NCBI GenBank assembly: GCA_964019055.1
Contig: OZ025221.1
Location: 5,286,968 to 5,350,967, forward strand
Reading direction: 5' to 3'
Origin: Anthopleura xanthogrammica
Lineage: Eukaryota; Cnidaria; Anthozoa; Actiniaria; Actiniidae
Length of the DNA stretch: 64,000 bases
The number at the start of each line of letters is the position of its first letter. The stretch's first letter is position 1. Made by a program: the position numbers and the translations under genes. This document shows positions 1-64,000 of the stretch, one piece after another. The notes beneath the pieces were generated by a model that made no database searches, was not told the DNA's origin, and saw nothing but the letters and a program-made list of their open reading frames with translations.

Positions 1-788
1 CAAAAAACATGGTGGGGCTAACCCCCCCCCCCCCAAAGCATCTCCCCCTCCACAGTGCCTGGATCATATTATGCAAACTCAGACTAAAGTTCTTGAATGT
101 GAGGCGTGCTCACACATGAGGAACATCAATCATTAATTTGTTCACAATAGAGGGTTTGAGAGCAGCCATGCTGTAGGGCAGGAACAATACAATGTTCTTT
201 AACAACAAGAGATTTTATTTCCCAAAGGAGGACATTTCTACTATTTTGATCTACAACATGGCTGATATGAAATCCCTCTATACACTGTGCTATGATATAC
301 AAGGCACTACCCTCCCCTCTTTACTTAAATACACAACCGAACCAATAGATAATTTATAATTAATGTATAATTTCATAAACAAGACTTTGTGTCAATTTTA
401 TTCACTTTTGCATAATTTACCATAACTCATAATAAATATACTTCCCTTCATATTCTTTCTATTCTTACTATTAAAAGAACAGTAATTTTTTACATTATAA
501 TTTTTTTCTTTAAAAAACCTCTAGGCTTATTTTTCTGCACAAAGAGAAAAAAAAATTAACTGAGGTGAGTTTCTCTTTTTCCTTTTTTTGTTAGCAAAGC
601 TGATCTTGTATTGGTAATGTTATTCACTTCTAAATGAATGAGATTATATAATGGGATTTTAATGGGACATTTTTGATTACATCAGATTTGGCTTAGGCCC
701 ATTCCATACGCCACTCTAATCATTTGCCAAAACCAACTGATGAATTAATTAAGTATGGCAAAAAGTGGGACATGAATGAGTAGTCTGC

Positions 789-850
789 GTCACATCCGGA
801 CAAACTACAGTTAAGTCCACGGACTTAACCATAGTTTATCCGGATGTGAC
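789..850. repeat. Near-perfect hairpin
   Basis: The arm GTCACATCCGGACAAACTA is followed by a short loop and its near-exact reverse complement, with TTAAGTCC/GGACTTAA at the centre. It may be a minimal foldback element or a solo pair of transposon ends. Confidence 0.7.
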
Positions 851-1355
851 ACAGGTTATGAATGAGCTGCTGCTCCAGTGTTACATGCAGTAAGCCCTGT
901 TGAACTTTACTTGCTTGCTGTACCAAATTGAAACTGCCAAACAAAACTGTCAGGTTCATACACTGCTCTCTTGCCGTACTCATTTCTTCATTACGTTTGG
1001 CACAATAGGCAGAATTAAGTTCAACATATCATCAGGGGTGGATTTAGGGGTGGGCGAACGGGTCGCAGCCCTCATTTTAAAAGATGTATTTTCTTTAACT
1101 TGGCGAAATAAAAAAATGCATATGGTATTCTCGAAGGTTTTCTCTCAGGATGAAGTTTTCTGGCCCACCCTTTCTTGGATTCCTGGATCTGCCCCTGATT
1201 ATGTTCACTGTCTGAATCAGCAGTCACTCCAAAGCAATTTGGAGTTGAACCTATTAGTATTAGGTTCAGCACATGAGTCGAATGGTGTATAGAATGGGCC
1301 TTGTCCAGGTCTTATCTCCAGACACAGAGCACAATACGGTCTTTTTTAAACAGAC

Positions 1356-1561
1356 AATAGATCTCTTTACCTCTGGTGTATATTTGTATTCCCATTTCAG
1401 TCCATGTGTCATTCCTTAGAGTATCATTTCCTTGTTTAACGGTTGCAAATGAGAAGACACATGAATATGGATACATCTCAAACAAAGAATCTTATTGTCA
1501 AGAGAATGACACGTGGTCTGAAATGGGAAAACATTATGTCCAAGTTGAAAAGGTCAATAGA
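1356..1561. mobile_element. MITE, ATAGACC family
   Basis: The element has terminal inverted repeats carrying CCCATTTCAG and CTGAAATGGG and an internal AACGGTTGCA segment. Related copies occur at 15309-15509, 37812-38180, 42280-42479, 43468-43634, 49179-49348, 50428-50596, 58709-58880 and 58930-59342. No transposase is present. Confidence 0.75.
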
Positions 1562-1724
1562 ATAGTAATCAGTTCAGGTATATGCTTTACACAGATCCAC
1601 GGTTTTACTTGTTTTCAGGTGATACCATTGCCTGAAATTTTTAAGAAAAAAGTAAATCAAAATACTGCAACTTGAAGTCTGTATGCTTTACTGATAAAAG
1701 TGTAAAACCTGTCATAATATATAT

Positions 1725-1998
1725 CAGATTAGATCAGGTTAGATACATTACCCCTCCCCCCAAACAAAGCCTGTCATACCCCTGGGTTAACAGATGTGAT
1801 ATCAAGTCTTTATACATACCATTGAGTAATGAAAGACAGTATAAAATACATCAGATTAGATCAGGTTAGATACAATACCCCTCCCCCCACACAAAGCCTG
1901 TCATACCCCTGGGTTAACAGATGTGATATCAAGTCTTTATACATACCATTGAGTAATGAAAGACAGTATAAAATACATCAGATTAGATCAGGTTAGAC
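1725..1998. repeat. Tandem repeat, 127-base unit, about 2.1 copies
   Basis: The word CAGATTAGATCAGGTTAGA recurs at 1725, 1852 and 1979, exactly 127 bases apart. The first two units are almost identical along their whole length. Confidence 0.9.
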
Positions 1999-2443
1999 AC
2001 CATATTACCAGAAGGTTGAATGTTGAATTGAGAGTGGAGTGGATTATCAGACTTGAGTTTAGTAGAGTCACCAAGGTGATACAAGAGTGGACAGACAAGA
2101 GTGGAGGAAGATTGAATGTAGATTTGACAAAGTAGATGGATAAGAAATTGAAAAAAAGGAAAATTAACGTTTATTTAATCCCATTTAGGGGGTTTGTACT
2201 CATTAGTGTAGGGGGGGTCGGCAAAATCACTTGTAGCCTTTTCCAAATAACAGGGATTGTGCTAGGATTTTGTAATGCGTGTCCTGGGACCCATGTGTCT
2301 GGGCACTATGGGGTCCCTAACATATTTGATGGCATTCTAGATCCCATTCTTTTGTAAGCAGGGGAGGGGAGGGTGTAATATGATCATTTCTTCTCTATCA
2401 AGGAAGCACCTATCCTGGACAAGTTTGGAGCTACATAAGAGAT

Positions 2444-5081
<2,638 letters not shown>

Positions 5082-5156
5082 CTTGGATTTGTTGTAACGA
5101 CTGACCGAGCTGTGTTGGCGATTTTAGAAGAGGCTGGGTCGACTCTGCCGCATTTC

Positions 5157-5180
5157 GGGGGGGGGGGGGGGGGGGGGGGT
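5157..5180. repeat. Poly(G)/poly(C) tract
   Basis: A G run of more than 20 bases lies about 80 bases upstream of the TVP23 start codon, so it probably falls in its promoter or 5' leader. Similar C or G runs recur through the window. Confidence 0.9.
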
Positions 5181-5884
5181 ACCCGCTACCCAATCCTGGA
5201 TTTTAAACCTGTTATTTTGACGTCCTCCAAGACGCGCAGTTAAATTCACAAGCTCATTTCAACTACGTTATTCATTCAAATTTGAATGACTATTTATTCA
5301 TCATAAAATAATCGTTTTCTTAAACTGCACACTAGATTAAGTTATACGGCATTGTTATGATACTAATGATATTTACATATTTTTCTCGAATTCAGCGTTC
5401 CTCCTTGAGCATAAACACATATCATAGGGAAAATATAAAATGACAGAGATTTTTCGCCTTAATTGCGCAAAGTTTTTGGTTTGCGCACATTGCGCACCAT
5501 GGCTAAACATTTGCGCATATGTTGGATTTGGTTATCCAAATGTGTCCGTTTCCCGCCAAACGCCAGTAACTTTGGTGGAGGGGCCGAGATGGTAGCGTAG
5601 TAAAGTGAGTTGTATGAGTTGACTAATTTGCTGGTAACCACGCAAAGCCAGAGATTTCAATTTCTCATAAATACTGTTTTTTTACCACGCACAATAACAA
5701 TAACTCTTAATTAGATTTATTCCTTTTCTTTCAGTTTCTTAATTTGTTGCCTGGTGATATAAAATATTGCTAATAAGTTTCAGGCCTGAGTTCTTTCAAT
5801 AGTTTATACACAAAATATTTTACTGATGTACATTCAATAATTAACAAAAAAATTACCATGATCAATCTCTCTCGCAATTACTTA

Positions 5885-6958
5885 TTATTCGAAATTCGAT
5901 TCCTGGCTGCCGGTTTTACATTTTTCTTTTCTATACAAAGAGAAAGCAGACCGACGTTGGTTGTTATCCGTTTCCCTCGTCGTCAGCAGTCTGTTGCTCA
6001 TTGATAAGCGGCGAAGGCATTCAAGAGGGTTCAGCCCACTCGGTTGTTGTGTGTGACTGTGGGACAATGGAATATAGCCATGTGATTGGTAATAAGGGGA
6101 ACAGAATGAAAACCAAGGATAAACGCTATAGCTCGGATTTGGTGTCATGGGGCATGTTGTAGCTCTTTTCGTTCTCCGCGCTCTGTGGTTTTTGAACCAA
6201 ATCTTTAAAAAGAAAATTGCAGTGAATTCATTTTCAATTAAGAAAACATAACTGGATCCATGTTATTTCTCCATGTTGCCGGTCTCAAAAAAAAAATGTG
6301 TTCCGCAACACAATAGGCGTTCAATCAAATACTATACCTTGATTGAAGAGTAAGATGTATCAAACTTTTCAGCCAATTGTTTGCACAAACTTCGCGATGG
6401 ATAGTGGTAGTTGTGGAATACTTCTTCTAATTCTTGTTTTTGAACGGCGGTAAAAATGGTTTTTCTCTTTTTTTCTACATTCTGGACGAATGTATTTCCT
6501 AAAATACAACAATAAATAAGAACATAAAAATGAGTACTGTAATAGAGAACAATAAGCAGCTCTTCATAACTTTTTCTGCTAAAATTAAGCCTTAAAAACA
6601 AATTTCTCATCATCCTAAAGTCATCGTATAAAGTAAATTATGCCGAGAGATCTTAGATATTAAAACAGCAACATTGATTAAAACGTATAGCCGGTAAAAA
6701 CATATTGATCTAGATCTTCATTTTTATTTGGTTTAACAATTTAACAATATTTATTAGCTAGAGGAGTGCCCTCTACAAACTATAGGGTTTACCTTTGCGA
6801 GTCGCGTTGTTATCTCCATCGGATTGTGCGAAACCGCGACTTTCTTCTTCGATCTCAAATCCATCTAATTCTTGATTTTTCAGATTACAATCAGTTTTCT
6901 TCTTTTCCGACCCAGGTACTACTTTGTGCATCAGGGACACTTTTCTGCTGTGAAGCAT
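5885..6958 (-). CDS. Divergent homeodomain transcription factor
   Basis: Homeodomain proteins bind DNA in the nucleus and regulate transcription. Three exons join in frame: 6793-6958, 6338-6498 and 5885-6202, giving 214 residues. The 60-residue homeodomain spans about 64-123 without gaps: Phe8 falls at residue 71 and Trp48 at 111, followed by FKNHRARRTKR. Residue 50 is Lys, as in Otx, Goosecoid and Pitx classes, and Asn51 is kept. Helix 3 is unusual in having NHRAR where most have NRRAK. An intron splits the domain just before WFKN (between residues 109 and 110). The N-terminal 60 residues are acidic and low in complexity; the C-terminal region is rich in Ser, Tyr, Pro and His, with no recognised motif. 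I cannot assign it to a named class; a diverged PRD-like or lineage-specific gene is most likely. Confidence 0.85.
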
Positions 6959-7476
6959 TTCTTCTTCCGTTCTTTAGAATTCGATCGGCGGTCAACTTTG
7001 GAGTTCAAGAAAGTTACTTTATACTAAAGTTATTTTGAAATAAAAGTGATAATCGTTATTACATCGACTTTAATATACGATTCAAAGACATCAGCATACG
7101 TCATGCATCACGTGACGTGCGTCAAAATTATCTTGTTTTTGAGAACTCTTTGGGCTCCAACCTACAAGTTATCCGACAATTCACGAATAGACGTTATTTG
7201 GAAGCTAAACTTCATATAAATAACACATATAGTATTTTCAAAGTTATATCTAATACTTTATTGAGAAACATTAGTGTTTTATGATCATCATTGAGCACCG
7301 TAAATTTCTTCACGTGCAAGACTGCTTTTTCGGTTTTTCTTTTCTCAGTTTTGTTACGTCTTGTTTTTGTTGTTTTGTTAAATTGTGTCAGTTGTCAACA
7401 ACTCGGCCAAGCACGTTCGCATCAATCCCTTTCGAGTTGAGAAAAAATAGAAAGGAAAACAAACAAACAAACAAAA

Positions 7477-7536
7477 GAAAAAGAGAAGAGAAGAGAAGAG
7501 AAGAGAAGAGAAGAGAAGAGAAGAGAAGAGAAGAGA
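7477..7536 (+). repeat. AAGAG microsatellite
   Basis: Uninterrupted pentanucleotide purine repeat, AGAGA phase, about 12 units. Confidence 0.95.
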
Positions 7537-8084
7537 GGTAACCTTTTTAACGTTCCCTATTTAAAAAAGCCATCTTCCCTTTTCAAATGATATAACCTTT
7601 TTTATAGTTGACTTATACACCTAGTTACATAATGATCTATCCTTATGTGACGTAGGTACCTTGGTTACCATAGTAACCGTACCAAAATCATCAACATTTT
7701 TAAACTACTTAATTAGCAATTAGTTAGTAATTGGTAATTAAGAGATGATAACTAGCGGTAAGCTAGTGTGGGCTGCGTCGGTGTTTCTAATGAAACAGTA
7801 TGGATAAAAAGTTAAATTTTACACCGTAAAAAATAAGAGGAAAAATAAGGACTAGCATCCGAAACGTCAATTAGTAAGTTAAGATTGTCTCTTCGACCTA
7901 GCTAGTGTTTTTAATATGAAAAGAAAATACTAGCTTTCAGGTGATGTAATTACTGAATTATGATATACCAACCTACAAATAGTACTTTTGGAAGGACATT
8001 CCTAAACACACCAAAGGTTTTGGCGTAGCTAGTGTCATGAAAGGAGGAAGGAGGGGTGGGAAATAAATGAAATAAAGATGTAGC

Positions 8085-8205
8085 TTGGTCTACTCGCTAC
8101 TCTCTCTCCCCATAACTAACACCAAGACGTATGAAGACAGAGCATTCTCTGTTGCTGCGGCACATCTTTGGAACTCAATCCCTGATGAAATTAGAAATAG
8201 CTTTT
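8085..8205 (+). pseudogene. LINE reverse-transcriptase C-terminal remnant
   Basis: Translation of this stretch gives YEDRAFSVAAAHLWNSIPDE. This closely resembles the conserved tail RAFSVAAPRLWNSLP found at the end of CR1/L2/Rex-like non-LTR retrotransposon polyproteins. A stop follows after IRNSFSQYML, and nothing upstream resembles the catalytic core, so this is a 5'-truncated copy. A GTT run follows it. Confidence 0.75.
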
Positions 8206-8794
8206 CGCAATATATGTTGTAGTTGTTGTTGTTGTTGTTTGTTACAAGTATTTTTACAAGTACAACAAGAATTTGTATATTTTCACGTGAGTTCAAAGTC
8301 GTATCAGCAAAGATTTTATTCATATTTGCGACAGAAAGGACAAAAAACAGCCAAGTTGAAATAATTGAACGAGTTTAAAAATTAATTGGGCGGCCATGGT
8401 TAGGCGCGTCGCACTGTAAAAACAATAGGCAAAAAAAACTTTCAAATGTTATCGATACCCTGAAGGAAAAACAAACTTTGTATAATTGGCATGAATCAGT
8501 ACAGAAAGTTCAAATACTAACAGAAAAGAGTCGATCTTTGTGGATCTAGAGCCTTTGAATGAATTATTTCTAGCAAAAGTATTGGGTTGCCTGTGGAAGA
8601 TATTTCGAAGACCTGGGATCGAACTTGCCTGTAAACGAGGGAAGAACTGACTGAAATATTTTTGTTGGACCTTGAGATTTCTTTCTTATTATCTTTCTTT
8701 CGAAATTGGGCGGTAAATAATTCAGAAAATACCTCATAAACGCTCTCAATGGTGTAAGGATTGGATATTTTAACTCAAGAGGACGATCGCTAAT

Positions 8795-11041
8795 ATGGAT
8801 CCCGCACAAATTGACAATCTTTTCCTTGGTATTCTCCAAAATTGTGGTCAAATTGAACCGTTTTTGGACATTATTTTTAACTTTTTGGCGAGAAGGACAG
8901 ATTTTTTTCGAATAATGCACAAGAAAGATGATAAAATGGGGTTCCCTGAAGGAGTAGCAGAGAAAATGGTCATTAAGGTCAGTAAAGAAAGTTTCGTTCA
9001 AAGCCATGAAATATAAAGTACAACAGAGTAAAAACAGGTTATGAGCCGATACGTCTCATTTCGAATTCCAATGTTTCTTTGTATTTTTAAAACTCAGATA
9101 TTTAAGAAATACCAAAGGATAGTTCTTGGAAGTGTTGATGTAAAGAAAGAAAAGAAAGCAAGCAAATCTAAAACCAAAACTAAAGAGGCAACTTCTTTGG
9201 ACACTACTAAAGAAAAACAAGAAGAACGGAAGAAACAAGAACATGAAGGAGAAGAAAAACAAGTAAGATATCACTGCTTGATTAAAGTTAAATCTGGGTA
9301 AACTTCTTATGCTTCCCATCTTCCATTTTTCTTATTAGTATTTTCTCATTTTCTCTTTTGTTCAAATTATTAAAGTATAGATTTATTTGTGATTGTAAAA
9401 ATTGTTATAAACATTATGTGCCATGACCTCCTGTGTTTCTGAATTTTCCTTAATGTACCACTGTGTTCATTGCTATGCACTGATCCAGACAACAGATGCA
9501 ACAGGGAAATTGGGCAATACACTGCCCTCAATCAAACAAATTGTTCGGTACTATCTTTACCTACTGACTGTGGTAATTAAGTAATAGTTTGTGTATATTA
9601 ATCAATTTTTGACCATATTTCTCCGCTATGGGAATAAGATTCATAATTGATTCTTTTATTAAAGTTTACTGACTTACATCTTATTAACATCAATGATATT
9701 TTACAGAAATCCGAGCCATCACCTGAGATGTCTGTTGCCGCTCCAACTGTCGTTGCTTCAACTGTTGAGGTAACATCATCTGATGTTGACCAATCTGTCC
9801 ATGAGGTACAAGATGAAAAGAGTAACACAGCTTCAAAGGAAACAAAATCCACACATGAAACAGCACCAAGGTTTGTCTTATAAACCACAAAACTGGAAAA
9901 TTCCTTTAGCACATCATATTTAGTATTATGTAAACTGTTTATTTTCTTAGTGAAAAATCTTCAGAATCTGAGCCCAAGCTGTTAGAACCAGGCAAGCTTC
10001 CCGAGTGCTACAATGGTGCAGTCTTGGATAAGTACACATGGTCACAAACAATAAAGGATATAGACATTAAAGTACCTGTACCAAAATGTGTTCAACGAGC
10101 CAGAGATCTGTCTGTAGAAATAAAAAGCACATCTTTGAAAGTTTCTTTAAAAGGGAACATTCCACGTGAAGGTATGTTTAACAGGGGTGGATCGATCTGG
10201 GGGAGAGGTGCAGGGGGTGTGCACCCCCCTGGGTCAACTTTGTACACCTATTTGAAGATAAACAATACAAAATAATGTGTTTTTTTTGCTTTGATTCAAA
10301 GGGTTGCACCCTAACTGGGCTGACTTTGTACCAATACCAATGCAACTTCCCAATCCAAATTTTTTTTCTTATTTGGATTCTTCCTGGTTCGACCTTTATT
10401 TTTGATTTTGCATTTTTTGTGGGCATGTGCTCCTATAAGAGGCTGGGGCTGACATTAATAGAGCATTACATCCCTTTTCATTCCATACTGTACGTATTCA
10501 TCCACTGCAAAAGTATAGGTATAGTTGCAGTTCTTGTAAACTCACAGTGGCAGTTAGGGGAGGCTGACTTACAGAAATTGATATATCATGCACCAATTAA
10601 AAATCTTAACACCTTTCAGAACTGCCTTCTGGAAGTAATATGCTTGTTGATGGGGAACTCCAGAGAGCAGTAAAATGTGAAGACTCCATGTGGTCATTAG
10701 AGCCAGGAAAGTGTGTCCAGATTAACCTGGAAAAAACTGAGGAACGATTCTGGACGACTGTATATAAAGGAGACCCTGAGATTGACAGAACCAAGGTGGA
10801 CTCTACAAGGAATATTGACGACTTTGATGAACAAACACAAACAGATTTCCAGCAAGTTATGTATGACCATCAGCAAAAACAAATGGGCAAGCCAACAAGT
10901 AAAGAAAAGGTAGAGAAACAGGTTCTAGAGTTGCATGTTAGAGAAATATCATGATCAGGCTGCAGCAGTCATGTTGTATGGCAGTAAAATGCAATCAATC
11001 CATTAATCCATTGACTGATTAATTGCTTCAGGAAAAATGAC

Positions 11042-11072
<31 letters not shown>

Positions 11073-11465
11073 ACACATTTTCATCCAAAAATTATTTGTT
11101 ACAAGTTGCCTAATGATTTGACATGAGTGTAATGCAAAAAACATTGCTAATCTAGGGGTCTGCAATTCCCTCGGACCCCCCAGATTAGCCCCCCCCCCCC
11201 CCCCCAACTCAAAACTATGCTCCGCTGTCCCTGTGTTTTGTTTTCCTCCCTCAGCAAAGACCTAGTAAAGCTTTGCCCTGACTTAGAGCAGCCCAAAGGT
11301 TGTTTTATGGTTCTATAGAGACAGATTGATGGATTATTGGTAATGTTTTTTAAAATTTATTTTTTGTAGAACACCCATGAGTTGCTGGAAAAAGCCTGGA
11401 ATGCCAAGGGTTCTCCATTTGCTGGCACACCATTTGATCCATCACAAGTGAATATATCAGGCTGA
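8795..11465 (+). CDS. NUDCD3: NudC domain-containing protein 3
   Basis: NUDCD3 is an HSP90-associated co-chaperone that stabilises dynein intermediate chain and other beta-propeller clients. Six exons join in frame: 8795-8977, 9098-9262, 9707-9870, 9951-10171, 10620-10909 and 11370-11465, giving 372 residues (human 361). The N-terminal helical domain (residues 1-75) reads FLARRTDFFRIM and MGFPEG, typical of the NudC N-domain. A lysine- and glutamate-rich linker follows (about 76-185). The CS domain (about 190-290) contains YTWSQTIKDIDIKVPVPK and MWSLEPGKCVQINL, and the tail DYHQKL-like block appears as MYDHQQKQMGKP. The donor of exon 5 was set at AAAAG|GTAGAG because it restores the family spacing before HELLEKAWNAKGSPF. 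A polyadenylation signal lies at 11760-11765. Confidence 0.95.
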
Positions 11466-11537
11466 AAAGACATTGTTACAAGAACATTACATGGCTCATT
11501 ATAATTATTATTAACCCTTTGAATCCTAACCCTTCAA

Positions 11538-11674
11538 ATAGACTCCTTGCAGCTCATCGATATGCAGCTCAATTTGGAGAACAAAGCAATAAGTTCCAAT
11601 TCTCAGGAGATTGAAATCCTTTTGTTTTGTCCTCCAAATTGTGCTGCTTTGACGTCACGTGAAAGGGGTCTATA
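11538..11674. mobile_element. MITE, GCAGCTCAATTTGGAG family
   Basis: The internal arms GCAGCTCAATTTGGAG and CTCCAAATTGTGCTGC are inverted, and the outer ends AATAGAC/GTCTAT resemble the ATAGACC family. A second copy is at 43867-44003. Confidence 0.7.
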
Positions 11675-11807
11675 TCAGGCTGAAAAGACATTGTTACAAG
11701 TCTGACCATATGGCTCATTATTAACCCTTTTCCTAACCCCTCAAAATTATCATACACTCAATAAAAAGAAACAAGCCTTTTTGAAGTTCAAAGGATAACT
11801 GGAGATG

Positions 11808-11943
11808 AATAGCTGTTATAACGGATGCATGCAAATGAGATCACAAGCATTGTATTGACCCGATAGCCTCACTTGTTTGATTCTTATAACCAAAGAATAT
11901 CTCATTTCCATCTCATTTGCATGCATCCATAATAACAGCTATT
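11808..11943. mobile_element. MITE, AATAGCTGTTAT family
   Basis: The ends AATAGCTGTTAT and ATAACAGCTATT are inverted, with further pairing across GATGCATGCAAATGAGA. Copies at 24113-24242 and 28964-29088 sit at matching places in two segmental duplicates, so those predate the duplication. Confidence 0.75.
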
Positions 11944-12024
11944 GGTGGCATATAGCATTGTGAGAAAAAATTGGAAATGTGAGATGGTAGAGCTTGTTTA
12001 AAAAGTTTAAAAATTTAAGGTATA

Positions 12025-12188
12025 CAGGGCTCAATATAACAGTCAATGTCTGGCCAAATTTGGTACTTGACCAGTCAAATACGGTTTTGAACGGACATGT
12101 TGATCGGTCTTATTTGAAAAAAATAAAATAAAATATCATACGTCGGACATCTTGACCGGCATATGACTGGCTGTTATTTTGAGCCCTG
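12025..12188. mobile_element. MITE, CAGGGCTTGAAATAAC family
   Basis: Starts CAGGGCTCAATATAACAGTC and ends with the inverse GACTGGCTGTTATTTTGAGC. The copy at 20249-20436 has the same ends around repeated GACCAGTCA-type words. Confidence 0.75.
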
Positions 12189-12717
12189 GGTATAGCTTTC
12201 AAGTTGCATGTTGAGTTATTTAAAGATTCTCTGCAAGAGCATATGCAGGGTGGGAATTTAGTAGTAATGTTGCCTTTTATGCTTGCCCTTGGTCCCCAAT
12301 ACCAATAGCCTGGAACATAATATTGAAAGGTGCACAAATAGGTTGTTGTAGAGTATTTAAGATACAATGTGGGATGGTGGGAAACATTCCCCTCCCAGCA
12401 GACAGTCTAAAATTACTGTGATTTTTATAATTACATGGACAATGAAGTTCAAATATCAATGTGCAAAATTGCATTTACGCAGCCGCCAATCAATGATGAT
12501 AAGGCGGTACCTTTTATATTTTTGACTGGTGGAGTGAAAAAACACATATCAAAGGGCAACTCGCAATAAAAACACGAAATTATTTCAGTGTCTGTGTAAT
12601 TTTGAAATTTGCAGTAAAAAAGTGCCAATAAACTTTTTTGGCCTGCAAAATTAAATACCTATAAAATTCTTTCAATATTTTCAAAAAATCTTATGGTTAT
12701 GTCTGTAAAACTATGAA

Positions 12718-13491
12718 TTAAAACTGTTCCACTTCCTCATTAACAGCCTCGTGAATATACTCCAGTAAATGTTCACTTTCCTCGTGAGCTGTGTTTTTAA
12801 CATATATATGTCTAACATCGGTAAATCCTATAAACCCAAATATAACCTTCAAGTACGGGACCTGAAAGTCAAGTTTTGCCATGTCTTCCTTAGTGTAGTC
12901 TCCACCCGATGACGTAACCAAGAGCAGAGGACGTCCAGTCACTAACCCCTTGGGGCCTGTGGTCGTCTCTTGAAATGTCAATCCTGGCTGAACGATACAG
13001 TCTATATATTGTTTAAGCACATATGGGATACTGAAGTTCCACATAGGGCTTGAGACAACTAGTTTATCTGCTGAGAATAGTGTTTTGATCATTTGTTCAA
13101 CTGAGGTCATGTTATCTCTGTCCCCTGGTATCTCTTTCCCTGTTACCATCCTCATCTTACTAGCAACGTGTGATAAATTGTACTGGAGTAGTTCCTTATC
13201 CCAAAGATTAACTTCTTGAATAACGTGACGGGGGTTTCTTTCTTTGTAAGACTTAAAAAACGCCTTTGAAGCAATTCCTGTCCAGGATTTTTCGTCGGAG
13301 CCAGAACAATTTAGGTGAAGAATTTGTACTCTTTTTTCGGTTTTCCTCAAATCATCACTCGATTTTACTTCTCCAGGAAATGCAGAAATATAGGAACAAC
13401 TCCTAAGGCTTCCTAAATGCTTGAATAGAGGAATATTTGACGTTGTTTTTAAGAAAAGCCGGGTGTTTCTTAGCGAAGACAGTCTTGCCAT
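12718..13491 (-). CDS. AzoR-type FMN-dependent NADH azoreductase/quinone reductase
   Basis: A single uninterrupted exon of 257 residues. From residue 53 (KRVQILHLNCS) it shows the flavodoxin-2 fold of bacterial AzoR: the FMN-loop motif PMWNFSIPYVLKQYID (starting at about 149) followed by GLTFQ and GPKGLVTG, then TSSGGDY (about 193). AzoR enzymes use NAD(P)H and FMN to reduce quinones and azo compounds. Residues 1-40 are basic, hydroxylated and lack acidic residues, like a mitochondrial presequence. The ATG at 13491 was chosen over the one at 13635 because it lies in CCAAGATGGCAAG and because the upstream extension is AT-rich and unlike the family. The absence of introns among intron-rich neighbours is consistent with lateral acquisition or retroposition. 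It shares a 356-base divergent promoter with NDUFAB1. Confidence 0.88.
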   Translation of the reverse strand: MARLSSLRNTRLFLKTTSNIPLFKHLGSLRSCSYISAFPGEVKSSDDLRKTEKRVQILHLNCSGSDEKSWTGIASKAFFKSYKERNPRHVIQEVNLWDKELLQYNLSHVASKMRMVTGKEIPGDRDNMTSVEQMIKTLFSADKLVVSSPMWNFSIPYVLKQYIDCIVQPGLTFQETTTGPKGLVTGRPLLLVTSSGGDYTKEDMAKLDFQVPYLKVIFGFIGFTDVRHIYVKNTAHEESEHLLEYIHEAVNEEVEQF

Positions 13492-13770
13492 CTTGGACTC
13501 GTGTGCGTTTATATTGCACAAGGGCGCAAAATAAATCAGGGGGGAGGGCAAGTCTGAAAAATTAAAAGTTAAGTCAAAAAATATTTCTGTAAATCCATTT
13601 GATAGATTAGAATCAAAAAGGATATGATCAGTCAATATTTAAAAATTCTTATACTTAAATTTATGTCTGCTGTCTAATTTAAATTTTCTTTATAGGTTAT
13701 TATAATAATGTAATTTTACCCCTCCCCTGTTGTAAAAGTCTTTTTGGCTGTAAATAAGAACTACATTTTC

Positions 13771-13794
13771 ATTGGACGTTCTTTCTCGTCCAAT
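13771..13794. promoter_or_regulatory. Inverted pair of CCAAT boxes
   Basis: ATTGGACG (13771) and CGTCCAAT (13787) form a symmetric pair 54-77 bases upstream of the NDUFAB1 start, in the divergent promoter with the reductase gene. CCAAT is the NF-Y site; function is inferred. Confidence 0.5.
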
Positions 13795-13847
13795 GAGAAG
13801 GGCCGTTATATCCTGTCCCAGGATACCTTGCCGCAGACCTTTCCAAG

Positions 13848-15204
<1,357 letters not shown>

Positions 15205-15308
15205 CATAGTTTTAACCAGGTAGGGACTGTTTGTTTATTATGTTGTGACCCTAACTAAGGGCACCCCCTTTTTCTGAGCTAGAAGCAAAGTGCATTCTGG
15301 TCAGTTAG

Positions 15309-15509
15309 AATAGACCTAATTCATCTTGGTACAATGTTTACCCATTTCAGACCACATCATATTTCCATAGAGAAGAAGATTCTTTGTTAGAGTTGTAACC
15401 ATATTCGTGTATCTTCTCATGTGCAACCGTTATAGAAAGAAATGATACTCTAGGGAATGACATGTGGTCTGAAATGGGAAACATTATACCCAAGGTAAAG
15501 GGGTCTATT
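15309..15509. mobile_element. MITE, ATAGACC family
   Basis: Inverted ends AATAGACC and GGTCTATT flank CCCATTTCAGACCACAT and ATGTGGTCTGAAATGGG. Confidence 0.75.
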
Positions 15510-15767
15510 GAGTAAGGGTTATAGAATGGACATGAGTGTGATAAAGGATTTATCATCACAAGTGACCGTTCTGTAACCAATTTATCATATGACTGATGGC
15601 AAAAATTAATAAAAGTATTTCGTCTTAGACATGTTAAATTAACATATTGAGACATCACTAATATTAAACACCAAAAAAACATGTTGACCAATGAATTATC
15701 TCGTAGTGTAATGGTGGGTTATAGGGGTTAGTAAGGCTGGGGTCCCGGGTTCGAGGCACAGTCAGTA

Positions 15768-15870
15768 CTGTTTATTAAACGAGCACAAGTGTTTTATCAG
15801 GTTCAAAACCACAAGGTGTAGCCAAGTGGTTTTAGACCTGATAAAACATGAACTGAGAGTTTATTGAACA
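15768..15870. repeat. Imperfect hairpin
   Basis: GTTTATTAAAC, TTTTATCAGGT and AAAACCAC on the left pair with GTGGTTTT, ACCTGATAAAA and GTTTATTGAAC on the right around a loop of about 13 bases. Confidence 0.7.
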
Positions 15871-16061
15871 GCTTCAAAAACTCATGAATAATTCACAAAC
15901 CTTTGGTTGAATTAGAATGACCATACATGTTACAAACATGGGTATTTCAGCATTTCAAGGTACATACACACACACTCATTAGTAGGTGTTCTACAGTGGT
16001 GATAATAGTTATCATCACTAGTGGCAATAAATGAAGGCTATTGCCACTGTTTATTGCATAT

Positions 16062-16350
16062 TACAGTCAAACTAAGAAAACCGTGAACACCTAAAATATG
16101 CCTGGAATGTTTGTGTTTGATCACAGCGCGCTCACAAAAAGTTTTTTCCCATTTAAAAGTTTCAAACTTCATATTTTAGTTTTATTCTCGTGAAATAAGA
16201 GATTTCTATTCAAGACAGACGGATACATGACAGAAGGATTCAAAACAAACTCTTTTCATGGTGGTGGAAAACATCTTTTTTAAAAGCAACAGTCTAAATA
16301 AACATTCCAGACATATTTTAGGTGTTCGCAGTTTTCTTAGTTTGACTGTA
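16062..16350. mobile_element. Tc1/mariner-like MITE
   Basis: Long inverted ends begin TACAGTCAAACTAAGAAAAC and finish GTTTTCTTAGTTTGACTGTA, with GCCTGGAATGT/ACATTCCAGAC-type pairing further in. The TA ends fit a TA target duplication. A related, more complex copy spans 41094-41591. Confidence 0.75.
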
Positions 16351-17270
16351 ATGAGTAAGACAGTTAAATATGGGATTTATCACATTAGTTGTAACAATAG
16401 TCAGATTGAGGGTGCATCGTACGATAATATTCATTGTACCCATGCTAAATTAAATTTCTTTTCTCCTGTCATGAATCACTGAGCACACAGCCTCACATTG
16501 AAACCTTTTTGTGTGACAAGCAAAGTACATCTCAGAAGTGGGCTATTGTAGTGTCATTTACAACCACTACCAGAATCCCTGGCATATTCTCTTTTGGAGA
16601 CTGTCCATGTCAAAGCTATACCAGAATGTGAAGTGTTCTCTCCAGTTTTATGATCTAATCATGTCTTTTTCTGTTTTCTAGGCCGTCAAGTTCGATTTTT
16701 CATGGAGTACTTTTACTAAGTCAGAGAAGGTTAACTTAAAATGTTTACCTGAAACTTGAGTTTTGAGTTTTCTCAAGGTGTCTTTACTGAGAATGGCAAA
16801 GAAATTTGCAGTCTATACTAATGTTATGTGCACTTGACTTTTTTTTGGTGAAATGTAAGAAAATTACAATAAATGTATCTTGGTTATTTGTTTTTTGCTT
16901 TGTGTATTATGGTCCCTATGGGTGTTCCTTACTGCACAATAATTTCCCCCCATATTGCCTCACATTCAAGGACTTCAGGATGTGTTTAATGCTATCAGAC
17001 TGAATGCCAATATGGCCGCCATTGACTTTCAGAAATAAAAACCTAATCTTAAAAAAGCACCATCAGAAAGAGCAATCAGAAATATGTATTTTTGGAAAGT
17101 TTCATTGCTATAAATAGAATTCAAGTGAAGCTATTTGGAATCAAAATTACAGAAATTTGTATGGCTGTGTACAAGAATTTAATATTGTCTCAATCTTTCT
17201 AACTTTGTTGATGTCATTCTAATGTGGTCAACTAAAATTTGAATTTAAAAATTAATAAGGACGTGGCAGC

Positions 17271-17500
17271 CTTATAGAGCTGTTAAGTTGTGATGCATTA
17301 CCAGGTCCAACTGCTCATAAAACAGCTAAAATAAAATGAAAAATATTCTCAATGATTTGACCTCCACCTGAAATAATTTGGACTTTGGACAACAAATCTT
17401 GTCATGAAGAAAAAGTAAGAAAAATCTTTATCAAACTGTTTCGTTTTGGACCCAGAAGTCGTTTTTTCATTCAATTGACATCACACTTAAAAGCTGTTTA
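17271..17500. repeat. Dispersed repeat, copy 1
   Basis: Shares AGAGCTGTTAAGT, GGTCCAACTGCT and TTTTGGACAACAAAT-type words in the same order with 56030-56258. It is non-coding and of unknown class. Confidence 0.65.
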
Positions 17501-17805
17501 GCATTCAGTAACAAAGGTTTTTATTCTCATGGGATAACCAGAGAATATTCCTGGGTTTGCCATCACAGAGTCTTTGTGACTTTGCCTTGCATCAAGAGTT
17601 ATTCTGAATTTCAGGCCTTTTTTCATTTCATAAAACACAACATGCTTAATTCCAATTCCATCTGTGAGTTAGCCATATCCCTCAAATTTTCCTTCAATAT
17701 TTTTCATTAGTTATAATTCCAAATAAAAGACACAATGCAACATAAATTTCATTCAGATTTATTAGATGTTTTCCATCAACATGTTACAAGCATCAATACA
17801 GAGAT

Positions 17806-20800
17806 CTACTTATTGCGCCTTCTCCATGCATTCAGTGGTCCATGTTCACGGATGTACTGTGCGTGTACCCCACATGGGAGGAGTTTTCCCTCTGCTCGCC
17901 ACTTCTCATAGACGTCTCGGTCAAACTTGGTGAAGCCCCACTTGCGAGAGACGAAAAGCTGCAAAAAAGGGATACAAATTTTGAGTGGATGTAAATTACA
18001 TGTTTATGATTATTCAGGGGTTACAAGGGAAGTTTCTTGCACTCAATGCAAGGATAATTTAGTTATGAACAAAGGATGGAAATTCTGTGATATGGATTTT
18101 TCACCAGTAGTAGCTAAATATTCCTTTTTTGAATTTGTAAAAACTGCTGTGTTCCTTGATTACAGACTCATTTATGCAGGGTAAGCCTCATTTCAGTGTC
18201 TAAATATTCACAAATACCAACAGTAAAGTAAAGAACACACACTTCAACAATAAAAACACTTCACAGGAACACATGAATATTCTGCCGGAAATCGAGGCTA
18301 ACCCTGTGTAAACGAATCTGTAGGAAAGGAACACAGCAATATTTTACAAATTTGAAAAAGGTCTATTGAAGGCCATAATCCTTTAGCCACTGTACATGTT
18401 CACTCTTGCAACTGCGAGAGAGTGAGCAAGTGAAAGGGAAGATTCATGAGACTACATTTCATACCTTTTGACGTCCTGGGAACTTAAACTTCGCTCTTCT
18501 GAGAGCCTCAATAGCATGAGCCTTGTTACCATCTTTGGTTCTGACAGAGATGATTGCCTGACCAATACGGACACGGGCTACAGTACCTTGTGGTTTACCA
18601 AAAGCACCACGCATACCAGTCTGGAGCCTGGGAATGAAAAGGATGGTCGTTAACTTTCATACTTACGGTATGCTTCTTATACAATACAATACAATAGATG
18701 TAATGGCGAAAGGGTGCATTCACTTTTGGGGTCTCAGATTTTATCCTGGAATTCAGCAGGCCATCAGAATCGTTTGATTTTTTAAGAAATAGTAGGAGGG
18801 AGGGAAAAAACTGCAGAAAACCCCTTGGAAGTACAAGATGAACAACCAACTTTAATCATATGGGACACAGTGGGTCTGAGAATCAAACTCATGACATAAG
18901 TACACACCACTTATGCCTTTCCCTACTGCTAAGTCTCAAATTACAGGTATCCTTTTGTTGTTTTCATTCTGTAACTTTGCAAACCCAAAGATGTCAGTGT
19001 GTGGCTTTTGTCAACAAATGCAATCAACAGAAGCCAATAGACCTAATTGGCTAACATGTTGCTAAGTACGTTTCCACCAAATTCAAAACCCTCTGGGATA
19101 AAAACTTGTCAAAAAAAATGTTCTATGTGATATCGAAATACAACAAAGAATCTTATTCCTAGATGTTTTGAATAGGGTGGAAATGTACATAGCAACATGT
19201 TAGACAATTAGACAATTAGACAGTGATATCTGCATTTGGCTGTGTCACATAAACATGAACATCACATTACAAAGGATACAAGCTACAATGTATAAAATTC
19301 TCCTAAGTACGGGTGATATTTTACCATAATCTACAATCTTGGACAAATCTAGTGAGAAAGTAACCTTTTTAGCATGGTATAGAAACATCAAACTAGGACT
19401 TCTTGAGCCCCCCCCCCCCCCAATTCAATGTTGCTACAGAAGGGTTGCCTAGAGACCAGCCATGAGCACAATTTTTGAGTACTGTAAGTATACACAATTG
19501 TGTTGTGGAGGAAGGGGGAGGGAGATATGAGAATTGGCTTTGAATGCTATGAAATGCTGCAAGGTAGTACAAGTGTCTCAACAATTTTGACTAAGATTGT
19601 AGAAACAACTTGCATCACATTGGTGAGATATAAATTATTCATTTCAATGTCCCTCACCTATCAGCTCCTGCACACGACAACATTTTATTGATGCGAACAA
19701 TATGGAAAGGGTGCAGACGAACACGGATGTGGAAAGAGTCCTTGCCGCAGCTCTTGACTAGGTATTTGTTGCAGCAAATACGAGCTGCTTCCAAAGCCTC
19801 ACTGGAAAGCTGTTCAAGTTCATCAGATACCATGTGAATACACAGAGGAAAATCATCTACCATAGCTTTCTTACGACCAAGGTCATAAATCCTGATCTTT
19901 GAATCTAAAATCAAGAAAGATAAAATTTAGGGAATAAAATTGCATTGTACAGCTTGTTTGAGCTTTATGTGGACCAACTCCCTTGGCATAAAATTTTTTT
20001 GTCTCTATATTGTTTTTATCTCACAAGACAGTTAATGTCGCTGTTATTGCCTGAATGGCATTTTTTAAGTGGATTATTTAGACCTGCGACAACAAAAAAG
20101 TTGTTCAAACTTACCTGGAACACCACGGCAGAAACGTGACTTGGGATATGGTTTGTTTTTACAGTAGCGATAGCTATAAAAAAATTAGACCATAAGTGAA
20201 TATATCAATCAGCATTCTGCAATCTAGTTATAAGACATCTTTTAGTCACAGGGCTTGAAATAACGGCCAGTCGTTGGACAATGTTGTGCCATAATTGAAA
20301 CTTGTCTGGTCAAATGTTTGCCTTGCCAATCATTTTGACCAGTAACATTGACCCAGAAACAAGGTAATACTGAGCTAAAACTAATTTGGCTGGTCATCAT
20401 GACCGGCGATTGCCCGACTGTTATTTCAAGTCTTGAGTCATAAATTTAAATATGATAAAAAAATACACTTATACTTGATAAATCAAGTCTGCATGAGATA
20501 GCATGATTATTTGGAAGCTATAGTTGATTTTGCACGACCATTTATTGTACAGATTTGATAACATCCTTTGAACTTATCACAGTGCTCAAGATCACTGCTT
20601 CTCCAATGAAATTTCTTGGACACAGCATTGTCATTATCATGACACAGCATTTTTGTATTGTGAGCTTTCACAGTCTTATCGACGTTGCTCTAAGATATCA
20701 GCCAAGTTGGCAATGCAAGCAATTAAAGCTAAGCCATGTCAGAATGACTCAACAGAAATGCTTGTTCATTTTTGTAGAAAATTGTTTAGTAATACAACTG

Positions 20801-20860
20801 GAATTTAACACAAAATTAGAGAAAAACAGTAACATACCATCGGGCTGGTCGACGCCCCAT
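17806..20860 (-). CDS. RPL10: 60S ribosomal protein L10 (uL16)
   Basis: RPL10/uL16 is a late-joining large-subunit protein near the peptidyl-transferase centre. Five coding exons join in frame: 20838-20860, 20115-20173, 19658-19904, 18465-18627 and 17806-17958, giving 214 residues, the same as human. Sequence hallmarks include [80 protein letters not shown] and [18 protein letters not shown]. An acceptor TTTTTAG lies six bases before the ATG, so a non-coding first exon is expected; it fits 21318 to about 21345, which has a 5'TOP-like pyrimidine leader. A minus-strand AATAAA at 17758-17763 implies a very short 3'UTR. No box C/D snoRNA was recognised in the introns. Confidence 0.98.
18780..18930 (-). 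mobile_element. Partial tRNA-derived SINE
   Basis: Reverse-complement copy, in an RPL10 intron, of the SINE seen at 36236-36420. It keeps the GGAGGGAGG and GCAGAAAACC tail words and an AATCAAACTCATGAC B-box region. Confidence 0.5.
19049..19204. mobile_element. MITE in RPL10 intron
   Basis: Inverted ends read CTAACATGTTGCTAAGTAC and its counterpart GTACATAGCAACATGTTAG, with TTTCCACC/GGTGGAAA inside. Confidence 0.7.
20249..20436. mobile_element. MITE, CAGGGCTTGAAATAAC family
   Basis: Ends GGGCTTGAAATAACGGCC and CGACTGTTATTTCAAGTCT are inverted. It lies in an RPL10 intron and is related to 12025-12188. Confidence 0.75.
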
Positions 20861-21317
20861 GATTGCCTAAAAATAAAGAAAAACTATCATGAATAACAAT
20901 TTCATTAAACGTGACTAGGGTATGTTAATGTCTGCAATTCTACAAGGCAAGACTTATACGAATATATCGATACTATTCTACATTTTGAAGGCTTCTGAAA
21001 AATTATAAAGTATATTATAACCCAATGATGTAAAAATTGTCTTGTCTACGAATAATAAAAACCAAAGATTTTGAGATGAAAAGACACAAAATATAAAAGA
21101 ACATTTATACTACTCAAAAACCTTTCACGATGGTACTACTGATATTTCAAGGGACCTAAAACTCCATATATGTTATAGATCACACCAAAATGACGGAACT
21201 GAGACAATTTATGACATTCAAACTTTGTTTAAGTTCATGTTAGACGTTGAAAATTGAATTCTGAAACTAGGATTAACGTGGATTTTATAGTGAATACTGT
21301 TCGCCGCCATTACTTAC

Positions 21318-21345
21318 CAGAAGCCACAGGGAAAGGGAAGAATAA
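21318..21345 (-). promoter_or_regulatory. RPL10 non-coding first exon with 5'TOP-like leader
   Basis: Read on the minus strand, TTCTTCCCTTTCCCTGTGGC ends at a CTG|GTAAGT donor. Ribosomal-protein transcripts usually start in such a pyrimidine tract, and an acceptor lies just before the RPL10 ATG. The exact start is inferred. Confidence 0.6.
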
Positions 21346-21458
21346 CTTTCGAGGTCCCGGATGAGAACTTTTTTTGAGCAATTCTGCTGACAACTTAGTT
21401 TTATAGAAGCGGGCTCAATTTGACTTCCTACTTGTTCCCAGTACCTTCTCATTTTTTG

Positions 21459-21468
21459 CACTTCCGGT
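21459..21468. promoter_or_regulatory. ETS-type site in divergent promoter
   Basis: CACTTCCGGT matches the reverse complement of the ETS core CCGGAAGTG. It lies between the RPL10 leader and the first channel-gene unit. The function is inferred from the motif alone. Confidence 0.35.
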
Positions 21469-22055
21469 TTTAACTTTCGCTTTCACAAACAACTAGTTCA
21501 GGTACGTAAGCAAGAATTCGATGTTTTTGAGCTGTAGATCGCACCACATATCTAAGTAATTTACAGAATAATGGTTATGAGTATCTGTAGATACTATTGA
21601 TACGAGAATTTGGCCAGGGGTTAAGTTTTTTTTTTGCATAAAATCTGCGCAAAAGTTTGACAATTTTGAAACACGGAAGTTAAAATGTTTTGATTGTGAA
21701 ATTAGAGACAAATATATAGTGAATATTTTCATGTATGAAAAACAAGTCATCAATTTTATGTATATTATATTGACTTTTTTACATTTTTAGCCCCATCCCT
21801 CCTTGCTGTTGTGAAGTATATTTTTGAGGTGTGTGTGTGTGTCTGCATTCAACACAAATGGCCAGCCATCCACCCCCCGTACCCACAACCAGTCACACAC
21901 ACACACCACTACCCCACCCCACCCCTGTAGACCTTCATGCTCAGCCAATTCAAAGGTTCTTGACTTCGGTTATACAGCCATTTTAGGAAGCTCGACATGT
22001 TCATATAACTAATTGTGAATATTTCCAAAGGTGTTGTAGAAATAATCCATCAAAA

Positions 22056-23189
22056 ATGATTGTGACTGAGGTTCCCACATTGGATGAAAATCTCAAGAAA
22101 TTAACTCCATGGTGGGATGTCATTGCCAGGTATCTTATTGCTGTAATGATGGCCATTGCCTTGACAAGCATTGCCGTACAAGTCACCAAAGACAACTTGA
22201 TTTGTGTCCCTGCAATCAACTGCAGTAACTCAAATATATCAGATGATGCTGCTAAGTTATGCCAGTCACTTAATATGACAAACAATTTGAAGAAAAAAGT
22301 CTTGACAAAATTGGTTGATAGAAGATCCTATGATTACGTTGATTCTGTTTGTTTCCAGGAACTGAGTTTTTTTACAAAGTTTTTTCCTCTAATTATTTTG
22401 GTAGAAGCAGTGATCCTTCTGGTTTTGGATATTCTGTGGACCAAGTTGCCATTCTCTTCCTCAGTATTAAATCATTTAGTGTCTTTGGCAGATGAAGGTC
22501 ACAGTTCCTTAGCAACTATGGACATCATATTAAGGAAAAAGGAAGAAGCAGCCCATGCAAGTAGTACACATGTCTTGCAAGGTAGAAGTGATAGTGTGCC
22601 ATTATTAACGAGAAATCAAGCAACACAAACTGATCATGACACCATCCTCAAGGCTGATTTTCTCAAAGTCCTAAACTTGGCTAAGAAAGCTGAAAATTTT
22701 AGAAAGAAGTACACAAAAAAGGGCTGCTGTAAATCTTTGTGTTGTTTTTACCTAATGCGAACATTCCTTCAGTTTGCCTCATGCGCTATTTCTTTTGGAG
22801 TCAATCTGAAAGATCACGAAAACTTTTTTAGTTTTAGTAATACAGTTCATTTCAAATGTGTCATTGATGAGATTGTCTTCACCAAGGAGTACGAGCATTT
22901 TGAATGTTCCCACCCATCGGCACCTTACTTCCAGATTGCCTTAATACTATTCTTAATTTCTTTAGGTTTTCATTTTCTAATATCAGGTTATGCATTTTTT
23001 AAAATACTGTGTTGTGGAAGGTCTTACAAGTTCCCTAAGAATTCAGAGAGTGAGAATGGTAATGATTTTGCTTTCCTTCTTAATCTTTTAACAAAACATG
23101 ATAAGCTGTATGCTGACAAGGTTTCTGAAATATTTGAAACTGAGACCTATAAAAACCTGAAAACACATTTACAAAACACTTCCAGGTGA
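22056..23189 (+). CDS. LRRC8-like channel subunit lacking leucine-rich repeats, copy 1
   Basis: LRRC8 proteins form hexameric volume-regulated anion channels in the plasma membrane. This 377-residue intronless ORF matches the LRRC8 pore module: a short N-terminus with LTPWWDV (cf. KPWWDV), TM1 about 24-44, then VTKDNLICVP (cf. VTQDKMICLP). The first outer loop has Cys50, 56, 69 and 99, with YDYVDSVCF; TM2 is about 109-129, followed by a cytoplasmic loop, TM3 about 236-250, a second outer loop with Cys268 and Cys284, and TM4 about 292-315. It then has NDFAFLLNLLTKHDKLYADK, which matches the LRRC8 segment just before the LRRs, and ends there. No LRR coding sequence follows. A conserved GGTTATACAG acceptor upstream suggests a 5'UTR intron whose donor is near 21503. 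An AATAAA lies near 23662. The cysteines and the post-TM4 segment favour LRRC8 over pannexin. Confidence 0.85.
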   Translation: MIVTEVPTLDENLKKLTPWWDVIARYLIAVMMAIALTSIAVQVTKDNLICVPAINCSNSNISDDAAKLCQSLNMTNNLKKKVLTKLVDRRSYDYVDSVCFQELSFFTKFFPLIILVEAVILLVLDILWTKLPFSSSVLNHLVSLADEGHSSLATMDIILRKKEEAAHASSTHVLQGRSDSVPLLTRNQATQTDHDTILKADFLKVLNLAKKAENFRKKYTKKGCCKSLCCFYLMRTFLQFASCAISFGVNLKDHENFFSFSNTVHFKCVIDEIVFTKEYEHFECSHPSAPYFQIALILFLISLGFHFLISGYAFFKILCCGRSYKFPKNSESENGNDFAFLLNLLTKHDKLYADKVSEIFETETYKNLKTHLQNTSR

Positions 23190-23195
23190 TTTCGC

Positions 23196-23549
23196 CCCGG
23201 GGGGGGAGGGACTCCCTTATAAAAGGGGGCGGGGGTCCTCATCGGAAATTTTGAAAATGACCCCTAAAAGGGACCTGTATTTTGAGGTGATGGGCGTGGC
23301 AGTGATGAAATTTCACCCCTAAGAGGGACCAATCAATAAGTGACACAATCCGAAAATGGGATTAAAATAAAAATCAATCTTTGAAAAGAAGCATTGTTGC
23401 TGATCTTACACCCTAAGCGGGACCACATAACTCAGCTAGTGGGCATTCTCGTCATCATCACCCTAAGCGGGACCAAAACACTGATTTCAAACCCTAAAAG
23501 GGACGACGAGGACCCCCGCCCCCTTTTATAAGGGAGTCCCCCCCCCGGG
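23196..23549. mobile_element. hAT-like MITE inserted at the stop codon of copy 1
   Basis: Ends CCCGGGGGGGGAGGGACTCC and its inverse GGAGTCCCCCCCCCGGG flank 354 bases. The 8-base sequence GATTTCGC is duplicated on both sides (23188-23195 and 23550-23557); sister unit 2 has a single GATTTCGC after its stop, the intact empty site. Eight-base target duplications are typical of hAT elements. Inside are several CCCTAAAAGGGACC-type words. Confidence 0.9.
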
Positions 23550-24112
23550 GATTTCGCTTCTCTCAGGTTGAAGGAATTAGCCAATCAGAGAGCATTTTGT
23601 TTGTAGCTCAATGTTTCCTAGTTCTAGGTTTTTGGCTCGATTTATGACAGCTTTTGCTTGAAAATAAAGAAAGTAAAACTAGTCCGTGCTAATATTCACC
23701 AAATACCTTTTAGAAAAAGGATATTTTGTCGTTGCATGGTGGAAAATATTTCATTTTGACAAGAGATAATAAAAAAAACTTGGAAATTTTCATTATCATG
23801 AATCCTGGCTGCAATTTTCACATTTTCAAAATTACATGCTCTCCAAATCTATATTCAAAACTACTTATGTTTGTCATCCAATAATATTGCCATCAGTGCC
23901 TGATCAGTTTCACTGGGCCTCAATACAGTAAAGTCTTTAGTAAAGCAATAAATAAATAGCTAGTTGAGAACTGGAAATAGTTTTGTTTACATTGGTGAAA
24001 CTAATTCTGAAATGAAAAGAGAGAAAGACCAATTAGAAATCAAGAAAAAATCTATGATAAATGGTAATCAGAATTTCTTAGATTTACATTTAGATTTCTT
24101 AGAATAGCTGTT

Positions 24113-24242
24113 ATTACGGATGCATGAAAATGAGATGCAAATGAGATATTCTTTTGTTTTAAGAATCATACAAGAGAGGCTATCGGGTCAATACAATGCT
24201 TGTTGTCTAATTTGCATGCTGCCATCTGTAATAACAGCTATT
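24113..24242. mobile_element. MITE, AATAGCTGTTAT family
   Basis: Same inverted ends as 11808-11943. It is shared with unit 2 at 28964-29088, so it was present before the duplication. Confidence 0.75.
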
Positions 24243-24567
24243 AGGAAGTGTAACAATGTCAGATTGCATAGTTTTTTTACTGGAACTACTAGCTAGCTTC
24301 AGCCAAAATAGGCATTTGATTATTAACAGATATTATTAGAACCAGCAATCCTAATTTGCTTATGTTTTATGTAAAGTGGAGTCTGAAACTTGCATGTTTG
24401 GTGGCTAAAGGGTCAACGTTTAGTGGTCTCGTTTGACCACAGGCGAACCACTCTAATAAATGTAGTAAAACATTAATATGTATTTAATTCTGTCTTTTTT
24501 CTGCACGCGCTATTGTTTCTGACATCATCCCTACTCCCCTTAGTAGCAATTTTTTTCACAACTACAT

Positions 24568-24950
24568 ACACCCTATGCATAAAGAGTAAAGACTGGGAAC
24601 GAGCACCATGAATCATCAATGATTTCAAAAATATATTTTGATTACAAGAAAGAGCATGTCTAAATTAGTAATTTGGTAGAGTTCTGTTGTTATATATTAA
24701 ATCACTGCAGAGTCATAAGCATTTGAAATGTGCCAAAAACATGAAAACGAGGCTGGTCAGGCCTTGGTTGTTGTTTCCATACAAATCTTTCTAATTTCAA
24801 ACAGCTGTAGATTTTTATCATTTAATGTTAGTAAGCTGAAATTTTTGGAGATTACTAAAATCGATATACTCTTTACAATGAAAGCAATGGTTTTTTCAAT
24901 AACTGATGAACTAAGGTATTTCCATAGCCACGCCCCTATGCATAGGGTGT
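24568..24950. mobile_element. MITE present only in unit 1
   Basis: Ends ACACCCTATGCAT and ATGCATAGGGTGT are inverted and flank about 380 bases. Unit 2 reads straight through ACTACATAATATAC at the matching place (about 29412). Confidence 0.8.
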
Positions 24951-25992
24951 ATATAATATACTAACAAGGTAGGCAACTCACTGGGCTTCCTGTGGAAAAT
25001 TCAAGATTTGACGAAGGAAAACCACAAATTTCACACGATAGTTTGGCTCCGAAAGAAAAAGGACCTTACAGAAAGTTGTACTCACATGTAATCTCTAATT
25101 ATTTATAGTTTTTTTGGAGAAGAAATGCCCTAAAAGTATTTTTTTAGGCATTTTCCTACCTGAACTGATGTGCCGACAGTTGGGCTTGTCCTTGCGCGGG
25201 GCTTGAGCATGAGAAATTGATCAAAACACGTACTATCCCTCCCCTCCCCAAGACATTTTTGGTTCATGCAGAAATGCGTCCCATTCCCACATGCATTTTA
25301 CTTCCGGTCTCTTTTCAACCAATAACGAGTGTCGTCTGTTTTGACTTGACAAGTACATACCTTGTTGCCAACAAAGTTGGCTAACATAGAGGAGTTTCAG
25401 GAGTTTTGAGTTTGTTATGGAAGTGCGTCATTTCTTTTGTTCTAAACAGGTTTGACTGGTTAACCCTCCATATAAGGAAGTGTACATAGTTTTGTTGTAA
25501 GTTGTGAGTAATTATGTGGCATGACGTCGGGGCGAAGAAATGGCTGCTGCACAATGAATCCAATAGGTTTTTCGTTCAACTTCTAAAAATTATCTAAATC
25601 TTCTAAAAATTATCTAATTTTAAATCTCATCACTTCGTTGGCATAGTTAGGTTTTCTTAAGAACAAACGCTAGGTGTCAATTCCATTACTGATAAGTATG
25701 ACTAGTTAGTATATTATATGTAGTTGTGAAAAAAATTGCTACTAAGGGGGATAGGGATGATGTCAAAAACAACAGCGCGCAGAAAAAAAGACAAAGAATC
25801 AAATACATATTCCTCTTTTCCTTCATTTATTAGAGTGGTTCGCCTGTGGTTTGACGGACTGCTTTGAATTCTACAAACGTTAACTTTTTAGCCACCAAAT
25901 AAAAAAGTTTCAGTCTCCAATAACAACATGTTATGATTTCTGAAGTTCAGAGGTGTTCACGATTAGATGCAAACGACTGTATCTGGTCAACT

Positions 25993-26452
25993 CACAGGCA
26001 GCCCAAGCTTGTTCTGTAATATTTTGTAGCATCTAAAATTGGTACTTCTATGAATAAAAATAACTTACCTTGATAGCTTGTTAAATGTTTTGATGTCTGG
26101 TCGATTTTGAAGCCATTTTGGAGCGTTTTTACGGAGACAACGTCATTTTGGTTTCCCCTTCTAAACAAAATCCCAAGGCTGCACTCTCACGGCGACACCA
26201 ACCTCTAGGAGCCTGTGTCGAAGCTCAATAAATCAAATCCACAGGCAGCCCAAGCAATCCTTTTGTAAAGTCCGTGGTATGGTTTTTCATAGGAAAAATC
26301 GTAAAAGAAAATAAAAAATACAAAAACTCAATAAATATTTAGTGAAATACAATTCAATGACTATTTCTATACTCGTAGTAAGTCTCTAATTGATCCTTCG
26401 CATGATTTTTCATACATCGGACTTTACAAAAGGATTGCTTGGGCTGCCTGTG
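25993..26452. mobile_element. CACAGGCAGCCCAAGC inverted-repeat element
   Basis: Begins CACAGGCAGCCCAAGC and ends GCTTGGGCTGCCTGTG; a second left end lies inside at 26240, so a 213-base inner element with 30+ base arms is also possible. It directly precedes unit 2, and an equivalent precedes unit 3. Confidence 0.75.
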
Positions 26453-27088
26453 GGTGGGCGCGTCGGACAGTAAGGTTTGACTTTCACAAACAAACTCAGG
26501 TAAGCAAGAATTCGATGTTTTTGAGCTGTACATCGCACTATATATCCAAGTAATTTACAGAAAAATGGTTATAAGTATCTGTAGATACTATTGATACGAG
26601 AATTTGGCCAGGAGTTAAGTTTTTTTTGCATAAAATCTGCGCAAAAGTTTGACAATTTTGAAACACGGAAGTTGAAATGCTTTGATTGTGAAATTCGAGA
26701 CTTGCCAAATTCGAACACTCTTATTTTTTCCAAGAGAACAAGTATAGTGAATCTTTTCATGTATGAAAAACAAGTATATCAATTTTATGTATATTAATAT
26801 TTATTTTTTTAACATTTTTGGCCCCATCCCTTCTTGCTATTGTGAAGCATATTTTTGAGGTGTGTGTGTGTGTGTCTGCATTCAACACAAATGGCCAGCC
26901 ATCCACCCCCTATACCAACAACCACACACACACACCACTACCCCCCCCCCCCCACCCCTGTAGACTTTCATGCATAGGCAATTCAAAGGTTCTTGACTTC
27001 AGTTATACAGCCATTTTAGGAAGCTCGACGTGTTCATAACTTAACATGTGAACATTTCCAAAGGTGTTCTAGAAATAATCCATCAAAA

Positions 27089-28225
27089 ATGATTGTGACT
27101 GAGGTTCCCACATTGGATGAAAATCTCAAGAAATTAACTCCATGGTGGGATGTCATTGCCAGGTATCTTATTGCTGTAATGATGGCCATGGCCTTGACAA
27201 GCATTGCCGTACAAGTCACCAAAGACAACTTGATTTGTGTCCCTGCAATCAACTGCAGTAACTCAAATATATCAGATGATGCTGCTAAGTTATGCCAGTC
27301 ACTTATGCCAAAAAGTTTGAAGAAAAAAGTCTTGGCAAAAATGGTTGATAGAAGATTCTACGATTACGTTGATTCTGTTTGTTTCCAGGAATTGAGTTGG
27401 TTTACAAAGTTTTTTCCTCTAATTATTTTGGTAGAAGCAGTGATCCTTCTGGTTTGGGATATTCTGTGGACCAAGTTGCCATGCTCTTCCTCAGTATTAA
27501 ATCATTTTGTGTCTTTGGCAGATGAAGGATACAGTTCCTTAGCAACTATGGACATCATATTAGGGAAAAAGGAAGAAGCAGACCATGCAAGTCCTGCACA
27601 TGACCTGCAAGGTAGAAGTGATATCGATAGTGTGCCATTATTAACGAGGAATCAAGCAACAGTAACTGATCATGACACCATCCTCAAGGCTGATTTTCTC
27701 AAAGTCCTAAACTTGGCTAAGAAAGCTGAACATTTTAGAAACGAGTATACAAAAGAGGGCTGCTGTAAATCTTTGTATTGTTTTTACCTAACGCGAACAT
27801 CCCTTCAGTTGGCTACATGTGTCATTTCTTTTGTAGTCAATTTTATTGATTACAAAAACTTTTTTAGTTTTAGTAATACAGTTCATTTCAAATGTGTTAT
27901 TGATGAGATTGTCTTCACCAAGGAGTATGAGCATTTTGAATGTTCCCACCCATCGGCACCCTACTTCCAGATTGCCTTAATACTATTCTTAATTTCTTTA
28001 GGTTTCCATTTTCTAATATCAATTATTGCATTAGTTGAAATAGGACGTTGTGGAAGGTCTTACGAGTTCCCTAAGAATTCAGAGAGTGAGAATGGTAATG
28101 ATTTTGCTTTCCTTTTCTATCTTTTAACAAAACATGATAAGCTGTATGCTGACAAGGTTTCTGAAATATTTGAAACTGGGACCTATAAAAACCTGAAAAC
28201 ACACTTACACAACACTTCCAGGTGA
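27089..28225 (+). CDS. LRRC8-like channel subunit lacking leucine-rich repeats, copy 2
   Basis: 378 residues, closest to copy 1 and sharing most of its length. The topology is the same: four membrane segments, outer-loop Cys50, 56 and 69 with VDSVCF, and paired cysteines in the second outer loop. Differences cluster in the cytoplasmic loop (KKEEADHASPAHDL) and around TM3 (LATCVISFVVNFIDYKNFF). The NMT glycosylation sequon of copies 1 and 3 is replaced by MPKS. It ends HLHNTSR, again just before where LRRs would start. The 5' leader donor reads CTCAG|GTAAGC. The 3' sequence after the stop (TGATTTCGCTTCTC) is uninterrupted, unlike copy 1. Same family assignment and uncertainty as copy 1. Confidence 0.85.
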   Translation: MIVTEVPTLDENLKKLTPWWDVIARYLIAVMMAMALTSIAVQVTKDNLICVPAINCSNSNISDDAAKLCQSLMPKSLKKKVLAKMVDRRFYDYVDSVCFQELSWFTKFFPLIILVEAVILLVWDILWTKLPCSSSVLNHFVSLADEGYSSLATMDIILGKKEEADHASPAHDLQGRSDIDSVPLLTRNQATVTDHDTILKADFLKVLNLAKKAEHFRNEYTKEGCCKSLYCFYLTRTSLQLATCVISFVVNFIDYKNFFSFSNTVHFKCVIDEIVFTKEYEHFECSHPSAPYFQIALILFLISLGFHFLISIIALVEIGRCGRSYEFPKNSESENGNDFAFLFYLLTKHDKLYADKVSEIFETGTYKNLKTHLHNTSR

Positions 28226-28466
28226 TTTCGCTTCTCTCAGGTTGAAGGAATTAGCCAATCAGAGAGCATTTTGTTTGTAGCTCAATGTTTCCTAGTTCTA
28301 GGTTTTTGGCTCGATTTACGACAGCTTTTGCTTGAAAATAAAGAAAGTAAAACTCATCCGTGCTAATATTCACCAAATACCTTTTAGAAAAAGGATATTT
28401 TGTCGTTGCATGGTGGAAAATATTTCATTTTGACAAGAGATAATAGAAAACACTTGGAAATTTTCG

Positions 28467-28645
28467 CTGTGACAAACAATGCATTGCGCCCCTAGATTCC
28501 AGATCACCTGGTTGTAACTTCTAAATTGTGTGTGCAAAGCTAACAACTGTTTTTACACTGAAGAAGGTCTGAGACCAGACAGAAACGTCTGTATAATTTT
28601 TTTACAATTTAAGCCAGTGTCTACTAGCTAGTTTATTAAAATTAT
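28467..28645. mobile_element. Insertion present only in unit 2
   Basis: About 180 bases (GCTGTGACAAACAATGC to CTAGTTTATTAAA) interrupt a stretch that is continuous in unit 1 near 23790. No clear inverted ends were seen, so the class is unknown. Confidence 0.6.
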
Positions 28646-28963
28646 CATGAATCCTGGCTGCAATTTTCGCATTTTCAAAATTAGATGCTCTCCAAATCTA
28701 TATTCAAAACTACTTATGTTTGTCATCCAATAATATTGCCATCAGTGCCTGATCAGTTTCACTGGGCCTCAATACAGTAAAGTCTTTAGTAAAGCAATAA
28801 ATAAATAGCTAGTTGAGAATGGGAAAAAGTTTTGATTACATTGGCGAAACTAATTCTGAAATGAAAAGAGAGAAAGACCAATATTAGAAATCAAGAAAAA
28901 ATCTATGATAAATGGTAATCAGATTTACAAAGAAAACAATTGTGTCAAGTGAAGTTATATGTG

Positions 28964-29088
28964 AATAGCTGTTATTACCAATGCAAATGAGATATTCTTT
29001 TGTTTTAAGAATCATACAAGAGAGGCTATCGGGTCGATACAATGCTTGTTGTCTAATTTGCATGCTGCCATCTGTAATAACAGCTATT
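28964..29088. mobile_element. MITE, AATAGCTGTTAT family
   Basis: Counterpart of the unit 1 copy at 24113-24242, slightly shortened at its left end. Confidence 0.7.
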
Positions 29089-30123
29089 AGGAAGTGTAAC
29101 AATTTCAGATTGCATAGTTTTTTTATTGTGAACTACTAGCTAGCTTCAGCCAAAATAGGCATTTGATTATTAACAGATATTATTAGAACCAGCAATCTTA
29201 ATTTGCTTATGTTTTATGTAAAGTGGAGTCCGAAACTTGCATGTTTGGTGGCTAAAGGGTCAACGTTTAGCGGTCTCGTTTGACCACAGGCGAAGAACCA
29301 CTCTAATAAATGAAGAAAAACATTAATATGTATTTAATTCTGTCTTTTTTCTGCATGCGCTGTTGTTTCTGACATCATCCCTACTCCCCTTAGTAGCAAT
29401 TTTTTTCACAACTACATAATATACTAACAAGGTAGGCAACTCACTGGGCTTCCTGTGGAAAAATTCAAGATTTGACGAAGGAAAACCACAAATTTCACAC
29501 AGTTTGGCTCCGAAAGAAAAAGGACCTTACAGAAAGTTGTACTCACATGTAATCTCTAATTATTTATAGTTTTTTTGGAGAAGAAATGCCCTAAAAATAT
29601 TTTTTTAGGCGTTTTCCTACCTGAACTGATGTGCCGACAGTTGGGCTTGTCCTTGCGCAGAGCCTGAGCACGAGAAATTGATCAAAACACGTACTATCCC
29701 TCCCCTCCCCAAGACATTTTTGGTTCATGCAGAAATGCGTCCCATTCCCACATGCATTTTACTTCCGGTCTCTTTTCAACCAATAACAAGTGTCGTCTGT
29801 TTTGATTTGACAAGTACATACCTTGTTGCCAACAAAGTTGGCTAACATAGAGGAGTTTCAGGAGTTTTGAGTTTGTTATGGAAGTGTGTCATTTCTTTTG
29901 TTCTAAACAGGTTTGACTGGTTAACCCTCCATATAAGGAAGTGTACCTAGTTTTGTTGTGAGTTGTGAGTAATTATGTGGCGTGACTTCGGGGCGACGAA
30001 TTGGCTGCTGCACACTGAATCCAATAGGTTTTTTCGTTCAACTTCTAAAAATTATCTAAATCTTCTAAAAAAGTATCTAATTTTAAATCTCATCACTTCT
30101 TTTGCATAGTTAGATTTTCTGAA

Positions 30124-30446
30124 GGGAGCATTCATTTTTTAGGAGGGGGGGGGGGGCCAGAGGAATTAGGGGGGGGTCATTAAAAAATTACTAGATAAAA
30201 GGGGGGGGTCACATTTTTTTTACGTTGAACCAGGGGGGGTCATGAATAAAAATACAGTGTTTTTTTTTTTTTTAGTCGTTTTCTGGGGGGGAGGCTAGAA
30301 AATTTTTATATTTGGAAGTGGGGGGGGGGGGGGTTATCGAAATATTAAATTCCTTACCATGGGGGGCTGCATTTTTTTTCTATTTGATTCCTCTAATTCC
30401 TCCAGCCCCCCCCCCCCCCCCCCCCTCCTAAAAAATGAATGCTCCC
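30124..30446. mobile_element. G/C-tract MITE present only in unit 2
   Basis: Ends GGGAGCATTCATTTTTTAGG and the inverse CCTAAAAAATGAATGCTCCC flank long G and C runs. Unit 1 reads TTTTCTTAAGAAC at the empty site. The flanks fit a short TAA-like duplication, as in PIF/Harbinger elements, but one side is altered. Confidence 0.85.
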
Positions 30447-30787
30447 TAAGAACAAACGCTAGGTGTCAATTCCATTACTGATAAGTATGACTAGTTAGTA
30501 TATTATATGTACAGTAGTTGTGAAAAAAATTGCTACTAAGGGGGGTAGGGATGATGTCAAAAACAACAGCGCTCAGGAAAAAAGACAAAGAATCAAATAC
30601 ATATTCCTCTTTTCCTTCATTTATTAGAGTGGTTCGCCTGTGGTTTGACGGACTCCTTTGAATTCTACAAACGTTAACTTTTTAGCCACCAAACATAAAA
30701 GTTTCAGGCTCCAATAAGAACATGTTATGATGTCTGGTGTTCAGAGGTGTTCACGATTTAGATGCAAACGACTGTATCTGGTCAACT

Positions 30788-31262
30788 CACAGGCAGCCCA
30801 AGCTTGTTCTGTAATATTTTGTAGCATCTAAAATTGGTACTTTTATGAATAAAAATAACTTACCTTGATAGCTTGTTAAATGTTTTGATGTCTGGTCGAT
30901 TTTGAAGCCATTTTGGAGCGTTTTTACGGAGACAACGTCATTTTGATTTCCCCTTCTAAACAAAATCCAAGCAAAATCCCAAGGCAGCTGCACTCTCACG
31001 GCGACACCAACCTCTAGGAGCCTGTGTAGGAGCTCAATAAATCAAATCCACAGGCAGCCCAAGCAATCCTTTTGTAACGGTCCGTGGTATGGTTTTTCAT
31101 AGGAAAAATCGTAAAAGAAAATAAAAAATACAAAAACTCAATAAATATTTAGTGAAATACAATTCAATGACTATTTCTATACTCATAGTAAGTCTCTAAT
31201 TGATCCTTCGCATGATTTTTCATACATCGGACTTTACAAAAGGATTGCTTGGGCTGCCTGTG
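30788..31262. mobile_element. CACAGGCAGCCCAAGC inverted-repeat element
   Basis: Second copy of the element at 25993-26452, at the equivalent junction just before unit 3. Confidence 0.75.
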
Positions 31263-31892
31263 GGTGGGCGCATCGGACAGTAAGGTTTCACTTTCACAAA
31301 CAAATTTAGGTAAGCAAGAATTCGATGTTTTTGAGCTGTACATCGCACTATATATCTAAGTAATTTACAGAAAAATGGTTATGAGTATCTGTAGATACTA
31401 TTGATACGAGAATTTGGCCAGGAGTTAAGTTTTTTTTGCATAAAATCTGCGCAAAAGTTTGACAATTTTGAAACACGGAAGTTGAAATGCTTTGATTGTG
31501 AAATTCGAGACTTGCCAAATTCGAATACTCTTATTTTTTACCAAGAGAACAAGTATAGTGAATCTTTTCATGTATGAAAAACAAGTATATCAATTTTATG
31601 TATATTAATTTTTTTTTTTTAAACATTTTTGGCCCCATCCCTCCTTGATATTGTGAAGTATATTTTTGAGGTGTGTGTGTGTGTGTCTGCATTCAACACA
31701 AATGGCCAGCCATCCACCCCCTGTACCCACAACCACACACACACACCACTACCCCCACCCCTGTAGACTTTCATGCATAGGCAATTCAAAGGTTCTTGAC
31801 TTCAGTTATACAGCCATTTTAGGAAGCTCGACATGTTCATATAACTAACATGTGAATATTTCCAAAGGTGTTCTAGAAATAATCCATCAAAA

Positions 31893-33092
31893 ATGATTGT
31901 GACTGAGGTTCCCACATTGGATGAAAATCTCAAGAAATTAACTCCATGGTGGGATGTCATTGCCAGGTATCTTATTGCTGCAATGATGGCCATTGCATTG
32001 ACAAGCATTGCCGTACAAGTCACCAAAGACAACTTGATTTGTGTCCCTGAAATCAACTGCAGTAACTCAAATATATCAGATGATGCTGCTAAGTTATGCC
32101 AGTCACTTAATATGACAAACAATTTGAAGAAAAAAGTCTTGACAAAATTGGTTGATAGAAGATCCTATGATTACGTTGAATCTGTTTGTTTCCAGGAACT
32201 GAGTGGTTTTACAAAGTTTTTTCCTCTAATTATTTTGGTAGAAGCAGTGATCCTTCTGGTTTTGGATATTCTGTGGACCAAGTTGCCATTCTCTTCCTCA
32301 GTATTAAATCATTTTGTGTCTTTGGCAGATGAAGGTTACAGTTCCTTAGCAACTATTGACATCATATTAAGACATGGAATTCCGAAGCCGGTTAAAAAAA
32401 GGGAAGGAGACCCTGCAAGTTCTGCAAATGAGCGCATTGCATTTTTATCACAGAGGCATGAATCGCTGAGAAAGTCTATCACCATCCCTGAGGCTGATGT
32501 TCTCAAAGTCCTAAACTTGACTGAGAAAGCTAACAATTTTAGAGATAAGTACACACAGGTTTCATGTGAAGAGAGATTATGTTGCTTTTCCTGTAAAATA
32601 TCTTTGCATGGTTCTTACATAACCCGAATATTCTTTCAGTCATTTATGTGCATTATTTTTTTAATATCCAATCTTATTGATTTCAAAAACTTTTTTAGTT
32701 TTAGTAATACAGTTCATTTCAAATGTGTTATTGATGAGATTGTCTTCACCAAGGAGTATGAGCATTTTGAATGTTCCCACCCATCGGCACCTTACTTCCA
32801 GATTGCCTTAATACTATTCTTAATTTCTTTAGGTTTTCATTTCATAATATCAGGTTATGCATTTGTTGAAATCCTGCGTCATGGAACGTCTTACACTTTC
32901 CCTATTTTGGAGGTCAAAACTAAAGATAATGAGGGGAGTAAAACATCTACGTCTAATGATTTTGCTTTCCTTTTTTATCTTTTAACAAAACATGATAAGC
33001 TGTATGCTGACAAGGTTTCTTATTTCTTTAGACCTGAGACCTATGACGACCTTCCAGGAAATATATCAAACTATATGTCTGAGAACAAATGA
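31893..33092 (+). CDS. LRRC8-like channel subunit lacking leucine-rich repeats, copy 3
   Basis: 399 residues, the most diverged copy. Residues 1 to about 158 and the second outer loop/TM4 block (FSFSNTVHFKCVIDEIVFTK onward) are almost identical to copies 1 and 2, also in DNA. The cytoplasmic loop (RHGIPKPVKKREGDPASS) and TM3 with its approach (SYITRIFFQSFMCIIF) are wholly different, and the C-terminus gains VKTKDNEGSKTSTS before the common NDFAF block. It ends PGNISNYMSENK with no LRRs. A cysteine-rich stretch (CCFSCKIS) precedes TM3. It probably co-assembles with its sisters, but that is inference. Confidence 0.85.
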   Translation: MIVTEVPTLDENLKKLTPWWDVIARYLIAAMMAIALTSIAVQVTKDNLICVPEINCSNSNISDDAAKLCQSLNMTNNLKKKVLTKLVDRRSYDYVESVCFQELSGFTKFFPLIILVEAVILLVLDILWTKLPFSSSVLNHFVSLADEGYSSLATIDIILRHGIPKPVKKREGDPASSANERIAFLSQRHESLRKSITIPEADVLKVLNLTEKANNFRDKYTQVSCEERLCCFSCKISLHGSYITRIFFQSFMCIIFLISNLIDFKNFFSFSNTVHFKCVIDEIVFTKEYEHFECSHPSAPYFQIALILFLISLGFHFIISGYAFVEILRHGTSYTFPILEVKTKDNEGSKTSTSNDFAFLFYLLTKHDKLYADKVSYFFRPETYDDLPGNISNYMSENK

Positions 33093-33266
33093 TTATTCAC
33101 TTTACAATTTTACTTACTACTGACATAACTGGCAATGCATATCAATCAAGTTTAGTGCAACAAAAAAGTTATAAGATTAGATGCTCTCCAAATGTTTATT
33201 AACAAAACTACTTTCATTTTCAATTAATGTTTGCCATCCAATAATATTGCCATCAGTGCCTGATCA

Positions 33267-33660
33267 CCCGGGGGGGGGGGACTCCCTATCGAAAGAGGGT
33301 GGGGATGCTTGCCGAAAATCTTAAAAATGGACCCTAAAAGGGACCTGTGTTGTCAGTTTATGGGCGTGGCAGGGATAAAATTCTACCCCTAAGAGGGACC
33401 AAGGAAAAACGTATCCAAGGCTGGGTTTCTCGATTTAATTTATTAACATCAAACGCCTTCTGCTCGTATATAAAATAAACATCCTTGAAAAGAAGCATTG
33501 TTGTTGCTGTTTATTTTAAAACCCCTAAAAGGGACCACAAAACTCAGCTGGTGGGCATTCTCGTTCATAACACCCTAAGCGGGACCGAAACCTCGATTTC
33601 AACCCCTAAAAGGGACTGCGAGCATCCCCGTCCCTTCGACCTCCGAGTCCCCCCCCCAGG
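33267..33660. mobile_element. hAT-like MITE in unit 3
   Basis: Same family as 23196-23549: CCCGGGG start, C-tract end and internal CCCTAAAAGGGACC words. CCTGATCA is duplicated on both sides (33259-33266, 33661-33668); units 1 and 2 have a single CCTGATCA there. Confidence 0.9.
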
Positions 33661-34383
33661 CCTGATCAGTTTCACTGGGCCTCAATACAGTAAAGTCTTT
33701 AGTAAAGCAATAAATAAATAGCTAGTTGAGAACTGGAAATAGTTTTGTTTGCATTGGCCAAACTAATTCTGAAATGAAAAGAGAGAAAAAAGACCAATTT
33801 ATTAGAAATCAAGAGTATGAGTACTGTATTCTTAGAGTACAAAGAAAACAAGTGCATCATGTGAAGTTATATTGGAATTATGAAGTACTTAACAATGTCA
33901 GATTGTATAGTTCATTTAATGCATAGTTAAGCTTCAGCCAAAATAGGCATTTGACTATTTGTAGATATTATTAGAGCCAGCAATATAATTTGCTCATGTT
34001 TTAAGACTCTGATTGATTGTTCTTGCTGGAGTGCCACGTTCACCTAACTGGCATGGACTGAATGTCAGTTTCCTTGTCTATTTTGAAGACTGAAATAGAA
34101 ATATGCATGCATGCTGCGCTAGTTAGATTAAGCACACTTCCACTGGCACAACATGAGAGAAGTGCTATAAGAGATTAAAGATGACGTGTAATGTAGAGTG
34201 TTCTGTGAATCCCTAAGTGCCTGCACTATAGCACAGCAAGCAAGTTTTTAAATGTCTTTTATGAGATACAAGAATAGCCATTATTTTAGATACAAATGAT
34301 GAAATAGAATTTAAATAGTGTGCTCTTGTGCTGTAAGTTTTTTTTTTAAAGCACACTCCCCCATTTAGCAATTAGAGAGTGAG

Positions 34384-34563
34384 ATATACAGCTATTTCAA
34401 AATTTAAGGTTGGTGAGGGTTTTGTTGCATGTTCCATATTGTTGTGATCTTTTGTTGATTGCATTCACATCGTCCATTATTAATAATACATTTCAGGCTT
34501 GGTATGCAACATGCTACATGCAACAAAACCTTCATCAACCTTTTTTTAAATAGCTGTATCTTA
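34384..34563. mobile_element. MITE
   Basis: Ends GATATACAGCTATTT and AAATAGCTGTATC are inverted, followed inward by GGTTTTGTTGCATGT and GCAACAAAACC. Confidence 0.7.
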
Positions 34564-34713
34564 ACATTTACTTTATAATGCAGTAGAGAGACAATGATGT
34601 ATTTGTTTTATATTGCTTGAATGTAACACAATTAAAATAAATAAAGTTTTGTCAATCCGTATAATAGTACGAGTATATAAAGTACCTAGTTTGTTAATAT
34701 TTAGATTACTGGT

Positions 34714-35007
34714 TATAGAGTGTTTACACTATGTCCATGAAATAAAATCTAAATAGGTACTACCTAATAGTTTTTATTTAGTGACTATTAGTCACTATCA
34801 CTCAACTGGAACAGCTTCAGTAACAATACACAAGGGAAATCAAATAATCAAGACGATGGAAAGATAATACTTTATTTAATAGAGGCATACTTTATTGTTA
34901 CTGAAGCTGTTCCAGTTGAGTGATAGTGACTAATAGTCACTAAATAAAAACTATTAGGTAGTAACTATCTAGATTTTATTTCATGGACATAGTGTAAACA
35001 CTCTATA
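34714..35007. mobile_element. Foldback element with arms of about 110 bases
   Basis: Left arm TAGAGTGTTTACACTATG... and right arm ...CATAGTGTAAACACTCTA pair almost perfectly around a spacer of about 65 bases, flanked by TA. Its right end lies within about 8 bases of a splice donor of the TEX47-like gene. Confidence 0.9.
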
Positions 35008-35014
35008 TACTTAC

Positions 35015-38000
35015 CACTTTCTAACACAACATTTAATGGTTTGGTGTATCTCTTCAGGTATTCTGATGGGGTGCTGAGTTCTTTTGAATTGATAAGATAT
35101 TCTAGCAAATCTAAAGACAGACAAAAATGAATAACTCCTTGTCCTTACAGCGCGACGCGCAAAAGTATGACCACATTTAATGTATTTGCATACTTCTATG
35201 CACGGGATTTTGTACGTTAAACAGACACATTTGATGCCAAGCTGTCTGGTTTTACCAAATAAGGCTTGTAAAAGCTCGTTTGGCAGCAAAAAGCCTGTGC
35301 TTAGAAGTATGCGAATATATTAAAAGTGGTCATACTTTTGTGCGTCGCGCTGTAATTAGATTGGTTACATGTCTTTATGCACCATGCATATAACATTCAG
35401 CATTTTACAATAGACACCTTACACATAAGGATGAAAATACCAGAATGGCAACACCTAAGGATGATGACTGATGACATGTTTTCAATATGGTTTTTCATGC
35501 ATGCACCAACTGATATCCTAGTTAGGATGGTAATGCCAAGGAGGATGGCACACACATGAAAAACCATTGATAATTTTTGAAATGTGCTTGCATCATTGCC
35601 CCAGCATTGTCGTCATCAATGCTTGTCGGTGTACAAAGTTACTAATACATATAGCTCTCAGTAATCTGCATGCATCCTGACTTATATTTTGGTTATGTCA
35701 GTTTCTCCGCTGACTGTTACTGGGTTAGGAAGACTGTAGAAGAACCCGGCAAAAATCCCTCTTGTCATGATCAAGGGACACATCAAACAATCTCAAACCA
35801 GACTGAACCTATGAGAACCACTGCCGCAAAAGGTTCAGAACACAAATTAAGCAATGTCACAGGCAACGGTTGATGTATGTATGTACATATGTACCCATTC
35901 CCATGCTTTGTATACATGTAAACATACATACATTAGAAGATAAGAGAACCTGCCGAGTACTCTATAATTTCACAGCCATATGTGGGTGGGTATATCCTGG
36001 AGTCTTCAGGAGGCAGTCTACAGGGTGCAGCACCTGCAGCAACCAGTTTGTGTTGCAGGTACTATGGATACATACCTTGTCTAACCAGTAGTTCAGGTAC
36101 TTTTTCTGGAAGTTGGTCCATTGTTTTACTTAAACTTAACTGAAATAATACCAAGCAAATTATTTATTAAAAGCTGCATCAGATATTTGAAGGACGTCTA
36201 ATTCAAAGTTTAAAAAATTCCTCTTCAAACTAAAATTGGGAAGCACATGTGGCATGCCCTCTCTGCTAATGGGTTGCCTTTCACCAAGGCAACCCAGGTT
36301 TGAGTCCCGCCAGGCTCTAGTGTGTCATATGTGAGTAGAGTAAATGCTTGTTGGTTCTCTCCTGTGCTTTGAGGGTTTTTCTCCTGGATCTCTAGTTCTG
36401 GTTTTTCAAATTTCAATTCGATCTTCAGCTTTCATCTAGTTGGAGCCTTTAATTTCTTGATATTGTTTATAGCTCTGTTGTCAGTGATTGTCCCATGCTG
36501 TGATACAACAGCCAAAGGTTAATAGATTTTTCAATAATACCTTTGGAAGTTTTCCCAGATATTCACCAAGTTTTAATAATAGACTAAGGGCTTCCATAAC
36601 CTAAACAAAGAAAGATCATAATGAAGAGATAATTATATACAAAATATAGAGTTATTAATTAAAGTGATAAGTAAAATGCCTAGTGCAAAAAGGAAATTTT
36701 GTATAAGTGTAGAACAACATGGCATACAACACTAACAAAGTTACAGCGCGACGCGCAAAAGTATGACCACATTTTAATGTATTCACATACTTCTATGCAC
36801 GGGATTTTTTTCTTTGAACAGACACATTTGATGCCAAGCTGTCTGGTTTTACCAAATAAGGTGTGTAAAAACCTGTTTGGTAGCAAAAATCCTGTGCAAA
36901 GAAGTATGCGAATATATTAAAAGTGGTCATACTTTTGCGCGTCGTGCTGTAAGGGACCTTATTCTAATAGCATCAACAAGCATCAAGGACAGTGACACCA
37001 AGACAATGACTCAAGCATGTTTTCAATTCAAAATGGTTTTTCATGTGCCAGAACAAGAATAGCACCAACTGACATTTTAGCAAGGATAAGTAGTACCAAG
37101 TACCAATTGAAAAACAGTTGCTTGTGGCATCCTCATCCTCAATTATGATTGTAAGTTGATGCTCATGAGGTTCCTAGTACCAGGAACCAATGACATCCTC
37201 TGAAACATGCACAAGATTACTGCCCATCCAATCAAAATGCTCAGATATGATGCTCTCCAATACAAGGAGCTTTCTCGACAAAATTTTTCACAAAATTTGC
37301 AATATTGTCTTTCACTTACAGCAACATCAATGGATTCATTTGTTGTATACTCTTGCATTCTTGCAGCTGATTGGTTGATGCACCTGAAACTCCACTGAGT
37401 GAACAGTCTGTTTTGAAGCTGAGGGTTCAGTTAAGGAAGACAGTGAAACCAGTATGTAGAAAAAAAGGTAGGCACCCCTCCCCCTCTAGTGACTGATCTT
37501 TGACTGTGACACCCCTTCTAATTATAAACACCTTGCTGTTTTTTCAAAGGATACATCACCAGAATAGACAAGAATTTTGGAATTATACATCATTCCCCTA
37601 AATATGAGCATAAGAACAGTTATGAACAAAAGAAAAATAAATAGAACATATACCATTAAGCAAAAAAATATGGGAAAGATTTGTATCGAGAAAGAAATGT
37701 ATTACATTGTTGCAGAAGTTATTCATTCTCTTTTGTGAGGTTTTGTAATTTTGGATACATGAGAAATTATCTAAGGAAGGTATATTCCAATTATTTCCTA
37801 GTGGAACTTAACAATAGACCTTTTTGGCTTGTGATAGTCTTTATTATCCAAAAATTAAAAAAACCAGCACTGAACATGTGCAACAGAGCTTTCCCATTTC
37901 AGACCATGTATTATTCACTAGAGTATCATTTCTTGCATAACGGTTGCACATGAGAAGACACGTGAATACAGAGACTGCAGAACACTGTAAAAAGTGGTGG

Positions 38001-39105
38001 AACTAAGAATGGAAAATATAAGAGAAGTATGGGAAAAGGGAAAAAGTGGTAGGGCTATAGCACTATCAACCCCCCCCCCCCCCCCCATGGAATAAAAATA
38101 CAATTGAAACAAAGAATCTTGATATTCTCAAGAGTGGTCTGAAATGGGAAAACATTATGCCCAAGCCAAAAAGGTCTATTATGAAGGTCAACTGAAAACC
38201 TCCCTCAGTATACGTAATGGAGAGATATAGTGGATATCTTTTGGCATCACTATTTACCCAATGCTTTGTTCTTCCTCTTCTGCTAAATCATGAATAACTT
38301 CCTGTAGAACATTAGCTGAAGACTATAAAAGAAAACGAAAATTAAAAACTCCACAAAATTTCCTTAAATTTCACCATTCATTTTCTTACATCATTGGAAG
38401 TTTATATTTTTAAAAAGTCAGTGACGTAGCAAAGGGGGTAAGCAAGGGGGATCGCCCCCTCAAAATTTTAAGATCGAGCCTTCTTTTTGCTTGATGGATG
38501 ATGGATGATGGCAATGCGACTGGCATAGGGAAGGGGGTGGGCATGTGCCCCCCCCAAAAAGATATATCCTGGGTTCTCACTACGCCTCTGCAAAAACTAC
38601 TTACTTCAAGCACATGGACAATATGGACTGGATAGATCAAGAGTAAACCAGAAACTACTTCGCCGTGGATCTGAGCTTGAGAATTTTTGAATAGCCTTTC
38701 ATAGTGGCCTGTCAAATAGATGTTTACAAATTAATAATAAGCTTAAGTTTTCTGCTAATTTTACTAAAAAAATCATAGGTAATACCAGAAGTGTGGAGAA
38801 CTCATAATTACCTCCTACTTCTCTTCTATCTGCAATGTCTTGTCGTATTTTTGATATGTAAACCAAACGATGTACAAGTTGTTTCTAAATCAACAACAAA
38901 CTCAATTTTTCACGAGTGTTTTAAAAATACAAAACAAGTGTTCAAAGCAAAGTAAAAAAGCCAGCTCAAAAGTATACCAATTACGAAGTAATAAAGCAAT
39001 ATAACATACCTTATTTTGTGCTCTGTTCTTCTCAAAAATCAAATCTAGAAGCGATAACCTTCCAGTTTCATAAACAGATTCTTCTCCTCCTGGAGTTGCC
39101 GCCAT
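35015..39105 (-). CDS. TEX47: TEX47-like protein (3' end unresolved)
   Basis: Minus-strand exons join in frame: 39010-39105, 38812-38884, 38605-38708, 38258-38322, a tentative 37195-37273, then 36541-36600, 36076-36139 and 35015-35110. The N-terminus is MAATPGGEESVYETGRLSLL. RLVYISKIRQDIADRREVG, HYERLFKNSQAQIHGEVVSG and LLLIYPVHIVHVLE resemble the BLUF-like sensor fold of TEX47 (C7orf62), as does the C-terminal KTMDQLPEKVPELLVRQ. The tentative exon keeps the phase but has a weak donor (GAT|GTCATT). The last exon is missing; the donor at 35014 is abutted by a foldback element. The gene is head-to-head with CLUAP1 across an X-box, which suggests a role in cilia or sperm. The family name comes from remembered pattern and is moderately sure. 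Confidence 0.6.
35145..35355. mobile_element. MITE, TTACAGCGCGACGCGC family
   Basis: Inverted ends TTACAGCGCGACGCGCAAAA and TTTTGTGCGTCGCGCTGTAA. It lies just upstream (in gene sense) of a TEX47-like exon. A sister copy is at 36741-36952. Confidence 0.9.
36236..36420 (+). mobile_element. tRNA-derived SINE
   Basis: A tRNA-like head with a degenerate B box (CAGGTTTGAGTCCCGCC) is followed by the shared tail words TCTCCTGTGCTTTGAGGG and TTTTTCTCCTGGATCTC. Related copies: 58998-59240 (+), 49861-50074 (-), 18780-18930 (-), and possibly 14890-15050 (-). Confidence 0.7.
36741..36952. mobile_element. MITE, TTACAGCGCGACGCGC family
   Basis: Nearly identical to 35145-35355 across the whole length, suggesting recent movement. 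It lies in another TEX47-like intron. Confidence 0.9.
37812..38180. mobile_element. MITE, ATAGACC family, interrupted
   Basis: Carries the AATAGACC start and the AAAAGGTCTATT end, but extra sequence including a C tract (about 38071-38086) splits the body, so it has been invaded or rearranged. Confidence 0.6.
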
Positions 39106-39116
39106 TTTGGATCAAC

Positions 39117-39130
39117 GTTTCTATGACAAC
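39117..39130. promoter_or_regulatory. RFX X-box between TEX47-like gene and CLUAP1
   Basis: GTTTCTATGACAAC fits the X-box pattern RYYNYYWTRRNRAC at every position. It lies 12 bases from the TEX47-like start and about 98 bases from the CLUAP1 start. RFX factors drive ciliary genes in animals, and CLUAP1 is an intraflagellar transport gene. Confidence 0.7.
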
Positions 39131-39227
39131 CACCAACAACAATACACCAGCGGTTGATGGCATGGAGCATGCGCATTGTTATTTTTCTCAAATAATTTCA
39201 AGTGGAAAGAAAAAAAAAAATTTCAAA

Positions 39228-42200
39228 ATGTCGTACCGCGATTTACGAAGTAAGAGGACGAATATTCAACGTTTCTTCCCACAAATAAGGCTTTGAAGCG
39301 TTCATGAATAATCAAGCTACGTTTATGATACAATTTTGATCCGGTTTGGTGGAGTTTTGGTAAATTTTTGACGCGTTTTTTTTGGTGTTTTGTCCTCAGA
39401 TTTCACTGAAATGATGCGTTCTCTTGGATACCCAAGACTTATTTCGATGGAGAATTTTCGTTCTCCTAACTTTCCTCTAGTGGCAGAAGTTTTAATATGG
39501 CTCGTAAAGAGGTACCGTGACTAGAATATTAGCGTTGTTACTCCTTGGTGGTAGTGTAGTTAACGTACACAGTTAGGTTTCTGACGTATAACATTTAATT
39601 TATTTATTCAGATACGATCCAAATGCAGAGCTACCGATGGATGTGGATACTGAGCAAGATAGAGTGCTGTTTATTAAGGCTGTTGCGCAGTTTATGGTAA
39701 TCATTGTCATCATGTTAATATGATTATCTTCATCATAACCATCTTGAATCGTTATCATCATCAACATCATCAGTATGAACATCATCATCACCACCATCAT
39801 CATTGTAATCACCATCAACACCACCATCATCACTACCATTGATCATCATCTTCATTATTATCATCATCACCATCATCAGTATGAAGTTCATCATAACCAC
39901 CATCATCACATCATCATCATCATCTTCACTACCATCATCATCATCATCATCACTACCATCATCATCATCATCATCACTACCATTGATCATCATCACCATC
40001 ATCAGTATGAAGTTCATGATCACCACCATCATCACATCATCATCATCATCTTCACCACTACCATCATCATCATCATCATCATCACTACCATTGATCATCA
40101 TCTTCATCATTCTTTATCATCATCACCATCAATATGAAGAACATCACCACCATCATCACATCATCATCATCATCATCTTCACCACCATCATCTTCATAAT
40201 CATGATCCAAATATAAAATATTATTAACGATAGCTCAATTGTATTCCAGGCAACTAAAGCACACATTAAGCTGAACACCAAGAAGCTTTATGGAGCAGAT
40301 GGGTATGCCGTAAAGGAACTACTCAAGGTGACAACAGTACTTTACAACGCAATGAAAACCAATCAAGCTGAAGAGGACACAGAGTCTCCCAATGTTACTT
40401 CCTTGACGTTTGATATATCATCAAGGGTAAGCCAGATAAACATAGTCCATATTGTGACTACCGGTTCACAATGCATGGTGGGATTGATAAATGGTGTTTC
40501 GAGCATGACAACCTTTGTTATCTTGGACACGTTGCCATGTCAACTGAGGTATCAATCCCAGAATGCATCACTGTGATTCAATATGGCAGACTAACGATAT
40601 AGACTATATTCAATGATATAAGCATGCATAGGATTAGGAAGTATAGGATGCTATATCCTCAAAACAGTAGTATAATAGCAAACAAGGAACATTGCAGTAT
40701 CTAGTAGTATTTAGTGGAAAAGAAATGTTGTACTGTTTCAAGGATTAAGTGATAGTTGACTGCATTAGTTTAAAGATATGACTACCGGTATATTCATTTA
40801 TGCAAGAGATCGTATGGGCTAGTAAACCTCATATTCTATAACAAGATTTTTTATTGCTACTGACTAGAGAAACTCACGGTAATGAATATGTCATGGTAAT
40901 AATGGATTTCTCTAAATTCAACACAGATTAATGACTTAAAGGCATCACGCCAGCTTGCTTCAGAGATCACCTCAAGAGGAGCTGCACTCTATGATTTACT
41001 TGGACAAGAAGTTGAGCTAAGGGTATGTTCTAAATGGTATCATGATATCATGTTTGTGTACGGTCCTCTATGCAATATCCATAGGTAGCATTATGGTCAA
41101 ACTAAGAAATTAATGTTAATTTACATGATTGTAACAACAGTTTTCCCGCCACTGTGAAAAAAAGTTCATTCTATGGTTTTCAGTTGAGTTTGGAGTGACA
41201 GAGGTTTTGTCATAAAGTTTTAACATCTAGCTCCCGATGTTTCTAAGGGCAACTACAACAATGAAGTTGGATGAAGTGGTTTCACTACTTAAAGATTTCA
41301 GCTCAAACAAATTCATCTAACCAGCAGCAATCATTCCCACATTTTGTCGTGACGGTTGCCCTTAGAAACATTGGGAGCTGGACATTCAGACTTTATGACA
41401 AAACTTCTGTCAACTCAACTGAGAACAGTGTAGTAAATAGAATAGAAATCCCTAATTTCTTGAAAATAAAATTGAAATATGAAGTTTGAAACTATTTAAC
41501 GGCAAACAACTTTGGCGTGATTGCACTGTGGTTAAATAGTAAATATTCCTGGCATATTTTAAGTGTTTACGGTTTTCTTAGTTTGATTGTAGGTAACTAC
41601 TGCTATAATCCAGGGAAAACTGTTAATGAGGTGTTATATTTGCAATTCTTTAGGAACTAAGAACACGAGCAATAGCCAAACCACTTGAAGTGAATGAACT
41701 GGAGAATGGTATTAAAAAAAGCATGCTACAAGTGCAGGTTTGTCCATATATTCATACCAGTAAGAATGGGATCATTTTTTTCATTCTTTCCCATATTCTA
41801 TCTTTTCATTTCCATTTTTTTAAATATTTTTTTTAGAAAGAAATTCAAAATGTTTGAGAAATTCTATAGTGTTCTAATTTGAGCTAATAATACCAAATTT
41901 TTGGCAATATAGGAAGAAATCAAGAAAACTACTCAAATGTTGAACAACATTGCATCTGACGAAGCAAATTTAGAAACAAAGATTGAAAAGAAGAAACAAG
42001 AGTTAGAGAGGAACCAGAAAAGATTACGAAGCTTAGAAAGCGTCAGGTGGGTCAATAGTAGTTTTCCTTTTCCTTTTTGTTTTCTTTGGTAAAACCATGG
42101 TAAATGTGAGCTTTAAAGCATTACATAATAAAAATTTTACGTCACTCAAAATTCACAGGCCAGCATTTATGGATGAGTATGAAAAACTGGAAGAAGACCT

Positions 42201-44464
42201 CAAGAAAGTATACGAGGTAATGTGACTAATATTGTTGTTCCATGGACCTTTCTCACACAGCAGCCAAGTTGAGGAGGACAATAGACCTTTCTAGCTTGGG
42301 TGTATTATGTTTTCCTATTTCTGGTGTCATTCTCTAGAGTATCATTTCTTTGTTTAACGGTTGCACATGAGAAGACACATGAATATGGATACAACTCTAA
42401 CAAAGAATCTTATTCTCAAGAGAATAACACACTCTATCTGAAATTGGAAAACATTACGCCCAAGCTGAAAAGGTCTAATAGATTTTCCCTCACATTCAAG
42501 CATTTCAGGATTAGGTTACGCAGGTTTAAACAAAAGTTTTTATTCTCATGGGGAATAAACAGGGTGCTGTGTGATCAAGGTCCATTACTATTCTTTCTTT
42601 CTAGTCTATGGATTGGATTTAAGTTGTGTCGGGTAATGACGTTCCTGCTTTAATCACCAGACTTACATGGAGAAACACAGGAACCTATCATATTTAGAGC
42701 AGTTACTGGATGATGTTAACAGAGCTGAGCAAGACAGATTTGAGGTACTCGTTCATTCCTTTAACTTAAAAACACAGGGTTCCCGCATGTAATGTTTTTG
42801 TGTCTTGCTGCCATTTATTCAATTTGGGTTGCCTGTGGTGAAAAGTTATTATTCAGAATTATGAATCTTGTGTTGAATTTTCAGGAGACAGAGGCCAAGA
42901 CACTACAAGATAGACTTCAAGAGGAAGACAGAAGAATCTCTACCAGAAATGAATTGGGAGGGGATATTGACGAGGATGAAGAAGAGATGGTTCTGGAGGC
43001 TGGGAACAAGCAAATGTCTAGGCCTGGTGAGATACTGAAGATAAAATTTTAAACAAATATATGGAAATTCCATAAAATGTGGATGGAAGGAAAAGAGAGA
43101 GTGGTCAAAAATTGGCAGGAGAAGGGAGGGGGATGGACAAAGTAGGAAGGCCATGGAGTAATTTAAAATAGGGGAAGAGTGGAAGTTTCTTTCTAACCAG
43201 GTGTCCGGAGCACGCATGAACCGTCCAATCACAGTGTGCTTTGATGCTTAGCCAAGCGGCCCTTGCTCCAAGTCTCTTCCCAATACAAAAACACGCGTTT
43301 CAAAGAATTTAGAGTATAGTATACGTGTTGTTTAAAAAATTAAAGTAAATCTTTGCGATCCATCTCCTCAAATTCTGTGAGATATATGACTTTTAAGACT
43401 CGGCGAGGGCCACTTGAATTACAACAATCCTTTTCACGCTTAGTTTTTCGTACAGCTGGAAGGGACCATCCATTATCCCCATTTTAGACCACATGTCATT
43501 CTCTTAAGAATAAGATTCTTTGTTTGAGTTGTATCCATGTGTCTTCTTATGCAACCATTAAACAAAGAAATGATACTCTAGGGAATGACATGTGGTCTGA
43601 AATGGGAAAAGATAATTACGCCCAAAATTAATAAGAGGTCTATTACAAAGTTTTCCAAACTTTCACCTCCCAACCCCTTCCCCTTCAATAATGCACACCC
43701 CTTCAGATATGGAATGACACTATGATGTCCGTTCAGTTTCTCTAGAGTTATAAAGTCATGATTATCTATTCTAGGTGAAGCGCCTCGTGTATTTGGAGGA
43801 ATGAATGCTGGCATAGAATCAGATGAGGTAAGAACAAAGGAACTCCATGTGTTATAGCCTGGCTGTATAGTTCCCTTGCAGCACGTCGGAATGCAGCTCA
43901 ATTTGGAGGACAAAACAATAGTCTCCAATTCTAAGGAGATTGAAATTCTTTTGTTTTGCACTCCAAATTTAGCTGCTCTGACGTCACATGAAAGGGGTCT
44001 ATTGAGAGAAGATGAGAAGATGCACTTTGTAAACTAGTAACCGATTTACATGGTACTTTTTTTCTCAAATCTGTTGCATGCAACATGCTTACACAAAGTT
44101 ATAGCAGCCATCAGTTGTAGTCAATTTACAGGAAGCAATTCTTGTTGTCAGCATGTTGCACACAAAAGTTGTGAGTAAAAAAATCGTACCATGTAAAAAA
44201 AACAGAATGCAGTGTCTTAGTTGTATCATGAAACTCCCGTAAATTGAAGAGTATCATATCATATTTATATCCACATAAAATCTACAAAATTTTAACTTTA
44301 TTTTCATACAGGATGAAAGTGGTTCACTTTCATCAGGGGACAGCGAGATTGGTGTTGATGAAGATGACGATGACTTACTTGATGACGACGAAATAGGCAA
44401 TGATAACGAAGACGATGGAGGTGAATCGCAAGGCAGTTTGAATGACAGCGACAATGACTTTTAG
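39228..44464 (+). CDS. CLUAP1: Clusterin-associated protein 1 / IFT38
   Basis: CLUAP1 (IFT38, qilin) is a peripheral IFT-B subunit needed to build cilia. Twelve exons join in frame: 39228-39249, 39400-39511, 39612-39696, 40250-40426, 40927-41022, 41654-41737, 41913-42046, 42159-42216, 42661-42744, 42885-43026, 43775-43827 and 44312-44464, giving 399 residues (human 413). The calponin-homology-like N-domain begins [20 protein letters not shown] and continues [20 protein letters not shown] and [13 protein letters not shown]. The long coiled coil includes [20 protein letters not shown]. The acidic tail ends [10 protein letters not shown], like the human DESDNDF. The first intron is short, and intron 3 contains a CAT/ATC microsatellite (39697-40205). 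The leader is only about 100 bases from the X-box. Confidence 0.97.
39697..40205. repeat. CAT/CAC microsatellite-minisatellite in CLUAP1 intron 3
   Basis: Degenerate trinucleotide array with imperfect longer units containing ATCAGTATGAAGTTCAT. It is open in several frames on both strands but sits wholly between two well-defined exons. Confidence 0.9.
41094..41591. mobile_element. Composite MITE in CLUAP1 intron
   Basis: The outer ends GTCAAACTAAGAAA and TTTTCTTAGTTTGAT match the family at 16062-16350. A second inverted pair (CTAAGGGCAACTACA... / ...GGTTGCCCTTAG) is nested inside. Confidence 0.65.
42280..42479. mobile_element. MITE, ATAGACC family
   Basis: AATAGACCTTTCTAGCTTGGG start and the inverted AAAAGGTCTA end, in a CLUAP1 intron. 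Confidence 0.75.
43468..43634. mobile_element. MITE, ATAGACC family
   Basis: TTTTAGACCACATGTCATT and the inverted AATGACATGTGGTCTGAAA, in a CLUAP1 intron; the left end is degraded. Confidence 0.7.
43867..44003. mobile_element. MITE, GCAGCTCAATTTGGAG family
   Basis: Second copy of the element at 11538-11674, with the same order of words through GACGTCACATGAAAGGGGTCT. Confidence 0.75.
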
Positions 44465-46347
44465 CCAATCCAAATTGGTTAAATATTTATCTTCTGTATA
44501 TTATGGTGTATAATTTATATTATAGATGTGTTAGTGATATGGCTATTGCCTTGGCAACAACAAACCCAGCATTGCTTCGTGGAACCACAAAGCCTCTCTA
44601 AATAGTAGTACCATATCAAAAACAGCTAGCACACTTTTGTCATCACTCGACATTCAGTAGTTAGATTGATCAAAATCTTTCCAGTAGAGGCTTTGCACCA
44701 TCACGTAATGGCAGCTATGACAGGAGGCAGGAACAATTGAATCTGATCTAATCTGATTTACGTGAGAAAGAATACAGTTTCCCAGAGGAAAAAGATTGTT
44801 GTCTCCTGTCACGGCTGCCATCGTGATGGTGCGAAGCCGGTAGTAAAAACAATAGAACGACAATAGAAGACAATACAATACATACAATATAGAACAATAT
44901 GCTACACTACAATACATGTAACTGTATTGTATTCCACTTGGACATCAAATCATAAACTGCATTTATAAGTTGTCAAATGTCATGTCATCTCCATTGTAAA
45001 TAAGGCACATTGAAGAATGGCTGGAATAAACTAGTAAAACAAATTGCCAAGATTGTCTTCTAGTAGTTATCAACGCCCAGTAATAGCACCCTAACATACC
45101 ACTGTTTTCATAATTTGTGGTGCGCTGAAGCAACAGGGAAATCGGGCAATACATTACCATCAATAACAAATTGTTTAGAAACTTTACGTAATTGACAGCA
45201 GTATATTGCCCAACAATTAATGTTGTGACTGTTGTCTCAATCAGCATAAAGCAGTGAAATGATTTAATAATTATTTATGATTTATATAATGCCCTTCCTA
45301 TATGGATATAATCAAAGGCACTCTGCAATAATGAAAGGTAGTTAGTACTAGCATGGGATGTAGGCACCGAGGGTGGTCACTGCCAGTGTTTCTTTACCTC
45401 CTCAGTGGTTCTTTTACGTCCCTCCGACATTGGTTAGTGATGAAGTGTGGAGAGACCGGACTGCCATTTAAAGTGGTCATCCGATTTACTTGAAAGTCTA
45501 ACCGCTTGCTTGCTTTATTTGTTTCTTGGGAATACCCTTGAAACCATCAATATTTTAATCTAAAAGTGTCTAAAACTAATAGTTGAATGAAAACAGTACA
45601 ATGGTACTCCACAAATTAATTTTCTTTCAAGTTTTATTGAGAAAATAAATACAAATTATTTTCTACAATCATTTTCACACGTTTTTTATTTAGAAGTAAA
45701 GAACAAAGCTTTCCTTTTCTGGCAAGACAAGGTTTTTTGTGTGGTCAGAGCATGCTTTCCCACTTGCTGCTTGAAATGCAATTGTGTATGATTCACTTCT
45801 AGAGTTGTATTATCAACTGGATGCTCATGTTATCTACTCTGAGTTTTTTTAATTTACAACATTTTTAGGAAGACAAGGATGAGTGATCTGAACCTTTGAG
45901 ATATCAATAGTTTAGTGAAGGTAATGTATAAAAATGTTGTGAGAAATGTCTGTTAATGCAATATTGACGCGAGACTGTGATAATCCATTCTTCCTTTCTG
46001 ATTTGTTTTCCAAAGTTCAAAGTATCGTAGGGCTAAATTTGTGATGAGATTGGAGGCAATTTTACTCTCTTCAACAAAGTTAGCCACATTAATGCTTGTT
46101 GCCATCTTCCTTTCAACTTTCGAAAGGAGACTTGAAATCTTCACCTCTTCGCCCGTAATCTACGACTAGCATTTATAAAGGAATGTGAGTTGTGCAGTTA
46201 TACCAATCACAGTTACATCCAATGCAATGTTTACTGTATGGCTTGGCAGTCAATTTTAACATAATATATACAGTAAGTGTATCCATTCATATCCAAGTAT
46301 TTATAAACCAGTTCTAGCGGAGCAAAAGGAGTTTTTCCAAATAATAT
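44465..46347. other. Convergent 3' region of CLUAP1 and RBBP6
   Basis: No supported gene. It holds a foldback (44688-44838), a dispersed repeat related to 9480-9560 (about 45130-45200) and probably the long RBBP6 3'UTR, which could end at a minus-strand AATAAA near 45634. A 50-63 codon minus-strand ORF at 45953-46144 lies inside this UTR. Confidence 0.5.
44688..44838. repeat. Foldback repeat
   Basis: GGCTTTGCACCATCACGTAA and TGGCAGCTATGACAGGAGG on the left pair with CTCCTGTCACGGCTGCCA and CGTGATGGTGCGAAGCC on the right. Confidence 0.75.
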
Positions 46348-49300
46348 CTATTCTTTCTCAGCTTCTTCTTTTCCATCATCTTCTTCAGAATCCTCCTGTG
46401 TTCCTTCTGTAGAATCATTATTTCCTTCGGCACTTTGTGAAGACCTCTTTTCCCTTTCCTTCTTATGTCGTTTGTGTTTCTTCTTATGCTTCTTTTTCTT
46501 GTGTTTTTTCTCATTTGATTTTTCTTTAGATTTCTTTTTCTTAGCGCCATCTTCACCAACCATTTCCTCTGATTTTCTCTTTCTACTTTTCACATTTTCA
46601 TTTGGTTCCATTTCTTCCCCATTTTCATTTACTCTTTCTTCTTTTTCTTCAACGTTTAGTGTTTCTGATTTCTTGTCATTTTCCACTAATGGTTTATCGA
46701 ACTCCTCTTTTCCCACTGAAGTTTCTCTTTCAGAATGTTTGCTTTCATTTAGTTCTGTTACACATTCCACAGAATTTGCTTTGTCTGGTTTTTCAGTTGT
46801 ATCCTTAGATTTCTTCTTGTTCTTAGAGCTTTTATCTTTATCTTCTCTTTCAGAGGTATGTTCACTTTTATTTAGTTCTGTTACCGATTCCTCAGTGTTT
46901 GCTTTATCTGGCTTTTCAGTTGTATCCTTAGATTTCTTCTTGTTCTTAGAGCCCTTATCTTTATCTTCTCTTTGAGAGGTATGTTTGCTTTCATTTAGTT
47001 CTGCTACTGATTCCTCAGTATTTGCTTTTTCTGATTTCTCTGTGGTTTCCTTAGATTTCGTCTTACTTTTAGAGCTCTTATCTTTATCTTCTCTAGAATG
47101 TTCGCGTTCATTTAGTTCTGTTACACATTCCTCAAAAGTATTTGCTTTTTCTGATTTCTCTGTGGTTTCCTTAGATTTTTTCTTGCTTTTAGAGCTTTTT
47201 TCTTTATCTCTGGATTTTTTCTTTGACTTTGATTTTTTCTTCTCAGTTTTCTCCTTTTCTGCTTTTTCTTTGACTCTATTTTCACCATCCTCAGTCTCAG
47301 AAGGTTTCTGTTTCTTGGAGTGCTTGTGTTTATGATGCTTTTTTCTCTTTTTCGGTTTTGGTTTCTTTTCTTCATTTTGAACTGGAGACTTTGATCCTGA
47401 TTTTACAGGGGAGGGGATGGGAGAAGGAGTGCGAGATCTATCCCAGTCTTCTGGGGTGGGAGATTTTGACAAACTCCGTGACGATTGTGACAAAGAACGG
47501 GAAAATGAACGGGAATTAGAGCGAGATCTGGAAGAACGGGAGTATGATCTTGAACGTGATCTTGGTCTTGTACGGTGTCTTTGTAAAGCTCTATACTGTG
47601 ACAGTTCGTCATCAAAGTTACCAGGTTGGCCACGATTTGATGACTTTTCCCTCCTAGAATGTCTGTCACCTGGTTCCTTTTCTTTTGGCTTTCTTTTACT
47701 TCTGGAAGAAATAGGAGTTCAGTATTAAATGAAATTAAAACAAAACTATTTCAAAGGAGGCCATTAGGATCAGTAATAAGAAATTTAGATCCAGAAGACG
47801 TTTTTCCACTATTGACAAAGGAATTCCAAAGGGGTGGAGTAAATCAATACTTCACATGAAGCAAATTAATGTTTGCTAATTCTTTATGCCTTGGGTGGTG
47901 AAACAATACAACTCGTGATGGGTGGTTGTGAAAATACTTGTCCTATTATAATAGACCATTTTCGAGAGGCATGAGAGATATCGAGGCATTTTCGGGCAGT
48001 GTTAATAGTGCACATGATCTTGCCTGATAATGCCTCTTTTTCATGTCGGCACAGGCCTGCAAAGTTATGAAATCGCATAATAATATTTGGTCTTTCCAAA
48101 CGTCATGGATAATTACACAATCTCTTTCACGTTCATACAAAATTCAAAATTTGCTTTCACCCAGACGTAAAAAATTACCATGTAAAACTTGAAATCCTGT
48201 TTCACAGAAAAAAAAATCGACCTTATACGCTTCATGTAAAAAGAATACCAGTTGTTTCACTAGTATGTTCTGACTTGAAAATATATATGTATCGAATCAG
48301 CTATACCATGTGTATCGAAACCACTTCTAATGTGTATCGAAACTGGCTAAATACTGTGTATTGAAACTGACACGTAGCGAAACAACTGGCTACCATGTAA
48401 AAAGCATAGGGGACTCTGTTTATTGTAATGGAGTATGGCAAACTAGATTTGCTCAGTTTTTTTACCTTAGTTTCATTTTTCTTTGATAACGATAAAACTC
48501 TTCCTCAGACATTGGTGGAAGACCTTCAATATGTATTGGATTTTCAAAGGTGCGGAATGCAGGGGGGTTCACACCAAAAGGAATAGGTGCCCTTAGTAAG
48601 TTAGGTTGGAGAGGTTGGACCATGCGAACAGTATGCAAACCCAAAGCTGCAGTGCCGATAAAGCTAGGTTGTGCCATCAATGGACCTGGGTGTGGCTGGG
48701 CTAGAAGTGGACGAGGAGCCCTCAGAGGGGGTACAAGAAGGGCTCCTTCTGGTGGAATGTTACGATGAATCATTGGTTCAGCCATTCGATGACCAAGACT
48801 GGGTCCATGGGGAAGTCCCCTAGGAAAAATAGATTATTAGGTAACCATTAACTAATTTATCAATTATAATTACTTGTGATTATTCCAGCTGAGTTGACCT
48901 TCAGAACAAACTCAAGGCCAGCCAATCAGAATTGAGGATCCAACATCATATTTTGAATAGCATTTCCCATTATTCTGCCAAGAGAATTTATGAAATACAA
49001 GTTCTTCCTTCTTTAATTAATCATAAACGCTAGTCCAACTCATGGCGGAATTTCATTTCAATCAACAAGAAAAGTTTACTTAAGTTTGTAAACTCAGAAA
49101 ATGCTTGAAAAATGCTAACCAAAAATAGTGACCCATAAAGGAAGAAGGGGAAGGCGATCAACTCAGCTGGTTACTACGAATAGACCTCTTCACCTTCGTA
49201 TGCAAATTGCCCATTTCAGACCACATGACATTCCCTTGGGAAATCTCCTTTTGTTAAGATATTTACACATGAAAGAATCAACTCCCAAGAGCGGCATCAC

Positions 49301-52300
49301 ATGGTCTGGAATGGGCACAACAAGCAACGAAGGTAAAGAGGTGTATTGTCCACCATATCCACTGTTTTCTCACTATGTTGGTGTCTCTTAAAGATTATTT
49401 AGTCTGATTTGCAAAGTTTTACGGCTGTACTTACATGTACAACAGACATCATCAGTGTCGTCATGCACAATGATTATTGTTTAAAACTCATGTGGAAACC
49501 ATAAAACTTTGCAAAACATTATTTCTTAAAAGTATGGTTATTAGTTTTACCTGTGAACTGGGTGACCATAACCAGGATGTTGTCCAGTAAATGGTCCAAC
49601 TGGGGAAAAAAGGGGGTAAAGTCATTTGTTTGTAATTTTTTTAACAGTTAGGAAGTGGAGGGAATGCTCAAGAGTTGAATTAACTGAGCCAATTTAAAAT
49701 CTTTATATATTTAGAAACAGTTCAGTCAGTTCACTTCAGGCAGACTTCTGGGGAAAAAATGCCATAGCTAACTATGTAACCTGTGCAACCTTTAAATTTT
49801 ATTTATACTGTCCCTTAAGCAACCTACCTCTAGGCTGATCAAAGTTAGGGCACAGATAACTCACAGATTGAATTGAAATTTAGCATGTTAGGGTTTTTTT
49901 GGAGGGAGAAAAACTGGAGAACCTGGAGAAAACCCCCCTAATCAAAATCAGACCATATATGACCAATAATGACCTAACAACCTCTGCTCACATGTTGTTT
50001 TGTTTCAAGGAATCAAACCAGAGACCCCAGAGGTGAGAGGCAAGTGCACTACCACTACATCACCCTTGCTTCCCAGAGACTACTTTGTCACTTGTCTGAA
50101 TAATTCACTTAATTATTATAAAAGAGATTTAGTGACTTTATTATATTTGACTTCACTTACCAGGTCTTGGGCCTGTTCTAATGTGTTCTCTGGCAGGATG
50201 TCGATGATCTTGATGTTCCTCAGCATCTCTTCTTGGAGAACTGACTTCTGTTTTCAATACAGGCTTTGGAAAGAAATAAAAATTTCCCTTTTTTAGAATC
50301 TAAAAATATAACATAGGGGAAATGGGTGGACTATGGGGACTTTATCCCCATCTCTCATATCAAATAGTTCCCTTCTCCACAATCTTGATTCACACTTCAG
50401 ACGTCAAACTTTTGCTGCGTCGAATCTAATAGACCTCTTTACCTTCGCTGTTTGTTGTGCCCATTTCAGACCACGTGATGCCACTCTTGGGAGTTGATTC
50501 TTTCATGTGTAAATATTTTGACAAAAGAACATTTCTCAAGGGAATGTCATGTGGTCTGAAATGGGCTATTTACATACGAAGGTAAAGAGGTCTATTGCCT
50601 TTGAGGACTGTGGCTAAGAAAACGCCAAGAGCTACCATATAAGACATCAGCTCTTTTGCTTAGCACCAGGAGACGACACATGCTAAGTGTGGTATGTATA
50701 CTTCTACTAGTTCTAAGGAAAACAGCATTCAACCGCAAAGGCAATTAGATTTGGCATGGCAAAAATTCAACGTTTCTGGATACTCACCAGAGGAGAACCT
50801 TCTTTCTTCTTTATTTCCTCCTCCTTTACTTCTGTTACATCTTGAGATAGAAAAAAAAAACATTTATTATAGAGACAATGTGCAGACCAAGACCTATTCT
50901 AAATTCACATTTATGTATTTATTTATTTAATTTCATAACTTTCACCTTAAAAATATACAAAATCTAAATAACAAAATATGAATCAAAAATGTAAATAAAG
51001 ACAATAATACAAGGAACATAATATATAATAATAATTTTAAGACAAAAATCTAAAAGGTGAGGGACAGCACAACAGAGCGAGTGCACCCATTAATATAACT
51101 GAGCACAATATATAAACAGTTCTTAGTCTCTGTATTCGTAATCATCACTACCTGGTAGTAAGTTCATCCTCAACTTGCAATCACTCAAGTGAATTTGGGT
51201 GTATTACTAAATAAACAATATTAATTTTCACCTTTTTTGGGAATTTCTGAAGTTGTGCTTGAAACCTTTTGTTCAGATTTGTCTTTATCACTGAAATCAA
51301 TAGAAGACATTAAATTACAGTTATTATAGTTATTTGATGGTTGAAAAAAGCACTAACCACCCTGTGGTATATATAGGTGACAGGGGGATGTGTAAGAAAG
51401 ATAGGGGAATTGAATGACTTTCAGAAAATGTATACTTTTATATAATAATATTGAAAAGGCAGTGCAAAATTTTGGTCTCGCGTAAAGTAATCTTGAAGGC
51501 CTCAAACATATCCTGATACCTTAATATGTGACTCCTTTTCAATCAATTTTTTTGGGGAGTAGAGGGTCTAATGTTATCCCCCCCCCCCCCCCCTTCATTA
51601 GAGAGGTGGAGTTTGGAGATTGAGAGTCACTTTAGAAATTAAAATTATAAGAGGTACAAGTAAGCATGTGAAAGAATATAGTATTATTTACCTTGTATCT
51701 GGAGAGCTCACTTCAGGTTTAGCCAACTGGGGTTTAGTTTCTGGAACAGAGGCACTTGGTTCTATTTTATCACTAGTGTTGCCCGTGATTGGTTTATCTG
51801 CAGTGCTACTGGGGGTTGGTTTGTCAGCGGCAGTGCTGCTTGGTGTTGGTTTATCTGTTGTACTGTTTACGAATGGGCTGGCTGGTCTGGCATTACGGAA
51901 GTTATTCACAGCCTGCAGGGATGAATGTCAGGTATTCAGTATTATGTCAACATATGCAAGGTATCACTAGCTATGCTGCATCTTTGATCTTTAGTTACCA
52001 ACATCATTATCAAGTAATAATTATCATTTGCTATAAAAATCACCATCATAATCATCACCACAATCATGACATCGCCACCTTTAACACTTCCACCATCACC
52101 ATCACCACCACCATTATTACCACCACCAGCATCATCATCATCACCACCAGCATCACTATCATGTATCACTCACTACCTCTAGCACATCCATCATCACCAC
52201 CACCACCATCACCACCACCACCATCACCACCATCATCATTAACACCACCCTCATCATCATGGCTACCACAATCACCACTACTCCTACCACCACTTCCATC

Positions 52301-55300
52301 AACAATTCCATTATTAACACCATCACCATCACCACTATTACTACTACCATTATTACTAACAACAAACATCATCTCTGTCCATCTTCATCATAACCACCAC
52401 CACCATCATCATTATCACCACTACTACCATCACCCTTGCTATCAATTGTGCCACCACCATCATCATTATCACCACTACTACCAACACCCTTGCTATCAAT
52501 TGTACCACCACCATCATCATTATCACCACTACTACCATCACCCTTGCTATCAATTGTACCACCACCACCATCATCATCACCACTACTACCATCACCCTTG
52601 CTATCAATTGTACCACCACCACCATCATTATCACCACTACTTCCATCACCCTTGCTATCAATTGTACCACGGCCACCATTATTACTAACCACAAACATCA
52701 TCTCCATCCATCTTCATCATAACCACCACCACAATCATCACCACTAACAAAAGCACTGTCAACTGCTCTCACCTGTCTCAGCTGCTTATTTATAATCAAG
52801 GAATCAGGAGAAACATCCTCGGCACCACATGTTGGACACTCTTGCTCATTTTCAAGTAGATAGGTACGAATGCCTGGATTAATGAAAGCAAACAGGGTAC
52901 TTAATATTATTATCCTGCACTGATTTAGAAAAACTCATGTTGCATTTTGTGCATCAATCAAAAACAGTATTAGAGTATGTCAACTAGGTAACTATGGAAA
53001 CCATGAGGTGGTACATGGGAATGATTTATTTGATTGACAGTTTCTATTGCCAATAAACCTGTGTTAACTTTTGTCTCAGTCAGTGGGTAGCATTGAAAAC
53101 ATTGGTAACCACCATCACTCTAACATAAATTTAGCTTACATTCATCACAATAGCTTGTGCCACAACAGGGAATAAGAACAGCATCAGTCAGCAAGTTTTT
53201 ACACATTGGGCACTGCAGCTCTGACGGCACCTTGCGCTCCTTTTTAATAGGATCTATTTCTGGTACTGGGACCAATTTCTTGGTTGGATCTGAAGAATCT
53301 TTCTTGGAGTCTTTGTTTGAATCCCTTTAAAATAATCAGAAATGAAATAATGAAAAATAGAAAATGCATGTGCATTCTGTGTGCAGTTATAGCATACAGG
53401 GATTTGTCCAAAGAAAAGTGTTAGAAGAAGCACAATGTGTAGTTTTCTGTCAACCCCAGTGCTTTATAACTTCACACAGCACAACAAGCAAGTTTCTTTT
53501 ATAAATTATAGCAGCTGTTATTTTGGACACTAATGATGAATAAGAAAGTGTGCATGCATGCTGTGTACTCTAATAATGCACACTCTCCCAAACAATCAGA
53601 CCACAAGATTTATTATTATTTATACAAGTTATTTTATCAATGAAAAAATGGGAAGCATGGTTGGTGTAGTGCCGCCTTTCACAAGTATAAAACCCTTGAC
53701 AGTTGTAATCCTTGTAGAACTTACTCTGTTGTACCACTATCTTGATCATCATTAAAAGTTCTTGGGATTCCGATAGTGCGTTTCACCTGGTGAAAATGAA
53801 CAAATTAAGAAAATCAGACACATAAATCCAGTATTAACTAAAAACCTTGAATTTGTAACACTCTTCAGACTTTAATAAAAAGCATATTATGTAGCCACAC
53901 AGACACCATGCCAGTTAAGATCATGATGGCAGTGATGTTAGTGGTTGATGGAGATAATTAAATAAATGTTGATGATGATGGATGGTAAAAATGATGATGA
54001 TGATGATAATGATGGCAATAGTGGAAGTAGTGATGAAGACATTGATATTGATTGTGGTGATGATGATGTTGGTGAGGATGATGTTGGTGAGGATGATGGT
54101 GGTGATGATAATGATGGCAATAGTGGAAGTAGTGATGAAGACATTGATATTGATTGTGGTGATGATGATGTTGGTGAGGATGATGTTGGTGAGGATGATG
54201 GTGGTGATGATAATGATGGCAATAGTGGAAGTAGTGATGAAGACATTGATATTGATGATGTTGGTGAGGATGATGATGCTGATGATAATGATGGCAATAG
54301 TGGAAGTAGTGATGAAGACATTGATATTGATTGTGGTGATGATGATGTTGGTGAGGATGATGTTGGTGAGGATGATGGTGGTGATGATAATGATGGCAAT
54401 AGTGGAAGTAGTGATGAAGACATTGATATTGATGATGTTGGTGAGGATGATGATGCTGATGATAATGATGGCAATAGTGGAAGTAGTGATGAAGACATTG
54501 ATATTGATTGTGGTGATGATGATGTTGGTGAGGATGATGTTGGTGAGGATGATGGTGGTGATGATAATGATGGCAATAGTGGAAGTAGTGATGAAGACAT
54601 TGATATTGATGATGTTGGTGAGGATAATGGTGGTGATGATAATGATGGCAATAGTGGAAGTAGTGATGAAGACATTGATATTGATGATGTTGGTGAGGAT
54701 AATGGTGGTGATGATAATGATGGCAATAGTGGAAGTAGTGATGAAGACATTGATATTGATGGTGGTGATGATGATGTTGGTGATGATGATGTTGGTGAGG
54801 ATGATGGTGGTGATGATAATGATGGCAATAGTGGAAGTAGTGATGAAGACATTGATATTGATTGTGGTGATGATGATGTTGGTGAGGATGATGTTGGTGA
54901 GGATGATGGTGGTGATGATAATGATGGCAATAGTAGTGATGAAGACATTGATATTGATATTGATGATGGTGGTGGTGATGATGATGATTCATGATGATGG
55001 TGGAAAAAAATGGCTGTGATAATAATACTGATGGTGGACGTAATAATGATATGATAATTCCTGTTGATGTTGAACGATAATCATGGTGAAGATGGTGACA
55101 ATGTCCTTGATGTTAATGATATTAATTATATTGGTGGTGATGAATGCTGATGATGTAGGTGATAATGATATCATTTAGCCAATATCAACTTTCATGCTTA
55201 CCCCATTAGTAGGACAGTTTCTGATAAAGTGTCCTGGTTTTCCACATCGATAGCAAACATAGTTAGGAGGCAGAGGTCCTGATGGATTGTATCCCCTGCC

Positions 55301-58300
55301 ACGCCCCTTCACATACCTGAAATCATGATCAAATTTGACATTTTGTTATATATATGTGTGTGACACAAGGCTGCATGATGAAAAATTAAAAGTATGAAAT
55401 TAACCCAAAACTTATTGAATTTTTCCTGAAATTGATTTTACAGCCCTTTTTATATTTCTGCGACCTATAATAACCAACCCAAGGCGTCTGGCATTTTGGC
55501 TTCCATCAATCAAACTTACAAAGAGCCGAGTTCATTCCGATCAAGCGATAAGGAAATTCCCTCGACTAAACAGCCATTTTCACATGGGGATTTCTTTATC
55601 GCTCACGATCGGAATGAACTCGGCCTGTTGTAGTTTGATTGACGGAAGCCTAAACGCCAGACATCTGCAGTCAGTTAGATCGCAGAATAATGAAAAGTGC
55701 TGTAATCACAGACCAATTCAGCTTGAAAGGACGTTTTTCCATTTCATAAAAATAGTGTGATTCTCTGGAGCATATTGTTTCCGTTTAACTATTAAAATAA
55801 GCAATTATTAAAAGGAATATGGATGTGTTTTAAACGAATTAATTAAAAGCAATGTCATGAACCATGAACTCATGGCACCGTATTAACTATATTTCCATAA
55901 GAATAAAAACACCCTGCATAACCTCATTCTGAAATGCCTGAATGTGAGACTGTGAGGGAAAACAGTCAACATGGCTGCGGCATGAGAAAGGTTGAAATGG
56001 AAAAACATGCTCAAGCTGAATCAGGTTATAACTATAGAGCTGTTAAGTCGTGACATATTTCCGGGTCCAACTGCTAAAAAACCACAAAAATAAATCAAAA
56101 AATGTTCCCAGTGATTTCACTTCAAAATGAAAAAATTACAATTTTGGACAACAAATCCTGTCATGAAGGGGGAATAAAGAGAAATATTTATAGAACTGTT
56201 TTTCATTTTGGACCAGGAAGTTGTTTTTCCATATGATTGATGTCACTCATAAAAGCTCTATCTAAAGTTAGGCAAATTTATTAATAAATTATTATTATTA
56301 TTATATTATTGAAGAATGGAAGGTATACTAACTGGTTGGGTTGCCAGTCTTCTCCAGCCTGCGTCATCATTGCTTTCAGTTTGTCATCTTCAGATGCATT
56401 AGAACTCACCAAGTCGACCACCTATTGATACAAATTCACCATCTTGCTTAAAAATGAAAATCACCACAACAGTGTATACAAATTTTACACTTATTTAGAA
56501 GGTAAATCTTGTTTGCTAGTTGTAAAATACAGTGATTTGGAAAACAATGTTGTAGAAATAAATACAGGATAGGCCACGTTGAGATATCAAAATTCTAGTA
56601 CAATACTGAGGCTCTCCAGAATAAAGTGTTCAAAATTACACCAAACCTCAAAAGGATCATTTTCTTATTTAGATACAACCCGATGAATAACAAAGAAAAC
56701 TGTGTTAGGTATGCAATAATGGCTATTTTTACAACAACTCCCTAATTTTAAACTGCAGATACCTCTGTCAATCAAGGTCATTTGCAAAGATGCAAAGTTA
56801 CGTGACACAGGCTACAAAGGGAAAACCTTTTGTGCAAGCCAAGATTGCTGCAGCACAAGAAAGGTTCATTACATGCAATATCACAGTGATCAAAACATGG
56901 TACAATTTTCTTAACACAAACAATGTTAACATTATATACAACATCTGGAGTTGGCTTGGTTACAGAATAAGGACCTTAAGATCCATGATGAGAGCTAGGG
57001 TGCCGACATCAGACGATGTGATTACATTTACAAAACGTTTTTCATGCACGTGCCATCATCCTTGCCATATCATATATAATATATGTATACCGAATACAAT
57101 ATCATAGATTATTAAGAAAAATACAATTAGCCCAAATGAAGGGTGCAAGGTCCAAAAACATCAGTAAACATGAAGAAACATGAAAAACACCAAAAGAAAG
57201 AGGGTTTTACCTTGTTCTGCTTCATGGAAACAGAGTTTTGTAGGTCTTGTAGATCACTTTTCTAAGGAAAGAAGCATAAGAGTTCTATCTAGTTATACCC
57301 AAACCTATAGGACGATACACACCTGTTATAAGGCAGTATCTGGTTAATAATCCAGAACACACTACTGTCTTTTATTGGCAAACTGAGAAGCTATTTGACT
57401 TGGGAATATTGGGCTATGAGGAATAGGACTATTCCTGTGCTACACACTACATGCAGAGCACTTTATTAATTTTATCCTATTATAGCCAGAGTAGCTAGGA
57501 TATAGTCGTCAAGGAAGCAAACGATGGAAGAAAAATGACTATAAATTATTAATGATTGGCTTGTGCTATCTTCATAAAACAAGCCAGTAGATGTATACTT
57601 TTTAAATTTTAAAACCTTGTTCAGCTGTAGAAAATCACCGAGCTCCAGGGGCATAGTGAGGTCTCGATCATGGGGGAGGGGGGAGGGGGGGGGGGGGGGG
57701 CAATGTAGCATTTTCCCAAAATATCCACAGGAATGCAATTTTTGGGAGGATGGTCCATCACTCCCTCACTAGGCCACTGATGAACTATATATCCCTTGCA
57801 CTAAATCCCTACCTGGGGGTCAAACATTATCAACAACAAAAATTCTAATCCTCGAGAGAAGGGTATTCCTTCATTTTGATCCCCCAGATTGGGAATTAGT
57901 GCAAGAAGAGAGGGTTGACAAGGCAGCCATGGGCCTTTTCTGAACTCTAAAAACAGGATGCATTATGGTCTAACTTCGGTGCAAACACTATTATAAGACA
58001 TGATAAACAAAAGATTGAAGCTAGACTATAATGTACCATGTTTGCTATAATCTCAGAAAAGGTCTATTTTGTAGACAAACATTCTCCCTTGATAAATGAA
58101 ACCTCAATATCCTTGCATTGTTCCTGCCCTACAAACATGACTGCCATGATTCCACTCTATCAATCATTCAATTATTCTGCTCGGACATGAACAATGCTTG
58201 AATGTTCTTCATATAAGAACACAAGTCAAGGTCACACTTGCAGCAAAATCATGCATGTTGTACACTTTTTAGTACCGTAAATCAACTAATAAATCATTAG

Positions 58301-61300
58301 TGCAGAACAAAATTAAGATATTATAAAGAACACCTGTAATAACATTGCTAGTTTTTAAATATCATTATCAGAAAGAATCTCATTCTTTGTCAGACTGGAG
58401 CCAGTTGTGCGAAGCCTGGATAAAGTTATCCACCGGATCAGAGTTATCCAGTGTATAGAATTTGTATAGGTTTTATCAGCTGGATAAGGATTTATCCGCT
58501 GGATAAGGATTTATCCGCTGGATAGCACTATTCAGGCTTCGTACAACCAGCTCCAGAAAGAATTCTATTGAAAAATCCAGCCAATGACTATTCTTCACAA
58601 GAGAAGAAATGGTGTTAAATGAAACCCAGTAATTACATTTGCCACTGCTGTTCACCTAATTCAACTGCGTAATAATTATTGGCTATCTTCCTCATTGAGG
58701 TGGCTTAGAATAGACCTCTTTAGCTTGGGCATGTTTTGCCCATTTCAGACCACTTGCCATTCCCATGAGTATTATTTCTATGTTTGGACGCAAATGAAAG
58801 AAAGTATCCTATTCTCAAAGGAATGACATGATCTAAAATGGGCAAAACAAAACCCAGTGGCACGCTAAAGAGGTCTATTTCCAGGAAGGATACTACACAA
58901 GGTATCATTTTTACATGTTGCATTCAATGTACTTATTCAGCTTGGGTGTAATGTTTTCCCATTTCAGACGTGTCATTCCCTATAGAATGGAATTTGTTGG
59001 TAAGCACGGGTGGCATAGGCATTAGTCTCACCAATTCGACCTGGCTTCAAGTCCTGCCGGGCCCCTAGTTATGTTTTAGTACACTTGCTTGTTGAATCTC
59101 TCCTGTGCTTTAAGGGTTTTTCTCTGGGTTCTCCAGTTTTCCTCCCTCCTCAAAAATCAACTTCTAAATTCCAATTGGAATTTCAGTGGATGAAGAGCAA
59201 CTCTGTGGAATACCACTGCTAAACTCCTTTTTATTTTATTTCAATTTCATATGGATACAACTCCATCAAAGAATCATATTCCCAAGAGAATGACACATGG
59301 TCTGAAATGGGAAAACATTATGCCCAAGCCAAAAAGGTCTCTGCATCTACACGAATGTCATCTTAACTAGTATGTTTAGGATATCAAACAGCTTCTACTG
59401 CCTTTGATTCCACAATAATAAAATCAAGGCTGCCTTTACACTGTACTGGACAAATTTTTAACTGTTTAAAAAGTCGTATGTTTAAGCGGAGTGTTCTATT
59501 TGGACAAAAATTCAAACCCTTAGCCCTGCAAATTTCGGATTTGGTTCCTAAATACTGCGATTCTCAATATTCCACGAACTCGAAATCGGTTTTTCACAGC
59601 AGTCAATCAAAATTAATCAGTTGGTACATTTTTTATTTTTGACTGACTGCAGTTAAAAAAACCAAATTCCAACAGGCAACTCAAAACTATAGAGTTTGCA
59701 GAATATTGAGAATCGCAGTAATGATAAATACTCCTCTGGTCAAATTTTTTATGGTTACAAATTTGTCTGGTACCATGTAAACCCAGCTTTAGGAGCATTA
59801 ACTTCTATCCAGAACAACCAGTGTCCATAATCATAGTAACATGTCTTTATACTGTCCATAACTTGGTTTTCATCTTCCAATGTTGTTTCCATTAGTTTGT
59901 TCATAGTTCAGAGTCCAATATTCATAATTATAGCTTACACAGCATTATAACGTCAAACATATTCCTCAGACTGTTCTTCTATAACATTATATATGATTAT
60001 ATATACAGTGTATAGCCATAGCTCAGTGTATAGACTGTTACCCAATGGTAGATATCGATAAGCATCATTTTATTCCCATATTCCATGAGGTGTGGCAGCT
60101 AATAGCACAAGCAAGGGAACACAGGTGGTAGTATTTTCTCATTTTAGCGACAAGCGAAGTTTGTTTCATCCTATTTTTTCATGCCTTAAAAACCCAGGGG
60201 AGATACTTCATCTTAGTTGAGAAGAACTATAGTCAATTTTGAACCTTCTTTAGGTGAGCAATAAACCAAAGTAATATTTTTTGCAAATTATTTTATGCTT
60301 TTGTTTTTCCCTTTTTCTTTCTCTCCCTTTCTTTTATTCTACCTTCCTTTCCTTCCAATTTTTCCTTCACTTTACTGGGTGGAAATTATCCAAACATACC
60401 CTTTAAGCTGGAGCAGTGTTTTACCATTCCACTGTTTTGACATTTTGGCTTTCAAACATTTTCAGAAAACAAAGGAATAGGGGAATCATATGGTCTAAAA
60501 CATAAAAGCTTTAGGAAGAAACTCAAAAAATGTTTGTGAAAGAGACCAAACAGAATTCTCTACTTTCACATGCCCATAATACATACAGGGTTCGAAATTC
60601 CCACAAAATAATTGGCTAAATGCAAGTTCAAAATTACAAATATTGAGTGAAAAGAAATTGAACTCACATTTTCTAGCTAGTTCTCTCGTAATAAAATAAT
60701 GATATGCAAAAAAAAAAAAAATCTTTGCGTTTTTGTTTAATCCATTTATCTTGTAGCTGCTCAATACACAAGATAAGTTTATCTTGTCATTAAAAAAATG
60801 AAATCCTAACCCTAAGATAGATAGCAGTTGGTTGGCTAACCGGTCAAAAAGTGTCATGAAATTAAGTGTTCTTCAATGGAATGTGGGCTAGACCTGCTTT
60901 TAACTGTAAAATACTGATTATTATCAGTTCATTCTGAGTTATTTTCCCACATTCAGAACAGAAAGAAGTTTAGTGCTACAGAAAATGTATTGACTCGTGA
61001 ACATGAAGTGCTCAAAATGTAATTTATAGACTTCTTTGAAATTCTTTCTTTTTGCTGTTGTTTCTTTTGTTATCTTGATAAAATGCGTTTTAAACATCTC
61101 CTGATCAGCCTTCAGGATGTGCGGTTTTTACACTGCCCCCCCCCCCCCCCCAACTGCAATGTATTATGGGCAATTTGAAAGTAGAGAATACATTTTTGAA
61201 CTGTTCAAACTGTTTCCAGAAAAGTACTTACTGTACAAGCAAGGTTTTTGACTATAGTCCCTCTACGGCATGAAGTAAAGATGGTATCTCCCAACCCATG

Positions 61301-63203
61301 GGTTTGAAAGACAATCCAGGATATTTTTTCAAACTTCACATCACAGGAAAACATGTATTGCACCTACTACTGGTCTTGAGTGAGGCCAACACAGCCAAGA
61401 ATCCACAAGCTGAAGGAATTGTAACATTGCAGAGATCCAGCTTATCTTGTAATATAAAAACCACATATATATATATATATATACCAATGTAAAATCCATT
61501 TTCCATGCTTGAGATTATATTGTTGAAATGCTGTACATATCAAGGCATATCAAGAGTAGTTAAGATATCCATATTCCGGTGAAGTCGATACTGCCATGTT
61601 GTCAAACTTCCATAATCCGTAGTCATAGCAACACCATTCCATTCTTCTTCCATATCATAATTAATTTGTGGGATTCGTAAAAATGAACAAGAAACTAAAT
61701 AGGAGAGCCCTGTACTAATAACAAGGATTTTGGCCTTGAGACAAATTTATATTTTTATTGATGGCACTGATCATCATCATCATCATAATGGACTTGCGGC
61801 ATTACAGAAGTAATCAGTTCTTTTGCAATGAGAATTGTTACTCTGGTAGTCCATTTGGTAAATAACAGTGCAAATCTGAAGCACTGATAAGTTCAGTTCT
61901 TTCTCTTCTCTTAGGACTGTTCATTAGCATTGATTTATATGGACAATTATTCTGGCTGTATTCCATGTATAGTTTCATAACACAACTTTAAATAAAATTG
62001 GGTCTTCCATAAAACAAGGTGTGTTCAAAAACTTTCAACACCAACCAACCCTTACATAATATTGATTACATTAACAAGTTAAAAATATCTTTATTTGATC
62101 AAAATACTTAGTAAATCTTATCAGCTGTTAATTTTAAATATCACAAAGAATAAAACAATTCTGCAACAACAACAAATAAGTTTGATTTTTCCATATATAT
62201 TGCCCAAAGTTGTCTTATAATTGAAACACTGACAGCTTTGCACTGTCTAACCTGAAACAACCTTATTCCCTCTTGGAAAAACTTTGAGCAACGTAAATGG
62301 AAAACAATGTCAGGTTCTTTTGAAAACAATTACACTAAAATCGGATAAGACTACCGTAAATAAAATAACAAACAAATATCTCCTTTTTTCCATCAATTTG
62401 GAGTAACAAAAATATTTTCAGAAAGCAACCTTTTGATATCAATTGAATAGAAAGACTTTTTCATAATTTCTGGTAGATTTATAAAGCTACAATATCTTGT
62501 GTTGAACAAATGTCTGCCAAATTATTTACAATACTTATTGAATACCAAATAAATTCAAAAATATATACTGTATCTTTTAATTTTTTTAAATGAAGCATTA
62601 TTTTAACACAAATTGGACACAGATTTGTGTTATTATTTGCATGCTGTGCACATTTTGTCTTAAAAAACCAAAACAGTTTAGAGAAGTAACATTGATTATC
62701 AATATATTTATCAGATTCAAAACGAATCTACTGTAAAAATACTAAAATTATTATAGAAAAAAGTTTAGGAAAAAGAATTAAAAACAATCAACTCTTTAGT
62801 AAATATAAGTTTTTTTGATCTGCAAGATTTAAATCTACATTGAAGTTTAGAAATTGAATTGAAGTATTCAATGATATTCTTTACACTTCGAAAGTGGTTT
62901 AGGTTTTTTTTAGAAAACATTATTCTCCTATAAATGAAATTTTAAATCTGAATTCATGTAGTGATTTTATACCATTTTAAAAATAATTTATACAATATTT
63001 AAAATAATGTGTAAATGTGATTTTGTTATTTCAAACATTTTATTTGGCAGACATTTGGAAATCCTGTAAGTGTAATAATGTTACAATCTACCTTGACTTG
63101 TTTAGAAGTAGAAGTAGTTGTAGTAGTAGTAGTATAAAATATTCTATTCTGACTAGTACATACTGTTTTAGGTAATCCACTTGCATAAGGGTCTGCCCTA
63201 TCC
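46348..63203 (-). CDS. RBBP6: E3 ubiquitin-protein ligase RBBP6 (5' end outside window)
   Basis: RBBP6 is a nuclear E3 ligase that also links to the 3'-end processing machinery. Minus-strand exons, all in phase: 63092-63203, 57211-57261, 56333-56421, 55202-55316, 53725-53786, 53140-53324, 52773-52873, 51692-51912, 51232-51290, 50788-50840, 50161-50263, 49551-49599, 48466-48819 and 46348-47701, giving about 968 residues. In order: linker with ASEDDKLKAMMTQAG; CCHC knuckle CYRCGKPGHFIRNCPTNG; KRTIGIPRTF; RING with CPMCKNLLTDAVLIPCCGTS and CPTCGAEDVSPDSLI; AVNNF; a Pro-rich region with LPPMSEEEFYRYQRKMK; an RS domain; and a Lys/Glu/Ser-rich tail with a repeat of about 42 residues. The DWNN ubiquitin-like domain is not here and must lie past 64000. 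The tail is much shorter than in human (1792 aa). Confidence 0.93.
46723..47208 (-). repeat. In-frame tandem repeat in the RBBP6 tail
   Basis: Four units of about 40-42 residues: each has KDKSSKNKKKSK, TTEKPDKAN, then VTELNES and an HTSERE-type end. The DNA units are similar enough for length change by unequal exchange. Confidence 0.85.
49179..49348. mobile_element. MITE, ATAGACC family, CTTCG subgroup
   Basis: AATAGACCTCTTCACCTTCG start and the inverted CGAAGGTAAAGAGGTGTATT end, with GCCCATTTCAGACCACATGA inside. It lies in an RBBP6 intron. Confidence 0.8.
49861..50074 (-). mobile_element. tRNA-derived SINE
   Basis: On the minus strand the head has an A-box-like word (GATGTAGTGGTAGTGC) and a B box (GGTTTGATTCC), followed by the tail GTTTTCTCCAGGTTCTCCAG. 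This is the clearest tRNA-like head of the family here. Confidence 0.75.
50428..50596. mobile_element. MITE, ATAGACC family, CTTCG subgroup
   Basis: AATAGACCTCTTTACCTTCG start and an exact inverted end CGAAGGTAAAGAGGTCTATT. It is close to the copy at 49179-49348. Confidence 0.85.
51990..52745. repeat. CAT/ACC minisatellite with a 54-base unit
   Basis: Degenerate trinucleotide repeat; within it CTTGCTATCAATTGT recurs at 52435, 52489, 52543, 52597 and 52651, exactly 54 bases apart. It lies in an RBBP6 intron. Confidence 0.95.
53966..54994. repeat. GAT minisatellite with alternating 102/75-base units
   Basis: GATGGCAATAGT recurs at 54011, 54113, 54215, 54290, 54392, 54467, 54569, 54644, 54719, 54821 and 54923, so units are 102 or 75 bases, always a multiple of three. 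Frames stay open for over 330 codons on both strands. It lies between RBBP6 exons at 53786 and 55202 and is therefore intronic. Confidence 0.95.
55438..55706. mobile_element. Foldback MITE
   Basis: TTACAGC...TTCTGCGA and TCGCAGAA...GCTGTAA form the ends; CCGAGTTCATTCCGATC and GATCGGAATGAACTCGG pair at the centre. It lies in an RBBP6 intron. Confidence 0.8.
56030..56258. repeat. Dispersed repeat, copy 2
   Basis: Related to 17271-17500 in the same order and orientation. Confidence 0.65.
58397..58554. mobile_element. MITE, GGAGCCAGTTGT family
   Basis: Ends GGAGCCAGTTGTGCGAAGCC and GGCTTCGTACAACCAGCTCC are inverted; GGATAAGGATTTATCCGCT is tandemly repeated inside. Confidence 0.85.
58709..58880. 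mobile_element. MITE, ATAGACC family
   Basis: Inverted AATAGACCTCTTTAGC and GCTAAAGAGGTCTATT ends. Confidence 0.8.
58930..59342. mobile_element. MITE, ATAGACC family, split by a SINE
   Basis: The left half (TTTTCCCATTTCAG) is before 58997 and the right half (CTGAAATGGGAAAACATTAT) after 59240; the SINE lies between. Confidence 0.8.
58998..59240 (+). mobile_element. tRNA-derived SINE nested in a MITE
   Basis: B-box-like GGCTTCAAGTCCTGCCGGG, then TCTCCTGTGCTTTAAGGG and a CTCCAGTTTTCCTCCCTCC tail, ending T-rich. Same family as 36236-36420. Confidence 0.75.
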
Positions 63204-64000
63204 CTGTAAGAAATACAACAAAAAAACTAATTGTCATCGCACATTGGCAACAGCAAAGTACATGATTCAGTAATAATACATGATGGCAGCATGGTACCAG
63301 CATCATGGGATGGAACTTCCACCAATGAACAAAGCGGAGGTTATCCAATATTACAAAATGGCAGTCAAGATATTGAAAGTTATTAAGACTATTCATATCA
63401 CTAGAACAAGCTCTTCGAACAAGAAATGAGCAAAAAAATTTCCTTAATTTCTATTTAGCTTCTGCCATGATGTTCCAAATAGCAGAGTCAGCTAATAAAA
63501 TATCTAAGGAAAGATAACCATGAACCTAAGCCAGATTTGAAATATGATAAGTCACTTTCTAGATATTGGTTGTCTGATCAAAATGGAAGACCCCCCAACC
63601 TTGAGGAAGAGTAGGGTATTGAATATTTAGCCTTGCCACAGCTGTATTTCCCCCATACCTATGTGGCACATTGTATTTAAAAATTAAGCACCTCCTGGGG
63701 CCAAGATAAGGAAGATAGGAACTGGGTTAGTTAAGTAGAGTCATAGTTCAATTTTTTTTAGCTTAAATTAGATTATTATATTATAATTTTGTCATGAATT
63801 TTTCATTTTACTTAATTTCCTTTTTTGTAAATTTATTAGCTTCTTAATTCGTCATTGACCCTGAAAAGCCCCATGGGGAAGTGTTCAATGAAGTATGTAT
63901 GTATGTATGAAACAAGTTTTAGCTACCCCCCACATAGTGCCCCGTGTACAGAGGATGGGGAAATATACAGGAAAAATCCCTCCACATAGTCGGGCATCGG
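63204..64000. other. RBBP6 intron continuing to the window edge
   Basis: No exon was recognised. A GTAT microsatellite lies near 63895-63908. The exons for the DWNN domain must be beyond the right edge. Confidence 0.5.

Follow-up and report, generated by a model that had tools for sequence, protein, structure and literature searches.

The window analysed here, a 64-kb stretch of DNA probably from a sea anemone, contains three tandem open reading frames on the forward strand, which we interpret as genes for LRRC8-type pore subunits without leucine-rich repeats (LRRs): ORF1 (22056..23189; 377 aa; PF12534, E = 1.5e-32), ORF2 (27089..28225; 378 aa; E = 1.1e-33) and ORF3 (31893..33092; 399 aa; E = 3.7e-32). 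All of them are intact and intronless, start with ATG and end with TGA; thus, the description given in the initial annotation, three intronless ORFs of 377–399 residues, is borne out. ORF1 and ORF2 are 88% identical. No further pore-domain copies were found in the 64-kb window by tblastn with the three ORFs and a related protein from Actinia tenebrosa (remaining matches, E ≥ 0.43).

Organization of the array

The repeat unit of the array is about 4.8–5.0 kb long, and the span 21470–34005 includes, besides the ORFs, a 5' leader that recurs from copy to copy, together with 3' flanks. The leaders occupy positions 21480..22055, 26481..27088 and 31286..31892, all on the forward strand, and their splice signals were read from the alignment of the three. 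In copy 1, donor-like GTACGT/GTAAGC at 21502/21506 is followed by acceptor-like TTTTAG/GAAG ending at 21986, and this leader probably consists of an untranslated exon and an intron. Similarly, donor-like CAG/GTAAGC at 26500 in copy 2 and TAG/GTAAGC at 31310 in copy 3 suggest splicing of the two other leaders.

Six bases past the stop codon of copy 1 we observe a 354-bp mobile element (23196..23549, forward strand) with inverted ends and an 8-bp flanking repeat, GATTTCGC, which is not present in copy 2. Candidate poly(A) signals AATAAA on the forward strand follow the stop of copy 1 at a distance of 473 bases (23663..23668) and that of copy 2 at 111 bases (28337..28342).

On the left, the array is adjoined by ribosomal-protein-L16-like exons on the reverse strand (18462..19902; PF00252, E = 1.2e-10 and 3.6e-11 in two frames), presumably of the mitochondrial type. 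On the right it is bounded by CLUAP1 exons, detected from 39.4 kb, the first stretches of which lie at 39417..40447 on the forward strand (PF10234, E = 1.6e-26, 5.5e-28 and 4.3e-20 in three frames). Scans of the window with Rfam (gathering cut-off) and for tRNAs found nothing, and the NCBIfam scan yielded only matches below the family cut-offs.

The pore domain and its conserved residues

The HMM comparison suggested in the initial annotation assigns all three ORFs to PF12534 (Pannexin_like, the LRRC8 pore region) with 112–117 bits at a Pfam cut-off of 25, hence a chance match is excluded. ORF3, in which the first intracellular loop and the tail have diverged, aligns by its residues 10–323 with positions 14–345 of the 346-position profile. 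ORF1 matches LRRC8A over residues 15–368 (E = 1.4e-24). When a profile of four sequences, that is, the three ORFs and the Actinia protein, was compared with PDB, all 26 matches with E ≤ 10, some of them fusions or chimeras, were LRRC8A, C or D (E from about 1e-38 to 1e-27). Among the motifs listed as shared by the copies, LTPWWDV, VTKDNLICVP, NDFAF and LYADK occur in all three, but VDSVCF only in two, ORF3 having VESVCF.

The Actinia protein (P0001, 432 aa) has PF12534 as its sole domain and is also LRR-free. It is 52% identical to ORF1 over 99% of the ORF1 length and ends in the same region; its first intracellular loop is longer than in ORF1–3, and its public-database name is LRRC8B-like. 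As the LRR-free layout is the same, it cannot be ascribed to a local truncation. This protein was the only match among 3745 candidates (E up to 0.001) and again the only one among 202 candidates (E up to 10); no match was found among 7993 scored candidates (E up to 0.001). The negative results of the two latter searches carry little weight, since their length range admitted full-length LRRC8s, yet vertebrate LRRC8s were missed.

Six outer-loop cysteines are invariant in the three ORFs and in the Actinia protein; paired loop cysteines had been noted initially for the ORFs. In ORF1 these are C50, C56, C69, C99, C268 and C284, four of which (C50, C99, C268, C284) align with C54, C113, C295 and C310 of LRRC8A; C56 and C69 belong to the loop that holds C57 and C65 in LRRC8A, but are not aligned with them in columns. 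The loop cysteines of LRRC8A are paired, and the pairing in the ORFs is putative. The first outer loop also contains N-glycosylation motifs. By hydropathy, three regions exceed the threshold in ORF1 and ORF2 and four in ORF3 and the Actinia protein; TM3 of ORF1 and ORF2 falls below the threshold used.

All four sequences have arginine at the place of LRRC8A R103 (R89 in ORF1 and ORF3, R88 in ORF2). R103 is a selectivity-filter residue and, according to PMC10480491, arginine occurs at this position in LRRC8A and LRRC8B only, not in C, D or E. According to the same source, channels with R103 neutralised remain anion-selective, and a second filter is formed by N-terminal E6/R8. The first 13 positions of all four sequences are free of Arg and Lys; the profile alignments begin at residue 15, so the N-terminus with the E6/R8 region is unaligned. 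Thus, given both the behaviour of R103-neutralised channels and the lack of basic residues at the N-terminus, the arginine does not secure anion selectivity of the ORF products.

Two structure models, each built from the four-sequence alignment, have mean pLDDT of 41 and 38 and are too poor for judging subunit contacts, for which structure prediction had been proposed. The former low-confidence model contains four long helices (9–46, 105–130, 222–252, 289–320). In the fold comparison, 163 of 167 Foldseek-ranked chains were aligned; among the best 50 of these 163, the best match of this poor model was pannexin 1, tied with LRRC8, and the comparison was not used to decide family membership.

C-termini and the search for leucine-rich repeats

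LRRC8 subunits carry a C-terminal LRR domain of about 15–17 repeats. The four-sequence profile matches LRRC8A from profile position 15 to 376, reaching LRRC8A residue 403. By ungapped count from this residue, the C-termini fall at about 411 (ORF1, ORF2) and 414 (ORF3), and in the register of the LRRC8A alignment ORF1 and ORF2 end at 410. The LRRC8A pore domain is defined as M1–W411 and the LRR domain as T412–E808 (PMC10480491). Judged from these alignments, the three proteins stop at the pore/LRR boundary. Weak support may also come from the model with pLDDT of 41, whose residue 377 falls on LRRC8A residue 410 or 411 in 8 of the best 50 of the 163 chains.

No LRR domain was found by Pfam within any of the three ORFs, and no LRR family was detected in the forward-strand read-through of 12.06–22.06, 23.19–31.89 and 33.09–63.09 kb. 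The read-through scan recovered ORF2 and CLUAP1, both controls being non-LRR proteins; the reverse strand was scanned with Pfam at 12.06–22.06 kb. A regular-expression search for the LRR motif in six frames, run without a shuffle control, gave 15 single-repeat matches and no array; two of these are 123 bases apart at 46.7–46.9 kb and the others are scattered. For the scanned forward-strand regions, a hidden downstream LRR exon is hence rejected.

Compared with LRRC8A–E, the vertebrate VRAC/SWELL1 subunits, the ORFs share PF12534, six loop cysteines (four in aligned columns) and the NDFAF...LY cytosolic segment, and with LRRC8A and B also the arginine at the R103 place. They differ in having no LRR domain, in length (377–399 against about 800 aa), in the absence of basic residues from the first 13 positions, and in being tandem, mosaic copies.

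Alternative explanations and likely function

The initial reading of these genes as LRR-free LRRC8-type pore subunits agrees with the profile scores, the absence of detectable LRR coding on the forward strand, the kept frame and the LRR-free relative in Actinia tenebrosa. As the ORFs encode only the pore half of LRRC8, we conclude that these are probably three tandem pore-subunit genes for large-pore anion channels not controlled through an LRR domain. Their products would form hexa- or heptamers in the plasma membrane, with anion selectivity possibly aided by a ring of arginines at the R103 place, and with basal or non-LRR gating. The tail, the first intracellular loop and the region around TM3 are the most divergent parts of the copies, so the resulting subunits would likely gate differently. 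Docking into gap junctions would be absent, as is suggested by the N-glycosylation motifs in the first outer loop.

It is quite possible, with the chances almost even, that an LRR-bearing anthozoan LRRC8 gene was first shortened by loss of its 3' half and then duplicated. This secondary loss is compatible with the explanation above, the products still being LRR-free channels, but derived ones. In its favour, the C-terminal stretch of about 40 residues (NDFAF...LYADK) matches the LRRC8A cytosolic segment leading into the LRRs, and LRRC8-like genes have been reported in Nematostella (PMC9399500), where one study lists an Lrrc8a (PMC10491807). However, the forward-strand read-through revealed no LRR remnant downstream of any copy and, as the end of the Actinia protein lies close to that of the ORFs, the loss would have to predate the split of both lineages.

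Truncated human subunits offer a comparison. LRRC8C p.Leu400IlefsTer8, comprising the native sequence to residue 399 and seven new residues, assembles and, together with LRRC8A, conducts in isotonic medium without swelling, so that the basal current is raised; a cut at 419 left LRRC8C able to assemble, but its currents hardly exceeded those of wild type, and the protein cut at 379 was not detectable (PMC11729881). The ends of ORF1–3 lie between the active cut and the inactive one at 419. LRRC8A without its 15 LRRs yields a strongly reduced current, and its C-terminal truncation is retained in the cell (review PMC9399500). As the cuts at 419 and 379 are not active, loss of LRRs by itself does not make an active channel. 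The 414-residue LRRC8C chain of PDB 9ezc is, from its length, presumably the Leu400 variant, and its residues 19–401 are matched by positions 14–375 of the four-sequence profile. Like the ORFs, this variant has the pore domain without LRRs, and its end lies no more than about 10 residues from theirs; unlike them, it is the product of a disease mutation in a gene with LRRs and does not represent a natural gene. The predicted freedom of the ORF channels from LRR regulation, which would follow from the missing domain, fits a part of this work.

By analogy with this variant, which co-assembles with LRRC8A, the LRR-free subunits might, rather than working alone, join full-length LRRC8s and dilute or unlock an LRR-dependent gate. 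We regard such a regulatory role as rather doubtful: the window holds no other pore-domain copy, and the R103-type arginine is a feature of LRRC8A and B, not of C, D and E (PMC10480491).

It is improbable that at least one of the three copies is a decaying, non-working duplicate. The pairwise dN/dS values of 0.77–1.02, which alone do not show purifying selection, and the mobile element close behind the stop of copy 1 would agree with decay. However, all three frames are open, and pairwise comparisons show 17 coding gaps, each a multiple of three in length, and 38 flanking gaps, of which 5 are such multiples; hence the reading frames are constrained. In neutral simulations (n = 4000), frames remained stop-free in only 0.5% and 0.2% of the runs for the two comparisons with ORF3 and in 8% for ORF1–ORF2.

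Completion of the protein by a distant or trans-spliced LRR exon is very unlikely: donor-like CAG/GTGATT overlaps the stop in ORF1 and ORF2 but is absent in ORF3, no LRR family was detected on the forward strand to 63 kb, CLUAP1 lies in between, and AATAAA follows soon after the stop of copy 2. Equally implausible are junction channels of the innexin or pannexin type, which, like the predicted ORF products, are four-helix large-pore channels without LRRs: no match of the ORFs to the innexin/pannexin family (PF00876) was found by Pfam up to E = 1 in any of the three, nor to such proteins in PDB up to E = 10, and chains of other large-pore families are confined to the fold comparison with the poor model. 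A relationship of LRRC8 to pannexins and innexins has been proposed by Abascal and Zardoya (2012), as cited in PMC9399500 and PMC3928549.

More tentatively, the array may be a living pre-fusion VRAC pore, in which case LRR-free LRRC8 channels would predate the joining of LRRs, and anthozoans would have kept this form and multiplied it with varied cytosolic loops. According to PMC9399500, Abascal and Zardoya (2012; cited also in PMC6391747 and PMC9949713) reported the Nematostella LRRC8-like genes, with a suggestion of horizontal transfer. Among the literature matches listed, which include a description of the domains of human LRRC8s (PMC9573974), none names LRR-free cnidarian LRRC8 genes, and an earlier notice in Abascal and Zardoya (2012) is possible.

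The array thus bears on two questions, the gating of VRAC by LRRs and the origin of LRRC8. Natural LRR-free subunits would offer a test of how the pore behaves without its regulator, and may also have a bearing on the human LRRC8C truncation disease, in which channels are kept open by a subunit truncated at a similar place.

Organization of the tandem array

The three intronless open reading frames of 377-399 residues described in the initial annotation are all intact on the plus strand: ORF1 (copy 1; 22056-23189, 377 aa), ORF2 (copy 2; 27089-28225, 378 aa) and ORF3 (copy 3; 31893-33092, 399 aa). All the motifs it had listed are present in each, except that VDSVCF reads VESVCF in ORF3. The tandem unit is approximately 4.8-5.0 kb long; each repeat comprises a leader, an ORF and a large part of the flanking sequence. 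The array is bounded on the left by L16-like exons on the opposite (minus) strand (18462-19902), and on the right by CLUAP1 stretches on the same (plus) strand, starting at 39417.

An AATAAA hexamer, a candidate poly(A) signal, is situated 111 bases 3' of the copy 2 stop and 473 bases 3' of the copy 1 stop, the difference being due to a 354-bp mobile element (23196-23549; G/C-rich inverted ends) with its 8-bp repeat, 6 bases past the copy 1 stop. Another mobile element with G/C-rich ends and an 8-bp flanking repeat is located in the 3' flank of ORF3 (33267-33660). Both elements are short and related at 71.5%; their flanking repeats are GATTTCGC and CCTGATCA.

Elsewhere in the window, an intronless 257-aa ORF on the minus strand (12718-13491) contains a Flavodoxin_2 domain (E 9.9e-39), and we infer an NAD(P)H quinone reductase-like gene. 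A weak phosphopantetheine-attachment match (14664-14750, plus strand; E 8e-4, 20.0 bits vs the cut-off of 20.8) may mark an exon of a gene for a mitochondrial acyl carrier protein. The region 53938-55019 is repetitive and open in four frames over both strands, hence ORFs there are no evidence for genes.

Pore domain and the absence of LRRs

The proposed LRRC8-type assignment was confirmed by the Pfam scan, as all three ORFs match the LRRC8 pore region, PF12534 (ORF1, 113.5 bits; ORF2, 117.2; ORF3, 112.2; cut-off 25). The single-sequence comparison of ORF1 with LRRC8A yields E = 1.4e-24 over residues 15-368. One relative, P0001, is a 432-aa Actinia tenebrosa protein named LRRC8B-like, with 52% identity over 99% of ORF1 and PF12534 as its only domain; it suggests that the host is a sea anemone or a different anthozoan. 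With E up to 10, the profile built from ORF1-3 and P0001 retrieves 26 distinct PDB sequences. Every one of these 26 is an LRRC8A, C or D sequence, in some cases within a fusion or chimera.

No LRR family was found by Pfam in ORF1-3 or P0001, nor, up to E = 1, in the plus strand at 12.06-22.06, 23.19-31.89 and 33.09-63.09 kb (the latter in blocks 33.09-43.09, 43.09-53.09 and 53.09-63.09 kb), translated in all three frames through stops; the claim that the genes lack LRRs thus held. The controls, neither of them an LRR protein, were ORF2 itself and CLUAP1, recovered in stretches down to 34 residues; hence the scan detects split genes. A donor-like CAG/GTGATT overlaps the stop codons of ORF1 (23183-23191) and ORF2 (28219-28227) and is absent from ORF3; no LRR exon was detected downstream of these two stops.

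Profile position 376 aligns with LRRC8A residue 403, and the gap-free count onward places the C-termini at approximately 411 (ORF1, ORF2) and 414 (ORF3) in LRRC8A numbering; by the single-sequence alignment, ORF1 ends one residue earlier. As LRRC8A is divided into the pore domain M1-W411 and the LRR domain T412-E808 (PMC10480491), the pore/LRR boundary is where these natural proteins terminate. In a low-confidence structural model, residue 377 falls on LRRC8A-chain residue 410 or 411 in 8 of the 50 matches listed, a register that agrees with this end point and lends it weak support.

Constraint and divergence among the copies

Gap lengths in the coding region are multiples of three in 2/2, 7/7 and 8/8 cases in the three non-independent pairs, and in 5 of 38 cases in five partly overlapping flank comparisons. 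Of 4000 runs with random substitutions in the observed number, those whose frames stayed stop-free made up 0.5% and 0.2% for the ORF3 pairs, and 8% for ORF1-ORF2. Set against these signs of a working gene set, dN/dS (ORF1-ORF2, 0.77; ORF1-ORF3, 1.02; ORF2-ORF3, 0.81) does not by itself indicate purifying selection.

In 100-column alignment windows, identity is 93-100% in all pairs over the first ~470 coding columns and 96-97% at columns ~877-976; at columns 477-776, ORF3 is only 65-70% identical to ORF1 and ORF2. Large portions of the outer loops and pore are near-identical, and divergence falls on the first intracellular loop, the region of TM3, and the tail. This mosaic (22056-33092) resembles the outcome of gene conversion in the pore-forming parts. 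Since 25 LRRC8A residues from the first intracellular loop are reported to give an LRRC8C chimera native-channel behaviour (PMC10049205), divergence of this loop makes it likely that gating differs among the three copies.

Predicted channel properties and origin

Six loop cysteines are invariant in ORF1-3 and P0001; four are column-aligned with LRRC8A C54, C113, C295 and C310, and the remaining two share a loop with C57 and C65 but occupy different columns. All four sequences have Arg at the place of LRRC8A R103, found among vertebrate subunits only in LRRC8A and B, according to PMC10480491. Anion selectivity is predicted but not secured, as channels with neutralised R103 are described as still anion-selective, the second filter being N-terminal E6 and R8 (PMC10480491), and the first 13 positions of ORF1-3 and P0001 contain no basic residue. 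The first outer loop carries NxS/T motifs (N55 and N60 in all three ORFs; N63 and N69 in P0001), and N-glycosylation is reported to prevent gap junction formation in chordate innexin homologues (PMC8769644); by this analogy, unpaired membrane channels would be likelier than gap junctions.

We consider it fairly probable that the products are LRR-independent anion channels, predicted to work like the LRRC8 pore. The physical gate of LRRC8A/C channels is held to be regulated by LRR domains (PMC9851909). Human LRRC8C p.Leu400IlefsTer8 forms heptamers, co-assembles with LRRC8A and is conductive under isotonic conditions; the protein cut at 379 is reported as not detectable, and that cut at 419 as assembled, without isotonic gain (PMC11729881). 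As the ORF ends (~411-414) lie between the active and inactive cuts, constitutive opening is plausible, but not assured. The strongly reduced current reported for LRRC8A minus LRRs (PMC9399500) counts against a simple brake model. Alternatively, voltage, lipids, ionic strength or the N-terminus might open the channels.

LRRC8 has been proposed to originate from the fusion of a pannexin-like channel with LRRs (Abascal and Zardoya 2012, cited in PMC9399500 and PMC3928549). LRRC8-like genes are reported from Nematostella (PMC9399500), where an Lrrc8a also appears in another study (PMC10491807). Two histories are compatible with the data: an LRR-bearing LRRC8 may quite possibly have shed its LRRs before its lineage separated from that of Actinia; that the pore never gained LRRs seems somewhat less likely. 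Because the search for LRRs found none, ORF1-3 are not classed as full LRRC8 members. The three-gene array is genuine and represents a known channel family in a variant form, without one of its defining domains.
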